From Salminus brasiliensis (Eukaryota; Chordata; Actinopteri; Characiformes; Bryconidae), in contig NC_132892.1 of assembly GCF_030463535.1 (NCBI RefSeq), positions 32,699,976-32,763,975 of the forward strand: DNA of 64,000 bases, in the 5' to 3' direction. How positions within the stretch are numbered: the stretch's first letter is position 1; each line of letters begins with the position of its first letter. The position numbers and the translations under genes were made by a program. This document shows positions 1 through 64,000 of the stretch, in pieces. The notes below the pieces were generated by a model that saw only the letters and a program-made list of their open reading frames with translations, did not search any database and was not told where the DNA came from.

Positions 1-80
1 GACCCGGATCTCTGTACATCTGCTTTGTGACGACATTCTTTGTGAAAAATCTATATGAATAAAATTGAACTGAACCGACT
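1..80 (+). repeat. 3' tail of an L2-like LINE
   Basis: The stretch reads as a LINE 3' end: a CTTTGTGACGACA motif followed by an A-rich end with AATAAAATTGAACTGAA. The same motif closes the LINE fragment near 10.08 kb, which supports the call. The element is cut by the window edge. The next 130 bases contain scattered GGAACCTT-like words seen in fold-back repeats, but I cannot define that element's ends. Confidence 0.5.
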
Positions 81-350
81 TCTTAAGGTGCTTTGAGGAA
101 CCTTCAAGGAACCTTTTTCTTCTGAAAGCCTTTTCTTAAAGGGTTCCTAAAGCATCTTAAGACATTCCTCCACAATTTCTAATTGAAGAACCTCCAAAAG
201 TTCCTTGAGGATCAGTTACGTTTACATCATGGTCCAGTTCCATGCTGAGCCACCATTAGCCCCAGTTCAATTGAATCATGCCCGAGCTCACCTCTTTAAG
301 CAGGGGTCAAGCACGGTTCCCTGATCACACTAGTCAAATGAACCTGGCTT

Positions 351-378
351 GGGGGGGGGGAGGGGGGAGGAGGGGTGG
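351..378 (+). other. G-run, possible G-quadruplex
   Basis: Ten G, then A, six G, and further short G-runs lie about 270 bases upstream of the TATA-like box of the first GIMAP gene. There are enough G-runs for a quadruplex on the + strand. Whether it forms or matters is unknown. Confidence 0.35.
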
Positions 379-474
379 TCTAGTCTAAGCATGTACAGCA
401 CCTCTGTTACCATTTACGATACATACAGGATATCCATAATCAACATAACTATAATATTTTAGCTTGTCGACACA

Positions 475-476
<2 letters not shown>

Positions 477-505
<29 letters not shown>
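477..505 (+). repeat. (TG)n microsatellite
   Basis: Uninterrupted TG dinucleotides upstream of the first GIMAP gene. Confidence 0.9.
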
Positions 506-510
<5 letters not shown>

Positions 511-620
511 ATACTTTCAGTTTAAAAGAGCTGGTTGAGTTGATCAGAAAGTCATTTCTGACATTTGAACCAATGGGCGTGTCAGAAACACCTCCACTAG
601 ACCTTAAAGATTGTCTACAC

Positions 621-627
621 TATAAAG
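621..627 (+). promoter_or_regulatory. TATA-like box of the first GIMAP gene
   Basis: TATAAAG lies 101 bases before the ATG at 728. This spacing would give a 5' UTR of roughly 75 bases. No transcript evidence is available, so the start site is inferred. Confidence 0.4.
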
Positions 628-727
628 AATAACTGCTCAGACGTCTGGAGAAGATCGCAGACTTATCTCCCGTCTAATAAACGAGGCGACAGCACTTCAA
701 CTGAGAAGAAGACGAAGGGAGAGAGAA

Positions 728-2701
728 ATGGCTGCAGTTGGTGAGTAAGGAAGGGCTGTGACAAATCAACTTCCTAAATCAGCTGATCTGGACATTTCTG
801 AGTTTGATCTTGAGGGGAAACTGTTCAATCATGAAACGATCAAGCAATCAATCTACATTTCTACTGTAATACTAAAATATTACAGTATTTGATGGTGAGC
901 TATATTGGAGAATCCGCCTGAGAATCTCAGATAAGTGATTATGTAATGTCATTTTTAACAAATTTAGCATAACAATAAACAGCAACATGTTCAAATGCCC
1001 ATCAGTAATACAGTAAACCACACGTCAGCCCTGAATCCTTCTGCAACTGGTCAGAAGGTTTACAGAGAAGAATGCAGTGGGGCTCACATAGGTGGAATGT
1101 AGGCAAGGTGGGTTCCAGGTGGGCCTGGAGGCTCTGAGTGGGTTTGTACATACGTTTTTACTGGGACCCAGTTGATCTTCCAAAATTGGGCCCCATTTGT
1201 CAGCCCACTTTCTCCATGTCTCATATGGTTCCCATCTAGGCACCAGTGTGCAGTGCACAACCCAGATAGGGCCCATGTTTAACCTCTCCTGGTCCAATCA
1301 CTGACCCTGATGGGCATCCACATATGGGGCCAACGTAGAAGTGAGTGGAAATGAGTGGAAATGATGAGCCAGTTAATTATCTAAAAAAAGCATAAAAATA
1401 AACAGCAAAAAGTTCAAATGCCCAGAAATGCTACACCTGAGTAATACAGGAAACCACACCTCCAGCCCTTAGTCCTTCTCACCGGTTCTGCAACTTGTCA
1501 GAAGGTTTAGAGAGAAGAATGCAGTCTGGCTAGACGGGACTCACAGCTTCAGAGAGTGAGATTTTTGGATTTTTAAAAATGTAGAATTAGAACAGTTGGA
1601 GAGCCATGATGGAATGGTTTCACCCATTCCAGTGTAACTAAGCTGATTTGAAGGTGGTCTTTGTTTTAACGTGCAGGTTCCGATCTGCGGATGGTGCTGC
1701 TGGGAAAGACTGGATCAGGAAAGAGTGCAGCAGGAAACACCATCCTGGGAAGACAGGAATTCAGAGTAGACGTATCATCTATGTCTGTGACCAGGATCTG
1801 TGAGAAATGTGAGGGAACAGTGGGCGGCAGGAAGATCTCGGTGGTGGACACTCCAGGCCTCCTTCACACATCACTGCCAGAAGATCAGCTGAGAGCTGAA
1901 ATAGAGCAAAGTGTGTATCTGTCTGCTCCCGGCCCTCATGTGTTCCTGCTGGTGATCAGACTGGGAGTCAGGTACACCGATGAGGAGCAGGACGCTGTGT
2001 ATTGGATTCAGAAGAACTTTGGAGAAGCAGCCTTAAAACACACTGTCGTACTCTTCACTCATGCAGACATGCTAAGGGCAGCATCAGTGGAGCAGTATGT
2101 GGAAGATGATGAGCTGCTGAAACAGCTTGTTGAAGATTGTGAGGGCAGATATCATCTCTTTGATAATGAAGACGTGGAGAACCGCTGTCAAGTCTTGGAG
2201 CTTCTGGAGAAGGCGGATGCTTTATCCAGCACATATTACACCAGTGAGATGTACCAGGCAATTCAGAAGAAGCTGGAAGAAGAAGAAGAAAAGAGGAAGC
2301 TTAAAGAGGAGGAGGAGGAGGAGGAAAGTCTAAAGAGGTGGGAGGAGCTGAGAGAGGCAGTCATTAGATTAAAGTATAAGGTAAAGAGAGAGCTGAGGAA
2401 GATCAGGTATAAAAGGATAATAAGGGACATAATGAGAAATGAAGAGAGAGAAGAGAAGCTCACAGCAGGTCTTTTTGGAACTCTTATAAATGCAACAAAA
2501 ATAGCCTTCAGAGAAGCCGAATTTGCCAAAACATTTGGAGTTGGGTTTGTTGTGGGATGTGTTTTAGGACTAGTGGAAGTTACGACTGGAATTCGGTTAT
2601 TATCCGCAATTACACCTACTGTTGCATTTGTTCTAGGAGCAGGAATAGGCTTCGCTAGTGTTCCGATCAGGCTTTACAAAAGGAGACTTAGAGGGCATTA
2701 A
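728..2701 (+). CDS. GIMAP family GTPase, coiled coil and hydrophobic C-terminus
   Basis: Two-exon gene: exon 1 is 728-740 (start ATG, ends in phase 1 at a GTGAGT donor) and exon 2 is 1677-2701. The join gives 345 residues starting MAAVGSDLRM. The AIG1 GTPase domain shows the P-loop GKTGSGKS (residues 14-21), G3 DTPG (62-65), the family box [10 protein letters not shown] (about 88-97), G4 THAD (132-135) and FDN (166-168). A Glu/Lys-rich coiled coil follows (about 200-260). Two hydrophobic stretches (about 289-304 and 313-335) end in a basic tail, which suggests membrane association. Family members are nucleotide-dependent scaffolds on intracellular membranes of lymphocytes. The GTPase identity is secure. 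The closest mammalian member cannot be assigned. The single intron carries the direct repeat at 955-1530. Confidence 0.9.
955..1530. repeat. Intronic direct repeat pair
   Basis: About 130 bases near 955-1080 recur, diverged, at 1383-1530. Shared words include AAATGCCCA, AATACAG.AAACCACAC and GTCAGAAGGTTTA. Between them is GGCCC/TGGG-rich sequence that resembles a dispersed fish repeat. The open frame on the - strand across 1025-1297 lies in this repeat and is not a gene. Confidence 0.6.
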
Positions 2702-2929
2702 GTCTGAGTTATTAATACCAGTACTAAATTCATACATCCAGCAGGTGGAGAGTTGTTATTTAGAGGGCTCTTATCTCACATATAAATATAATGAACAGTG
2801 TGTAAAGCTTGTAATTCAATCATAATGACAGGGATTCTCAAAGAGATCTGCCCCAGGACACTTCCCATTCCGGCCACCAGAGGACAGCATCACCAGAATT
2901 TTAGTTAATGCTCCACTTCCTGTCCCTCT

Positions 2930-3892
2930 CATCTGAATCCCACCCCCCCAGGCACATCCCATCCCCCGGACATAGCCTATCCCCCCAAACACATTCTATC
3001 CCCCTGGACACATCTTATCCCCCCGGACACATTCTATCCCTCCCAGACACATCCTATCCCCTCCAAACACATCCCATCCCCCTGGACACATCCCATCCCC
3101 CTGGACACATCCTATCCCCCCGGACACATTCTAGCCCCCGGAACACATCCTATCCCCCGCAAACATCCTATCTTCCTGGACACATCTTATCCCCCTGGAC
3201 ACATCCTATTCCCACGGACACATCCTATCCGCCTGGACACATCCTATCCGCCTGGACACATCCTATCCGCCTGGACACATCCTATCCCCCCGGACACATC
3301 CTATCCCCCTGGACACATCCTATCCCCTGGACACATCCTATCTCCCAGGACACATTCTATCCCCTGGACACATCCTATCTCCCTGGACACATCCCATCCC
3401 CCTGGACACAGTCTATCCCCCCAGACATATTCTATCCCCCTGGACACATCCTATCCCCCTGGACACAGCCTACCCCCCTGGACACATTCCATCCCCCCAT
3501 GCACCTCCTATCCCCCCGGACACATCCTATCCCCCTGGACACATCTTATCCCCCCAGACACATCCTATCCCCCTGGACACATCCTTTCCCCCCGGACACA
3601 TCCCATCCCCCCATGCACCTCCTATCCCCCTGGACACATCTTATCCCCCCGGACACATCCCATCCCCCATGCACCTCCCTATCCCCCCAGACACATCCTA
3701 CCCCCCTGGACACATCCTATCCCCCCAGACACATCCTATCCCCCAGACACATCCCATCCCCCCAGACACATCCCATGCCCCTGGACACATCCCATCCCCC
3801 CGGGCACATCCCATCCCCCCGGGCACATCCTATCCCCCCGGACACATCCCATCCCCCCGGACACATCCCATCCCTCCCAGGCACATCCCTAA
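2930..3892 (+). repeat. 19-bp minisatellite
   Basis: Tandem copies of a 19-base unit close to CACATCCTATCCCCCTGGA, with single-base variants and short units, run for about 950 bases. Its last ~310 bases are repeated at 5748-6062. The Pro/Ser/His-rich open frames across it follow from the repeat and the lack of stops, not from coding. Confidence 0.95.
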
Positions 3893-6800
3893 TTTTAATT
3901 TTTATTATTTTTCATAATTTCTTTTTTTACATTTTTAAATATTTACTTTATACTTTACACTTATGTCTGTGTAGTTTTTTCATACCTAATATTTACAAAC
4001 ATAATATTGGCAAACAAATCATGCAAAATATTTCTTTTAAATATATTGACATTTTATAAAGCAAACTTTTCTTTCAAAACAATTTTATTTCATGAAATCT
4101 TGAATTTTGAATACCATATACTATGTCCAAAATATTTAACCCCTTATGATTACATTTGGGCTATACGATTGACCTCCCACATATGGAAACTGTACAATTC
4201 TTGTACAACAAGACTCTTTCCACACTGTACTTTTGATTGTAATAAAATGTATCATGATTGCAACTGAAATTTCTGCTGTTATATGTCTGTTTATCTACTC
4301 ACTGTCTCATTGTTACCTCTCTCAGTTAGTCTGTCTAGTCAGTGTCTTCTTGTTACCTCTCTCAGTTTGTCTGTTTATCTAGTCACTTTCTCATTGTTAC
4401 CTTGCTCAGTTTGTGTCTGTTTATCTAGTCAGTGTCTCATTGTTACCTCGCTCAGTTTATGTGTGTCTAGTCAGTGTCTCATTGTTACCTCGCTCAGTTT
4501 ATGTGTGTCTAGTCAGTGTCTCATTGTTACCTCTCTCAGTTTATGTCTGTTTAGCTAGTCAGTGTCTTCTTGTTACCTCTCTCAGTTTATGTCTGTTTAG
4601 CTAGTCAGTGTCTCATTGTTACCTCGCTCAGTTTATGTCTGTTTAGCTAGTCAGTGTCTTCTTGTTACCTCTCTCAGTTTATGTCTGTTTAGCTAGTCAG
4701 TGTCTCATTGTTACCTCGCTCAGTTTATGTCTGTTTAGCTAGTCAGTGTCTCATTGTTACCTCGCTCAGTTTATGTCTGTTTATCTAGTCAGTGTCTCAT
4801 TGTTACCTTGCTCAGTTTATGTCTGTTTAGCTAGTCAGTGTCTCATTGTTACCTTGCTCAGTTTATGTCTGTTTAGCTAGTCAGTGTCTGAGTTACCTCG
4901 CTCAGTTTATGTCTGTTTATCTAGTCTGTGTTATTGTTACCTCTCTCAGTTTATGTCTGTTTATCTAGTCAGTGTCTCATTGTTACCTCGCTCAGTTTAT
5001 GTCTGTTTATCTAGTCAGTGTCTCATTGTTACCTCGCTCAGTTTATGTCTGTTTAGCTAGTCAGTGTCTCATTGTTACCTTGCTCAGTTTATGTCTGTTT
5101 AGCTAGTCAGTGTCTGAGTTACCTCGCTCAGTTTATGTCTGTTTATCTAGTCTGTGTTATTGTTACCTCTCTCAGTTTATGTCTGTTTAGCTAGTCAGTG
5201 TCTCATTGTTACCTTGCTCAGTTTATGTCTGTTTAGCTAGTCAGTGTCTGAGTTACCTCGCTCAGTTTATGTCTGTTTATCTAGTCTGTGTTATTGTTAC
5301 CTCTCTCAGTTTATGTCTGTTTATCTAGTCAGTGTCTCATTGTTACCTCGCTCAGTTTATGTCTGTTTATCTAGTCAGTGTCTCATTGTTACCTCGCTCA
5401 GTTTGTGTGTAGTCAGTGTCTCATTGTTACCTCGCTCAGTTTATGTGTGTCTAGTCAGTGTCTCATTGCTACCTCGCTCAGTTTATGTCTGTTTAGCTAG
5501 TCAGTGTCTTCTTGTTACCTCTCTCAGTTTATGTCTGTTTAGCTAGTCAGTGTCTTCTTGTTACCTCTCTCAGTTTATGTCTGTTTATCTAGTCAGTGTC
5601 TCATTGTTACCTCGCTCAGTTTATGTCTGTTTATCTAGTCAGTGTCTCATTGTTACCTCGCTCAGTTTATGTCTGTTTAGCTAGTCAGTGTCTCATTTTT
5701 ACCTCGCTCAGTTTATGTCTGTTTAGCTAGTCAGTGTCTCATTGTTACACATCCTTTCCCCCCGGACACATCCCATCCCCCCATGCACCTCCTATCCCCC
5801 TGGACACATCTTATCCCCCCGGACACATCCCATCCCCCATGCACCTCCCTATCCCCCCAGACACATCCTACCCCCCTGGACACATCCTATCCCCCCAGAC
5901 ACATCCTATCCCCCAGACACATCCCATCCCCCCAGACACATCCCATGCCCCTGGACACATCCCATCCCCCCGGGCACATCCCATCCCCCCGGGCACATCC
6001 TATCCCCCCGGACACATCCCATCCCCCCGGACACATCCCATCCCTCCCAGGCACATCCCTAATTTTAATTTTTATTATTTTTCATAATTTCTTTTTTTAC
6101 ATTTTTAAATATTTACTTTATACTTTACACTTATGTCTGTGTAGTTTTTTCATACCTAATATTTACAAACATAATATTGGCAAACAAATCATGCAAAATA
6201 TTTCTTTTAAATATATTGACATTTTATAAAGCAAACTTTTCTTTCAAAACAATTTTATTTCATGAAATCTTGAATTTTGAATACCATATACTATGTCCAA
6301 AATATTTAACCCCTTATGATTACATTTGGGCTATACGATTGACCTCCCACATATGGAAACTGTACAATTCTTGTACAACAAGACTCTTTCCACACTGTAC
6401 TTTTGATTGTAATAAAATGTATCATGATTGCAACTGAAATTTCTGCTGTTATATGTCTGTTTATCTACTCACTGTCTCATTGTTACCTCTCTCAGTTAGT
6501 CTGTCTAGTCAGTGTCTTCTTGTTACCTCTCTCAGTTTGTCTGTTTATCTAGTCACTTTCTCATTGTTACCTTGCTCAGTTTGTGTCTGTTTATCTAGTC
6601 AGTGTCTCATTGTTACCTCGCTCAGTTTATGTGTGTCTAGTCAGTGTCTCATTGTTACCTCGCTCAGTTTATGTGTGTCTAGTCAGTGCCTCATTGTTAC
6701 CTCGCTCAGTTTATGTGTGTCTAGTCAGTGTCTCATTGCTACCTCTCTCAGTTTATGTCTGTTTAGCTAGTCAGTGTCTTCTTGTTACCTCTCTCAGTTT

Positions 6801-7733
6801 ATGTCTGTTTAGCTAGTCAGTGTCTCATTGTTACCTCGCTCAGTTTATGTGTGTCTAGTCAGTGTCTCATTGTTACCTCTCTCAGTTTATGTCTGTTTAG
6901 CTAGTCAGTGTCTTCTTGTTACCTCTCTCAGTTTATGTCTGTTTAGCTAGTCAGTGTCTCATTGTTACCTCGCTCAGTTTATGTCTGTTTAGCTAGTCAG
7001 TGTCTTCTTGTTACCTCTCTCAGTTTATGTCTGTTTAGCTAGTCAGTGTCTCATTGTTACCTCGCTCAGTTTATGTCTGTTTAGCTAGTCAGTGTCTCAT
7101 TGTTACCTCGCTCAGTTTATGTCTGTTTATCTAGTCAGTGTCTCATTGTTACCTTGCTCAGTTTATGTCTGTTTAGCTAGTCAGTGTCTCATTGTTACCT
7201 TGCTCAGTTTATGTCTGTTTAGCTAGTCAGTGTCTGAGTTACCTCGCTCAGTTTATGTCTGTTTATCTAGTCTGTGTTATTGTTACCTCTCTCAGTTTAT
7301 GTCTGTTTATCTAGTCAGTGTCTCATTGTTACCTCGCTCAGTTTATGTCTGTTTATCTAGTCAGTGTCTCATTGTTACCTCGCTCAGTTTGTGTGTAGTC
7401 AGTGTCTCATTGTTACCTCGCTCAGTTTATGTGTGTCTAGTCAGTGTCTCATTGCTACCTCGCTCAGTTTATGTCTGTTTAGCTAGTCAGTGTCTTCTTG
7501 TTACCTCTCTCAGTTTATGTCTGTTTAGCTAGTCAGTGTCTTCTTGTTACCTCTCTCAGTTTATGTCTGTTTATCTAGTCAGTGTCTCATTGTTACCTCG
7601 CTCAGTTTATGTCTGTTTATCTAGTCAGTGTCTCATTGTTACCTCGCTCAGTTTATGTCTGTTTAGCTAGTCAGTGTCTCATTTTTACCTCGCTCAGTTT
7701 ATGTCTGTTTAGCTAGTCAGTGTCTCATTGTTA
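3578..7733 (+). repeat. 2.17-kb higher-order tandem duplication
   Basis: Copy 1 is about 3578-5747 and copy 2 about 5748-7733. Each holds the end of the 19-bp array, about 390 bases of AT-rich unique sequence (3893-4280 and 6063-6450) and a block of the 46-bp array. The offset is 2170 bases up to about 6.45 kb and 1986 bases by 7.23 kb. The difference, 184 bases, equals four 46-bp units. Confidence 0.85.
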
Positions 7734-9420
7734 CCTCGCTCAGTTTATGTCTGTTTATCTAGTCAGTGTCTCATTGTTACCTCGCTCAGTTTATGTCTGT
7801 TTATCTAGTCAGTGTCTCATTGTTACCTCGCTCAGTTTATGTGTGTCTAGTCAGTGTCTCATTGTTACCTCGCTCAGTTTATGTGTGTCTAGTCAGTGTC
7901 TCATTGTTACCTCGCTCAGTTTATGTGTGTCTAGTCAGTGTCTCATTGTTACCTCGCTCAGTTTATGTGTGTCTAGTCAGTGTCTCATTGTTACCTCGCT
8001 CAGTTTATGTGTGTCTAGTCAGTGTCTCATTGTTACCTCTCTCGGTTTATGTCTGTTTAGCTAGTCAGTGTCTCATTGCTACCTCTCTCGGTTTATGTCT
8101 GTTTAGCTAGTCAGTGTCTTCTTGTTACCTCGCTCGGTTTATGTCTGTTTATCTAGTCAGTGTCTCATTGTTACCTCGCTCAGTTTATGTCTGTTTATCT
8201 AGTCAGTGTCTCATTGTTACCTCGCTCAGTTTATGTCTGTTTAGCTAGTCAGTGTCTTCTTGTTACCTCTCTCAGGTTATGTCTGTTTATCTAGTCAGTG
8301 TCTCATTGTTACCTCGCTCAGTTTATGTCTGTTTATCTAGTCAGTGTCTCATTGTTACCTCACTCAGTTTCTGCCTATGTTTATGTAGTCAGTGTCTGAG
8401 TTACCTCGCTTGGTTTATGTTCTTGAGTTCTTCCTAGTTAGTCCAGTTGTCACTTTGTTTGTCTGTTTAGCTAGTCAGTGTCTCATTGTTACCTCGCTCA
8501 GTTTATGTCTGTTTAGCTAGTCAGTGTCTCATTGTTACCTCGCTCAGTTTATGTCTGTTTAGCTAGTCAGTGTCTCATTGTTACCTCGCTCAGTTTATGT
8601 CTGTTTAGCTAGTCAGTGTCTCATTGTTACCTCGCTCAGTTTATGTCTGTTTAGCTAGTCAGTGTCTCATTGTTACCTCGCTCAGTTTATATCTGTTTAT
8701 CTAGTCAGTGTCTGAGTTACCTCGCTCAGTTTATGTCTGTTTATCTAGTCAGTGTCTCATTGTTACCTCGCTCAGTTTATGTGTGTCTAGTCAGTGTCTC
8801 ATTGTTACCTCGCTCAGTTTATGTGTGTCTAGTCAGTGTCTCATTGTTACCTCGCTCAGTTTATGTTTGTCTAGTCAGTGTCTCATTGTTACCTCGCTCA
8901 GTTTATGTGTGTCTAGTCAGTGTCTCATTGCTACCTCTCTCAGTTTATGTCTGTTTAGCTAGTCAGTGTCTTCTTGTTACCTCGCTCAGTTTATGTCTGT
9001 TTAGCTAGTCAGTGTCTTCTTGTTACCTCGCTCAGTTTATGTGTGTTTATCTAGTCAGTGTCTCATTGTTACCTCGCTCAGTTTATGTCTGTTTATCTAG
9101 TCAGTGTCTGAGTTACCTCGCTCAGTTTATGTGTGTTTATCTAGTCAGTGTCTCATTGTTACGTTGCTCAGTTTATGTCTGTTTAGCTAGTCAGTGTCTC
9201 ATTGTTACCTCGCTCAGTTTATGTGTGTCTAGTCAGTGTCTCATTGTTACCTCGCTCAGTTTATGTCTGTTTATCTAGTCAGTGTCTGAGTTACCTCGCT
9301 CAGTTTATGTGTGTCTAGTCAGTGTCTCATTGTTACCTCGCTCAGTTTATGTGTGTCTAGTCAGTGTCTCCTTGTTACGTCACTCAGTTTCTGCCTATGT
9401 TTATCTAGTCAGTGTCTGAG
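4283..9420 (+). repeat. 46-bp minisatellite array
   Basis: Tandem units contain TTACCTCGCTCAG, then TTATGTCTGTTTAGCTAGTC, then AGTGTCTCATTG. The main unit is 46 bases. Common variants are a 42-base unit with TGTGTCTAGTC and shorter units with GTCTGAGTTACC. The array is interrupted at 5748-6450 by the duplicated 19-bp and AT-rich segment. A decayed edge at 8360-8460 recurs at 9380-9480, so the array has at least one further internal duplication. There are no spacers, so it is not CRISPR-like. Confidence 0.95.
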
Positions 9421-9680
9421 TTATCTCGCTTGGTTTATGTTCTTGAGTTTTTCCTAGTTAGACCAGTTGTCACTTTGTTTGTTTATGCCCTTAGGTTTTT
9501 CTTGTCTTAGTCTGTCTTGATAGGTTTATGCTCTTGGATTTGTCTGCTTAGTGTGTAGAAGTCCCCTTGTTCTTGTTTCTTTGTATACTGTCTTGCCTTA
9601 ATTTCACGCATCTGTAAATAAAACTACCTGCGAGTATGTCCGCTTCTGCCTCAGCAAACCTCATGATAGAAGGGTTGAGC
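9420..9680 (+). repeat. Probable end of a dispersed repeat next to the array
   Basis: T-rich sequence with AATAAAACTACCTGCGAG. A related CACCTGCGAG end occurs near 22.25 kb. This suggests the 46-bp array grew within a copy of a dispersed fish repeat. I cannot classify the family. Confidence 0.35.
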
Positions 9681-9682
9681 AT

Positions 9683-10140
9683 AGAGTGGCAGTTCCAGCC
9701 CTTATAGACAACACAGTTCTACTAGAAAGATTAGAGAAAATAGTTGGAATCACAGGAACAGCCCTCTCATGGTTCAAACCATATCTAACTGAACACTATC
9801 AGTTCTTAAAGATAAAATATTTATCTTATAATGACACAAAAGTAAGATTAGAGTTCTGCAAGGCTATATTCTAGGGCCTCTATTATTTACATTATACATG
9901 TTACCACTTGGCTCAGTTATAAGAAGACATGACGTTAATTTCCATTGTTATGCAGATGACATACAGCTCTATACATCAGCCAAACCTGACGATAGATTTA
10001 GATTAAACAAGACTTTGTAAAGGATATAAAACTCTGGATGTCACATAACTTCTGTTTTTTACTAATTACTGTTTGTGTAAAGCCACTTTGTGACGACAAC
10101 AACAGTTATAATAAACACAATACAACTGAATTTGACTTGA
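9683..10140 (+). mobile_element. L2-like LINE fragment, reverse transcriptase remnant
   Basis: The translation contains LLERLEKIVGITGTALSWFK, typical of L2/CR1-type reverse transcriptase before the palm. After a frame change near 9873, [15 protein letters not shown] and CYADDIQLY follow, which include the catalytic YADD. The finger-palm segment is broken by a frameshift and a later truncation. The end at 10,075-10,140 carries the CTTTGTGACGACA tail. The element cannot be autonomous. Confidence 0.8.
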
Positions 10141-10377
10141 GAAAACTAAAAGTCTTTTGATTAAATTTGATATGCCTAACATATAACATATAACATTTAA
10201 CAACACAGGACAAAATTGATTTATGTAATTTATGTAAAAATTATTTATGTAATGTGAGTCTAGACAAAGCATTAAAGTTATTTTGAGAAGTGACTGCCTG
10301 TTTCTAAGGCAAAAAAGAAAAGAATCAACTTAAGAAATTAATTTATTCCTTTATTCTACAGCTTCAAATACAAACAA

Positions 10378-10749
10378 ATGAACTTAGCTACATTCCTTAC
10401 TGAAGAGTTGGCAACACTGTTCATTCCAGCTTATTTGATGTTCAGATATGAGATCAGGACACTCATGGAAACTGGAATAATCACATCCAGAGTAGGGCAC
10501 ACCATGGAGCACCAGCACCTACATGCAGTGCATCAGCTCACCAGACAACTTTATGTCGATGCCAGCTCTCACCAAAAGTGGCCTTACAACTACCAGGAAC
10601 AGTTACCCTTGCTAGAACTCTTGACAGGCTTGTACAACCCGTGCTGCAGGAAGGAGCACCCAAGGCACATCCTTGCCTTTTTGCCAAGGCACATCAGCTC
10701 TATGTTCACAGATGGACAAATTAAGCATACTATGCATTACTATGAGTAA
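10378..10749 (+). other. 123-codon open frame, transposon-derived in part
   Basis: The frame has no domain I recognise. Its last ~75 bases (about 10,665-10,735) closely match part of the Tc1-like elements elsewhere in this window (compare 49,490-49,540: AAGGCACATC, CTCTAT, TTCACAGATGG, AAATTAAGCATA). I therefore read it as non-coding transposon debris. The origin of the first 290 bases is unknown. Confidence 0.4.
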
Positions 10750-10871
10750 GTGCATACTGGACAATAAGCTGTATGGATGTAATATGATCTAAATATTATC
10801 TATCATTACTAGTAGTTTATCAAAATATCAATTTAATACTGAGTGGCATTGTTTTCATTGTTATTTTTGCA

Positions 10872-11342
10872 TTCAGGGCACTTCCTACTTCCCTCGCTGC
10901 ACTAACCAGGGCACTTCCTACTTCCCTCACGGCACTAACCAGGGCACTTCCTACTTTCCTCGCTGCACTAACCAGGGCACTTCCTACTTCCCTCACTGCA
11001 CTAACCAGGGCACTTCCCTCACTGCACTAACCAGGGCACTGCACTCACTGCACTAACCAGGGCACTTCCTACACTTCCCTCACTGCACTAACCAGGGCAC
11101 TTCCTACACTTCCCTCACTGCACTAACCAGGGCACTTCCTACAACTTCCTTACTGCACTAACCAGAGCACTCCCTACTTACTTCACTGCACTAACCAGGA
11201 CACTTCCTACAACTTCCTTACTGCACTAACCAGGGCACTTCCTTACTCCCTCACTGCACTAACCAGGGCACTTCCTTACTCCTTCACTGCACTAACCAGG
11301 GCACTTCCTTACTCCTTCACTGCACTAACCAGGGCACTTCTA
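10872..11342 (+). repeat. 33-bp minisatellite
   Basis: Tandem units read about CAGGGCACTTCCTACTTCCC then TCACTGCACTAAC, with short and long variants, for about 470 bases. The array sits just downstream of the 3' end of the - strand GIMAP gene. Confidence 0.95.
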
Positions 11343-11565
11343 ATGGTGGGGCATGATTTTTTGTACACTATTTAGTATGCACAGACAAATTTTAGTTCTA
11401 TATTTTTGATAATCTGTTTATTAATTGAGCTTCAGTAGAGCAAACTTTTGTCAATATTTATAAAATTTTAAAATAAAATATAATGTATAATTTTTTTCAT
11501 GTTTTAAATATAACTATTATCAGCCAGTTAGCTATTAACAGCCTCTTATTGTGCCATTTCTACTT

Positions 11566-13215
11566 TCACTCAGTTTTTCTCTTTCTAAATCTATCATAGA
11601 TCAGCTTTGCCCCCGTTCCCACAGCAAGTGCTCCTCCGGCTATAACTCCGGCCACAGGCAGCATTACAGCTCCTGTGATCCCAAAAACCACCCCTCCTGC
11701 CACCATTCCCCCGAGGCCTATTGCTGTTCCTGTTCCCAGGACAACCTCTTTTATCACTTCTACTTGTTTTCTTCTCTGATTTTTAAGGATCTCCTCCTGC
11801 GCTTTTAGAAACATCTCATTAGTGTAGTGCTGTCCACCGTTCCTCCCCACCATTGCGTTGATTTTCTCCAGCAGCTCTGCGATCTGACTGTGGTTCCTCG
11901 TTTCCTGGTTGTTAAAGGCATGATACCTTTCCTCACAGCTCTGAATCAGCTGGTGAAGAGCTTCACTTTCGTTGATAAACACATCCAAAGGTTTGGACCC
12001 CAGCTGATCAGCGTGGGTGAAGAGAACAAGGGTGTAACGTGCAGCATCTTCTCCAAAGTTCTCCTGAATCCACTTCACAGCATTTATCTCCTCTGCTGTG
12101 AACCTCACAGCAAGACTGATCACCAGCAGGAAGGCGTGAGGACCCGGGACGGACATGTAGACGCACTGATTTATCTGTTCTTCTATTGTTTGGCTGTTTA
12201 ATGATCCAAAGATTCCTGGTGTATCAATGACGTGGATTCTCCTGCCTACATTTTCGGCAAGACCGCTTTTGCATGTCTGCGTAACTGCAGCAGGTGACCG
12301 TTCGGCTAGAAAGACCCCTCGTCCCAGGATGGTGTTTCCAGTGGCACTCTTTCCTGCTCCAGTTTTACCCACCAGGACAATCCTCAGCTCAGACTCTGTG
12401 AACCGAGAAACATCTTATTCATCATTTTCTAACAGGAGTTTATTAGTTTGGCTCTTGGATCACTTTGTGACATTTTTGTGACACTTTCGGCCCAAGGCAT
12501 ACTCAAATTATGTGGCCACTTAGGGGGCTCCGAAGAACAGCAAAATATCATGATAAAATATACATATTTTAAAAAAACAGCGGTATTACTCAGGTAAAAT
12601 TATTAAATTTATTTTCATAGTTGGCGCACTGATACTAGGTTTATCAATTCCAGCTGTTGGCTCTAAGAAAATTTAGGCCTTAGGCCTTCCTCTTTGCTAG
12701 CCCAGGGAGAAAGGGGATTGTGCAATATGCAGAGGTGGTCGGAGTTAGGGAACCTGACGATTATAGGTGCCGTCCTCATACTTTTGCACATCTGTTAAAA
12801 ATAAAAAAACTGATGAACTTGTTTACTATAGATGTAGTGTGTTGTCTGCTGATGTTACTGAGCACTTCTACACCTCTCTGTATTTAAAAGTGAAAATTAT
12901 TAATTAAATTAATACATTTTTTAAACTTGCTCCTCCTGTAAGGCTAAAAACTATAGCCAGAATGGTGCCAGTATGACAATAATAAGCTAATTACAAATAA
13001 TGCTAATGATAGTGGGTACGTTACACACACACACAGTGCAGCCTATGGAATGATGAAGCATCTGGTGCTGAGGTGGTGGTATGGGGTGCTTAGGGCCCCA
13101 TAACAACTTGGGCCAGCCCATATTTATCTACTTATATTTGCACACAAACAAAAAATCGTAATCTCAACCAAAATCTCAACTCACCAGAAGAGGGAGCCAC
13201 GACGTCTCTGCCCAT
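11566..13215 (-). CDS. GIMAP family GTPase with hydrophobic C-terminal segment
   Basis: Minus-strand gene with exon 1 at 13,185-13,215 (ATG, phase-1 end, GTGAGT donor) and exon 2 at 11,566-12,395. The join gives 286 residues, starting [20 protein letters not shown]. The AIG1 domain has P-loop GKTGAGKS (20-27), G3 DTPG (68-71), the PGPHAFLLV box (about 94-102) and G4 THAD (137-140). The last 60 residues are Gly/Ala/Val-rich and hydrophobic, then end in a basic tail ([10 protein letters not shown]), which suggests a membrane hairpin or anchor. The protein is closely related, including this tail, to the - strand gene at 59.4-63.7 kb. A polyadenylation signal candidate (AATAAA) lies at 11,417-11,422. 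All G motifs are intact. Confidence 0.88.
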
Positions 13216-13374
13216 ATAGTCAAGCAAAGGAACTGCAGTAAGAGTTAATAAACAAGTATAAGGTTATCTCAGTAATTCTGGGTAATCAAACACTATCACA
13301 TAATCATTTCAAGCCCCAGTCAGTGAACATATGATGACCCTTGTCTATAATTTTCAGAATTTGACACTCTAAAA

Positions 13375-13515
13375 AATAATGGTGCTACAAAAGGTTCTTT
13401 AAACTGCCATAGAAGAACTATTCTGGGTTCCATAAAGACTCATTTTTGTAACAGCACGTCTTTATGGAGCCAAAAGTGGCTCTTCTATGGTCTCACTCAT
13501 AGAACAATTTGTAGC
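13375..13515. repeat. Fold-back MITE-like element
   Basis: AAAAGGTTCTTTAAACTGCC, AGAAGAACTATTCTGGGTTCC and their rough complements (GGCTCTTCTATGG, GTAGCCCTTT) form an imperfect palindrome. This is typical of common fish foldback elements. It lies in the 5' flank of the - strand gene. Confidence 0.5.
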
Positions 13516-13519
13516 CCTT

Positions 13520-14478
13520 TACAGTGTACGGTGGCATACAAAAGTTTGGGCACCCCTGTTAAATATCTCTTGAGTAAAAGATGAATTTCATGCCAAAAGA
13601 ACAATCAATCCTTGAAGATCCAAAAAAGAGAAGTCACTGAAAATACTGCACTGGATCCAAGACACTGTGAGGATCCAAAAAAGTGAAGTCACTGAAGACA
13701 CTGCACAGTAGAACAGTGCACCTCCTCTCCAGAGTTTGCTAATAAAAATTGAAGTTTTGCTTTGCTTTTCTGGCAATTCTATGAGCAGATCTCTCTGAAT
13801 GTTTCTTGGTCTTCCAGACCTCAACTTGACCTCCAACGTTCCTGTTAACTACCATTTCTTAATTGCATTGCAAACTGGGGAAACGGCTCTTAAAAATGCC
13901 TCTGGTAGTCTTCTCCTGCTTTGTAGCTATTATTTATGGCTAAGCAGCTGCCTATTTGTTGCTGCTGCCACACTACTGTTGCAATCCTTTACATATGACT
14001 TTACCGTCATGCTATTTGCACAACACCACTAATGTTACAGATTCACCTATTTATATCTACCGCTATATGTCTATATTTGTTTATGTATATCTTTTCTTTT
14101 TAATGATGCATATAGTCCTTAACTTACTTCTTAAGTAAGAATTTCTGCCTGTTTACTGCTCACATGACAATACAACTCTCGATGAGCCCACAGATGCCAA
14201 TTGTGGGAACAGGGTTTAAAGAAAAGAGTTGCCTGCCTTTTGTAAGGATAAACATGAACGTCTACCAAAGTAGGAGTCATCTAAAAGCGTAAATTTCTCA
14301 AAATGCCCAATACTCCTCAAATTTTTTCACTCTGAAATTGCACAAAACAATAATAATACACTAAGCTTGCTTAAAATGTAAAAAAAAATGATGTCGGTTT
14401 GAGATCAGTTGATCTTTTACTCACTTAAAGACAACAGAAATTGTGACCAGGTTGTCCAAACTTTTGCATGTCACTGTA
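13520..14478. mobile_element. Non-autonomous Tc1/mariner-type element
   Basis: The left end is TA CAGTG...CAAAAGTTTGGGCA and the right end is the complement, TCCAAACTTTTGCATG..CACTG TA. This fits terminal inverted repeats flanked by TA target duplications at 13,520-21 and 14,477-78. The interior has only a short - strand remnant (KLRSGRPRNIQRDLLIELPE), so it is not autonomous. Confidence 0.65.
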
Positions 14479-14479
14479 A

Positions 14480-17392
<2,913 letters not shown>

Positions 17393-17482
17393 TGTGTATA
17401 TATATTGATTTTAACAGTGATACTTTCATACATTTTTAACATGAAGTCTAGTAATCTAGTCATCTAGTAAGCTGCTAAGATT

Positions 17483-17956
17483 GTGTTTGATGTGAGGATT
17501 GTTCTGATGGGTAGAACTGGATCAGGAAAGAGTGCAACTGGAAACACCATCCTGGGCAGAAAGGCTTTTGGGAAGGGCTTAATTCCTTAATTAACACACC
17601 CAGGACTACTATAGTGTGTAGACGACAGGACAGTCTGGTAGGAAGTAAGGATCCTTCTGAGTTTAAATAGTGTCTGTAGCTCTGTTTCCCTGGACCTCAC
17701 ATGTTCTTTCTTGTAATATGTTCTTTTATATCATTATATAACACATTTTATCCACTAAAGGATGAATGAATGAAGTAGCAAAGTCCTGATCACCCATGGA
17801 GACAAACATGGAAAATTCAAAAAGAAGGATTTCAGTTTTGGCTTGGAGCAGTTGTGGAGGACGATATCACATCTTCAACAATGAGGAGCAAGAAGACGAC
17901 ACTCAAATCACACAGTTTCATAGAAAGAGAATAGAAGAGAAATGTTCACTGTTATA
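17483..17956 (+). pseudogene. Broken terminal AIG1 exon of a fourth tandem unit
   Basis: This aligns to the terminal AIG1 exons of units A and B. It starts at the DVRIVLMG segment, followed by the P-loop GRTGSGKS. A short insertion near 17,583 creates a stop. About 55 bases that would encode the G3 region are missing after 17,650. A GAACAG to AAATAG change adds another stop, more sequence is lost after about 17,705, and the CAG splice acceptor is absent. The 3' end still reads RKRIEEKCSLL and stop. It is clearly dead, but it marks an older upstream unit. No matching long exon was found upstream. Confidence 0.85.
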
Positions 17957-18064
17957 AATGCTATAAAACTTGATGGTCCAACAGGCCTTGCAGGGTTGTT
18001 AGGGGTTCAGTTGTAACTGTATTAATGGACTCATTGGAAAGTCCAATAATTTGGAAATGCACAG

Positions 18065-18300
18065 AATGGACAAAAGTATTGGGACACCTGTTTATTCATG
18101 GTTTCATCTGAAATCAAGGATATTAAAAAGAGTTGGTCCTGCTTTTGTTGGAGTAACTGTCTCTACTGTTCAGAGAAGAAGACTTACTACTAGATTTTGG
18201 AAGAGCATTGCTGTGAGGATTTGATCGCATTTAGCAACAAGAGTGTTAGTGGGGGGAGGATGTGGGATGACCACCACCCCACTTCATCCCTCCTCCCCAA
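18065..18300 (+). repeat. MITE-like element (family M), partial copy
   Basis: Begins with GGACAAAAGTATTGGGACAC, followed by GTTGGAGTAACTGTCTCTAC and CACCACCCCACTTCATCCC. Related copies occur at 24.48, 32.05, 38.94 (three times through the triplication), 48.2, 48.9 and 54.7 kb. It fits a short non-autonomous DNA transposon. No transposase is encoded. Confidence 0.7.
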
Positions 18301-18804
18301 ATCATGTTATATCCAGTAGGTTTGACTGAACAACAACAATTCAAACATCTACAGTCTATCACAAACTGACATAAACATACAAAATAATAAAAGATAAATA
18401 AAACAAACAAAAGATGTATGTTTTATGAACTGTTGGTAGGACACCAAACAACCTAAAATCCAAAGATAATGATTTCATATTTAACTGAGTCAGACAAGAA
18501 GCAGGAAAGCTACAGGAAAGTTAGCCACCAATCCCTGTGTTGCTAAGAGCACAGTTATTTCATTCTTTAATAACAATACTTACAATACAATACATTTGAT
18601 AAAAATACAATCATTATCATTGCCGTTATGGTTGCATGTGCAGTAAGAGAACTTGTACTAACTAAAGCTCCTGGTTAAGTAAAGTTCAGTTATGCAGTAA
18701 ATAATGTTAATAATGGAAACCTTACTGTAAAACATTACTTTTGGACTTTTCATGCTTGTGTAAACTAACAATAATATAAATGAAGATAAATACTACAGAA
18801 TTTG

Positions 18805-18890
18805 TTTATGCTAAAGACTGACGTAATGAGGGAGTGTCTACTTTACTTCCTTGTTACGAGCGACATCAGTAGCAGCATCTGAACATTCAG
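18805..18890 (+). promoter_or_regulatory. Promoter-proximal block and 5' UTR exon, unit A
   Basis: Strongly conserved with 26,225-26,325 (unit B) and partly with 34,185-34,277 (unit C). It holds TGACGTAA (18,819-18,826, an ATF/CREB- or C/EBP-like site), ACTTCCT (ETS-like core) and a final CTGAACATTCAG before a GTATTT donor at 18,891. I infer a non-coding first exon. The site names come from motif similarity only. Confidence 0.5.
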
Positions 18891-20103
18891 GTATTTTCAT
18901 ATTTTTATATTTTCATATATAAATATGGGCTAAATAAATAAGAGAAATTATTGTATAACCAGTTTCTTTCACTTTTTTATATGAAATCAACTTCATTGGT
19001 TTGATGCAGTAGTTTGCTGTAGCAGCTCAGTTTTGATGCCTCTTCATTCTATGTTATTTATTGCAGATTTATCCAGAGTTTGTTGGAACTGCAGTCTTTC
19101 AAGTGGGTTAAAAAGTAGACATAAGCTTGAGGATTCCTTTGGAAACATTGGCCCTCTGGAAACAACCAGCCCTCTGTTGGAAAAAACTATGTCCATGATC
19201 TATTTTATCTCAGCAAAATGAAACTACTCTGTTTAACTGTGGTCCAGTTTAACAGGTTTCATCATTTGTTCTTCATTCAAAAGGATCACTACCAATGACA
19301 TTAAAACTATGCAATAGGCCCTATATTATAACACTAGTATATAAAAACAATCTAATAACAATAGTATATAATATAATAACACTAGTCTATGCATCTCTTC
19401 TATTTCAGACGATCAAGAAGTAACAAAGTTTTTGCAACCCAAACCCCCCATGCAAAGCTGGTTGTACAGACTGTTTACAGGGTGAGATGGCACTGTTTTC
19501 AAAGCAAATAAGGGTGTTTAGTGGCAAAGCAGGTTTTAGTGCCACTTCAGTAAGTGTTGGCTCCTTTTTTCCATTTGGACTAAATTATGAAATGTTGAGG
19601 TTAGGTTAATGTGCTTTGTAATATTAATCACAATATCACAGTATCAAATCTAGAACTATCCCTCACATGCTAAACAGTATATTCGTAAATATGTGTGTGA
19701 TTTGTTTCAGTCAAAATACATGATGTCAACAATTATCACAATTATCTGTCATGTTTGAAGGGGCAGGAAAAAACATAATTTTGAACTGGGACATTGACAA
19801 TAGAATAGTCAGGGAAGCAGACAGGTGAATGGACCAGAAATGAGACAAGAGACTTAATAATAGGTTGGACAGGAGACTGACTGGGGGACTAGACAGAAGA
19901 CTGGACAGTATCCTGGACTGGAGATGGGACGGGGAACTGATAGTCTGGGATATTTTCTGATTTTTGTAGACTACATAAAGTGTGGTTGCAGAAATTAGTA
20001 TCCATATATGACATAATGCTCAGTATTTATCTTGATAACTATTTTCTTTGTCACATCACATAAAAAAGTTATAATTTAAGCTCTTGTTATTTCCATTTTC
20101 CAG

Positions 20104-20293
20104 TTGGGAGCCTCAGATTAGGGCAGAGCTCAGCCCCTGCACATTGGAGCGCATTGTCTGTGTATGAGCTCCCCGTTAAGGCCAACAGAGGGAGACCATA
20201 CACCAGTTTCAGATGAACAAAGCTGGACAGCTGTACTGAAGCTTTACTGAAAGAGTGGTGAGAGAAAAAAAGATTGGACTGATTAGATTAAAA
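20104..20293 (+). other. 5' UTR exon of unit A with upstream ORF
   Basis: A CCATTTTCCAG acceptor at 20,103 is shared with unit B. The exon would run into the start exon. It contains an ATG at 20,164 that opens 28 codons (starting MSSPLRPTEG) and ends at 20,250, 43 bases before the main ATG. The corresponding frame is kept in unit B. Confidence 0.45.
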
Positions 20294-23200
20294 ATGGCAT
20301 CCTCAATTCCTTCAGGTAATTTGAATACACAATATACATATATAAATATACATAATATGATGAGGGAGTACAAACAGTTCTTACATGCAGATCACAGTCC
20401 TTCTGCTTTCCACACAGTCTCAGATGACCTGAGGATGATGCTGTTGGGTAACGCTGGTGTCGGAAAGAGTGCTGCTGCTAATGCTATATTAGGAGGAGAG
20501 ACTTTCAGAGAGACCGAAACCACAGAGTGTGAGATCCAGAGAGGACGAGTGGACGGCAGAAACATCTCAGTCATCGACACTCCAGGGATCAACAGCACAA
20601 CCCTCAGTTCAGAAGAGCTGAAGACTAAAATGTGGAGATGCCTCTCACTGTCTGCTCCTGGTCCTCATGTGTTCCTGCTGGTGATCAGAGTAGGAAGGTT
20701 TAAAGAAGATGTGAGGAACACTGTGAAGTGGATTCTGGAGAACCTTGGAGAAGAAGCTCTGAAGTTCACCATGGTGCTCTTCACTGAAAGAGAGACAATG
20801 ACCAGCTCACAATGGAAGACGTTTTCTGAGGAAACAAATGTTCAAGAATTAAGGAATCAGTTTGGAGGTAGACATGCTGTGATAAACAGTAAGAGAGAGA
20901 TTTACCCTTCCCAAATAACCAAACTGCTGGAGAAGATTGATGAAATGGTCAAGCAGAACAACACTAGAGGACAACACTACACAAATAAAATAGCTGAGGT
21001 GACCCAAAAAAGGAAATCAGAGGAAGCAGAAAGACGTGAAGTGGAAAAGAAGAGAACAGAGAGAGACAGTCAGAAACATGAGCAGGAGAGAGAGCTTCAA
21101 GAAGAGAGGAGGGAAAGAAGGCAAGAGGACTCTAGAAGTCAGCAGGACAGAAGAGGACAGGGGCAGGAGGGAGAGATGCAAGAACTGGAGTGGAAAAGAA
21201 AGGAGGAAGGTCAAGAAGGAAGAGACAAGGACAAGAAACCAGAGAACATAAATAAAACAGTGGGAGAAGAAATGGGATGTATCCTAGATGAACAAACACT
21301 TCGGGTAACAATGTTCAAGACTGGACAAGATGTTCAAGATGAGGGGACAGTCGAAGATGAAGTGAAGGGAAAACTTGTCAGGGAGGAAGAGGCATGTAGG
21401 TATTCAACTAAGGCAATCACAGGGAACGAGAGACTCAGACGAGATCTCGAGAGACACAAGAAGAGTCGAAGGGAGAGGGAAAGAAGCAAATGGGAGCTTG
21501 AACTGTCGCCAGTGGAAGGAGTTCCTGACACAGGTGAGTCTAAGAATGTCCTATTGATGTGTGGTTACTGCCTGGTCTAGAGTCAGTCTACAAAAAATGA
21601 CAGTGGGCCTGTTCTCCTGACCCACCACCAGCCAATAGGGAAACACCGGACACCAATGGAGGTAAATCGGTTAATCAGGTAATCAGGTTTATTAAAGGTT
21701 TTACATGCAAGATGTTCAACGTGGCTTTAGGGACACACATGTGCCAAACACACAACAATACACAACTATCTGTGTCCAAAATAAAATAAATGGAATTAAA
21801 AATTGTTAACTGTCTCGCCCTCTGTCTCTTCTGCTGCCTCCATAGACTCGACAAACTCCTATTCCCAGAATCCCTCTGTGACTCTGATATCTCCACCAAT
21901 CATGAACAGTCCTACTTAGTTCTAATCAGTATCATCTGTTCCATATCAGTTATTTTGTACTTAAACTCCTCTGATTGTTTGTGTGTCACTTGTGTGTAAA
22001 ATATTGCCAACCTGCTGCATACTGAATGGCCCCTCGTGTATTGCTTCTTGTGTATGACCCTGTGTACCATTCTCATCTTCCTTGGACTGCCCATTGGATT
22101 GGTTTGTTTTCTGTGTTTTATCTTTCTGGCTTGTCATTTTGGCTACTCTTCTGGTTGTGCCCTTGTGTGTTACACTGGCTATGGTTTTTGCTGTTATTTG
22201 CTCTGACCATTTATAAACTGCCTGGTCTTATTACTTAAACCTGAAGTATCGTTGTACACCTGCGAGCGTCTGGTTGGCGTGCCCAGCACAACATTAACAT
22301 CGTTTTTTGTTGAAAGCTTAAACAACTCTCATTCAGGTAACCATCACTGTCCACATACTTCTATGTGTGCTTTACACTGGAATGAATATTAAGCAATATA
22401 TCCACTAGAGGGCGTTTCAGAGTCAAATGTCTGACAGTGGTCGTCTTCAACGTTTCTAAGTTCAGCCATGTTCAGCTCCTCCTCTGCTGCGTTCTCTCTA
22501 CACTGGCTTCCTGTAGCTGCTGCCCAGGTCATCAGATTCAGACCCCTGACTCTGGCCTACAAAGCCAAGACTGAACCAGCCAGTCCCTCCGTACTTGATG
22601 GCGATGGTCAAAAGCCAATATGCACCAAGAACCCTTCCAGCTTCAAGTACGGCTCGGCTCAACCCGCCATCCTTTAAGATCCATGGAAGCGTCCAGACTT
22701 TTTTTCTGTCCTGCACCAAAGTGGTGGAAAGTATTCTGGGAAGAGGAGGGTCTTCAGTCTGGGTTTGAGGACAGTGAGTGTTGGGCTGTTCGGACACCCA
22801 GGGGAAGTTCGTTCCACCACTTTGGTACAGGACAGAAAAAAGTCTGGACGCTCGTCTTCCGTGGATCTTAAAGGATGGCGGGTCGAGCCGAGCCGTACTT
22901 GAAGCTGGAAGGGCTCTGCAGATCAGGCTTTTGACCATCGCCATCAAGTATGTCAGGGTTTTTGAATCTGCTACAGGAAGCCAGTGAAGAGAGAACGCAG
23001 CAGAGGAGTGACATGGCTGAACTTAGAAACTTAAAGACCTGTATTCAAATTTATAATTGAGCCATCTGCACAAGGAATGACCGCAAGTAGACAAGTAACG
23101 TACTTTACTGTATTATTTACCATTTCATAACTTTTTGTTGTTCCCAGTGTACCACTATTAACCCCTTAACACTCCGAGGCCCATTACACATTAAGGTGTT

Positions 23201-24194
23201 TTATATATATGTAGAAAATCAGCTGTGGCTCATTTCAAGACTTATTGTGACTGCTCATAAGCCTCTGTATTTGCAGCACGCCCTGCAAAGGCTCCAGTGG
23301 TTCTTGTATAAGGCTTTTGACAATGAGTGTGGATTCTACCTGCCTGGGTTCTACCTGACTCCTACCTGCCCTGACATTTAGTATTGCATTTCCCCCAATA
23401 ACCCCCCTCTGTATATGCAGCCCTCCTGTAACTGTTCATTACAATAGTTCTGTCATTTACATAATGCTGAGAAACTGGTTCAGGATGTCAGTTTGTGAGT
23501 GTGAAGAAATGTGTTGTTCAGGAGCTTTTACAGTAACATTCTCCCTGTCTTTTGTTTTTCAGTGTCTGACGTGAGGATTGTTATGGTGGGTGAACCTGGA
23601 TCAGGAAAGAGTGCAACTGGAAACACCATCCTGGGCAGAGAGGCTTTTGGGAAGGACTTAATTAACGCACCCAGAACTGCCACAATATGTAGACGACAGG
23701 GCGGTCTGGTGGGCAGTAAATTCGTTACTGTGATCGACACCAAGGGGATTAGCTCATCTTGGATTTATTACAGTATTCCACCTGTTTTAGCTCCTTCTGA
23801 GTTTGAACAGTGTCTGCAGCTTTGTTTCCCCGGACCTCACGTGTTCTTGCTTGTAATTCATGATTTTTCAGAGGCCTATCAAGCATTTAACATAAAGTAT
23901 CATTTTGGAGACGAGTTTCTGAAGTATAGCATAGTGCTGATCACCCATGGAGACAAACGTGGACAATTCGAAAAGAAGGACTTCAGTTTTGGCCTGGAGC
24001 AGCTTGTGGACAGCTGTGGAGGACGATATCACATCTTCAACAATGAGGAGCAGGAAGACCGCACTCAGGTCACACAGCTGCTGGAGAAGATAGAGACCTT
24101 GGTGCAGAGGAACCGAGGAACATATTACACTACAGAGATGTTCCAGGAAATCCAGATAAAGAGAATAAAGGAAGAGAGTTGTGCTGTGTCATAA
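20294..24194 (+). CDS. Unit A: tandem two-domain GIMAP with CaaX end
   Basis: Proposed coding exons: 20,294-20,315 (MASSIPS), 20,418-21,533 and 23,563-24,194. All joins are phase 1 and the total is 589 residues. Domain 1 has P-loop GNAGVGKS (18-25) and G3 DTPG (61-64). The G4 site is FTERETM (129-135), so the family THxD is lost. A strongly charged Glu/Arg/Lys segment (about 215-375, likely coiled coil) links to domain 2. The long exon ends GVPDT with a CAG/GTGAGT donor. The terminal exon starts with a TTTTTCAG acceptor. The architecture is like GIMAP8, with several AIG1 domains. If the last splice is not used, the long exon reads through to a stop at 21,580 and makes a one-domain protein. 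The first intron is only 102 bases and open in frame. Confidence 0.8.
21790..22330. repeat. Probable dispersed repeat in unit A intron
   Basis: C/T-rich sequence ending in CACCTGCGAGCGTCTGG, a feature shared with the end near 9.63 kb. It is likely the end of an interspersed element. No coding capacity is recognised. Confidence 0.35.
22452..23030. repeat. Large inverted repeat in unit A intron
   Basis: Left arm 22,452-22,727, right arm 22,814-23,030, loop about 86 bases. GTTTCTAAGTTCAGCCATGT pairs with ACATGGCTGAACTTAGAAAC at the outer ends and CTGTCCTGCACCAAAGTGG with its near-complement at the inner ends. The right arm lacks about 60 bases. The left arm encodes LHWLPVAAA..IRF..LTLAYKA, a LINE reverse transcriptase C-terminal motif, so the arms come from a retrotransposon segment. 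Confidence 0.85.
23563..24194 (+). CDS. Unit A terminal exon: second AIG1 domain, ends CAVS
   Basis: Encodes residues 380-589 of the unit A product. P-loop GEPGSGKS (389-396), G3 DTKG in place of [14 protein letters not shown] box, G4 THGD. The acidic/basic end closes with SCAVS and a stop, a CaaX-type sequence with Ser last (predicted farnesylation class). The split codon G|TG (Val) joins to the long exon. It has no good ATG of its own, so I treat it as an exon and not a separate gene. Confidence 0.8.
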
Positions 24195-24479
24195 ATGTTA
24201 TTAATTGAGCCATATGTGCTTACTGAAACTGAACCTGACAGTCTGACTTAAAAAGTCTGTCATATTATTATGAGCTGATATTTACTTTGGCTAATTGGAC
24301 CCTCTGTATACACTACATCAACAGCTTAAGATACGAAGGCCCTATATTCACACACCATGCTACACCCTGGGCCCTTCTGATCCACAACTTCTGACTATCC
24401 CTTTCAGCACAAAGTCTCGAAATCAAAGCTCAACCAGCAATGATGTGGCAGACAGTAGATCAAGATCAAATCAATACCA

Positions 24480-24780
24480 TAAAAGTTGGAGTAACTGTCT
24501 CTACTGTCCAGGGAAGCAGGCATTCTACTATATTGTAAAGGAACATTACTGGGAGGATTTGATTGCATTCAGCGATGGCAGTGTTAGTGATGTCAGGATG
24601 TTGGATGATCACCACCCCACCTCATCCCTAACTCTCCAGCTATTTTATTGGCAGTACTTCTTCTCTACAGGACTAGACAGGCTGCGGGTGTGCATTTTCA
24701 CATCTGTGTCAGAAAGTGCAAGCACCTTGCTACCACTAACAATGGACATGGCTGTACCCTCTGAGGGCTTCTTATCACAT
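24480..24780 (+). repeat. MITE-like element (family M), partial copy
   Basis: GGAGTAACTGTCTCTACTGT, GATTTGATTGCATTCAGC and GTTGGATGATCACCACCCC match the other family M copies. It lies 3' of unit A. Confidence 0.65.
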
Positions 24781-24869
24781 ATACCTGCCAAATCAACTGA
24801 TTATCCCTCCATGTGTCACACTAACATTTCAGTCACCTGCTTCTGAACATACAACACAACACCATAACA

Positions 24870-25075
24870 GAAAGAGGAACATATTTTACAAGATACTCAG
24901 CCAAAAATTATTTTAAAGTGCCAAGAGCAAAAAACAACGGTAGAATGGTTATTTGCAGAGCCATTAAAGAATGGAACTCACTGCCTGTGACACTGCTCAA
25001 AACTAATGGTAGAATAAGTTTTTAAAAACTAATAAAAAGACACTACCTCACAGATATGGAGAGTCGATGAATCCT
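24870..25075 (+). mobile_element. LINE reverse transcriptase C-terminal remnant
   Basis: The translation includes ICRAIKEWNSLPVTLLKTNG, resembling the conserved A..WNSLP motif near the end of L2/CR1-type ORF2. No other conserved part is present. Confidence 0.55.
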
Positions 25076-25149
25076 TACTGCCAAGTAGAGGGTATGATGA
25101 AAGGTGATAAAAATTAAATATTATTTAACCTTACTAATATTTGTATTCT

Positions 25150-25345
25150 TCTTTATGCAAATATATTCTTATGTGTATGTAGGTCTGTGTGTATATGTAG
25201 GTACGTGTATGTATGTGTGTCTTGCTTTGTTTTTTTATTGTTAATTGTTGTGGGATTTTTCTGTTTGTTTGTGTTTGTTTGTTTGTTTGTGTGTTTGCTT
25301 GTTTTATGTTTGTCAGACCCCAAAAAGATCCAAATAAAACAATAA
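25150..25345. repeat. GT/TTTG low-complexity tract
   Basis: GTATGT repeats followed by TTTGTTTG repeats. Open frames here are repeat artefacts. Confidence 0.8.
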
Positions 25346-25659
25346 ACAATACTATACACAATTAGTGATGTTGAGGTGTGGGTGATCAGTCCATTGTTCA
25401 GACTACAAATTTTGTTGTTCTAATTGTAAACATGACTTTGATATACTGGGAAAAACCATGTGTTTTTTAAATATTATTTTACTGTGAGTAAAATATGGAC
25501 TGGAAATATTACAGATGCAAAACAAAATGACCACAGTGGTCTAATAGAGCACTGTCTACAATTCACTATATATATTCACATTGTATATTTATTATTTTAT
25601 TTTGTTTTAATTTTATTATATTTTTCCGGTAAACAAATTATACCATAATGTACATGCAG

Positions 25660-26210
25660 TGCATTTGGGCAGCTGCAGTCCACTCTTTGTGAATCTCCCC
25701 CACATTTTTGAATGGGTTTTGTTTCAAAATCCTTTCCAGGGTGCGCTTATCCCTATTGCTTGTGCACTTTTTTCTACCACATCTTTTCCTTCCTTTGCCT
25801 CTCTATTAATGTGCTTGGACACAGAGCTCTGTGAACAGCCAGCCTCTTTAGCAATGACCTTTTGTGTCTTGCCCAGCTTGTGCAAGGTGTCAATGGTTTT
25901 GGACAACTGTCAAGTCTTCCCCATGATTGTGTAGCCAACAGAACTAGACTGAGAGACCATTTAAAGGCCTTTGCAGGTGTTTTGAGTTTATTAGCTGATT
26001 AGAGTGTGGCACCAGGTGTCTTCAATATTGAACCTTTTCACAATATTCTAATTTTCTGAGATACTGAATTTGAGGTTTTTATTAGTTGTCAGTTATAACC
26101 CTCAAAATTAAAATAAATAAACACTTGAAATATACCAGTCTGTGTGTAATGAATGAATATAATATACAAGTTTCACTTTTTGAATAGAATTACTGAAATA
26201 AATCAACTTA
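25660..26210 (-). mobile_element. Tc1-like transposon remnant, N-terminal HTH
   Basis: The - strand translation gives TIDTLHKLGKTQKVIAKEAG followed by CSQSSVSKHIN, the paired-type helix-turn-helix of a Tc1-family transposase. There is a stop near the start and no catalytic domain. The flank at 26,030-26,200 (AATGAATATAATATACAAGT) is the terminal region. It ends directly against the unit B promoter block. Confidence 0.8.
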
Positions 26211-26224
26211 TAAAGACTACAGAA

Positions 26225-26325
26225 TTTGTTTATGCTAGACTGACGTAATGAGGGAGTGTCTACTTCACTTCCTCATTATCAGCGACAAGTAAAGGCAACA
26301 TCAGTAGCAGCTTCTGAACATTCAG
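26225..26325 (+). promoter_or_regulatory. Promoter-proximal block and 5' UTR exon, unit B
   Basis: Near copy of 18,805-18,890. TGACGTAA is at 26,241-26,248, CACTTCCT follows, and the last exon bases are CTGAACATTCAG with a GTATTT donor at 26,326. The 5' flank differs from unit A, because a Tc1 remnant abuts it. Confidence 0.5.
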
Positions 26326-27649
26326 GTATTTTCATATTTTTAATTAGTTATCTTCTAGCGATTTTATCTGTGACACACTGGCAACATCATCAGTATAAGC
26401 TTGTTATTAAAACAGCAACAATCTCAATAGTCAATCTGGCTTTTTTGTCAAAAACCTGTAAATATTTAATTAAATATGGACTAAAAAAATAACAGAAATT
26501 ATTGTATAACCAGTTTCTTTCACTTTTTATATGAAATCAACTTCCTTGGTTTGCTGCAGTAGTTTGCCTTAGCAGCTCAGTTTTGATGCATCTTCATTCT
26601 ATGTTAAACTCTGAAATATAAAGTAATTTATTGTAGATTTATCCAGAGTTTGTTGGGACTGCAGTCTTTCAAGTGGGTTAAAAAGTAGACATAAGCTTGA
26701 TGATTCCTTTGGAAACATTGGAAACCAGCCCTCTGTTGGAAAAAACAATGTCCATTATATTTTATCTCAGCACAATGAAACTACTCTGTTTACCTGTGGG
26801 CCAGTTTAACAGGTTTCATCATTTGTTCTTCATTCAAAATGAACACTACCAGTGACAGTAAACGTATGCAATAGGCCATAATAAATAACACTAGTCTAAC
26901 TATGCATGTATCTTCTATTTTAGAGGATTAAAAAGTAACAAACATTCAAAGGTGTTTTTGCAACCCAAACCCCCCATGCAAGGCTGGTTGTACAGACTGT
27001 TTACAGGATGAGATGGCACTGTTTTCAAAGCAAATAAGGGTGTTTAGTGGCAAAGCAGGTTTTAGTGCCACTTCAGTAAGTGTTGGCTCCTTTTTTCCAT
27101 TTGGACTAAATTATGAAATGTTGAGGTTAGGTTAATGTGCTTTGTAATATTAATCACAATATCACAGTATCAAATCTAGAACTATCCCTCACATGCTAAA
27201 CAGTATATTCATAATTGTGTGTGTGTGTGTGTCCCATTTGTTTCAGTCAAAACACAATGTCTACAATCATCACAATTATCTGGCATGTTTGAAGGGGCAG
27301 GAAAACCCATCATTTGGAACTGGGACATTGACAATAGAATAGTCAGGGAAGCAGACAGGTGAATGGACCAGAAATGATACAAGAGAATTGATAATAGGTT
27401 GGACAGGAGACTGAATGGGGGACTAGACAGAAGACTGTCCAGTATGGCCTCGACTGAAGACTGGATTTTTGTAGCTTAAGTAAAGTGTGGTTGCAGAAAT
27501 TAGTATCCATATATGACATAATGCTCAGTAGATATCTTGAGAAAATCTTGAAAATTAAAATATTACAGTAAAAATTTACAGATACCACATTTTTTGTCAC
27601 ATCACATAAAAAATATATGATTTAAGCTTGTATTATTTCCTTTTTCCAG

Positions 27650-27827
27650 TTGGGAGCCTCAGGTTAGGACAGAGCTCTACATGTGTATTACATGTGTATA
27701 AGCTCCCCATTGAGGCCAACAGAGGGAGGCCATACACCAGTTTCAGATGAACAAAGCTGGACAGCTGTACTGAAGCTTTACTGAAAGAGTGGTGAGAGAA
27801 AAAAAGATTGGATTGATTAGATTAAAA
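27650..27827 (+). other. 5' UTR exon of unit B with upstream ORF
   Basis: Same acceptor (CTTTTTCCAG) and sequence as unit A. An ATG at 27,692 opens 30 codons that end at 27,784, in the same frame as the unit A upstream ORF although the start codon has moved. It ends 43 bases before the main ATG. Confidence 0.45.
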
Positions 27828-30794
27828 ATGGCATCCTCAATTCCCTCAGGTAATTTGAATACACAATGTACATATATAAATATACATAATATGATGAGGG
27901 GGTAAAAACAGTTCTTACATGCAGATCACAGTCCTTCTGCTTTCCACACAGTCTCAGATGACCTGAGGATGGTGCTGTTGGGTAACGCTGGTGTCGGAAA
28001 GAGTGCTGCTGCTAATGCTATATTAGGAGGAGAGACTTTCAGAGAGACTGAAACCACAGAGTGTGAGATCCAGAGAGGACGAGTGGACGGCAGAAATGTC
28101 TCAGTCATTGACACTCCAGGAATCAACAGCACAACCCTCAGTTCAGAAGAGCTGAAGACTGAAGTGAGGAGATGCCTCTCACTGTCTGCTCCTGGTCCTC
28201 ATGTGTTCCTGCTGGTGATCAGAGTAGGAAGGTTTAAAGAAGATGTAAGGAACACTGTGAAGTGGATTCTGGAGAACTTTGGAGAAGAAGCTCTGAAGTT
28301 CTCCATCGTGCTCTTCACTGGTAGAGAGAAAATGACCAGCTCACAATGGAAGACGTTTTCTGAGCACACAAATGTTCAAGACTTGAACAATCAGTTTGGA
28401 GGTAGACATGCTGTGATAAACAGTAAGCGGGAGATTAATCTTGCCCAAATAACCAAATTGCTGGAGAAGATTGATGAAATGGTCAAGCAGAACAACACTA
28501 GAGGACAACACTACACAAATAAAATAGCTGAGGTGACCCAAAAAAGGAAATCAGAGGACGCAGAAAGACGAAAATTGGAAAAGAAGAGAACAGAGAGAGA
28601 CAGTCAGAAACATGAGCAGGAGAGAGAGCTTCAAGAAGAGAGGAGGGAAGGAAGACAAGAGGACTCTAGAAGTCAGCAGGACAGAAGAGGACAGGGGCAG
28701 GAGGGAGATATGCAAGAACTGGAGTGGAAAAGAAAGGAGGAAGGTCAAGAAGGAAGAGACAAGGACAAGACACCAGAGAACATAAATAAAACTATTATGT
28801 TCAAGACTGTAGATGGTAGTGTACCAGAAATTAAGGAAGGGAAGACCGTGGAAGATGAAGTGAAAGGGAAACCTGACAGCAAAGAGCCATTTAGGTTTCC
28901 AACTAAAGCAATCAGAGAGAATGAGAGACTCAGACAAGATCTCAAAAGACAAGAGGAAAGTCGAAGGGAGAGGGAACGAAGGAAATGGGAGCATGAACGG
29001 GAAACAATCGAAGGAGTTCCTGATACAGGTGAGTCTATTAGTGACCTATTAATGTCATTAACGCCACGAACTGGTATAACCTGGTCTGGGGTCAGTCAGC
29101 AGAAAATGGGATGGGCTTCCTTGACCTACTGCCAGTTCAAACAACGGGCATGATGATGAAAATGAACCAGCCTGGTGTATTTAAGGTTTTACAAAGTCCT
29201 ACACAAGATGTTTACTACTGTGAAAAATGTATCTTCGGGGACAAGCACATGCCAAAATAATGAACAAAACAGCTGAGAGGCATGATATTCCTAAGACTAA
29301 ACTGCAGAGTAAAACTGCAGAGTAAAACAAAAGATAAACAAAAGGCAAACAAGATTGAACCTCTTTCCACATCCTCAGTCAATGGACCGGTTAAATATTT
29401 TTAAACTTGATCTAAATATTCCTTCACAGGAGATACTGTATGACAAGCGTATTATTATTAGAGAAATAACAAAACAAGTGATGATTGACTTATAATGTAA
29501 AATGTTTCTAGTATGGGGTGTCCAATCTACTCCCTGAAGAACCTGTGGTTGTAGTTTTTTACTTCAGCAAAGCACACATGAACAACTAAATACAAATAAT
29601 AAATAATCAGGCATGATTCAGATTTTATGGATTGAAAATCTGTAGCAAGTAAATATTTATGGACAGGGTTTATGGAGGCCTTGGCTTCATCAGAAGTCAT
29701 TTGAAAAAGTTTTCCAAAACATTGGCTATTAAAAAGGATAAAAAATGCTAGCCATCCACCTACAACACAGCACATAAATTAAAGATATGTATAGAATGCC
29801 GACAGTGTGATTTTGAGCGTGTATGTCCAATAGCCATAACATATAAAATATGAATTATGAACTTCTAAATTATTGCCATATTAAAAGCTAAAAATACACT
29901 AATAATTGTAATTGAGCTTAAACAATCCTCACTCAATTCCTTTTTTATTTGATCTGCTCCTTCAAATAAACAATCATACACTGAATTCTGTTAAACACAA
30001 TGTTGACATTTATTCTTGTTAAGGTGTGAGTGTTATTTGTTAGTTTGTGCAATAACTTTGTTTCTGCGTTCTGCTTCTCAGTGTCTGATGTGAGGATTGT
30101 TCTGATGGGTAGAACTGAATCAGGAAAGAGTGCAACTGGAAACACCATCCTGGGCAGAGAGGCTTTCGGGAAGGGCTTAATTAATGCACCCAGGACTGCC
30201 ACAGTGTGTAGACGACAGGATGGTCTGGTGGGAAGTAAATCCATTACTGTGATCGACACCAAAGCAAATCCACCTGTTTTGGCTCCTTCTGAGTTTGAAC
30301 AGTGTCTGCAGCTCTGTTTTCCTGGACCTCACGTGTTCTTGCTTGTAATACGTGATTTGTCAGAGGCCTATGGAGCATTTAACCTAAAGGATGATTTTGG
30401 GGAGGAGTTTCTAAAGCGCAGCATAGTCCTGATCACCCATGGAGACAACTGTGAAATAGTCGACAAAAAGGACTTTCGTCCAACCTTGGAGCAGCTTGTG
30501 GACAGCTGTGGAGGACGATATCACATCTTAAACAATGATGAGCAAGAAAACCACACTCAGGTCACACAGCTGCTGGAGAAGATAGAGACCATGATGAAGA
30601 AGAATGGAGGGACACACTACTCTAAGGAGATGTTTCAAGAGGCCCAGAGAAAGAGACTGGAAAAACAGCTCAGAATGGAAGAACAGCTTAGAAAGAGAGT
30701 GGAAGAAGAGCTTCGAATGGAAGAACAGCTTAGAAAGAGAATGGAAGAACAGCTTCGAATGGAACAACAGAGTAGTAGTTGTTCTGTGTCATAA
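27828..30794 (+). CDS. Unit B: tandem two-domain GIMAP with CaaX end
   Basis: Proposed coding exons: 27,828-27,849, 27,952-29,028 and 30,082-30,794, all phase 1, 603 residues. Domain 1 is very close to unit A: P-loop GNAGVGKS, G3 DTPG, but FTGREKM at G4, with no THxD and no Asp. The charged middle resembles unit A until about residue 290, then differs. The long exon ends GVPDT at a CAG/GTGAGT donor. The terminal exon follows a CTTCTCAG acceptor. An AATAAA at 30,889-30,894, 95 bases past the stop, is a good polyadenylation candidate. If the long exon is not spliced it stops at 29,153. The 102-base first intron has an in-frame stop here, unlike unit A. Confidence 0.8.
29160..30030. other. Intron of unit B, nothing further seen
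   Basis: AT-rich sequence with no recognisable gene or element. Confidence 0.5.
30082..30794 (+). CDS. Unit B terminal exon: second AIG1 domain, ends CSVS
   Basis: Encodes residues 367-603. P-loop GRTESGKS (376-383) and G4 THGD are present. Against unit A, about 11 residues are missing right after DTK, so the invariant Gly of G3 is gone (DTKANPP). The tail has a tandem 14-residue repeat, LRMEEQLRKRMEEQ, encoded by a 42-base repeat (about 30,665-30,770). It closes SSSCSVS, a CaaX-type end. Confidence 0.8.
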
Positions 30795-30923
30795 ATGTTA
30801 TTATTTGAGCCAGACAAGCTTACAAAATTGGACCTGGTGGTCCTACTTGAGAAAGTAAAACCTGTCATTAGTTGATTTTAACTCTGTAAATAAACAGCAT
30901 TTGCTACAAACAGTCTACACACA

Positions 30924-31662
<739 letters not shown>

Positions 31663-31710
<48 letters not shown>
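31663..31710. repeat. (TA)n microsatellite
   Basis: Uninterrupted TA dinucleotides directly at the end of the Tc1 copy. Confidence 0.9.
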
Positions 31711-31712
<2 letters not shown>

Positions 31713-32048
31713 CATAATGTTACTTGTTGAGCCATTCTTATCTAACATTCCTTTTTAGTCTTCATTTTGAACAGAAATCAAGATTCACAAAGATGACATG
31801 GATACATGTTAATGCTCTCCCAACTTTTAGAAGCTCCAAACACTTCATCTTCAAATGCAACTGTTAGGTCTATAAAATGCACTCACCAACAGCATTTCAG
31901 GGTATTTAACAAAATCTGCTCTAGAAACTGTAATTTTATACCTGTGTCTAGATAATTTACTTATAATCACACCCTGCACTCGTTCTTTACACTGCTTTTT
32001 GTGGATATACCTACACATAGTTTACCAGACTATTTAAAAGAGTTTCTT

Positions 32049-32526
32049 CTGCTTTTGTTGGAGTAACTGTCTCTACTGTCCAGGGAAGAGGGATTTCTAC
32101 TAGATTTTGGATAAGAATTGTTATGGAGATTTGATTGCATTCAGCATCTAGAGCATTAGTGAGGTCAGGATGTTGGACGATCACCACCACACCTAATCAT
32201 CCCCAACTCCCCAACTCATCCCAAACATGCTGGATGGAGCTCCACCACCATCATTCCAGAGAACACAGTTCCTCCACTGCTCCACAGCTCCTCAATGCTG
32301 GTGGGCTTTATCCCCCTCTAGCCCACGTCTGGCATTAGGCAGCATGGTGCCAATAGGTTCATTTTCATCTCCTTCAGAGTCCTATTCTATTGGCAGTACT
32401 TCTCTACAGGAACTGGACAATATTTGTGTATGTGTTTGTGAATTTGCACATATGTGCCAGCAATAGGTGCAATGTAAAGTTGCTAAAAGCATTCATTAAG
32501 AGGAGTGTCCATAAACATGTGGACAT
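32049..32526 (+). repeat. MITE-like element (family M), near-complete copy
   Basis: Runs from CTTTTGTTGGAGTAACTGTC through CCACTGCTCCACAGCTCC and GGCATTAGGCAGCATGGTG to CCATAAACATGTGGACATA. It is one of the longest copies in the window. The open frames in it are not genes. Confidence 0.7.
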
Positions 32527-32529
32527 AAA

Positions 32530-34140
32530 GCATGAATGCCTTACAACCAATAGCAATGGGCATTGTGTGGGCATTAGACCTGATCACCTGATTACCTCTC
32601 TATATTTCTCAACCTTGTCACAAACTAAACTTTCCTTAACCTGCTTCACACCATACACATTCAGTGATGTTGAGGTCTGGACTCTAAGTGGTTCCATTGT
32701 TCTAAGAATTGCATTACTTTGTTTGATGTGTCTGGTTGTTTTTCTCTGTAAGAGCTTCTTGAATTGCTCCACATCCTTTCACACCTACAGAGTTGAGTAT
32801 AGTCTTCTAACAGTGGAAGGATGGACATAAATATTTTTAGATGTTCTCAGATCTGAAGCAAGAGTAGAGCTCGATTTTTCTTAATGTTCTCAATGTTGCA
32901 GATTTTATAGTACAGTTGTTAGGGGCCCCGTTTTCTCTGTATCTTTCAGTTTTGTCTCCTTTCTTATGCAAATAATGTATCTTCTGTATAATCCCCTCAC
33001 ACTGGTTGTTTTAAATGAAAAATAAATACATACAAATTAAATTGTAGTAAATGAAGAACACTCTGATATTTGCACAGTATTTGATGCAAAGCTGTTTGTG
33101 CAAACTGATACAGTGACATGATCTACGTTTCAAGTGCACTGCCACTTTACATTAAGTGGCGTTATTTTACCAGACCACCTTCTGAAGAAACATTAAGCAC
33201 TTCATTAGCTTTAACTGAGTGAAATTTCAAGTGAATGAGTCTCTGAAACCAAAAAGGCAACAGTAGTGCTTCTTCAACTGCATTGAGCAGTTTTTCATTG
33301 TTTTTATCTTTTGTAGAGGAAATGACTAGAATCAACAACATGTTTGACTGTGGGCAAAAAGACTGGAAAAACAAAACATTAGAGTTAAGGAGTCCCGTCC
33401 AAGTAATTGTCCACAATTCACTTTTTGCAGATAAAGTTTGGATATTTCAGGAATAAATTTCTGCTGTGACACTGAGAATTTCCCTACTGGGGGACTAATA
33501 AAGGATTGTCTTATCTTATCTTATTTTATCTTATCTTACTCACCACTAGAGGGAGCCAATTATTTTTGGTGCAGAAACAAAACCAAAATAAGAATTCCGT
33601 GCATGTGTGTAATTTAATATCATTTAAAAATTATTTGCTTCATCTTAAAGTGTCTCAAATGTACGACAAAGTTTCAAATCACATTCCAGCAATGAATTCT
33701 AATGAAATTACAGTATATCATGTGGAAATGATTACTATAGACGGTTTTCCTTATATTACACAGTTTTACTACATTACTACATCCATGCTTTTTGCATATC
33801 ATTTTTTCTTACCCATAACGTATATAATTTGCTCCAAAAGATAAACACTTTAGTGTTCTTTAAATGTTTCCTTTTTTATGTAAATATTTGATGGATATGT
33901 TAGATCCTTCAATTCTAAGATTAGTCCAATTATTGTGTCCTTATCTCCTGGATTGCTCTATTACTTACTCTATTACCATAGCAAGTTTGACCTGTTTGAA
34001 GACAAATCATTGCAGCGATGATTAAATATGTGCAGTGCATATGTGGAGCCTGTACTGAAGTCCCTGGTTTGTTCATTTATGCAGTGAATAATGCTGGTAA
34101 GAGGAGTGCAAACTTTTAGACTTAGGTTTTTATCTGATAT
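32530..34140. other. Intergenic, no gene seen
   Basis: No recognisable coding region. A short CTTAT repeat tail at about 33,508-33,540, preceded by CTACTGGGGGACTAATAAAGG, looks like a retroelement 3' end. Confidence 0.5.
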
Positions 34141-34184
34141 GAACAGTATAAATACTAAGAGACATTCGGACTGCAGATTATGTT

Positions 34185-34277
34185 ATACTAAAGCCTGACT
34201 CATTGAGGGAGTGTCTAGTTCACTTCCTTGTTGTCAGACAAAGGGGAAAACATCAGCAGGAGCATCTGAACAGTCTG
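34185..34277 (+). promoter_or_regulatory. Promoter-proximal block and 5' UTR exon, unit C
   Basis: Homologous to the A and B blocks (GAGGGAGTGTCTA, CACTTCCTTG, GCATCTGAACA). The A/B site TGACGTAA is TGACTCA here (34,196-34,202), a consensus AP-1 sequence. The likely donor is CTG/GTAGGT at 34,278. Confidence 0.5.
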
Positions 34278-36054
34278 GTAGGTTACCGTTTAATATTTTC
34301 TAGCTTGACATTATTTGTGACAGATCAGCAAAATCATCAGTATGAACTTTGAAGCTCTCTTATGCTCTCTTAAAACAGCAAAAATTAAATAAAAATAAAA
34401 TTTCTGACTTTGTTTTGGTACAAAAAGATATAATATTTAGGTAAATATGGGCAGGAGAAATGTGTTAAACCCATTTACATTCTATTTCTAGCTATTTATT
34501 GTGGTACAATTTCAATTTGCATCTCAATAGCCTGCAGTGCAGTGTTTTGTAGTATTAATGTTAAAATGTTAATCCATGTTAAACCCTGCTGCCATGCAAA
34601 CTTTCAGATTGAACCACAGTTTTAACCAGATATTGATAGAACTGCAGTCTTAGAAATATTTCAATTAGTTTAAAAAGTAGTCTTAGGCTTGTGGGAGTCT
34701 TTTGAATGTTTTTTTGTTGGAGTATCTCTTTAGAAACATCGTCTCTGGTTACATAACCAGCCTTCCGTTGCACATATATCCCTAATCTCAAATAAATCTC
34801 TTCTTAAAAAAATGCAATTTCTATTTCAATTATCAGAGCTTGATGATGTATTTTGTAGTGGTAGGTTAGTTTTGATGCAGAACACTGTGCAATAAACAGT
34901 ATAGCCGAGTCCACATTTTGTTAAAACTGCAATTTTCAACTAGGTAAGGTTCACTTAGAAACAGAGTTACAAAACCAGCCCTTTGTTGCAAACACAAATC
35001 TCAGATGGATGGAAACTACTGACCTCTTATCTTTACTGTGGGCTAGTTTAGCAGGTTTCTTCATTTCCCCTTTATTAAACTCCATTCAGAAGCAGAGAGG
35101 CTTCCAACAGCGAATGTATTTTTGTTTGCTTCCACCTTTTAAGAAAATAAAATTAGTAAAAGAAGTAAGAATTGTTCAAATACAAATCTAATATCTTATT
35201 ACTAATAACTTTTGGTGGAATTTATCAGTTGTTGTATCCAGTCTAATCAGTCTATTAAAACGGATGAAGAGTTTCTGCACAATAAAGAAAGCCCCTGGTC
35301 ATGCTGTGGGTCTTGAAAGTAAGGTTGCTAGGTAACCAATGCCCACAGTTTCCTGTAACCCAGAATTGCATGCATTTGTACTAAGCTATTTGTGCAGACG
35401 GTTTACAGTGCAAACTGGCACAAGGTAAGGGTGTTTAATAACACCTCAGTTTGTTGTCACTCTCTCTATTCTTGGCCTGCATCTGATGAGCAATGCTTGA
35501 AGGATGGCCTTTTGGACTTCTGGAGCTGCAGAGTTTAGTTTAGATGCACTATTTAGAGTTCTTGTTTACTTTTGACTTGATTGTGTATTTGTGTGTGTGC
35601 GAGACAGTGTGTGTACCATAGTATGAACGTTAGTACCAAACATTAACATAATAATGAAAATGAATATGAAAATGAACCATGACATTTTGCTCACCACTAG
35701 CATTTCCAAATAGAGGTCTGTGGCATATAGAGGGGCGTGGCTAAGTGTCATCTGCAGAACTTGAAAGGCCTAGATGTAGTGTTTTTCAGAGAGGTATTGC
35801 ACACACAGGTAGAGCACAACCACAGAAATGGTCGTCCTAAAGAGAGCGGTATAGAGTGGCTGAAAACCTGAGCCTGCTATAAATATGAGGAAAGTATTAA
35901 ATGATAAGACCTCTGGTTACGAGAGCAGCTCTGATATGATATTTCATTTCTCCAAGACTTTTATTGCCTTGTAAAACAACTCACTGCTGGAGACATTGCG
36001 ACCTCTAGCGGCAAAGAAACCAACAAAGTAACCAAGCAAAAATTACTAAAATGT

Positions 36055-36712
36055 CAAATTACCTTAATCTACTCCTAAAACTCATCTATACCTACTCCTA
36101 ACCTCAAAATACACCTTAGTCCACACCAAACCTAATTTTAATCTAACCTTAATCTACATCCAATTCTAACTTTAACCTACACCTTAATCTGCACTTAAAC
36201 ATAACCATCATCTAACCTTAACTTTTACCTTAATCTACACCTAAACCTACTCCTAATCTAATCTACAAATTAATCTACACTAACACCTAATGTTAATCTA
36301 ACCTTATTCTACATCTAAAACTAATCTTAACCTATACCTTAATCTACACCTACACCTTAACCTAACTTTGACCTATAACTTAATCTACACCTAAACATAT
36401 CCATTATCTAACCTTTACATACACTTTAATCTACACCTAAACATAACCTTAATCTAACCTTAACCTATAACTTAATCTACACCTAAACATAACCTTAATC
36501 TAATTTTAACCTACACCTTAATCTACGCCTAAACATATCCATTATCTAACCTTAACCTTTACCTTAATCTACACCTAAACCTAATGTTAATCTAACCTTA
36601 ATCTACATCTAAATCTAACCTTAACCTATACCTTAATCTACACCTAAACTTAATATTTATATAACCTTAACCTATTCCTTAATCTACCTAGACCTACCTA
36701 GACCTAACTAAA
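36055..36712. repeat. 46-bp CTTAACCTA-type minisatellite in unit C intron
   Basis: Degenerate tandem units of about 46 bases, for example CCTAAACATAACCTTAATCT followed by AACCTTAACC. It also has a weak 6-base subperiod of CCTAA/CCTTAA type. It lies just upstream of the exon with the start codon. It resembles telomeric DNA only loosely. Confidence 0.85.
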
Positions 36713-36796
36713 CTCTTTTTGGTTCTTTTTTCAGTTTCAGACGATGACAGCTCTATAGATTCTGAAAGTTTGAGGGGGAAAAAAACAGGATTGAAA

Positions 36797-39700
36797 ATGA
36801 CAGCTATCATTTCCTCAGGTAAGTAACGTTTTAATAATCAAATCTACTGTATAATCTTGATTAGCAATTTTTGTAAATGACACAAACAAGGTAGCAAGGT
36901 ATACAATTATCATTGTTATTATTATTACCACCATGTCCACACTTTAAAGAGAGTAATTTAAAAATTAATTAATTTAAATGTTACAAATAATCTAAGAATA
37001 CCTCAAGCAATCATCACAGTTGCCATAAAATATGTATCTATATTTAAGATATTTAGTTTTTCTCTTTTCAAAAAAACAAATTTGAATATGTCAGCTGTCC
37101 TTTATATTGTTTCAAAACCTTTGGGTGAACTGGCCAATAGAAAGGCTCAAAATTACTTCAAAACATAAAGTCTTAACATTAATAGCTTGTTCTTTGGATA
37201 AATGAGGTTTTGAGGTACTTTCTACATCAATACAGTTATGGTGGTCAGTGGACATTATCATAGTAAAATCCCACATGTTCAGAGTTTTAATATTTCAGTC
37301 AAAGTTCTGCTTCTACTTGCTCACTTCACTCCTTCTGCTTTCCACACAGTCTCAGATGACCTGAGGATGGTGCTGTTGGGTAATGCTGGTGTCGGAAAGA
37401 GTGCTGCTGCCAATGTTATATTAGGAGGAGAGACTTTCAGAGAGACCGAAACCACAGAGTGTGAGATCCAGAGAGGACGAGTGGACGGCAGAAACATCTC
37501 AGTCGTCGACACTCCAGGAATCAACAGCACAACCCTCAGTTCAGAAGAGCTGAAGACTGAAATGAGGAGATGTCTCTCACTGTCTGCTCCTGGTCCTCAT
37601 GTGTTCCTGCTGGTGATCAGAGCAGGAAGGTTTACAGAAGATGTGAGGAACACTGTGAAGTGGATTCTGGAGAACTTTGGAGAAGAAGCTCTGAAGTTCA
37701 CCATGGTGCTCTTCACTGGGAAAGAAGACATGACAAACAGCCAATGGATTAAGTTTTCTCAGGACATGAAGATGCTTGAATTTGTGAAGAACTGTGGATT
37801 TGGTTACTGTGGGATAAACAGCAAGAGAGAGGTTAATCCTGCTCAGATCTCAAAGCTCCTGGAGAAGATCGAGACCAGGGTTCAGGAGAGCGGAGGTCAG
37901 TATTATACTCATGAGATGTATGAGGCAGTCCAGAGAAAGTTACAAGAAGAGATAGAAGAGGAGGAGAGGAGAAGACAGTGGGAAGAAGAGAAACAGCAGG
38001 AGGAAAGAAGAAATGAAGGGGAAAGAAGAGGAAGAGCAGAAAGTGAAAATAAACATCAACAAATAGAAGAAAAGCTTCAACAAAATACAGAAGAAATCCA
38101 TAAGAAGCTGGAATTACTGACAAGCATAAGAGACGACAAAGTTCCAAGCAGTGCAAACCCTCAGGAAGCCATAAGTAGAAGACAGACTGTAGATACGATA
38201 TCAGAACACAACAATCAGATAAGGACTGGAAATGAAGAGCCAGGAACCCAACCAGAGAAAGACGTGGACAGAAAAACACTGGAAGGATTAGTAACTATGG
38301 AAATAAAGTCCATGAGAGAAGATTACAGGAGACAAAAGGACTGGGAGGACAGAGGAGCGACCGGTGGAATGATACCTGATCCAGGTGTGTTTAGTACTCT
38401 TATGTTGACCAGGTCAGTTTGGCCTGTTTGTGAATCACCAGTCAGATGTGACTCTTCACTAAAAGCACTTGAAGAGCTCCCATAGCTGATCATTGTGCTT
38501 TATATCTAACATCACTTTCCCTATATAGTTTATATAGATTTTTTTATTATATAAAAGTCATATTAAAATACTCTAGTCACACAAACGCTAGTAATCTGGC
38601 TTAGTAATGTATTAACATACTGCTTTACATATTGACAATTTCCTGCAAAAACCTGCAATCTTCTGCAAAAAAAGCAATCAATAGAAGTTCTTGTAATATA
38701 TATACATATATGATTCCAAGTCAGTTTGGAGCATTTCTATTGGTCCATTCAAATTTTACAATACAATTTAAAGAACAACTGTGAAAAATGGCAAAAATGG
38801 AGATACAAGGTTTTTTTGCGTGACACTTGGTTGTGAAACAGAAATACACCAATATTTACTTTGTACTGCATTAGACTTATATAGACATACAGCATATTCT
38901 TGCTTTATGATGCATTACTAAAATAAGAGTATACTGTACACTATATGTCGAAATGTTTGTGGACACTACTTTAAGTTGCACCCATTGCTGACACACATCT
39001 TGTCTAGTACTGCCAATAGAATAGGACTCTCTGGAGCAGATTAATATCATGAACCTATTGGCACCATGCTGCCTAATGCTGCCAGGCGTAGGCTAGAGGG
39101 GTAAAAAGCCCCCAGCATTGAGGAGCTGTGGAGCAGTGGAAGAACTGTGTTCTCTGGAGTGATGGTGGTGCTCCATCCAATGCTATTGAGATGAGTTGGG
39201 GATTTGGGGTTAATCGTGAAGCTGTGCTCTGTTTCTTTCAGAGTCTCATTTGAGGATTGTGCTCCTGGGTTCTACTAAAGCAGGGAAAAGTGCATCAGGA
39301 AACACCATCCTGGGAAGAGCGGCATTTCAGAAGAACATCAACTCCACAGCAAAGTGCAGGAGACAGGATGGAAGGGTGGGCAATAAAAGGATAACTGTGA
39401 TCGACACCAAGGGAGTCTCCCACAGGGCTGATATTTCAGCCTACTGTGAGCTGTTTGAGGAGAGTCTTTCCTTATCTACCCCTGGACCTCATGTCTTCCT
39501 CCTTGTGATACATTCTCCAAAGATCTTAAATAACACCATTGACCCATTAATTAACAATTTAGGTCAAGACTTTTTGCGACGAGCTTTGATCCTGCTCACC
39601 CATGGAGACAGATGGGGGACAGACCATGAAAGGACGCTGAAGTATAACTTGGAGCTAAAGCAACTTGTGCACAGCTGTGGAGGAGATTACCAGATCTTCA

Positions 39701-39957
39701 ACAACATGAAGCAGAAGGAAGACCGCACTCAGGTCACAGAGCTGCTGGAGAAGATTGAGACATTGGTGCAGAAGAATGAAGGAAAGCACTACACTAATGA
39801 GATGTACCAGGAGGCCCAGAGACAGAGAATAGAAGACAGGGTAGGGGTTTTAGAGGAGAAGGTTGATGTGTTGTCTAGGCAGAATGAACAGCTCTCTACG
39901 GTAATAAAGCAGTCTCAGAGGAGGAAGAGTAAAGAAAATGAATGTTGTTTACTGTAA
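36797..39957 (+). CDS. Unit C: tandem two-domain GIMAP with CaaX end
   Basis: Proposed coding exons: 36,797-36,818 (MTAIISS), 37,350-38,384 and 39,242-39,957. The joins are phase 1 and the total is 590 residues. Domain 1 has P-loop GNAGVGKS and G3 DTPG. G4 reads FTGKEDM, where GKED could still serve as an xKxD motif, unlike A and B. A charged coiled-coil linker follows. The start exon (from 36,735) is open in frame upstream of this ATG, so a longer N-terminus is possible if another coding exon exists. The long exon ends IPDP at a CAG/GTGTGT donor, weaker than in A and B. Two further copies of the terminal exon lie downstream. Confidence 0.78.
39242..39957 (+). CDS. Unit C terminal exon copy 1: second AIG1 domain, ends CCLL
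   Basis: Encodes residues 353-590. The codon G|AG gives ESHLRIVLLG. P-loop GSTKAGKS (362-369), G3 DTKG, box [11 protein letters not shown]4 THGD. The C-terminal helix VGVLEEKVDVLSRQNEQLST looks like a coiled coil. It closes NECCLL, a CaaX-type end with Leu last (predicted geranylgeranyl class). The acceptor CTTTCAG sits about 25 bases past a family M MITE. Confidence 0.8.
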
Positions 39958-40299
39958 ATTTTCTCATGTCAACCTTTTTCATGTAAACTCATGTATGAAA
40001 TGCATGGAAGTGATACTTGTCTTCATACCCTGCAATGGACTGGCGCCCTGTCAGCCTGCTAATCCTGCCTTGTGGCTGAAAATTCCGTAGGTAGGCTCTG
40101 GACCCACCTGCACAAGGACCCCTCTTCTTCATTTACTATTATAGGATGAAGATTGGTAAAGTGGGACAGTTGTGGAATTTTCTTTTTTATCTTTTTTGTG
40201 TCTTTTTTTTACTACTTTTCCAAAAGACATTAACTGTGACCATGTCACAAAGCTGCCGAACATCTATAGAAGCCAGATGAGTTACTGTGGACAGATCAA

Positions 40300-40301
40300 A
40301 T

Positions 40302-40356
<55 letters not shown>
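40300..40356. repeat. (TA)n microsatellite, repeated in each block
   Basis: Also at about 43,469-43,522 and 46,636-46,683. Length varies between blocks. The Ile-Tyr open frames across it are artefacts. Confidence 0.9.
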
Positions 40357-40359
<3 letters not shown>

Positions 40360-40914
40360 TTCCACAATCAGAATTCAACTTATGGAAAAATTAACTGTAT
40401 TGAAAAGTATACCTTACCAAAGAACCTTGGGTGTTTTGGGGGTAGTATTGCCACCAGGGGAATAAGCAATATTGCAGTAATTGAGGGAAGACGAATCACC
40501 AAAAATGTCAAACTGTCAGACTGTCATGTCAAAGAGGATGGGTTGATCCAAAGCCTACCTCAAATCCACCACATGGACTTCCTGAAGAAACACAAACTGA
40601 AGCTTGGGAATGGTCATCATAAGATATTTTGTGAACATACCTTACAAATAGCTGTGCAGCAAAGAATATGTCAGAGATATGTTAGAAGCCTTCAGCAAAG
40701 AAGAGTGGGGACAAAACCAGACTACAAAACAAGCTGTTCAAGCAGGTGTTACTAAATGAGGTTTCTAAACTTTTGCACAGCTCTTGCTCTTTCAGCACTG
40801 ATGATTTAGAGCATGTATTTCTATGCTATAAAAGACAGCATGACTGTATTTGTAATTAATACATTTTAAATAAAATATATATATTTATAATTTGGTCAAA
40901 TGTACATAATTCTA

Positions 40915-41120
40915 ATTCATTTATATTTGTATAGCACTTTTTTACAATTGCCATTGTCCCAAAGCAGCTTTCCATGAATCCAGGGAGAGGACAGGAGATT
41001 AACAAATCAACAACAATAAAAAACCTAAACCCACTGGTGAGCCAAAAGGTGACAGGGGCAAGGAAAAACTCCCCCAGAGCTGGATGAAGAAACCTTGGGA
41101 GGAGACTCAAGGGGGGGACC
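40915..41120 (-). repeat. Dispersed fish repeat with GGCAAGGAAAAACTCCC
   Basis: Contains AAAGCAGCTTTCCATGAATC, GGCAAGGAAAAACTCCCCCA and CCTTGGGAGGAGACTCA, words typical of an abundant fish interspersed repeat. It recurs in blocks 2 and 3 at about +3165 and +6332. Class not determined. Confidence 0.5.
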
Positions 41121-42406
41121 CATCCTCCTCTGATCAAAACTACTTTAATATCACCATATAAGACTGCTGCTTGGGTGTGCTGATATAAGCACAATATTAT
41201 TTAATAATTGTAATAATTGTAGAGAAGTTGGGGATAATGAGAGTAATGATGGTTGATGGTGGTAAGAATTATAGTTTTATAGTTAGAGTCCAGAGCCCAG
41301 GCCTACCAACTTCAACAGAATTGCAGGTCGTTAGAATGAATTCTGAATGTATTTATAGAAATCAGAAAATGTTGAGCACTATCAGAACATGGCTGATGAC
41401 TCCGGCAGGTATAGCTGACAGCCTAATTAGAAGGAGAGAGCCAGAAGGTAACACAGACTGATGTGTTTTGTGGCCGGGCAGAAGGGTGAATGGTACAAGC
41501 AGATGACTACAAACTGATCTGGTCAAGTCATTTATTGTAAGAACTCTAGCTGCTGCATTCTGGATCTTGTTTAGGCTCTTAACAGAGCAATTTGACAGTA
41601 AGGAATTATAGTATTCAATATTTATAGTACAGTATAGCAATATTCCAAGGATGAAGAAATGCCCTTCTAGAAATATATACTTATTTTATATATATTTTAT
41701 AGATTTTTTTATTATATAAAAGTCATATTAAAATACTCTAGTCACACAAACGCTAGTAATCTGGCTTAGTAATGTATTAACATACTGCTTTACATATTGA
41801 CAATTTCCTGCAAAAACCTGCAATCTTCTGCAAAAAAAGCAATCAATAGAAGTTCTTGTAATATATATACATATATGATTCCAAGTCAGTTTGGAGCATT
41901 TCTATTGGTCCATTCAAATTTTACAATACAATTTAAAGAACAACTGTGAAAAATGGCAAAAATGGAGATACAAGGTTTTTTTGCGTGACACTTGGTTGTG
42001 AAACAGAAATACACCAATATTTACTTTGTACTGCATTAGACTTATATAGACATACAGCATATTCTTGCTTTATGATGCATTACTAAAATAAGAGTATACT
42101 GTACACTATATGTCGAAATGTTTGTGGACACTACTTTAAGTTGCACCCATTGCTGACACACATCTTGTCTAGTACTGCCAATAGAATAGGACTCTCTGGA
42201 GCAGATTAATATCATGAACCTATTGGCACCATGCTGCCTAATGCTGCCAGGCGTAGGCTAGAGGGGTAAAAAGCCCCCAGCATTGAGGAGCTGTGGAGCA
42301 GTGGAAGAACTGTGTTCTCTGGAGTGATGGTGGTGCTCCATCCAATGCTATTGAGATGAGTTGGGGATTTGGGGTTAATCGTGAAGCTGTGCTCTGTTTC
42401 TTTCAG

Positions 42407-43122
42407 AGTCTCATTTGAGGATTGTGCTCCTGGGTTCTACTAAAGCAGGGAAAAGTGCATCAGGAAACACCATCCTGGGAAGAGCGGCATTTCAGAAGAA
42501 CATCAACTCCACAGCAAAGTGCAGGAGACAGGATGGAAGGGTGGGCAATAAAAGGATAACTGTGATCGACACCAAGGGAGTCTCCCACAGGGCTGATATT
42601 TCAGCCTACTGTGAGCTGTTTGAGGAGAGTCTTTCCTTATCTACCCCTGGACCTCATGTCTTCCTCCTTGTGATACATTCTCCAAAGATCTTAAATAACA
42701 CCATTGACCCATTAATTAACAATTTAGGTCAAGACTTTTTGCGACGAGCTTTGATCCTGCTCACCCATGGAGACAGATGGGGGACAGACCATGAAAGGAC
42801 GCTGAAGTATAACTTGGAGCTAAAGCAACTTGTGCACAGCTGTGGAGGAGATTACCAGATCTTCAACAACATGAAGCAGAAGGAAGACCGCACTCAGGTC
42901 ACAGAGCTGCTGGAGAAGATTGAGACATTGGTGCAGAAGAATGAAGGAAAGCACTACACTAATGAGATGTACCAGGAGGCCCAGAGACAGAGAATAGAAG
43001 ACAGGGTAGGGGTTTTAGAGGAGAAGGTTGATGTGTTGTCTAGGCAGAATGAACAGCTCTCTACGGTAATAAAGCAGTCTCAGAGGAGGAAGAGTAAAGA
43101 AAATGAATGTTGTTTACTGTAA
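42407..43122 (+). CDS. Orphan terminal AIG1 exon, copy 2
   Basis: Protein-identical to the unit C terminal exon at 39,242-39,957, with the same acceptor (CTTTCAG) and the same CCLL end. It has no start exon or promoter of its own. It could serve as an alternative last exon of unit C, because the phase-1 join is kept, or be unexpressed. It is intact, so I do not call it a pseudogene. Confidence 0.55.
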
Positions 43123-43466
43123 ATTTTCTCATGTCAACCTTTTTCATGTAAACTCATGTATGAAATGCATGGAAGTGATACTTGTCTTCATACCCTGCAA
43201 TGGACTGGCGCCCTGTCAGCCTGCTAATCCTGCCTTGTGGCTGAAAATTCCGTAGGTAGGCTCTGGACCCACCTGCACAAGGACCCCTCTTCTTCATTTA
43301 CTATTATAGGATGAAGATTGGTAAAGTGGGACAGTTGTGGAATTTTCTTTTTTATCTTTTTTGTGTCTTTTTTTTACTACTTTTCCAAAAGACATTAACT
43401 GTGACCATGTCACAAAGCTGCCGAACATCTATAGAAGCCAGATGAGTTACTGTGGACAGATCAAAT

Positions 43467-43526
<60 letters not shown>

Positions 43527-45573
43527 TTCCACAATCAGAATTCAACTTATGGAAAAATTAACTGTATTGAAAAGTATACCTTACCAAAGAACCTTGGGTG
43601 TTTTGGGGGTAGTATTGCCACCAGGGGAATAAGCAATATTGCAGTAATTGAGGGAAGACGAATCACCAAAAATGTCAAACTGTCAGACTGTCATGTCAAA
43701 GAGGATGGGTTGATCCAAAGCCTACCTCAAATCCACCACATGGACTTCCTGAAGAAACACAAACTGAAGCTTGGGAATGGTCATCATAAGATATTTTGTG
43801 AACATACCTTACAAATAGCTGTGCAGCAAAGAATATGTCAGAGATATGTTAGAAGCCTTCAGCAAAGAAGAGTGGGGACAAAACCAGACTACAAAACAAG
43901 CTGTTCAAGCAGGTGTTACTAAATGAGGTTTCTAAACTTTTGCACAGCTCTTGCTCTTTCAGCACTGATGATTTAGAGCATGTATTTCTATGCTATAAAA
44001 GACAGCATGACTGTATTTGTAATTAATACATTTTAAATAAAATATATATATTTATAATTTGGTCAAATGTACATAATTCTAATTCATTTATATTTGTATA
44101 GCACTTTTTTACAATTGCCATTGTCCCAAAGCAGCTTTCCATGAATCCAGGGAGAGGACAGGAGATTAACAAATCAACAACAATAAAAAACCTAAACCCA
44201 CTGGTGAGCCAAAAGGTGACAGGGGCAAGGAAAAACTCCCCCAGAGCTGGATGAAGAAACCTTGGGAGGAGACTCAAGGGGGGGACCCATCCTCCTCTGA
44301 TCAAAACTACTTTAATATCACCATATAAGACTGCTGCTTGGGTGTGCTGATATAAGCACAATATTATTTAATAATTGTAATAATTGTAGAGAAGTTGGGG
44401 ATAATGAGAGTAATGATGGTTGATGGTGGTAAGAATTATAGTTTTATAGTTAGAGTCCAGAGCCCAGGCCTACCAACTTCAACAGAATTGCAGGTCGTTA
44501 GAATGAATTCTGAATGTATTTATAGAAATCAGAAAATGTTGAGCACTATCAGAACATGGCTGATGACTCCGGCAGGTATAGCTGACAGCCTAATTAGAAG
44601 GAGAGAGCCAGAAGGTAACACAGACTGATGTGTTTTGTGGCCGGGCAGAAGGGTGAATGGTACAAGCAGATGACTACAAACTGATCTGGTCAAGTCATTT
44701 ATTGTAAGAACTCTAGCTGCTGCATTCTGGATCTTGTTTAGGCTCTTAACAGAGCAATTTGACAGTAAGGAATTATAGTATTCAATATTTATAGTACAGT
44801 ATAGCAATATTCCAAGGATGAAGAAATGCCCTTCTAGAAATATATACTTATTTTATATATATTTTATAGATTTTTTTATTATATAAAAGTCATATTAAAA
44901 TACTCTAGTCACACAAACGCTAGTAATCTGGCTTAGTAATGTATTAACATACTGCTTTACATATTGACAATTTCCTGCAAAAACCTGCAATCTTCTGCAA
45001 AAAAAGCAATCAATAGAAGTTCTTGTAATATATATACATATATGATTCCAAGTCAGTTTGGAGCATTTCTATTGGTCCATTCAAATTTTACAATACAATT
45101 TAAAGAACAACTGTGAAAAATGGCAAAAATGGAGATACAAGGTTTTTTTGCGTGACACTTGGTTGTGAAACAGAAATACACCAATATTTACTTTGTACTG
45201 CATTAGACTTATATAGACATACAGCATATTCTTGCTTTATGATGCATTACTAAAATAAGAGTATACTGTACACTATATGTCGAAATGTTTGTGGACACTA
45301 CTTTAAGTTGCACCCATTGCTGACACACATCTTGTCTAGTACTGCCAATAGAATAGGACTCTCTGGAGCAGATTAATATCATGAACCTATTGGCACCATG
45401 CTGCCTAATGCTGCCAGGCGTAGGCTAGAGGGGTAAAAAGCCCCCAGCATTGAGGAGCTGTGGAGCAGTGGAAGAACTGTGTTCTCTGGAGTGATGGTGG
45501 TGCTCCATCCAATGCTATTGAGATGAGTTGGGGATTTGGGGTTAATCGTGAAGCTGTGCTCTGTTTCTTTCAG

Positions 45574-46289
45574 AGTCTCATTTGAGGATTGTGCTCCTGG
45601 GTTCTACTAAAGCAGGGAAAAGTGCATCAGGAAACACCATCCTGGGAAGAGCGGCATTTCAGAAGAACATCAACTCCACAGCAAAGTGCAGGAGACAGGA
45701 TGGAAGGGTGGGCAATAAAAGGATAACTGTGATCGACACCAAGGGAGTCTCCCACAGGGCTGATATTTCAGCCTACTGTGAGCTGTTTGAGGAGAGTCTT
45801 TCCTTATCTACCCCTGGACCTCATGTCTTCCTCCTTGTGATACATTCTCCAAAGATCTTAAATAACACCATTGACCCATTAATTAACAATTTAGGTCAAG
45901 ACTTTTTGCGACGAGCTTTGATCCTGCTCACCCATGGAGACAGATGGGGGACAGACCATGAAAGGACGCTGAAGTATAACTTGGAGCTAAAGCAACTTGT
46001 GCACAGCTGTGGAGGAGATTACCAGATCTTCAACAACATGAAGCAGAAGGAAGACCGCACTCAGGTCACAGAGCTGCTGGAGAAGATTGAGACATTGGTG
46101 CAGAAGAATGAAGGAAAGCACTACACTAATGAGATGTACCAGGAGGCCCAGAGACAGAGAATAGAAGACAGGGTAGGGGTTTTAGAGGAGAAGGTTGATG
46201 TGTTGTCTAGGCAGAATGAACAGCTCTCTACGGTAATAAAGCAGTCTCAGAGGAGGAAGAGTAAAGAAAATGAATGTTGTTTACTGTAA
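45574..46289 (+). CDS. Orphan terminal AIG1 exon, copy 3
   Basis: Third protein-identical copy, intact and headless like copy 2. It lies about 7.2 kb from the unit C donor at 38,385. Downstream there is no other GIMAP exon until 51.6 kb. Confidence 0.55.
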
Positions 46290-46633
46290 ATTTTCTCATG
46301 TCAACCTTTTTCATGTAAACTCATGTATGAAATGCATGGAAGTGATACTTGTCTTCATACCCTGCAATGGACTGGCGCCCTGTCAGCCTGCTAATCCTGC
46401 CTTGTGGCTGAAAATTCCGTAGGTAGGCTCTGGACCCACCTGCACAAGGACCCCTCTTCTTCATTTACTATTATAGGATGAAGATTGGTAAAGTGGGACA
46501 GTTGTGGAATTTTCTTTTTTATCTTTTTTGTGTCTTTTTTTTACTACTTTTCCAAAAGACATTAACTGTGACCATGTCACAAAGCTGCCGAACATCTATA
46601 GAAGCCAGATGAGTTACTGTGGACAGATCAAAT

Positions 46634-46687
<54 letters not shown>

Positions 46688-48022
46688 TTCCACAATCAGA
46701 ATTCAACTTATGGAAAAATTAACTGTATTGAAAAGTATACCTTACCAAAGAACCTTGGGTGTTTTGGGGGTAGTATTGCCACCAGGGGAATAAGCAATAT
46801 TGCAGTAATTGAGGGAAGACGAATCACCAAAAATGTCAAACTGTCAGACTGTCATGTCAAAGAGGATGGGTTGATCCAAAGCCTACCTCAAATCCACCAC
46901 ATGGACTTCCTGAAGAAACACAAACTGAAGCTTGGGAATGGTCATCATAAGATATTTTGTGAACATACCTTACAAATAGCTGTGCAGCAAAGAATATGTC
47001 AGAGATATGTTAGAAGCCTTCAGCAAAGAAGAGTGGGGACAAAACCAGACTACAAAACAAGCTGTTCAAGCAGGTGTTACTAAATGAGGTTTCTAAACTT
47101 TTGCACAGCTCTTGCTCTTTCAGCACTGATGATTTAGAGCATGTATTTCTATGCTATAAAAGACAGCATGACTGTATTTGTAATTAATACATTTTAAATA
47201 AAATATATATATTTATAATTTGGTCAAATGTACATAATTCTAATTCATTTATATTTGTATAGCACTTTTTTACAATTGCCATTGTCCCAAAGCAGCTTTC
47301 CATGAATCCAGGGAGAGGACAGGAGATTAACAAATCAACAACAATAAAAAACCTAAACCCACTGGTGAGCCAAAAGGTGACAGGGGCAAGGAAAAACTCC
47401 CCCAGAGCTGGATGAAGAAACCTTGGGAGGAGACTCAAGGGGGGGACCCATCCTCCTCTGATCAAAACTACTTTAATATCACCATATAAGACTGCTGCTT
47501 GGGTGTGCTGATATAAGCACAATATTATTTAATAATTGTAATAATTGTAGAGAAGTTGGGGATAATGAGAGTAATGATGGTTGATGGTGGTAAGAATTAT
47601 AGTTTTATAGTTAGAGTCCAGAGCCCAGGCCTACCAACTTCAACAGAATTGCAGGTCGTTAGAATGAATTCTGAATGTATTTATAGAAATCAGAAAATGT
47701 TGAGCACTATCAGAACATGGCTGATGACTCCGGCAGGTATAGCTGACAGCCTAATTAGAAGGAGAGAGCCAGAAGGTAACACAGACTGATGTGTTTTGTG
47801 GCCGGGCAGAAGGGTGAATGGTACAAGCAGATGACTACAAACTGATCTGGTCAAGTCATTTATTGTAAGAACTCTAGCTGCTGCATTCTGGATCTTGTTT
47901 AGGCTCTTAACAGAGCAATTTGACAGTAAGGAATTATAGTATTCAATATTTATAGTACAGTATAGCAATATTCCAAGGATGAAGAAATGCCCTTCTAGAA
48001 ATATATACTTATTTTATATATT

Positions 48023-48024
<2 letters not shown>

Positions 48025-48056
<32 letters not shown>
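48025..48056. repeat. (TA)n microsatellite
   Basis: TA run at the right edge of the triplication. Confidence 0.85.
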
Positions 48057-48059
<3 letters not shown>

Positions 48060-48199
48060 AAGCTTTTTGTTTACCTAATAAGCAACATAAGCAGTAGTTT
48101 AGGACCATGTGGCTCCCAAGAGGCATCTAACATATTGCATTATAAAGTCTAAGATACTCAACCCTCAGAATCATTTGAGATATCAGCTCAATCTGATCA

Positions 48200-48425
48200 G
48201 ATAATACTCCCCAACTCATCCCAAAAGTGCTGGATGAAGCACCACCATACATCATTCCAGAGAACACAGTTCTTCCACTGCTCCACAGCTACTCAATGCT
48301 GGGGGGCTTTATACCCCTCTTTTAGCCCACACCTGGCATTAGGCTGCATGGTGCCAATAGGTTCATGTTTACTCTCTGCTCCAGAGAGTCCTATTCTACT
48401 GGCAGTCCTTCTATAGACAGTGATG
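48200..48425 (+). repeat. MITE-like element (family M), partial copy
   Basis: CCCAACTCATCCCAAAAGTG, TTCTTCCACTGCTCCACAGC and GGTGCCAATAGGTTCATG match the other copies. A second partial copy follows at 48,885-49,055. Confidence 0.7.
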
Positions 48426-48709
48426 GACTCAGGTTGTTTGAAAGGCTAATAAATTAAAAGGGCACCTACTGCATGACATGGAGACTCACCAGTGCACAAG
48501 AAGCGATTGATAACCGATTGATAACCGATTGTAACATGAGGGTGGAGGCAGCTGCATGTCTTTAGTCTCTCTCTGCACATAAAGACCTATTTTAGAGTGT
48601 CTTCTTCAAGAACACCCAACGCTGAGATGCTTAAATTCTAGGATTCCTAATCAGGCCAATCATGATCAGCACCTGTGTGCTGGAGATAAGTCTCATGTGA
48701 AAGGTGGAG

Positions 48710-48765
48710 CTTTGACCTGACCTGTGTATGAGCTAACAACTAAGGCCAACAGGGGGAGACATTAC
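48710..48765 (+). other. Possible relic of the unit 5' UTR exon
   Basis: TGTGTATGAGCTAACAACTA then AGGCCAACAGGGGGAGAC resembles the unit A sequence at 20,158-20,195 (TGTGTATGAGCTCCCC..., AGGCCAACAGAGGGAGACC). It may be all that is left of another unit or a shared repeat. Short, so uncertain. Confidence 0.3.
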
Positions 48766-48884
48766 AACCATGCACATTTAAATTGAAAAAATCCATGATT
48801 ATATGTTTTAGCAAAATTTTATATTGATTGTAGGGCTTTTTAGGCTGCAAGACCTCGTACCACCCCACCTAATACCTGATCAGA

Positions 48885-49055
48885 TCATACTCCCCAACTC
48901 ATCCCAAAAGTACTGGATGGAACACAATTCTTCCACTGCTCCACAGCTCAATGCTGGGGGGCTTTATACCCCACTAGCCCACGCCTGGCATTAGGCAGCA
49001 TGGTGCCGATAGGTTCATGTTTACTATCTGCTCCAGAGAGTCCTATTCTATTACC
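48885..49055 (+). repeat. MITE-like element (family M), partial copy
   Basis: CCCAACTCATCCCAAAAGTA, CCACTGCTCCACAGCTCAATG and GGCATTAGGCAGCATGGTGC. Same orientation as the copy at 48,200. Confidence 0.7.
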
Positions 49056-49327
49056 AATACATCTTATTGCCTTTGTTTGAAAGACTTTTAAAAATTAAAA
49101 CTACTGCATGACATGGAGACTCACAAGAGCACAAGAAGCTATGATGCACCATGTATGATACAATGGCCCCCCCCTTTGCCTTGCTCATTTCCACTCTCAA
49201 CCTCTCAACTATACATAAAAAACAACTTACCTCATACCACTGATGTGTGAGTAACCACAGAAAAAAAGGCAATTCATTTATACCAAAGCCACATATGCCA
49301 CAATGTCAGCACCACTAGCTCAGTGCC

Positions 49328-50083
<756 letters not shown>

Positions 50084-50089
50084 TGCTAA

Positions 50090-51540
50090 AGCTAATCTAT
50101 GTTACATGAAAAAAACAATGAGGGGAATGCAGTGTTATGTCTACCATGGCAGCTGTTACATAAGGACATCAGGAACTTTTTGCCAAAGTAGGCATCTGGT
50201 GCCATTGTGAGAACCTGAATAAGGAGAATGAGGAACATGTTAGTATACTTGATCCTAATCGTTTGCTTTTTGTCTGCGCTTCATAATGAGATAAAGTGAG
50301 AAAATCAGTCCTGTGGCGCTGAAAGAACTGGAGCATGTAGTGAAGACTAGTCTGGCGACCTCATTATTAGGTCAGGTGGTTTTGATGTCAAGGACATCCA
50401 AAATGAACGTTGTGGAAAGAAGGTCTATGCTAGATTAAGCTTTTCACTTGATGATTACAGAAATGACTGATGTAGATGTATGCAACAGGGTGTTCAGTCT
50501 TATCTGCAAAGGGCTGGTGTGCGAGTAGCTTTACGTTCAGACTTTTAATGGATATCAATGCAAAAGAAAAAAGATGAAGGAAATTTGGAGCATTTCAATT
50601 GGTCCTTCATTATGAGACATGTAACACAATGTAAAGAACAATTCATAGTTTCATGATTCACTGAATGTTAAAAAGTGAAATGTGTTAAATATGTCATTTA
50701 TTCAAATGTGAAGTATTTTGAAGTAGTTTGACATAGTTTTTTCAAATACATTATTTTAGAATATTCTAATTATTACAGCCTTCAACATTGTAGGACCAAA
50801 AATGATCAAATAAGAGAAAGGAGAGAGATCCTCCTGTTATATTAATGTGTTATTAGCATGGTTTTCATATTTTTACATGATATTTTGCTCATTTGAGTGA
50901 ATTTCCTCAGTTTACTTTATAGTTGTTTTAGTTTGTTTTTTTGTGAATATATTTTTAGTGTTTTTTAAAAGCAAGACATTGAATAAGCAAACACATTGAT
51001 GCACCACAATGACACTGAAAAAAGAGAAAAGAAAAATAACTAAATAAATAAAAGAAAAGGAGTGATGGGAAACATTATACATACATACATATATGCATAA
51101 ATATAGATAAATAAGTATATAAATAAATAACAAAACAATTGTACACCACACGCAGCTTCATGCCTGATTAGAGCAATCCCTAACAAAGTCAATAGCCTCA
51201 GACCACAGTTGAACCATGGCTGCCCTGGTGTGATGTAATCTGGCAGTAATTTGCTCTAATATAAGAACATCCCAAAATAATGTATAAACAAAGGTCAGTT
51301 AATTTAGTTTGTAATGTGTGTTTTTTCTTTAAATGTGTGTGTGTGTGTGTGTATTTGTGTGTGTGTGTGTCGGTGTGTTTGTGTGTGTGTGTGTGTTTTG
51401 TGTGTATGTGTGTGCCAGTTTCAAATATTCCATCTCAACCTGCATCATATGATCTTCACCACCATTCGTAAACATACCTGCAGCACTTCCTAGGTCCATG
51501 ATTAGAGCTGAAAGATCACCATAGAGTGAACTGATCTGAA
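50090..51540. other. Intergenic, no gene seen
   Basis: AT-rich sequence. It holds a (TG)n tract at about 51,334-51,415. No domain was recognised in the short open frames. Confidence 0.5.
51334..51415 (+). repeat. (TG)n microsatellite
   Basis: Interrupted TG run, about 80 bases. Confidence 0.9.
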
Positions 51541-51557
51541 GAAGGATTTTACAGAAA

Positions 51558-53931
51558 ATGGAAGAAAGTCACCCAGGTGAGTTCACCTCAAACACCCACC
51601 ATGACTTTTAGACCCATGACCAGAAAGAAGAGCAGAACATAGTATTTGTTTACTGGTGCAACACCCTGTCCACCTGTATTCAGATGCCATCAATTTAAAT
51701 CCAAGATAAATACATTTTTAAGAAGAAGTCGTTCTGAAGTGCAAAATTATTCAATTAAAAAATAAAAAACTTTAATCAGATCAGATCACACAGATTCAGT
51801 CTTGTACACAAAAAAAGCAAATGATCAAACAGGTTTAACAAATGGGAAAGCTGGTAAATTAACAGCATTAGTCAATTTTACCCCTCTACTAAAACAGCAA
51901 ATACACTACATCATTCTCACAGCAGCTAATGAGCTGAATTATAAGTGTATAAAGGTTTATAATATCACTATCAGGAACCTAATTGTCTAAAATGTGGTGG
52001 GCAGAATCACATATCAGGATACAATGCTAACACCATCACGCTCCTCTTCCTAATTTAAAAATGTGTGTTTTTATAAAGCTGTGTCCTTCAAGCTACTCTC
52101 TGTTCATATTCTAATGGTGTACAGCAGTGGTGGTGTTTTGGGGATGTGAGAGAGTTGTACTACTACTATCCTTCATTATTAGTACTTTTAAAGTAAAAAT
52201 CTTACATTTTGTCTCCCCATAAGGTTTTAATTTTATTGTTATGTGAAATCTTGAATTGAAAGGAAGGATCGTCAAATAACTCCGGTTCCACACCAAATGT
52301 TCTGTATAAAAGGTCTCTTTATTTCACAATCAACACAAAACAAAATGAAAGCATACATGGCAGAATGTCACTTTCACAATGAGACTTGCTGTTACTCACC
52401 ACTCACAATGGATCGGGAGAGCCCGTCGATCCTAGTAAGAGACAGCTGTCCCAGTAATACCACCGAGCTGGACCGGCAGTTCCACTCAGCCGACTCTCAC
52501 CAGAAAAAGGAGAACCCTGTCTTTTATATCTTTAACAAAATGAAGAACTGTGCATGGACAGGGGGCGGGGGGGCAAATAACAGCACCCTCATGAAAAACA
52601 AGTTATATAATCAATTACATAACTGTGAGTTTATAGTATTACATAACCCGTGACTTAAAACAGCTGTCTATACCTGATTCAGCATCATGATATAAGGTGA
52701 ACATGGATGCATCATATATATACGAATATAATATACGAATACGGAATATTAGACGAATATACGGAATAATATATCATATATACACCTTATATTCGGATAT
52801 GTAGACCCAACTAGCGTGGTTCCGCGGTGCACCTGCAATACTTCATAACTTCATAGTACAAACACCCTTGCAGCCTATCTAAAGGGGTAGGGCTCTTCCT
52901 AGTGGTTACATCCCATAACTGAACATAGAGTTGCTCATGTGATACAGTGTGTAGTAATTTAAATCAGAATTCATAGTAGATGTAATCAATGTCTAATATG
53001 TATATTCTCATTTTTATTCTTGTTTATTGAAGCTTTCATCCTTTATAGTCATATTTGCAAATATTAAATTGTAAAAAAATATATCCATGTAAAGAAAATT
53101 GTTAAAGAATGAAGAAAACTTAGTACAAACTAAAGTTTTCAATGTCCCTCAACATGTATTCTAATGATATTCTTAATGCATTACATCTTGTATATATGCA
53201 ATATAGAACTATATCCATGATACATACATACATGGGGAAAAATTATTTGATGTGCTCATTTCAATTCTTTTACCTTCCAGTGACTGATCTTTGGATATTG
53301 CTGGTGGGGAAGTCTGGGTCAGGAAAGAGTGCTACAGGAAACACCATACTAGGCAGAAATGTCTTTATAGAAGAGCACAGGACCAGGACATGTCGAGGTG
53401 GCAGGCAGAAACATCCGGGTGACTGACACTCCAGAGATCACTACAGAACAAGTGAAGACTGAAATACAGAATTGTCTGTTATCTCCATTTAATGGCTCTT
53501 ACGTCTTTTTAATGGTGAAAAATTCAGTTGCTAGATTCAGAAACCAGGAGAGAAACCCTCTTCAGTGGATTGAGGAAAACTTCAGAGAAGAGGCTTTACT
53601 CCACACCGTTGTTCTGTTCACCCACGTTGATCGGATAGGGGAAAGAACAATGGATGAATATTTTACTGTCAGGCCTGAGCTGAGGCTACCGGTCAACAGG
53701 TGTGGAAATCGATATAACACATTCAATAACAGAGCTCCTAGTCGCGCTCAGGTCTTAGAGCTGATGGAGAGGATAGATGAGATGATTAGAGTGAATGGTG
53801 AACAGAGATACACTTCCATGACATACCAGAGGTTTCAGGAGAGAAAGAACCGGAAAGAGGCAGAGAATTTGTTAGCAGGGGCAGTGGTAGGCTTATCTGC
53901 ACTTTTAGCAGTTGCTCTAGTGTTTAAGTAA
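51558..53931 (+). pseudogene. Frameshifted GIMAP gene
   Basis: Exon 1 is 51,558-51,576 (MEESHP, phase 1, GTGAGT donor). Exon 2 is 53,281-53,931 after a TACCTTCCAG acceptor. The start reads [20 protein letters not shown], with an intact P-loop. The frame breaks between about 53,375 and 53,400, where roughly 9 residues of the expected switch region are missing. The second frame ([11 protein letters not shown]) continues to a stop at 53,931. G3 is DTPE instead of DTPG, so the invariant Gly is lost. G4 THVD is intact. The end LLAGAVVGLSALLAVALVF is a hydrophobic anchor. AATAAA signals follow at 53,932 and 53,943. It is either a pseudogene or a sequence error, and the DTPE change favours decay. 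Confidence 0.75.
52690..52800. repeat. AT-rich interrupted repeat in the intron
   Basis: Repeated GAATAT / ACGGAATA words with partial self-complementarity (ATATACGAAT... to ATTCGGATAT). The region just before (52,260-52,660) looks like part of an interspersed element with a TATAAAAGG box, but I could not classify it. Confidence 0.4.
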
Positions 53932-54654
53932 AATAAAGGGAAAATAAATGTCTCCCTCTCCTGACAAGGAAGCAAGATATTCCTATTCCCATTTGGTTTC
54001 GTTTTCTAGTGTTTTGTTTACCCACATCTAGACACAGTATTGTCACTGTGCAAATACCTTGTGCTCACCACAAGTTAATGTTTCATTTTCACTTTGCCGC
54101 TCTGTTTGCTCTTAACTTATGAATAATTCCTACCGTAGAATGAAGTAATGTTTGATCATTAAAATGGGTTTTCATTCATCAAAATTGAGGGTAATATATA
54201 TGTATATGTATGTATATTTCTAGCTTTTGTTCTGTTGTTTTTGGTGGTTTTGGGGGAAATGTGGCTGAAGCCACCATAACAGCATGTATTTTCACTGTGT
54301 CACTCCTCCGAATGCTGTTAAACACACGCAGAAGGTTGTGTGTTATTGTAAAATAACTGCACCATTGTGATATTATTATTTTAACGGTTATTTAAGGATA
54401 AAACAACCTTGTGTGCTCTATTGCTTTATTTTCGTAACTAGGAAATAAACAAATATATTTCTTGTTTTATTTTTGGTGATTTTGAGGGAGATTAGTAATT
54501 ATTAGAAAATCTACAGATAACTAAAAATAGTACTCACTTCCATACAGTCCTTACTATAGTAGATTGCTTACTGTTTTTTTTGTTTAGTTTTTTTGTTTTT
54601 TTGGCTGAACCTGTACTTTAACATCCATAAAAAAGTCTACTTTTTACTCTACTA

Positions 54655-55053
54655 TATTGCCATTTGAACATATTGGCACCATGCTGTCTAATGCCAGGCG
54701 TGGGCTAGAGGGGTATAGAGGGGCACTGAGGACCTGTGGAGCAGTGGAAGAACTGTGTTCTCTGGAATGATGGCGGAGGAGCTCCATCCAGTACTTTTGG
54801 GATGGGTTGGGAATTTACGAATGATGTGTGGTGGTGATCATCCAACATCCTGACTTTACTAATGCTCTTTAGTCAGTAAATGCAACCAAATCCTCACAGC
54901 AATGCTCCTCCAAAATCTAGTGGAAAGTCTTCTTCTCTGGACAGTAGAGACAGTTACTCCAACAAAAACATGATCAACTCCTATTAAAACCCTTGATTTC
55001 AGAAGAAACAATGAATGAGTAGGTGTCCCAATACTTTTGTGCATATCGCATAT
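54655..55053 (-). repeat. MITE-like element (family M), long copy
   Basis: Reads on the - strand from CAAAAGTATTGGGACACCTA to GGTGCCAATATGTTCAAATG. It covers most of the family consensus. It lies between two GIMAP loci of opposite strand. Confidence 0.7.
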
Positions 55054-55799
55054 ACAGAACTAGAGTAGCTGAAAAAAAAACCTAAATGAATCTGTAAATT
55101 CACAATCAAAAAAGAGAGAATATAAATAGAGGAACAGTTGATGAAATTATTTGTGACATAACGTTTTTTTTTTTTCAGTTTTACACTGGAGCTATGAGGC
55201 TAATATAGCTAACATACAATGGAAATTTACACCCCATCAGCTAGCATGGTGCTAATGGTGGTAATCTCTAATAGACTTGATTATGTGGTTTCTTACACTG
55301 TCAGACTCACTGTTAGCTAGAACATGGACTGAACTACACACAAATTTCAGGATATACGATGGCCAATGTTCTTATAACCAATATACCTAAAACTGCTTAT
55401 TATCAAAACAAGACCTCTAAATCTCTGAATGAGAATGGGTTAGTCCTGTAACAATGACATGGAATGTTGTTTTGTTCTTCGTCAAAGGTGGTTTTACTTC
55501 ATTCAATTTTACGATTTTTAATTTTGTAATGTGTAAAACCACAGAATTTAAAATGCACTAGTTTTTCACATAACTGTATAATGATTATACATGGTGACCG
55601 TTCTGAGAGTGGATAGAATGTCCACATATTATTAATTACAAATTAAAACCCAAACTAATGAAAAAGAAATCATATCTAAGGATAAATCAAATGTAAGTTT
55701 ATTTGTTACATACACAATCACACACAATACAACTAATAATGAAATGTTTTGATGATAAAAAACATAAAAGGCAAATGTAAAACATAAAAGGCAATATTA

Positions 55800-55802
<3 letters not shown>

Positions 55803-55846
<44 letters not shown>
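55803..55846. repeat. (TA)n microsatellite
   Basis: TA run just 3' of the - strand GIMAP gene. Confidence 0.9.
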
Positions 55847-55847
<1 letters not shown>

Positions 55848-55868
55848 GGTTTGTACATAGATAGACAT

Positions 55869-56768
55869 TCATTTATTTGTTCGTTTATAGTATTTAATAT
55901 AACATTTCATTGCATATGCAATTACTCCTAAAAAGAGGATATACCCCAGTGTTCCTGTTAAAATTAAAGCACCAATCCCTACTGCTGCACTTCCCAACCC
56001 AGTCCTGTTCAGATGTGAACCTACTTTATCTTCAAAAAACTGCTTTGGATTCTCTCTTGCTCTTCGAATCCACCCAACGATACCAGCCTCTTCTTCCTCC
56101 TCCTTTCTTCGTCTCTCTTCTATCTCTCTGAGATTCTGTTGGGTTTCCTGGTAGAACCCTTTCCTGTACAGATGTTTCGCATTTCTCTTCACCAGCAGAT
56201 CAATTTTCTCTAGCAGCTCAGTGACCTGAGAGTTACATGTTCTGTTCTCGTTATTTAACAAGTGAAATCTCCATCCACACTTGTTTATAATTCTGCGGAG
56301 CTCTAAACTCTCTTTAATGTAATCCTCCACTGTTTTATCCTTCAGGCAATCAGCGTGGGTGAACAGAATGATGGTAGAGAGTGAAATATTGTCTCCAAAG
56401 TTCTCCAGAATCCACTTCACAGTATTCATCTCTTCCTCTGTGAATCTTGTGGCCAGACTGATGACCAGTAAGAAGACACAGGGTCCAGGACCACCCATAC
56501 TGACACATTTCTCCACTTCAGTTTTCAGCTCTTCATTAGTCTTCGAGGTATCGAAGATCCCAGGAGTGTCGATCACTGTGATGGTCTTTCCTCCTCTCTC
56601 AAAAATATGCTGCTCACACTTTTCTGTAACAGATTCGGGGGAAACATCCTCTATAAACACCTCTCTGCCCAGGATGGTGTTTCCTGTGGAACTCTTTCCT
56701 GATCCAGTTTTTCCCAGAAGCACAATCTTCACATTAGAAGAACACTGTTGCTCTGTTGAGAAACACAT
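55869..56768 (-). CDS. GIMAP family GTPase with coiled coil and C-terminal anchor
   Basis: The AIG1 exon on the - strand gives 299 residues from the ATG at 56,768. P-loop GKTGSGKS (19-26), G3 DTPG (67-70), box GGPGPCVFLLV where the family His is Cys, and G4 THAD (137-140) are present. A Glu-rich coiled coil (about 215-235) precedes a hydrophobic segment (about 260-287) and a basic tail, which suggests membrane anchoring. The start is unsure. A TTTCTCAACAG acceptor would begin the exon at 56,752 in phase 1, as in all other genes here, with an upstream start exon that I could not find. The ATG lies just before this acceptor and would add MCFST. A polyadenylation signal candidate is at 55,698-55,703. 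Confidence 0.85.
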   Translation of the reverse strand: MCFSTEQQCSSNVKIVLLGKTGSGKSSTGNTILGREVFIEDVSPESVTEKCEQHIFERGGKTITVIDTPGIFDTSKTNEELKTEVEKCVSMGGPGPCVFLLVISLATRFTEEEMNTVKWILENFGDNISLSTIILFTHADCLKDKTVEDYIKESLELRRIINKCGWRFHLLNNENRTCNSQVTELLEKIDLLVKRNAKHLYRKGFYQETQQNLREIEERRRKEEEEEAGIVGWIRRARENPKQFFEDKVGSHLNRTGLGSAAVGIGALILTGTLGYILFLGVIAYAMKCYIKYYKRTNK

Positions 56769-56849
56769 ATGTAAAAAAATATATCATGGATTTAGTGATT
56801 GTTTATTAAACTCTGAGAGTACTTTGTCCAGCAATACTACTGCACTATG

Positions 56850-57200
56850 TTTACTACTTCACTTCTACAGCCCACATGCATTATCAAGGACAGTACACAC
56901 CCTCGACACAGCCTCTTCACAGTCCTAAAATTGAGGCAGATGATACAAGAGTGTGAAGTCCAGGACAGCCAGACTTTTCTAGCCAGAACAGTTTCTATCC
57001 ACAAGCCATCAGGCACCTCTTCTCACTCTATATAATGCCCACGACATAAATCGCTGCTAATACTGTTTACTTTTGTACTTGCACAATGCACTTTACACTT
57101 TACACATGTACATGCAACTCTACTCACACAACTTGCATATGAATCCATACTGTACTGTACTCTTTAACCTGTACTTTGTACTGAACTCTTCTTAGCAGAT
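56850..57200 (+). mobile_element. LINE 3' remnant
   Basis: The + strand translation includes HTLDTASSQS and YKSVKSRTARLF, which resemble the last part of a fish LINE ORF2. A TACTTTTGTACTTGCACAA-type 3' region follows. Class uncertain. Confidence 0.45.
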
Positions 57201-57209
57201 TTAAATGTC

Positions 57210-59430
57210 CTTTCCAGATACCAAAAAAAATGTCACTTAATGTTTTTGCAGAATCAGGCTAAATACATTTATATCAAAAGATACTTTTATATTTGGTATT
57301 TAATCCAAGTTTAGTAGATTAGATTAGATTAGATTCAAAGCAACTTCATCATGCAGAAAAAAAGCACAAGCAAGTGAAATGTCTTTGGTATCTAATCAGA
57401 ATTACAAAGTAGCGAATATATAAATATAATATAAAGCATGTGGGTGGGTTGAATGTGTTGTGACAAACGTCAATTAGCAGAGAATAGCCCACCAGTTTGT
57501 ACAAAAGTCCCTGTAGTTACTGAGTAATACACCTTAGAGTGTTTTTTGGCCTAGTAGGCTAAAATTAGCTAATACAACTATAAATTAGCTAATACAACTA
57601 ATTACACAGATATTTATTAGATATTATAAGGTACTGTCTTTCAGCCTACTACCATATGCCACATTATAAGCATACTCCCCTCCAGCTGCCTCTCTAGATA
57701 AATTGTTTGTGTTTCTTGTATAATAAGGTTAAAAAAGACCCTGGATCTTAAAAAAGCTCTAATCAGTCCCAGGAAGGACTGCAACTGCAGGCTTGTGATA
57801 AGCCCCAAGTGAGTGGGTAGAGCTCAACCAGCTGGATCTACTGAAGCTAGGAAGGAGAGTCATTATCATAAGGGCACAAAACAAAGAAACAAACCACAGA
57901 TATTAAAACAGACACATTTTCCTAAGGACCCTGAATGGCCTGCATAGGTCTGAAGTACAATTCCTCCATCTACACTCTGTGCTTTTTACTATTTAACAAT
58001 TAGAGTAGTGTCCCCATGAATAGTGTCCCATTCACATAAAGAGAAGCTAAGACATGAATAAAAGAAGCAAGAAAACAAAACAAAGACATGGTTAAAGATA
58101 TCAGATCCACTGTCTACATAAATGGTATCTGTGTCCACTGCTATGCTGTTTGATATGCAGGTTTAAATGCAGAGGAGTTGTAGTAAGCACTAGTGTATCT
58201 CAGGAAACAAGTGTCACAAAAAAGTCCTTCATTAACTTAATTAAAAATTGTTATTAAAAATATGAACTGTTCTTTTATATTCATTACACGTTAACTGACA
58301 TTTATTAAGTCGTTTGTGTTTTACTTTAATCAGTTTGGCTTATAGCTCATAAAAACCCAGAAGTCCAGTATTTGAGATTATTAGTATATTTTATGTAAGG
58401 TTTTTAGTAAATTACTATTTATATGGTATCAACATTAAACCATTAAAATATTGTAATGAATATATAAATGTTAGTTAAGTTATAACAAAAGAATAAACTA
58501 TGATGATATTGTAATTCCCTGAGATAGTACATATAAATGGTGGATTAAACAGTAATATTTAGTTAAAAACTATTCCAGCCTTTAGAAAAGCCTGCCAACG
58601 AATATTAATCTAATCTTTGATTCAAATTATGGAATCTTTTTGACACTTTAGTTCTTCCCTGTTATTTTTTCTTATTCACAAATAGGCCATAGTATAAAAT
58701 GAGTATTAGTTGTGATTTCTCAATTCATATTGACTAAAGTTTTTACAGTTATTTTTTTTATTGATGTTTTAATAATTGAGTAGTAAACAATGCAATGGCA
58801 AACAAAACATAAATTAAAGAATTCCAGGATTTCAATTGATAAACTGAAAAAAATACTACATATCTATATATTTGAGATACAGAATAGTTCTGCCATTTCT
58901 TAGGAGATCTTCATTAATTTACAGACATACTGTGTAGTCTTTTTGGGTTATCTTTATTCAGAGTTATTAAAATAATCTTTAATACTAAAACAAAAAGTGG
59001 CCATGGAAAAAAGTACTTGTTGGCTGTAATATATATATATATATATATATATAAATATATATATACATATATAATGAAAACAGCAGTTTTCAAAAGCATA
59101 ACATGCAAATATACAGTGCTATAATGCTTAATGCAAAACAAAGAAACAACTAAATGTTATTACTTTTTTATGTCAAACTTAAAATATGTTTTTAATGGAA
59201 AATAGTAACCAAACTACACAATAAATTAGTCAGTGTTAAATCAACACAGTTATTGTTAACACTAACAAAAAGTGCTGATTTAACACTGCTCTGTAAAGCT
59301 ATTAAAACTAGCTTAAATTAAACTGAAATAAAAACAATATTTCTAAGACAATATGAAGAATTACCTAAAGATTTGTTCAATTATATGAAACATTCAAGAA
59401 TATGCCCATTGTTATATATACCCTTAGCAT
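57210..59430. other. Intergenic, no gene seen
   Basis: AT-rich. It holds a (TA)n tract near 59,030-59,065. No recognisable exon. A missing start exon of the 55.9-kb gene could lie here, but I found no convincing phase-1 ATG exon. Confidence 0.5.
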
Positions 59431-59436
59431 GCCTTT

Positions 59437-62400
59437 CTACTTGTCTTTTTTATTTACTCTATCATAAATGATCTTTCCTGTTGTGGCTCCTACAGTTACA
59501 ATGCCAGAAGTCACTGCAGCTATAGCTGGCACTACAATGGCCTCTGTTGCAGCCAACACAGCTCCTCCAGCTATTGCTCCTGTTCCACCTACTACGATTG
59601 CTGTTCCCAGTGCAACATTTTTGACTATTCTCTTCATCCGAATCTTCTGTTGAGCTTGTTGAAACATCTCATTAGTGTAGTGCTGCCCTCCACTCCATTT
59701 CACCATGTCATCGATCTTCTCCAGCAGCTCTGTGACCTGAGTGCGGTTCATTTGATCCTCATTGTTAAATGCATGATATCTGTTACCACAGCTGTTCAGT
59801 AAAAGCTGAAGATCTCTGTTTTTGTTGATATATTCATCCAAAGGTTTGCCTTTTAGTTGATCAACGTGGGTGAACAGAACAATGGTGTAAAGTGCGGCAT
59901 CTTCTCCAAAGTTCTCCTGAATCCACTTCACAGCATTTTTCTCCTCTTGTGTGAATCTGCCAAGTCTGATCACCAGCAGGAACACATGAGGACCAGGAAG
60001 TGACATGTCGACACACTTTTGTATTTGCTTCATCATTTCCTTTTCTGTTATTGATCCAACAATCCCTGGAGTGTCAATCACTAAGATTCGTCTACCTTCG
60101 TGGTACTGATGTTCTTTTTTGCACTTTTCTGTAACAGACACTGGAGACATTTCTGATTTGAAGGAATCTCGTCCCAGGATGGTGTTTGCAGTAGCGCTCT
60201 TTCCTGCTCCAGTCTTACCCACCAGAACAATCCTCAGCTCAGACTCTGTGAATCAACAAATGTCAAGTGACCTTGCGGGAAATTACTAAATACTGAGTGA
60301 TTTTTAAAATCATACAATATTACTCAACGTAAAATTCACTGTGATGATACGGTGAAGTGTTTTGCTATCTTAGCTTGGTTGTTTTACTTGAAACCCTGCT
60401 TCTGAAGAATAAAAATAGAGTTGTCGCATGGAGGAGCTTGAAGGCGGAGGCGGATGTAGATGCGGGTATTTATTTTTTTAAAAAAAGGAAAACAAAACAG
60501 AACAGGCTACAAACTGAGGAACAACCTGAACATGGAGTCTAACAAAAGAAACAAACAGAAACAGAACAAACATAATAAGCAAACCTAGCAAGGACTAAAA
60601 CTAATAAACCAGACAGACAGACAGACAGACACCGAACAGGCCAAGCCAACAAACCGTGAACTGCCATGGAAACATATATACATGTTAACATGCACAAGAC
60701 CAGACAAGGTAAGGCAGAAACAAAGAGGTACTTATACACAGACAGATGAGGAACACTTAGAGCTAACAAGGGGATGGGAACACTGACGAACAGGCAGGGC
60801 TAGGACTGACAAACAAACAGAGCTTGAGATGTGCTCACACTGTTTGCACTTAATGGTATTATGGGAGGGGGTAGTGAAACTCCACCATATGTTAATTAAT
60901 TATCAAATCAATTAATTTGATAATATATGCATGCTCTTTTTAAATAAACAATGGCATAACATCTAGCGAGGAAAAGAGGTAATACTCACCAAATGAGTCA
61001 TCTGCTGTGTCATATAAGCGTGCTGAAAGTAAATCAAAACCATATGGAGTCAGAAGCTTTGGTCACAAGAGAAACACACAGAAGGATCAAGGAAAGGACA
61101 GATTTATTTTAAAAAATATCATCATCATTTAGTATCATAGATTTTAACTGAAGGAATAAGCTGTTATGAAGGTAAACTTTTCCAAGCTTGCAACCTGCAT
61201 TACACATGGAGGACAATACCCAGTAACTTTTCTACAACAGTAAACAACTACAAATTTAATAGGTAAACATACATCATGGTTTGGTTCAACGTAGGGTTTG
61301 GACCTGACAGTTCGAAAAACAGAAAAACAACAAACCCTACCAAAATACATAATACATGGATTTGTTTTATTAATTTCAATGCTTAATTTAAATTAATTGA
61401 AAAGGAAAAACTTAACTTTTGCATTAACATACATATTCAGACGCTTTACTCAATACTTGGATTGAACACTCAAGGCTTGCACACCGGGATTTGGAGATTT
61501 TCTTTCTCAAGCTCTGTCAGGTTGGATGGGTACTATCAGTGGGCAGTCTTTTTCAGCTTTCCCCAGACATGCTTGATTAGGTATAGGGTCAGAGTCATCA
61601 CTAAACCACTGCTGTGTTGTTTTGGGTGTGTGTTTAGGGTCATTTTCTTGTTGGAAGGTGAACCTTTGGCCCAGTCTAAGGTTTGTGGTGCTCTGGATCA
61701 GGTCCCTCAACCATGACCAGCATGATGCTGCCACTACCATGGTTCACTATAGAGATGGTATTGGGCAGGTGATGGGCAGTACCTGGCTTCCTCCAGATAT
61801 GATGCTTAGAATTGAGGCCAGATAGTCCAATCTTGGTTTCATCCAGTTAGAGAATCTTGTTTCTCACAGTCTGAGAGTCCTTTAGGGGCTTTTGTTGCAA
61901 ACTCTTAACGGAGTAGAGATTTTTGTCTGGACAGTCTCCCATAAAGCCCACGATTGGTGAAGTGCTGCAGTGATGGCCTTCTGCACACAGGATTTTTTGA
62001 GCTCAGCCAGAGTGACCACTGGGTTCTTGGTCACCTCTCTTACTAAGGGCCTTCTTTCACTCCTTACGTAGTTTGGTGGGAAGTCCAGATCTTGGAAGAG
62101 TCCTCTTTGGTCCAAACTTCTTCCATTTAGGAATTATGGAGGTCATTGTGCTTTTTAGGATTTTTTTTTGTCACCTTGATCTGGATCTAAAGACTTTCCA
62201 AATGCACTGTATATTTATATAAACATGTGAACAGGTTCAACCTGGTACTGCTTATGTGTGTTAATGACTTTTCTTGAGAACTAATTAGCAAATTGTGTTT
62301 AATTTAAAGTGTTGAGATTGGAAGTGTGGATTTCAGTGATTAACCCTCTAAATAATAGCAAAGGAAGCCTGACACCTCAAAAAGATTGGTTGGTGTGAAC

Positions 62401-63660
62401 CAGTCAACAACCTTCTGTTGTCACTGTATGACTTTTAATAACCACAGTAACATACAATATAATTTTACCAAAGGCATTGCTATACAAAACTAAATCAATA
62501 ATTCGTAAAAGTATATGTTCTTATGTTCAAAGGTTAAAAAACAAAATAACTTTGTCCCTCTAATAGTTAACCCATTGCAGTTGTGCTAGTTGACATTTCT
62601 AAAGATCAATTTTATATCTTAACAAGGCCATACAAAGAAACTGTGAAACTAATAATTAATACATCACACGTGGATGCATGCAGTGTTTGAGTCTTTTTAA
62701 ATATTTTTCTAATGTTTATTATATTCTATGGTGAATTACTCTGTAACTACAGGAACTGCTGTACAAACCGTTGGGGCTGTTCTTTAGTAATGGAAGTGGA
62801 ACACTTTCAGGCCACCAGAGGACCATAGTGGATCATCAAAGAGCCTTGATTTGCAAAATTAGATTGCTGTCCATGTTTAATATGTGTCCCAGAAGAGAAG
62901 CTGTTATTGATGCAAAGGTGAGGACAAACTCTATATTAGCCCTACTATTAGAAACAACAATGAATGAGCAGCTTACTCATGCCAACACATGATGAAGTAG
63001 ATTTATTGATCTCCAGAAAAGCAGAAAATCAGATTAGCTAAAAGTTCAGTATCAAATGACAACATCTAAACAAATGAATGTCTGATTTTCTTTATATGTT
63101 CAGACTCTCAGAGGATTATAATTGGTTAAAATATTTATTAAAGCCTCACAGCTTGCAGGTCATGTCGTTCTTAGACCTTTTAAAGCACACTTGTCTGCAT
63201 TTTGTGGTTACTGACGTGAGAAGCTTCTTGCACTAACCACAAGCTTTTCTTTCTCACGTTCAGACATAAACATAACAAAAGCAAAAGAAAGGAAGAGAAA
63301 GGAAGTGCACGTCTTCAGTGAACTTCAGTTTTTCTAGTGCTAACGGACATATTACTTTTACATGTAATATTATATAACTGACTGCGACTGTAACTCCTCA
63401 AATTAATACATAGAGTTTATTTTATGTGAAAAGAGAAGAAAGAAGGTTGCAGCACTAAATGCATGGGCCTTTTCACCAAATTCTGAAGACCAAATGCATT
63501 TCTAATACATCTGTAATGAATCACGTTAAAATGATCAGAGAATATCTGCATACAGGCTCTGTCAACAGATGCTGGTCAACGATTTATATGTAATTGCATG
63601 TAAACATTAATTTAATGCAGAAGGGTATTCAAATGTGATTTACTCACCATATTCAGCCAT
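59437..63660 (-). CDS. GIMAP family GTPase, three exons, hydrophobic C-terminus
   Basis: Minus strand. Exon 1 is 63,648-63,660 (MAEY), exon 2 is 60,990-61,022 (33 nt, encodes [10 protein letters not shown]) and exon 3 is 59,437-60,245. All junctions are phase 1 with GTGAGT donors and CAG acceptors, giving 284 residues. P-loop GKTGAGKS (25-32), G3 DTPG (73-76), box [11 protein letters not shown]4 THVD (141-144). The last 60 residues are Gly/Ala/Val/Ile-rich and hydrophobic, then YDRVNKKDK. It is the closest relative of the - strand gene at 11.6-13.2 kb, which lacks the 33-nt exon. Exon 2 is symmetric, so skipping would keep the frame. The intron between exons 1 and 2 carries a Tc1 relic. Confidence 0.87.
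60430..60830. repeat. Probable interspersed repeat with (GACA)n
   Basis: Purine-rich AAACAGAACA sequence with a short (GACA)n tract at 60,610-60,631, inside the intron of the - strand gene. Element class unknown. Confidence 0.4.
61450..62215 (-). mobile_element. Tc1-like transposon remnant, second family
   Basis: The - strand translation gives [20 protein letters not shown] (DDE second motif) and, further upstream, [18 protein letters not shown] (HTH region). It differs from the copies at 16.6, 30.9 and 49.3 kb. Frameshifts and the N- and C-terminal losses make it inactive. It lies within the intron of the - strand gene. Confidence 0.85.
62240..63640. other. Intron of the - strand gene, nothing further seen
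   Basis: AT-rich sequence with no other recognisable exon or element. Confidence 0.45.
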
Positions 63661-64000
63661 TGTCTTGTTTATATCCCTGCCGCTCTCGGCCCTGGTTGGC
63701 TGCGGCTGTAGTAATGTTTAAAGCTGGTTTTAGACTTTGAACTACTGAAAGTGCTTCATATATGGCTAGTTTGTGCTAGTTGAGAAACAAAGAGCCCAAG
63801 TGAGGTCAGTTGTTCTGGCAGAGTTAAAATGTTGCTCTGAGGTGCAAGGCGACAATGAAGCGTACTTTCTCACTCGCTAGAAACCAATGAGACAGGATGT
63901 GGGTGTTGTATCTCTGTTTTGCATTCATTTGCGAATGAGCTCACTATGATTGTTGAAAAAGATTAAGGTTGAATACTGTATTAATGTCTACTTTCATTTT

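Follow-up and report, generated by a model that had tools for sequence, protein, structure and literature searches.

Candidate CaaX boxes at the ends of tandem GIMAP genes in the fish Salminus brasiliensis

In this Salminus brasiliensis cluster, the tandem GIMAPs are AIG1 GTPases with two domains, and their last exon appears to terminate in a working CaaX box. We analysed a window of 64,000 nucleotides containing three such units (A, B and C) and their single-domain neighbours (Table 1), together with the tails of AIG1 exons elsewhere in the genome. Working prenylation, which had already been proposed in a preliminary description of this DNA, is the best explanation of the tails, with farnesyl predicted for A and B and geranylgeranyl for C. 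We place its probability at about 0.78. In its favour, the boxes lie at the ends of the frames, the excess of cysteine falls exactly at position -4, one box shows silent codon turnover, and CaaX tails are found in more than one clade. The excess, the turnover and the variety of permissible boxes (15 kinds) form the pattern that prenylation signals under selection would give.

In the proposed mechanism, farnesyltransferase would attach an isoprenoid to the -4 cysteine of CAVS (A) and CSVS (B), while geranylgeranyltransferase I would attach one to that of CCLL (C). The final three residues would then be removed and the cysteine methylated, and the lipid would keep the protein at the cytosolic face of a membrane, with help from the basic residues of the C tail or from oligomerisation. 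A hydrophobic C-terminal segment would play the same anchoring part in the single-domain neighbours. The prenyltransferases are assumed to be as in other vertebrates, and we infer the enzyme action, lipid type, membrane and function of A, B and C.

Table 1. Features of the window and CaaX boxes of the genome (window positions, except where a contig is named)
Feature	Position	Strand	Details
Window	C15:32,699,976-32,763,975		1.07-Gb genome
Scored hydrophobic-tailed neighbour	1670-2701	+	Kyte-Doolittle tail score
Scored hydrophobic-tailed neighbour	11566-12414	-	Kyte-Doolittle tail score
Dead copy, CSLL and stop	17943-17957	+	Matches to A broken
Unit A, likely first coding exon (MASSIPS...)	20294-20315	+	ATG; donor CAG/GTAATT; phase probably compatible with next exon
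Unit A, exon of first AIG1 domain and charged coil	20418-21533	+	AIG1 146.5 bits; donor CAG/GTGAGT at 21534
Unit A, last exon, second AIG1 domain	23563-24194	+	AIG1 134.5 bits (scored on 23562-24191); in frame once joined; CAVS and stop at 24180-24194
Unit B, first AIG1 domain exon	27952-29028	+	AIG1 match; donor score 12.5; joined from 27957, putative start
Unit B, last exon	30082-30794	+	AIG1 131.2 bits; in frame once joined; CSVS and stop at 30780-30794
Unit C, first AIG1 domain exon (approximate start)	37350-38384	+	AIG1 match; donor score 9.5
Unit C, last exon	39242-39957	+	AIG1 137.3 bits; in frame once joined; CCLL and stop at 39943-39957
Second copy of C last exon, CCLL end	42407-43122	+	Identical 245-aa frame
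Third copy of C last exon, CCLL end	45574-46289	+	Identical 245-aa frame
Fifth single-domain neighbour, partial domain, outside scoring	53371-53931	+	End reads ENLLAGAVVGLSALLAVALVFK
Scored hydrophobic-tailed neighbour	55869-56783	-	Kyte-Doolittle tail score
Scored hydrophobic-tailed neighbour	59437-60252	-	Kyte-Doolittle tail score
Boxes in window			CAVS, CSVS, CCLL (three copies)
Boxes on C3			CCIS, CAFL, CVIQ
Boxes on C4			CSIL, CTIQ
Boxes on C12			CSIS twice, CSIV, CSAF
Box on C15	34.08 Mb		CSIQ
Boxes on C15	30.45-30.58 Mb		CVIA in eight, CVIL in one; nine of nine long GIMAPs found there
Box on C16			CTVL

Tandem units and their ends in the window

Each of A, B and C consists of an exon encoding an AIG1 domain and a charged coil, followed by a final exon with a second AIG1 domain, and these tandem domains are reminiscent of GIMAP8. 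The last exons of all three units and the first domain of A scored above the Pfam cut-off for AIG1 (PF04548, 27 bits), which places them among the GIMAP/AIG1 GTPases. The Pfam scan of these four exons yielded only AIG1, MMR_HSR1 and a sub-cut-off RsgA_GTPase, and the eight PDB sequences that were matched are GIMAP1, 2, 4, 5 and 7. When the two AIG1 exons were joined in silico, a single frame ran through to the stop in A, B and C; in unit C, whose first-domain exon has an alternative in-frame end at 38412, two donor/acceptor choices both worked.

Direct reading of the letters confirmed the coordinates and motifs given in the preliminary description, with cysteine at -4 in every case. Unit A ends in TGT GCT GTG TCA TAA, unit B in TGT TCT GTG TCA TAA, unit C in TGT TGT TTA CTG TAA, with identical letters in its two further copies, and the dead copy in TGT TCA CTG TTA TAA. 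Under the CaaX residue rule used for these tails, CAVS, CSVS and CCLL all possess a cysteine at -4, an aliphatic-type residue at a2 and a permitted last residue. The boxes lie at the frame ends, and the predicted frames and splice signals are consistent with a C-terminal position. There is little or no polybasic stretch near the A and B boxes, and the C tail carries the basic residues RRKSK.

It had also been argued that the recurrence of this cysteine in four loci made chance less likely. Chance is better excluded by the genome-wide excess at -4 described below, and the four loci are not independent: A, B and C group as a single clade (SH-aLRT 99), the copies of C are recent repeats, and A is the best match for the fragments of the dead copy. 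Therefore, the window alone represents one conserved origin and constitutes weaker evidence than had been claimed. Second-domain identity is 76% between A and B and 54% between A and C.

In the region 38522-46935, the last exon of C is present in three repeats of ~3.16 kb, with a single first-domain exon seen ahead of them, which reflects either a recent duplication or an assembly artefact. Pieces of 300 bases matched at 99-100% with spacings of 3161-3167, and an ungapped comparison over 2600 bases gave just 65-66%. Because the exons are identical and the 300-base pieces match at 99-100%, we read the latter figure as the result of small length differences that shift the register.

In all three units, the second domain retains GKS and THGD and has DTKG or DTKA instead of DTPG; these are the only three such cases among the 68 domains with a G3-like motif by pattern (81 domains examined). 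In the first domains of the units DTPG is intact and G4 is altered (FTERE, FTGRE and FTGKE), and the two domains within one protein look complementarily degenerate. The hydrophobic ends previously noted in the single-domain neighbours were recovered in the four of five that were scored, each with a 19-residue tail stretch of mean Kyte-Doolittle value 1.88-2.18. At 2905-4059, we observed long overlapping open frames of a Pro/His/Thr-rich minisatellite (PPGHILSPWTHPIP-like), part of which is repeated in 5681-6229; these frames are probably non-coding.

Tails of AIG1 exons across the genome

The genome contains 125 matches to the FISNA (fish-specific NACHT-associated) domain, against none in 14 control genomes, which supports the fish origin assumed in the preliminary description. 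Among its 219 AIG1 candidates, 150 were scored, so the counts below are lower bounds. The sampled loci contained 102 complete AIG1 ORFs above the cut-offs, 93 of which were distinct by their last 60 residues. Together with 49 of 56 further tails (the seven omitted, L118-L124, are without a CaaX end), these gave 142 rows. Grouping by the last 18 residues (threshold 60% identity) reduced them to 129 clusters; many of the rows come from internal exons, and their read-through ends are noise. Cysteine occupied position -4 in 20 of the 129 clusters (28 of 142 rows) and each of the 14 other positions from -1 to -15 in one to six clusters (mean 3.5), an excess with a Poisson P of 1.1e-9 (this and the following survey P values assume independent clusters, and the genes are related). 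A strict CaaX rule (C, any residue, V/I/L/A/F, S/A/M/Q/C/L/F/V), which was formulated once the tails were known, was matched by 16 of 129 clusters (23 of 142 rows) compared with 16 of 1257 non-AIG1 ORFs from the same loci (Fisher 2.2e-9). For cysteine at -4 alone, the corresponding counts were 20 of 129 and 61 of 1257 (Fisher 2e-5). The comparison of -4 with other positions is independent of the strict rule, and five rows with cysteine at -4 failed that rule (CKQQ, CCRF, CVVR twice and CKTS).

At least 25 AIG1 exons ended in CaaX, with 15 different boxes on five contigs (C3, C4, C12, C15 and C16; Table 1). Under the usual last-residue rule, S, A and Q lead to farnesylation and L and F to geranylgeranylation; 16 of the 25 boxes would thus be predicted to be farnesylated and eight geranylgeranylated, and the remaining one ends in V. 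The boxes CSIV, CSAF and CAFL are less typical by the CaaX rule and were counted against the prenylation reading. Basic residues precede some boxes (KPKCSIS, KHHKKCVIQ and AKEKCSIQ), and the kin on C3 of the GIMAPs at C15:30.45-30.58 Mb ends in CVIQ. In the cluster of nine exons on C12, four ended in a box, four had none and one had a buried box; since only four of nine are box-ended, the box is dispensable in this cluster. In L070 (G000:C12:35632230-35632470), KKKCVVS is followed by seven extra residues, as if a stop loss had buried the CaaX box. The related L053 (4059-4868, minus strand) and L042 (4041-4853, minus strand) carry a basic CaaX (AKEKCSIQ and KQRCTIQ) behind a hydrophobic stretch, so that a single tail combines the two anchor types. 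A reported open frame of 1882 aa at G000:C9:10775407-10780914 has an AIG1 match at either end.

Seven pairwise codon comparisons were made at the boxes. The C12 paralogues L003 and L005 have CSIS in common, spelled TGT TCA ATT TCA and TGT AGC ATC TCC, respectively. These four codons show no amino-acid change and three silent changes, against 16 amino-acid and two silent changes in the 25 aligned codons ahead of the box (Fisher 0.0075, uncorrected, for one pair among the seven). L053 and L042 retain C-[ST]-I-Q with one amino-acid and one silent change, and 16 of their 29 preceding codons have an amino-acid change; in the comparison of L063 with L003, the boxes were not aligned. Charged repeats lengthen the linker of B relative to A, yet both units end in -SC[AS]VS. 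The A and B boxes differ by one amino-acid change and no silent change, and conservation extends into the initial bases of the 3' UTR; therefore, this pair alone gives no sign of selection.

Tail types on the domain tree and alternative explanations

An unrooted, 'quick' tree was built from 81 domains, 14 with CaaX (two of them also with a hydrophobic stretch) and 18 with a hydrophobic tail only; it excludes partial domains and the CTVL exon of C16, and keeps one of the nine copies at C15:30.45 Mb. CaaX required six changes on this tree versus 13.1 in shuffles, with none of 500 shuffles as low, revealing that CaaX tails are clustered. A single clade of all 14 CaaX tails, as would follow from one origin without loss, was rejected (AU p 0.0018, on a quick tree of 78 rows after three more long rows had been omitted). 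On an unrooted and quick tree, one CaaX gain followed by several losses may be an alternative. The set into which A, B and C fell (support 81, not starred) has 20 rows, of which 12 are transmembrane-tailed, and includes the scored neighbours in the window. Because A, B and C sit among transmembrane-tailed genes and CaaX does not form one clade, tail type seems, on this unrooted tree, to switch between a lipid and a hydrophobic anchor. The earlier suggestion that prenylation provides a second way to reach membranes is consistent with the tree, on which transmembrane tails abound in the set that holds A, B and C.

Several other explanations of the tails were weighed. If other last exons were used, the stops of A, B and C would not be true ends, and CAVS, CSVS and CCLL would represent read-through or rare isoforms. 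A moderate donor (score 6.5) inside the last exon of C fits such a scenario, but in roughly the final 190 bases of the A and B terminal exons the best donors are very weak (2.9 and -0.5 versus 12.5 for first-domain-exon donors), and unused ends would not yield the genome-wide excess at -4, so we consider it unlikely. A similarly low probability is given to a family relic, in which boxes that worked in an ancestor are now neutral or weakly used in A, B and C. The persistence of the box in the dead copy, the slight divergence of A and B around the stop and the loss of boxes in some C12 paralogues all point in this direction; however, with domain identity down to 54%, A and C have both kept a permissible box, spelled differently in each.

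The cysteine might instead serve another purpose, through palmitoylation alone or with the end acting as a PDZ ligand. Although the two cysteines of CCLL and the hydrophobic character of some ends would suit this idea, the strict -4 rule together with a final S, A, Q, L, F or V suits CaaX and neither alternative under the usual motif rules, and we regard it as very improbable.

Relation to known prenylated GTPases

Mammalian GIMAPs share the AIG1 domain PF04548 with A, B and C but reportedly lack CaaX-type motifs; PMC3804274 states that no member of the family carries a known prenylation or palmitoylation motif. In the accessible portion of PMC8201404, membrane association is ascribed to GIMAP1, 2, 3 and 5, the remaining GIMAPs having no anchor domains. 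Arabidopsis AIG1/IAN8, an AIG1-family protein from a plant, appears among the prenylated proteins listed in the available text of PMC6866125. No prenylated vertebrate GIMAP was found in the titles and opening abstract lines of the openly licensed PMC papers listed, and the accessible text of the Entamoeba literature on AIG1 and CaaX mentions a CAAX protease and no CaaX on AIG1. Within the portions of the literature covered, CaaX tails on vertebrate GIMAPs appear to be new, and an AIG1-family member from a plant has been listed as prenylated.

GBP-1, GBP-2 and GBP-5 are immune GTPases with prenylated CaaX ends, similar to what is proposed for A, B and C. As described in the available part of PMC2998424, these ends (CTIS, CNIL and CVLL, respectively) are prenylated, removal of the box abolishes or reduces membrane binding, and GBP heterodimers carry unprenylated GBPs to membranes. 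GBPs constitute another GTPase family, and the Pfam scan of the three last exons and the first-domain exon of A detected none of their domains; that GIMAPs might recruit partners as GBPs do is speculation by analogy. On a broader and tentative view, to which we assign slightly less than even odds, a sizeable part of fish GIMAPs would be prenylated, and the anchors (farnesyl, geranylgeranyl, transmembrane, and hydrophobic segment plus CaaX) would have repeatedly switched among paralogues. The result would be GBP-like immune GTPases, sorted by lipid to different membranes and mutually recruiting as heterodimers, that would have been lost in mammals or gained in fish.

The route by which GIMAPs reach membranes informs their function, and the mammalian work, in the parts available, describes hydrophobic anchors or none. 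If the prenylation reading is true, the presence in a single fish genome of at least 25 AIG1 exons ending in CaaX would tie GIMAPs to the prenylated GBPs, and fish GIMAPs would be sensitive to statins and prenylation inhibitors. In addition, their membrane dependence would be testable by one residue (Cys to Ser), and lipid and transmembrane anchors would interchange inside one family.
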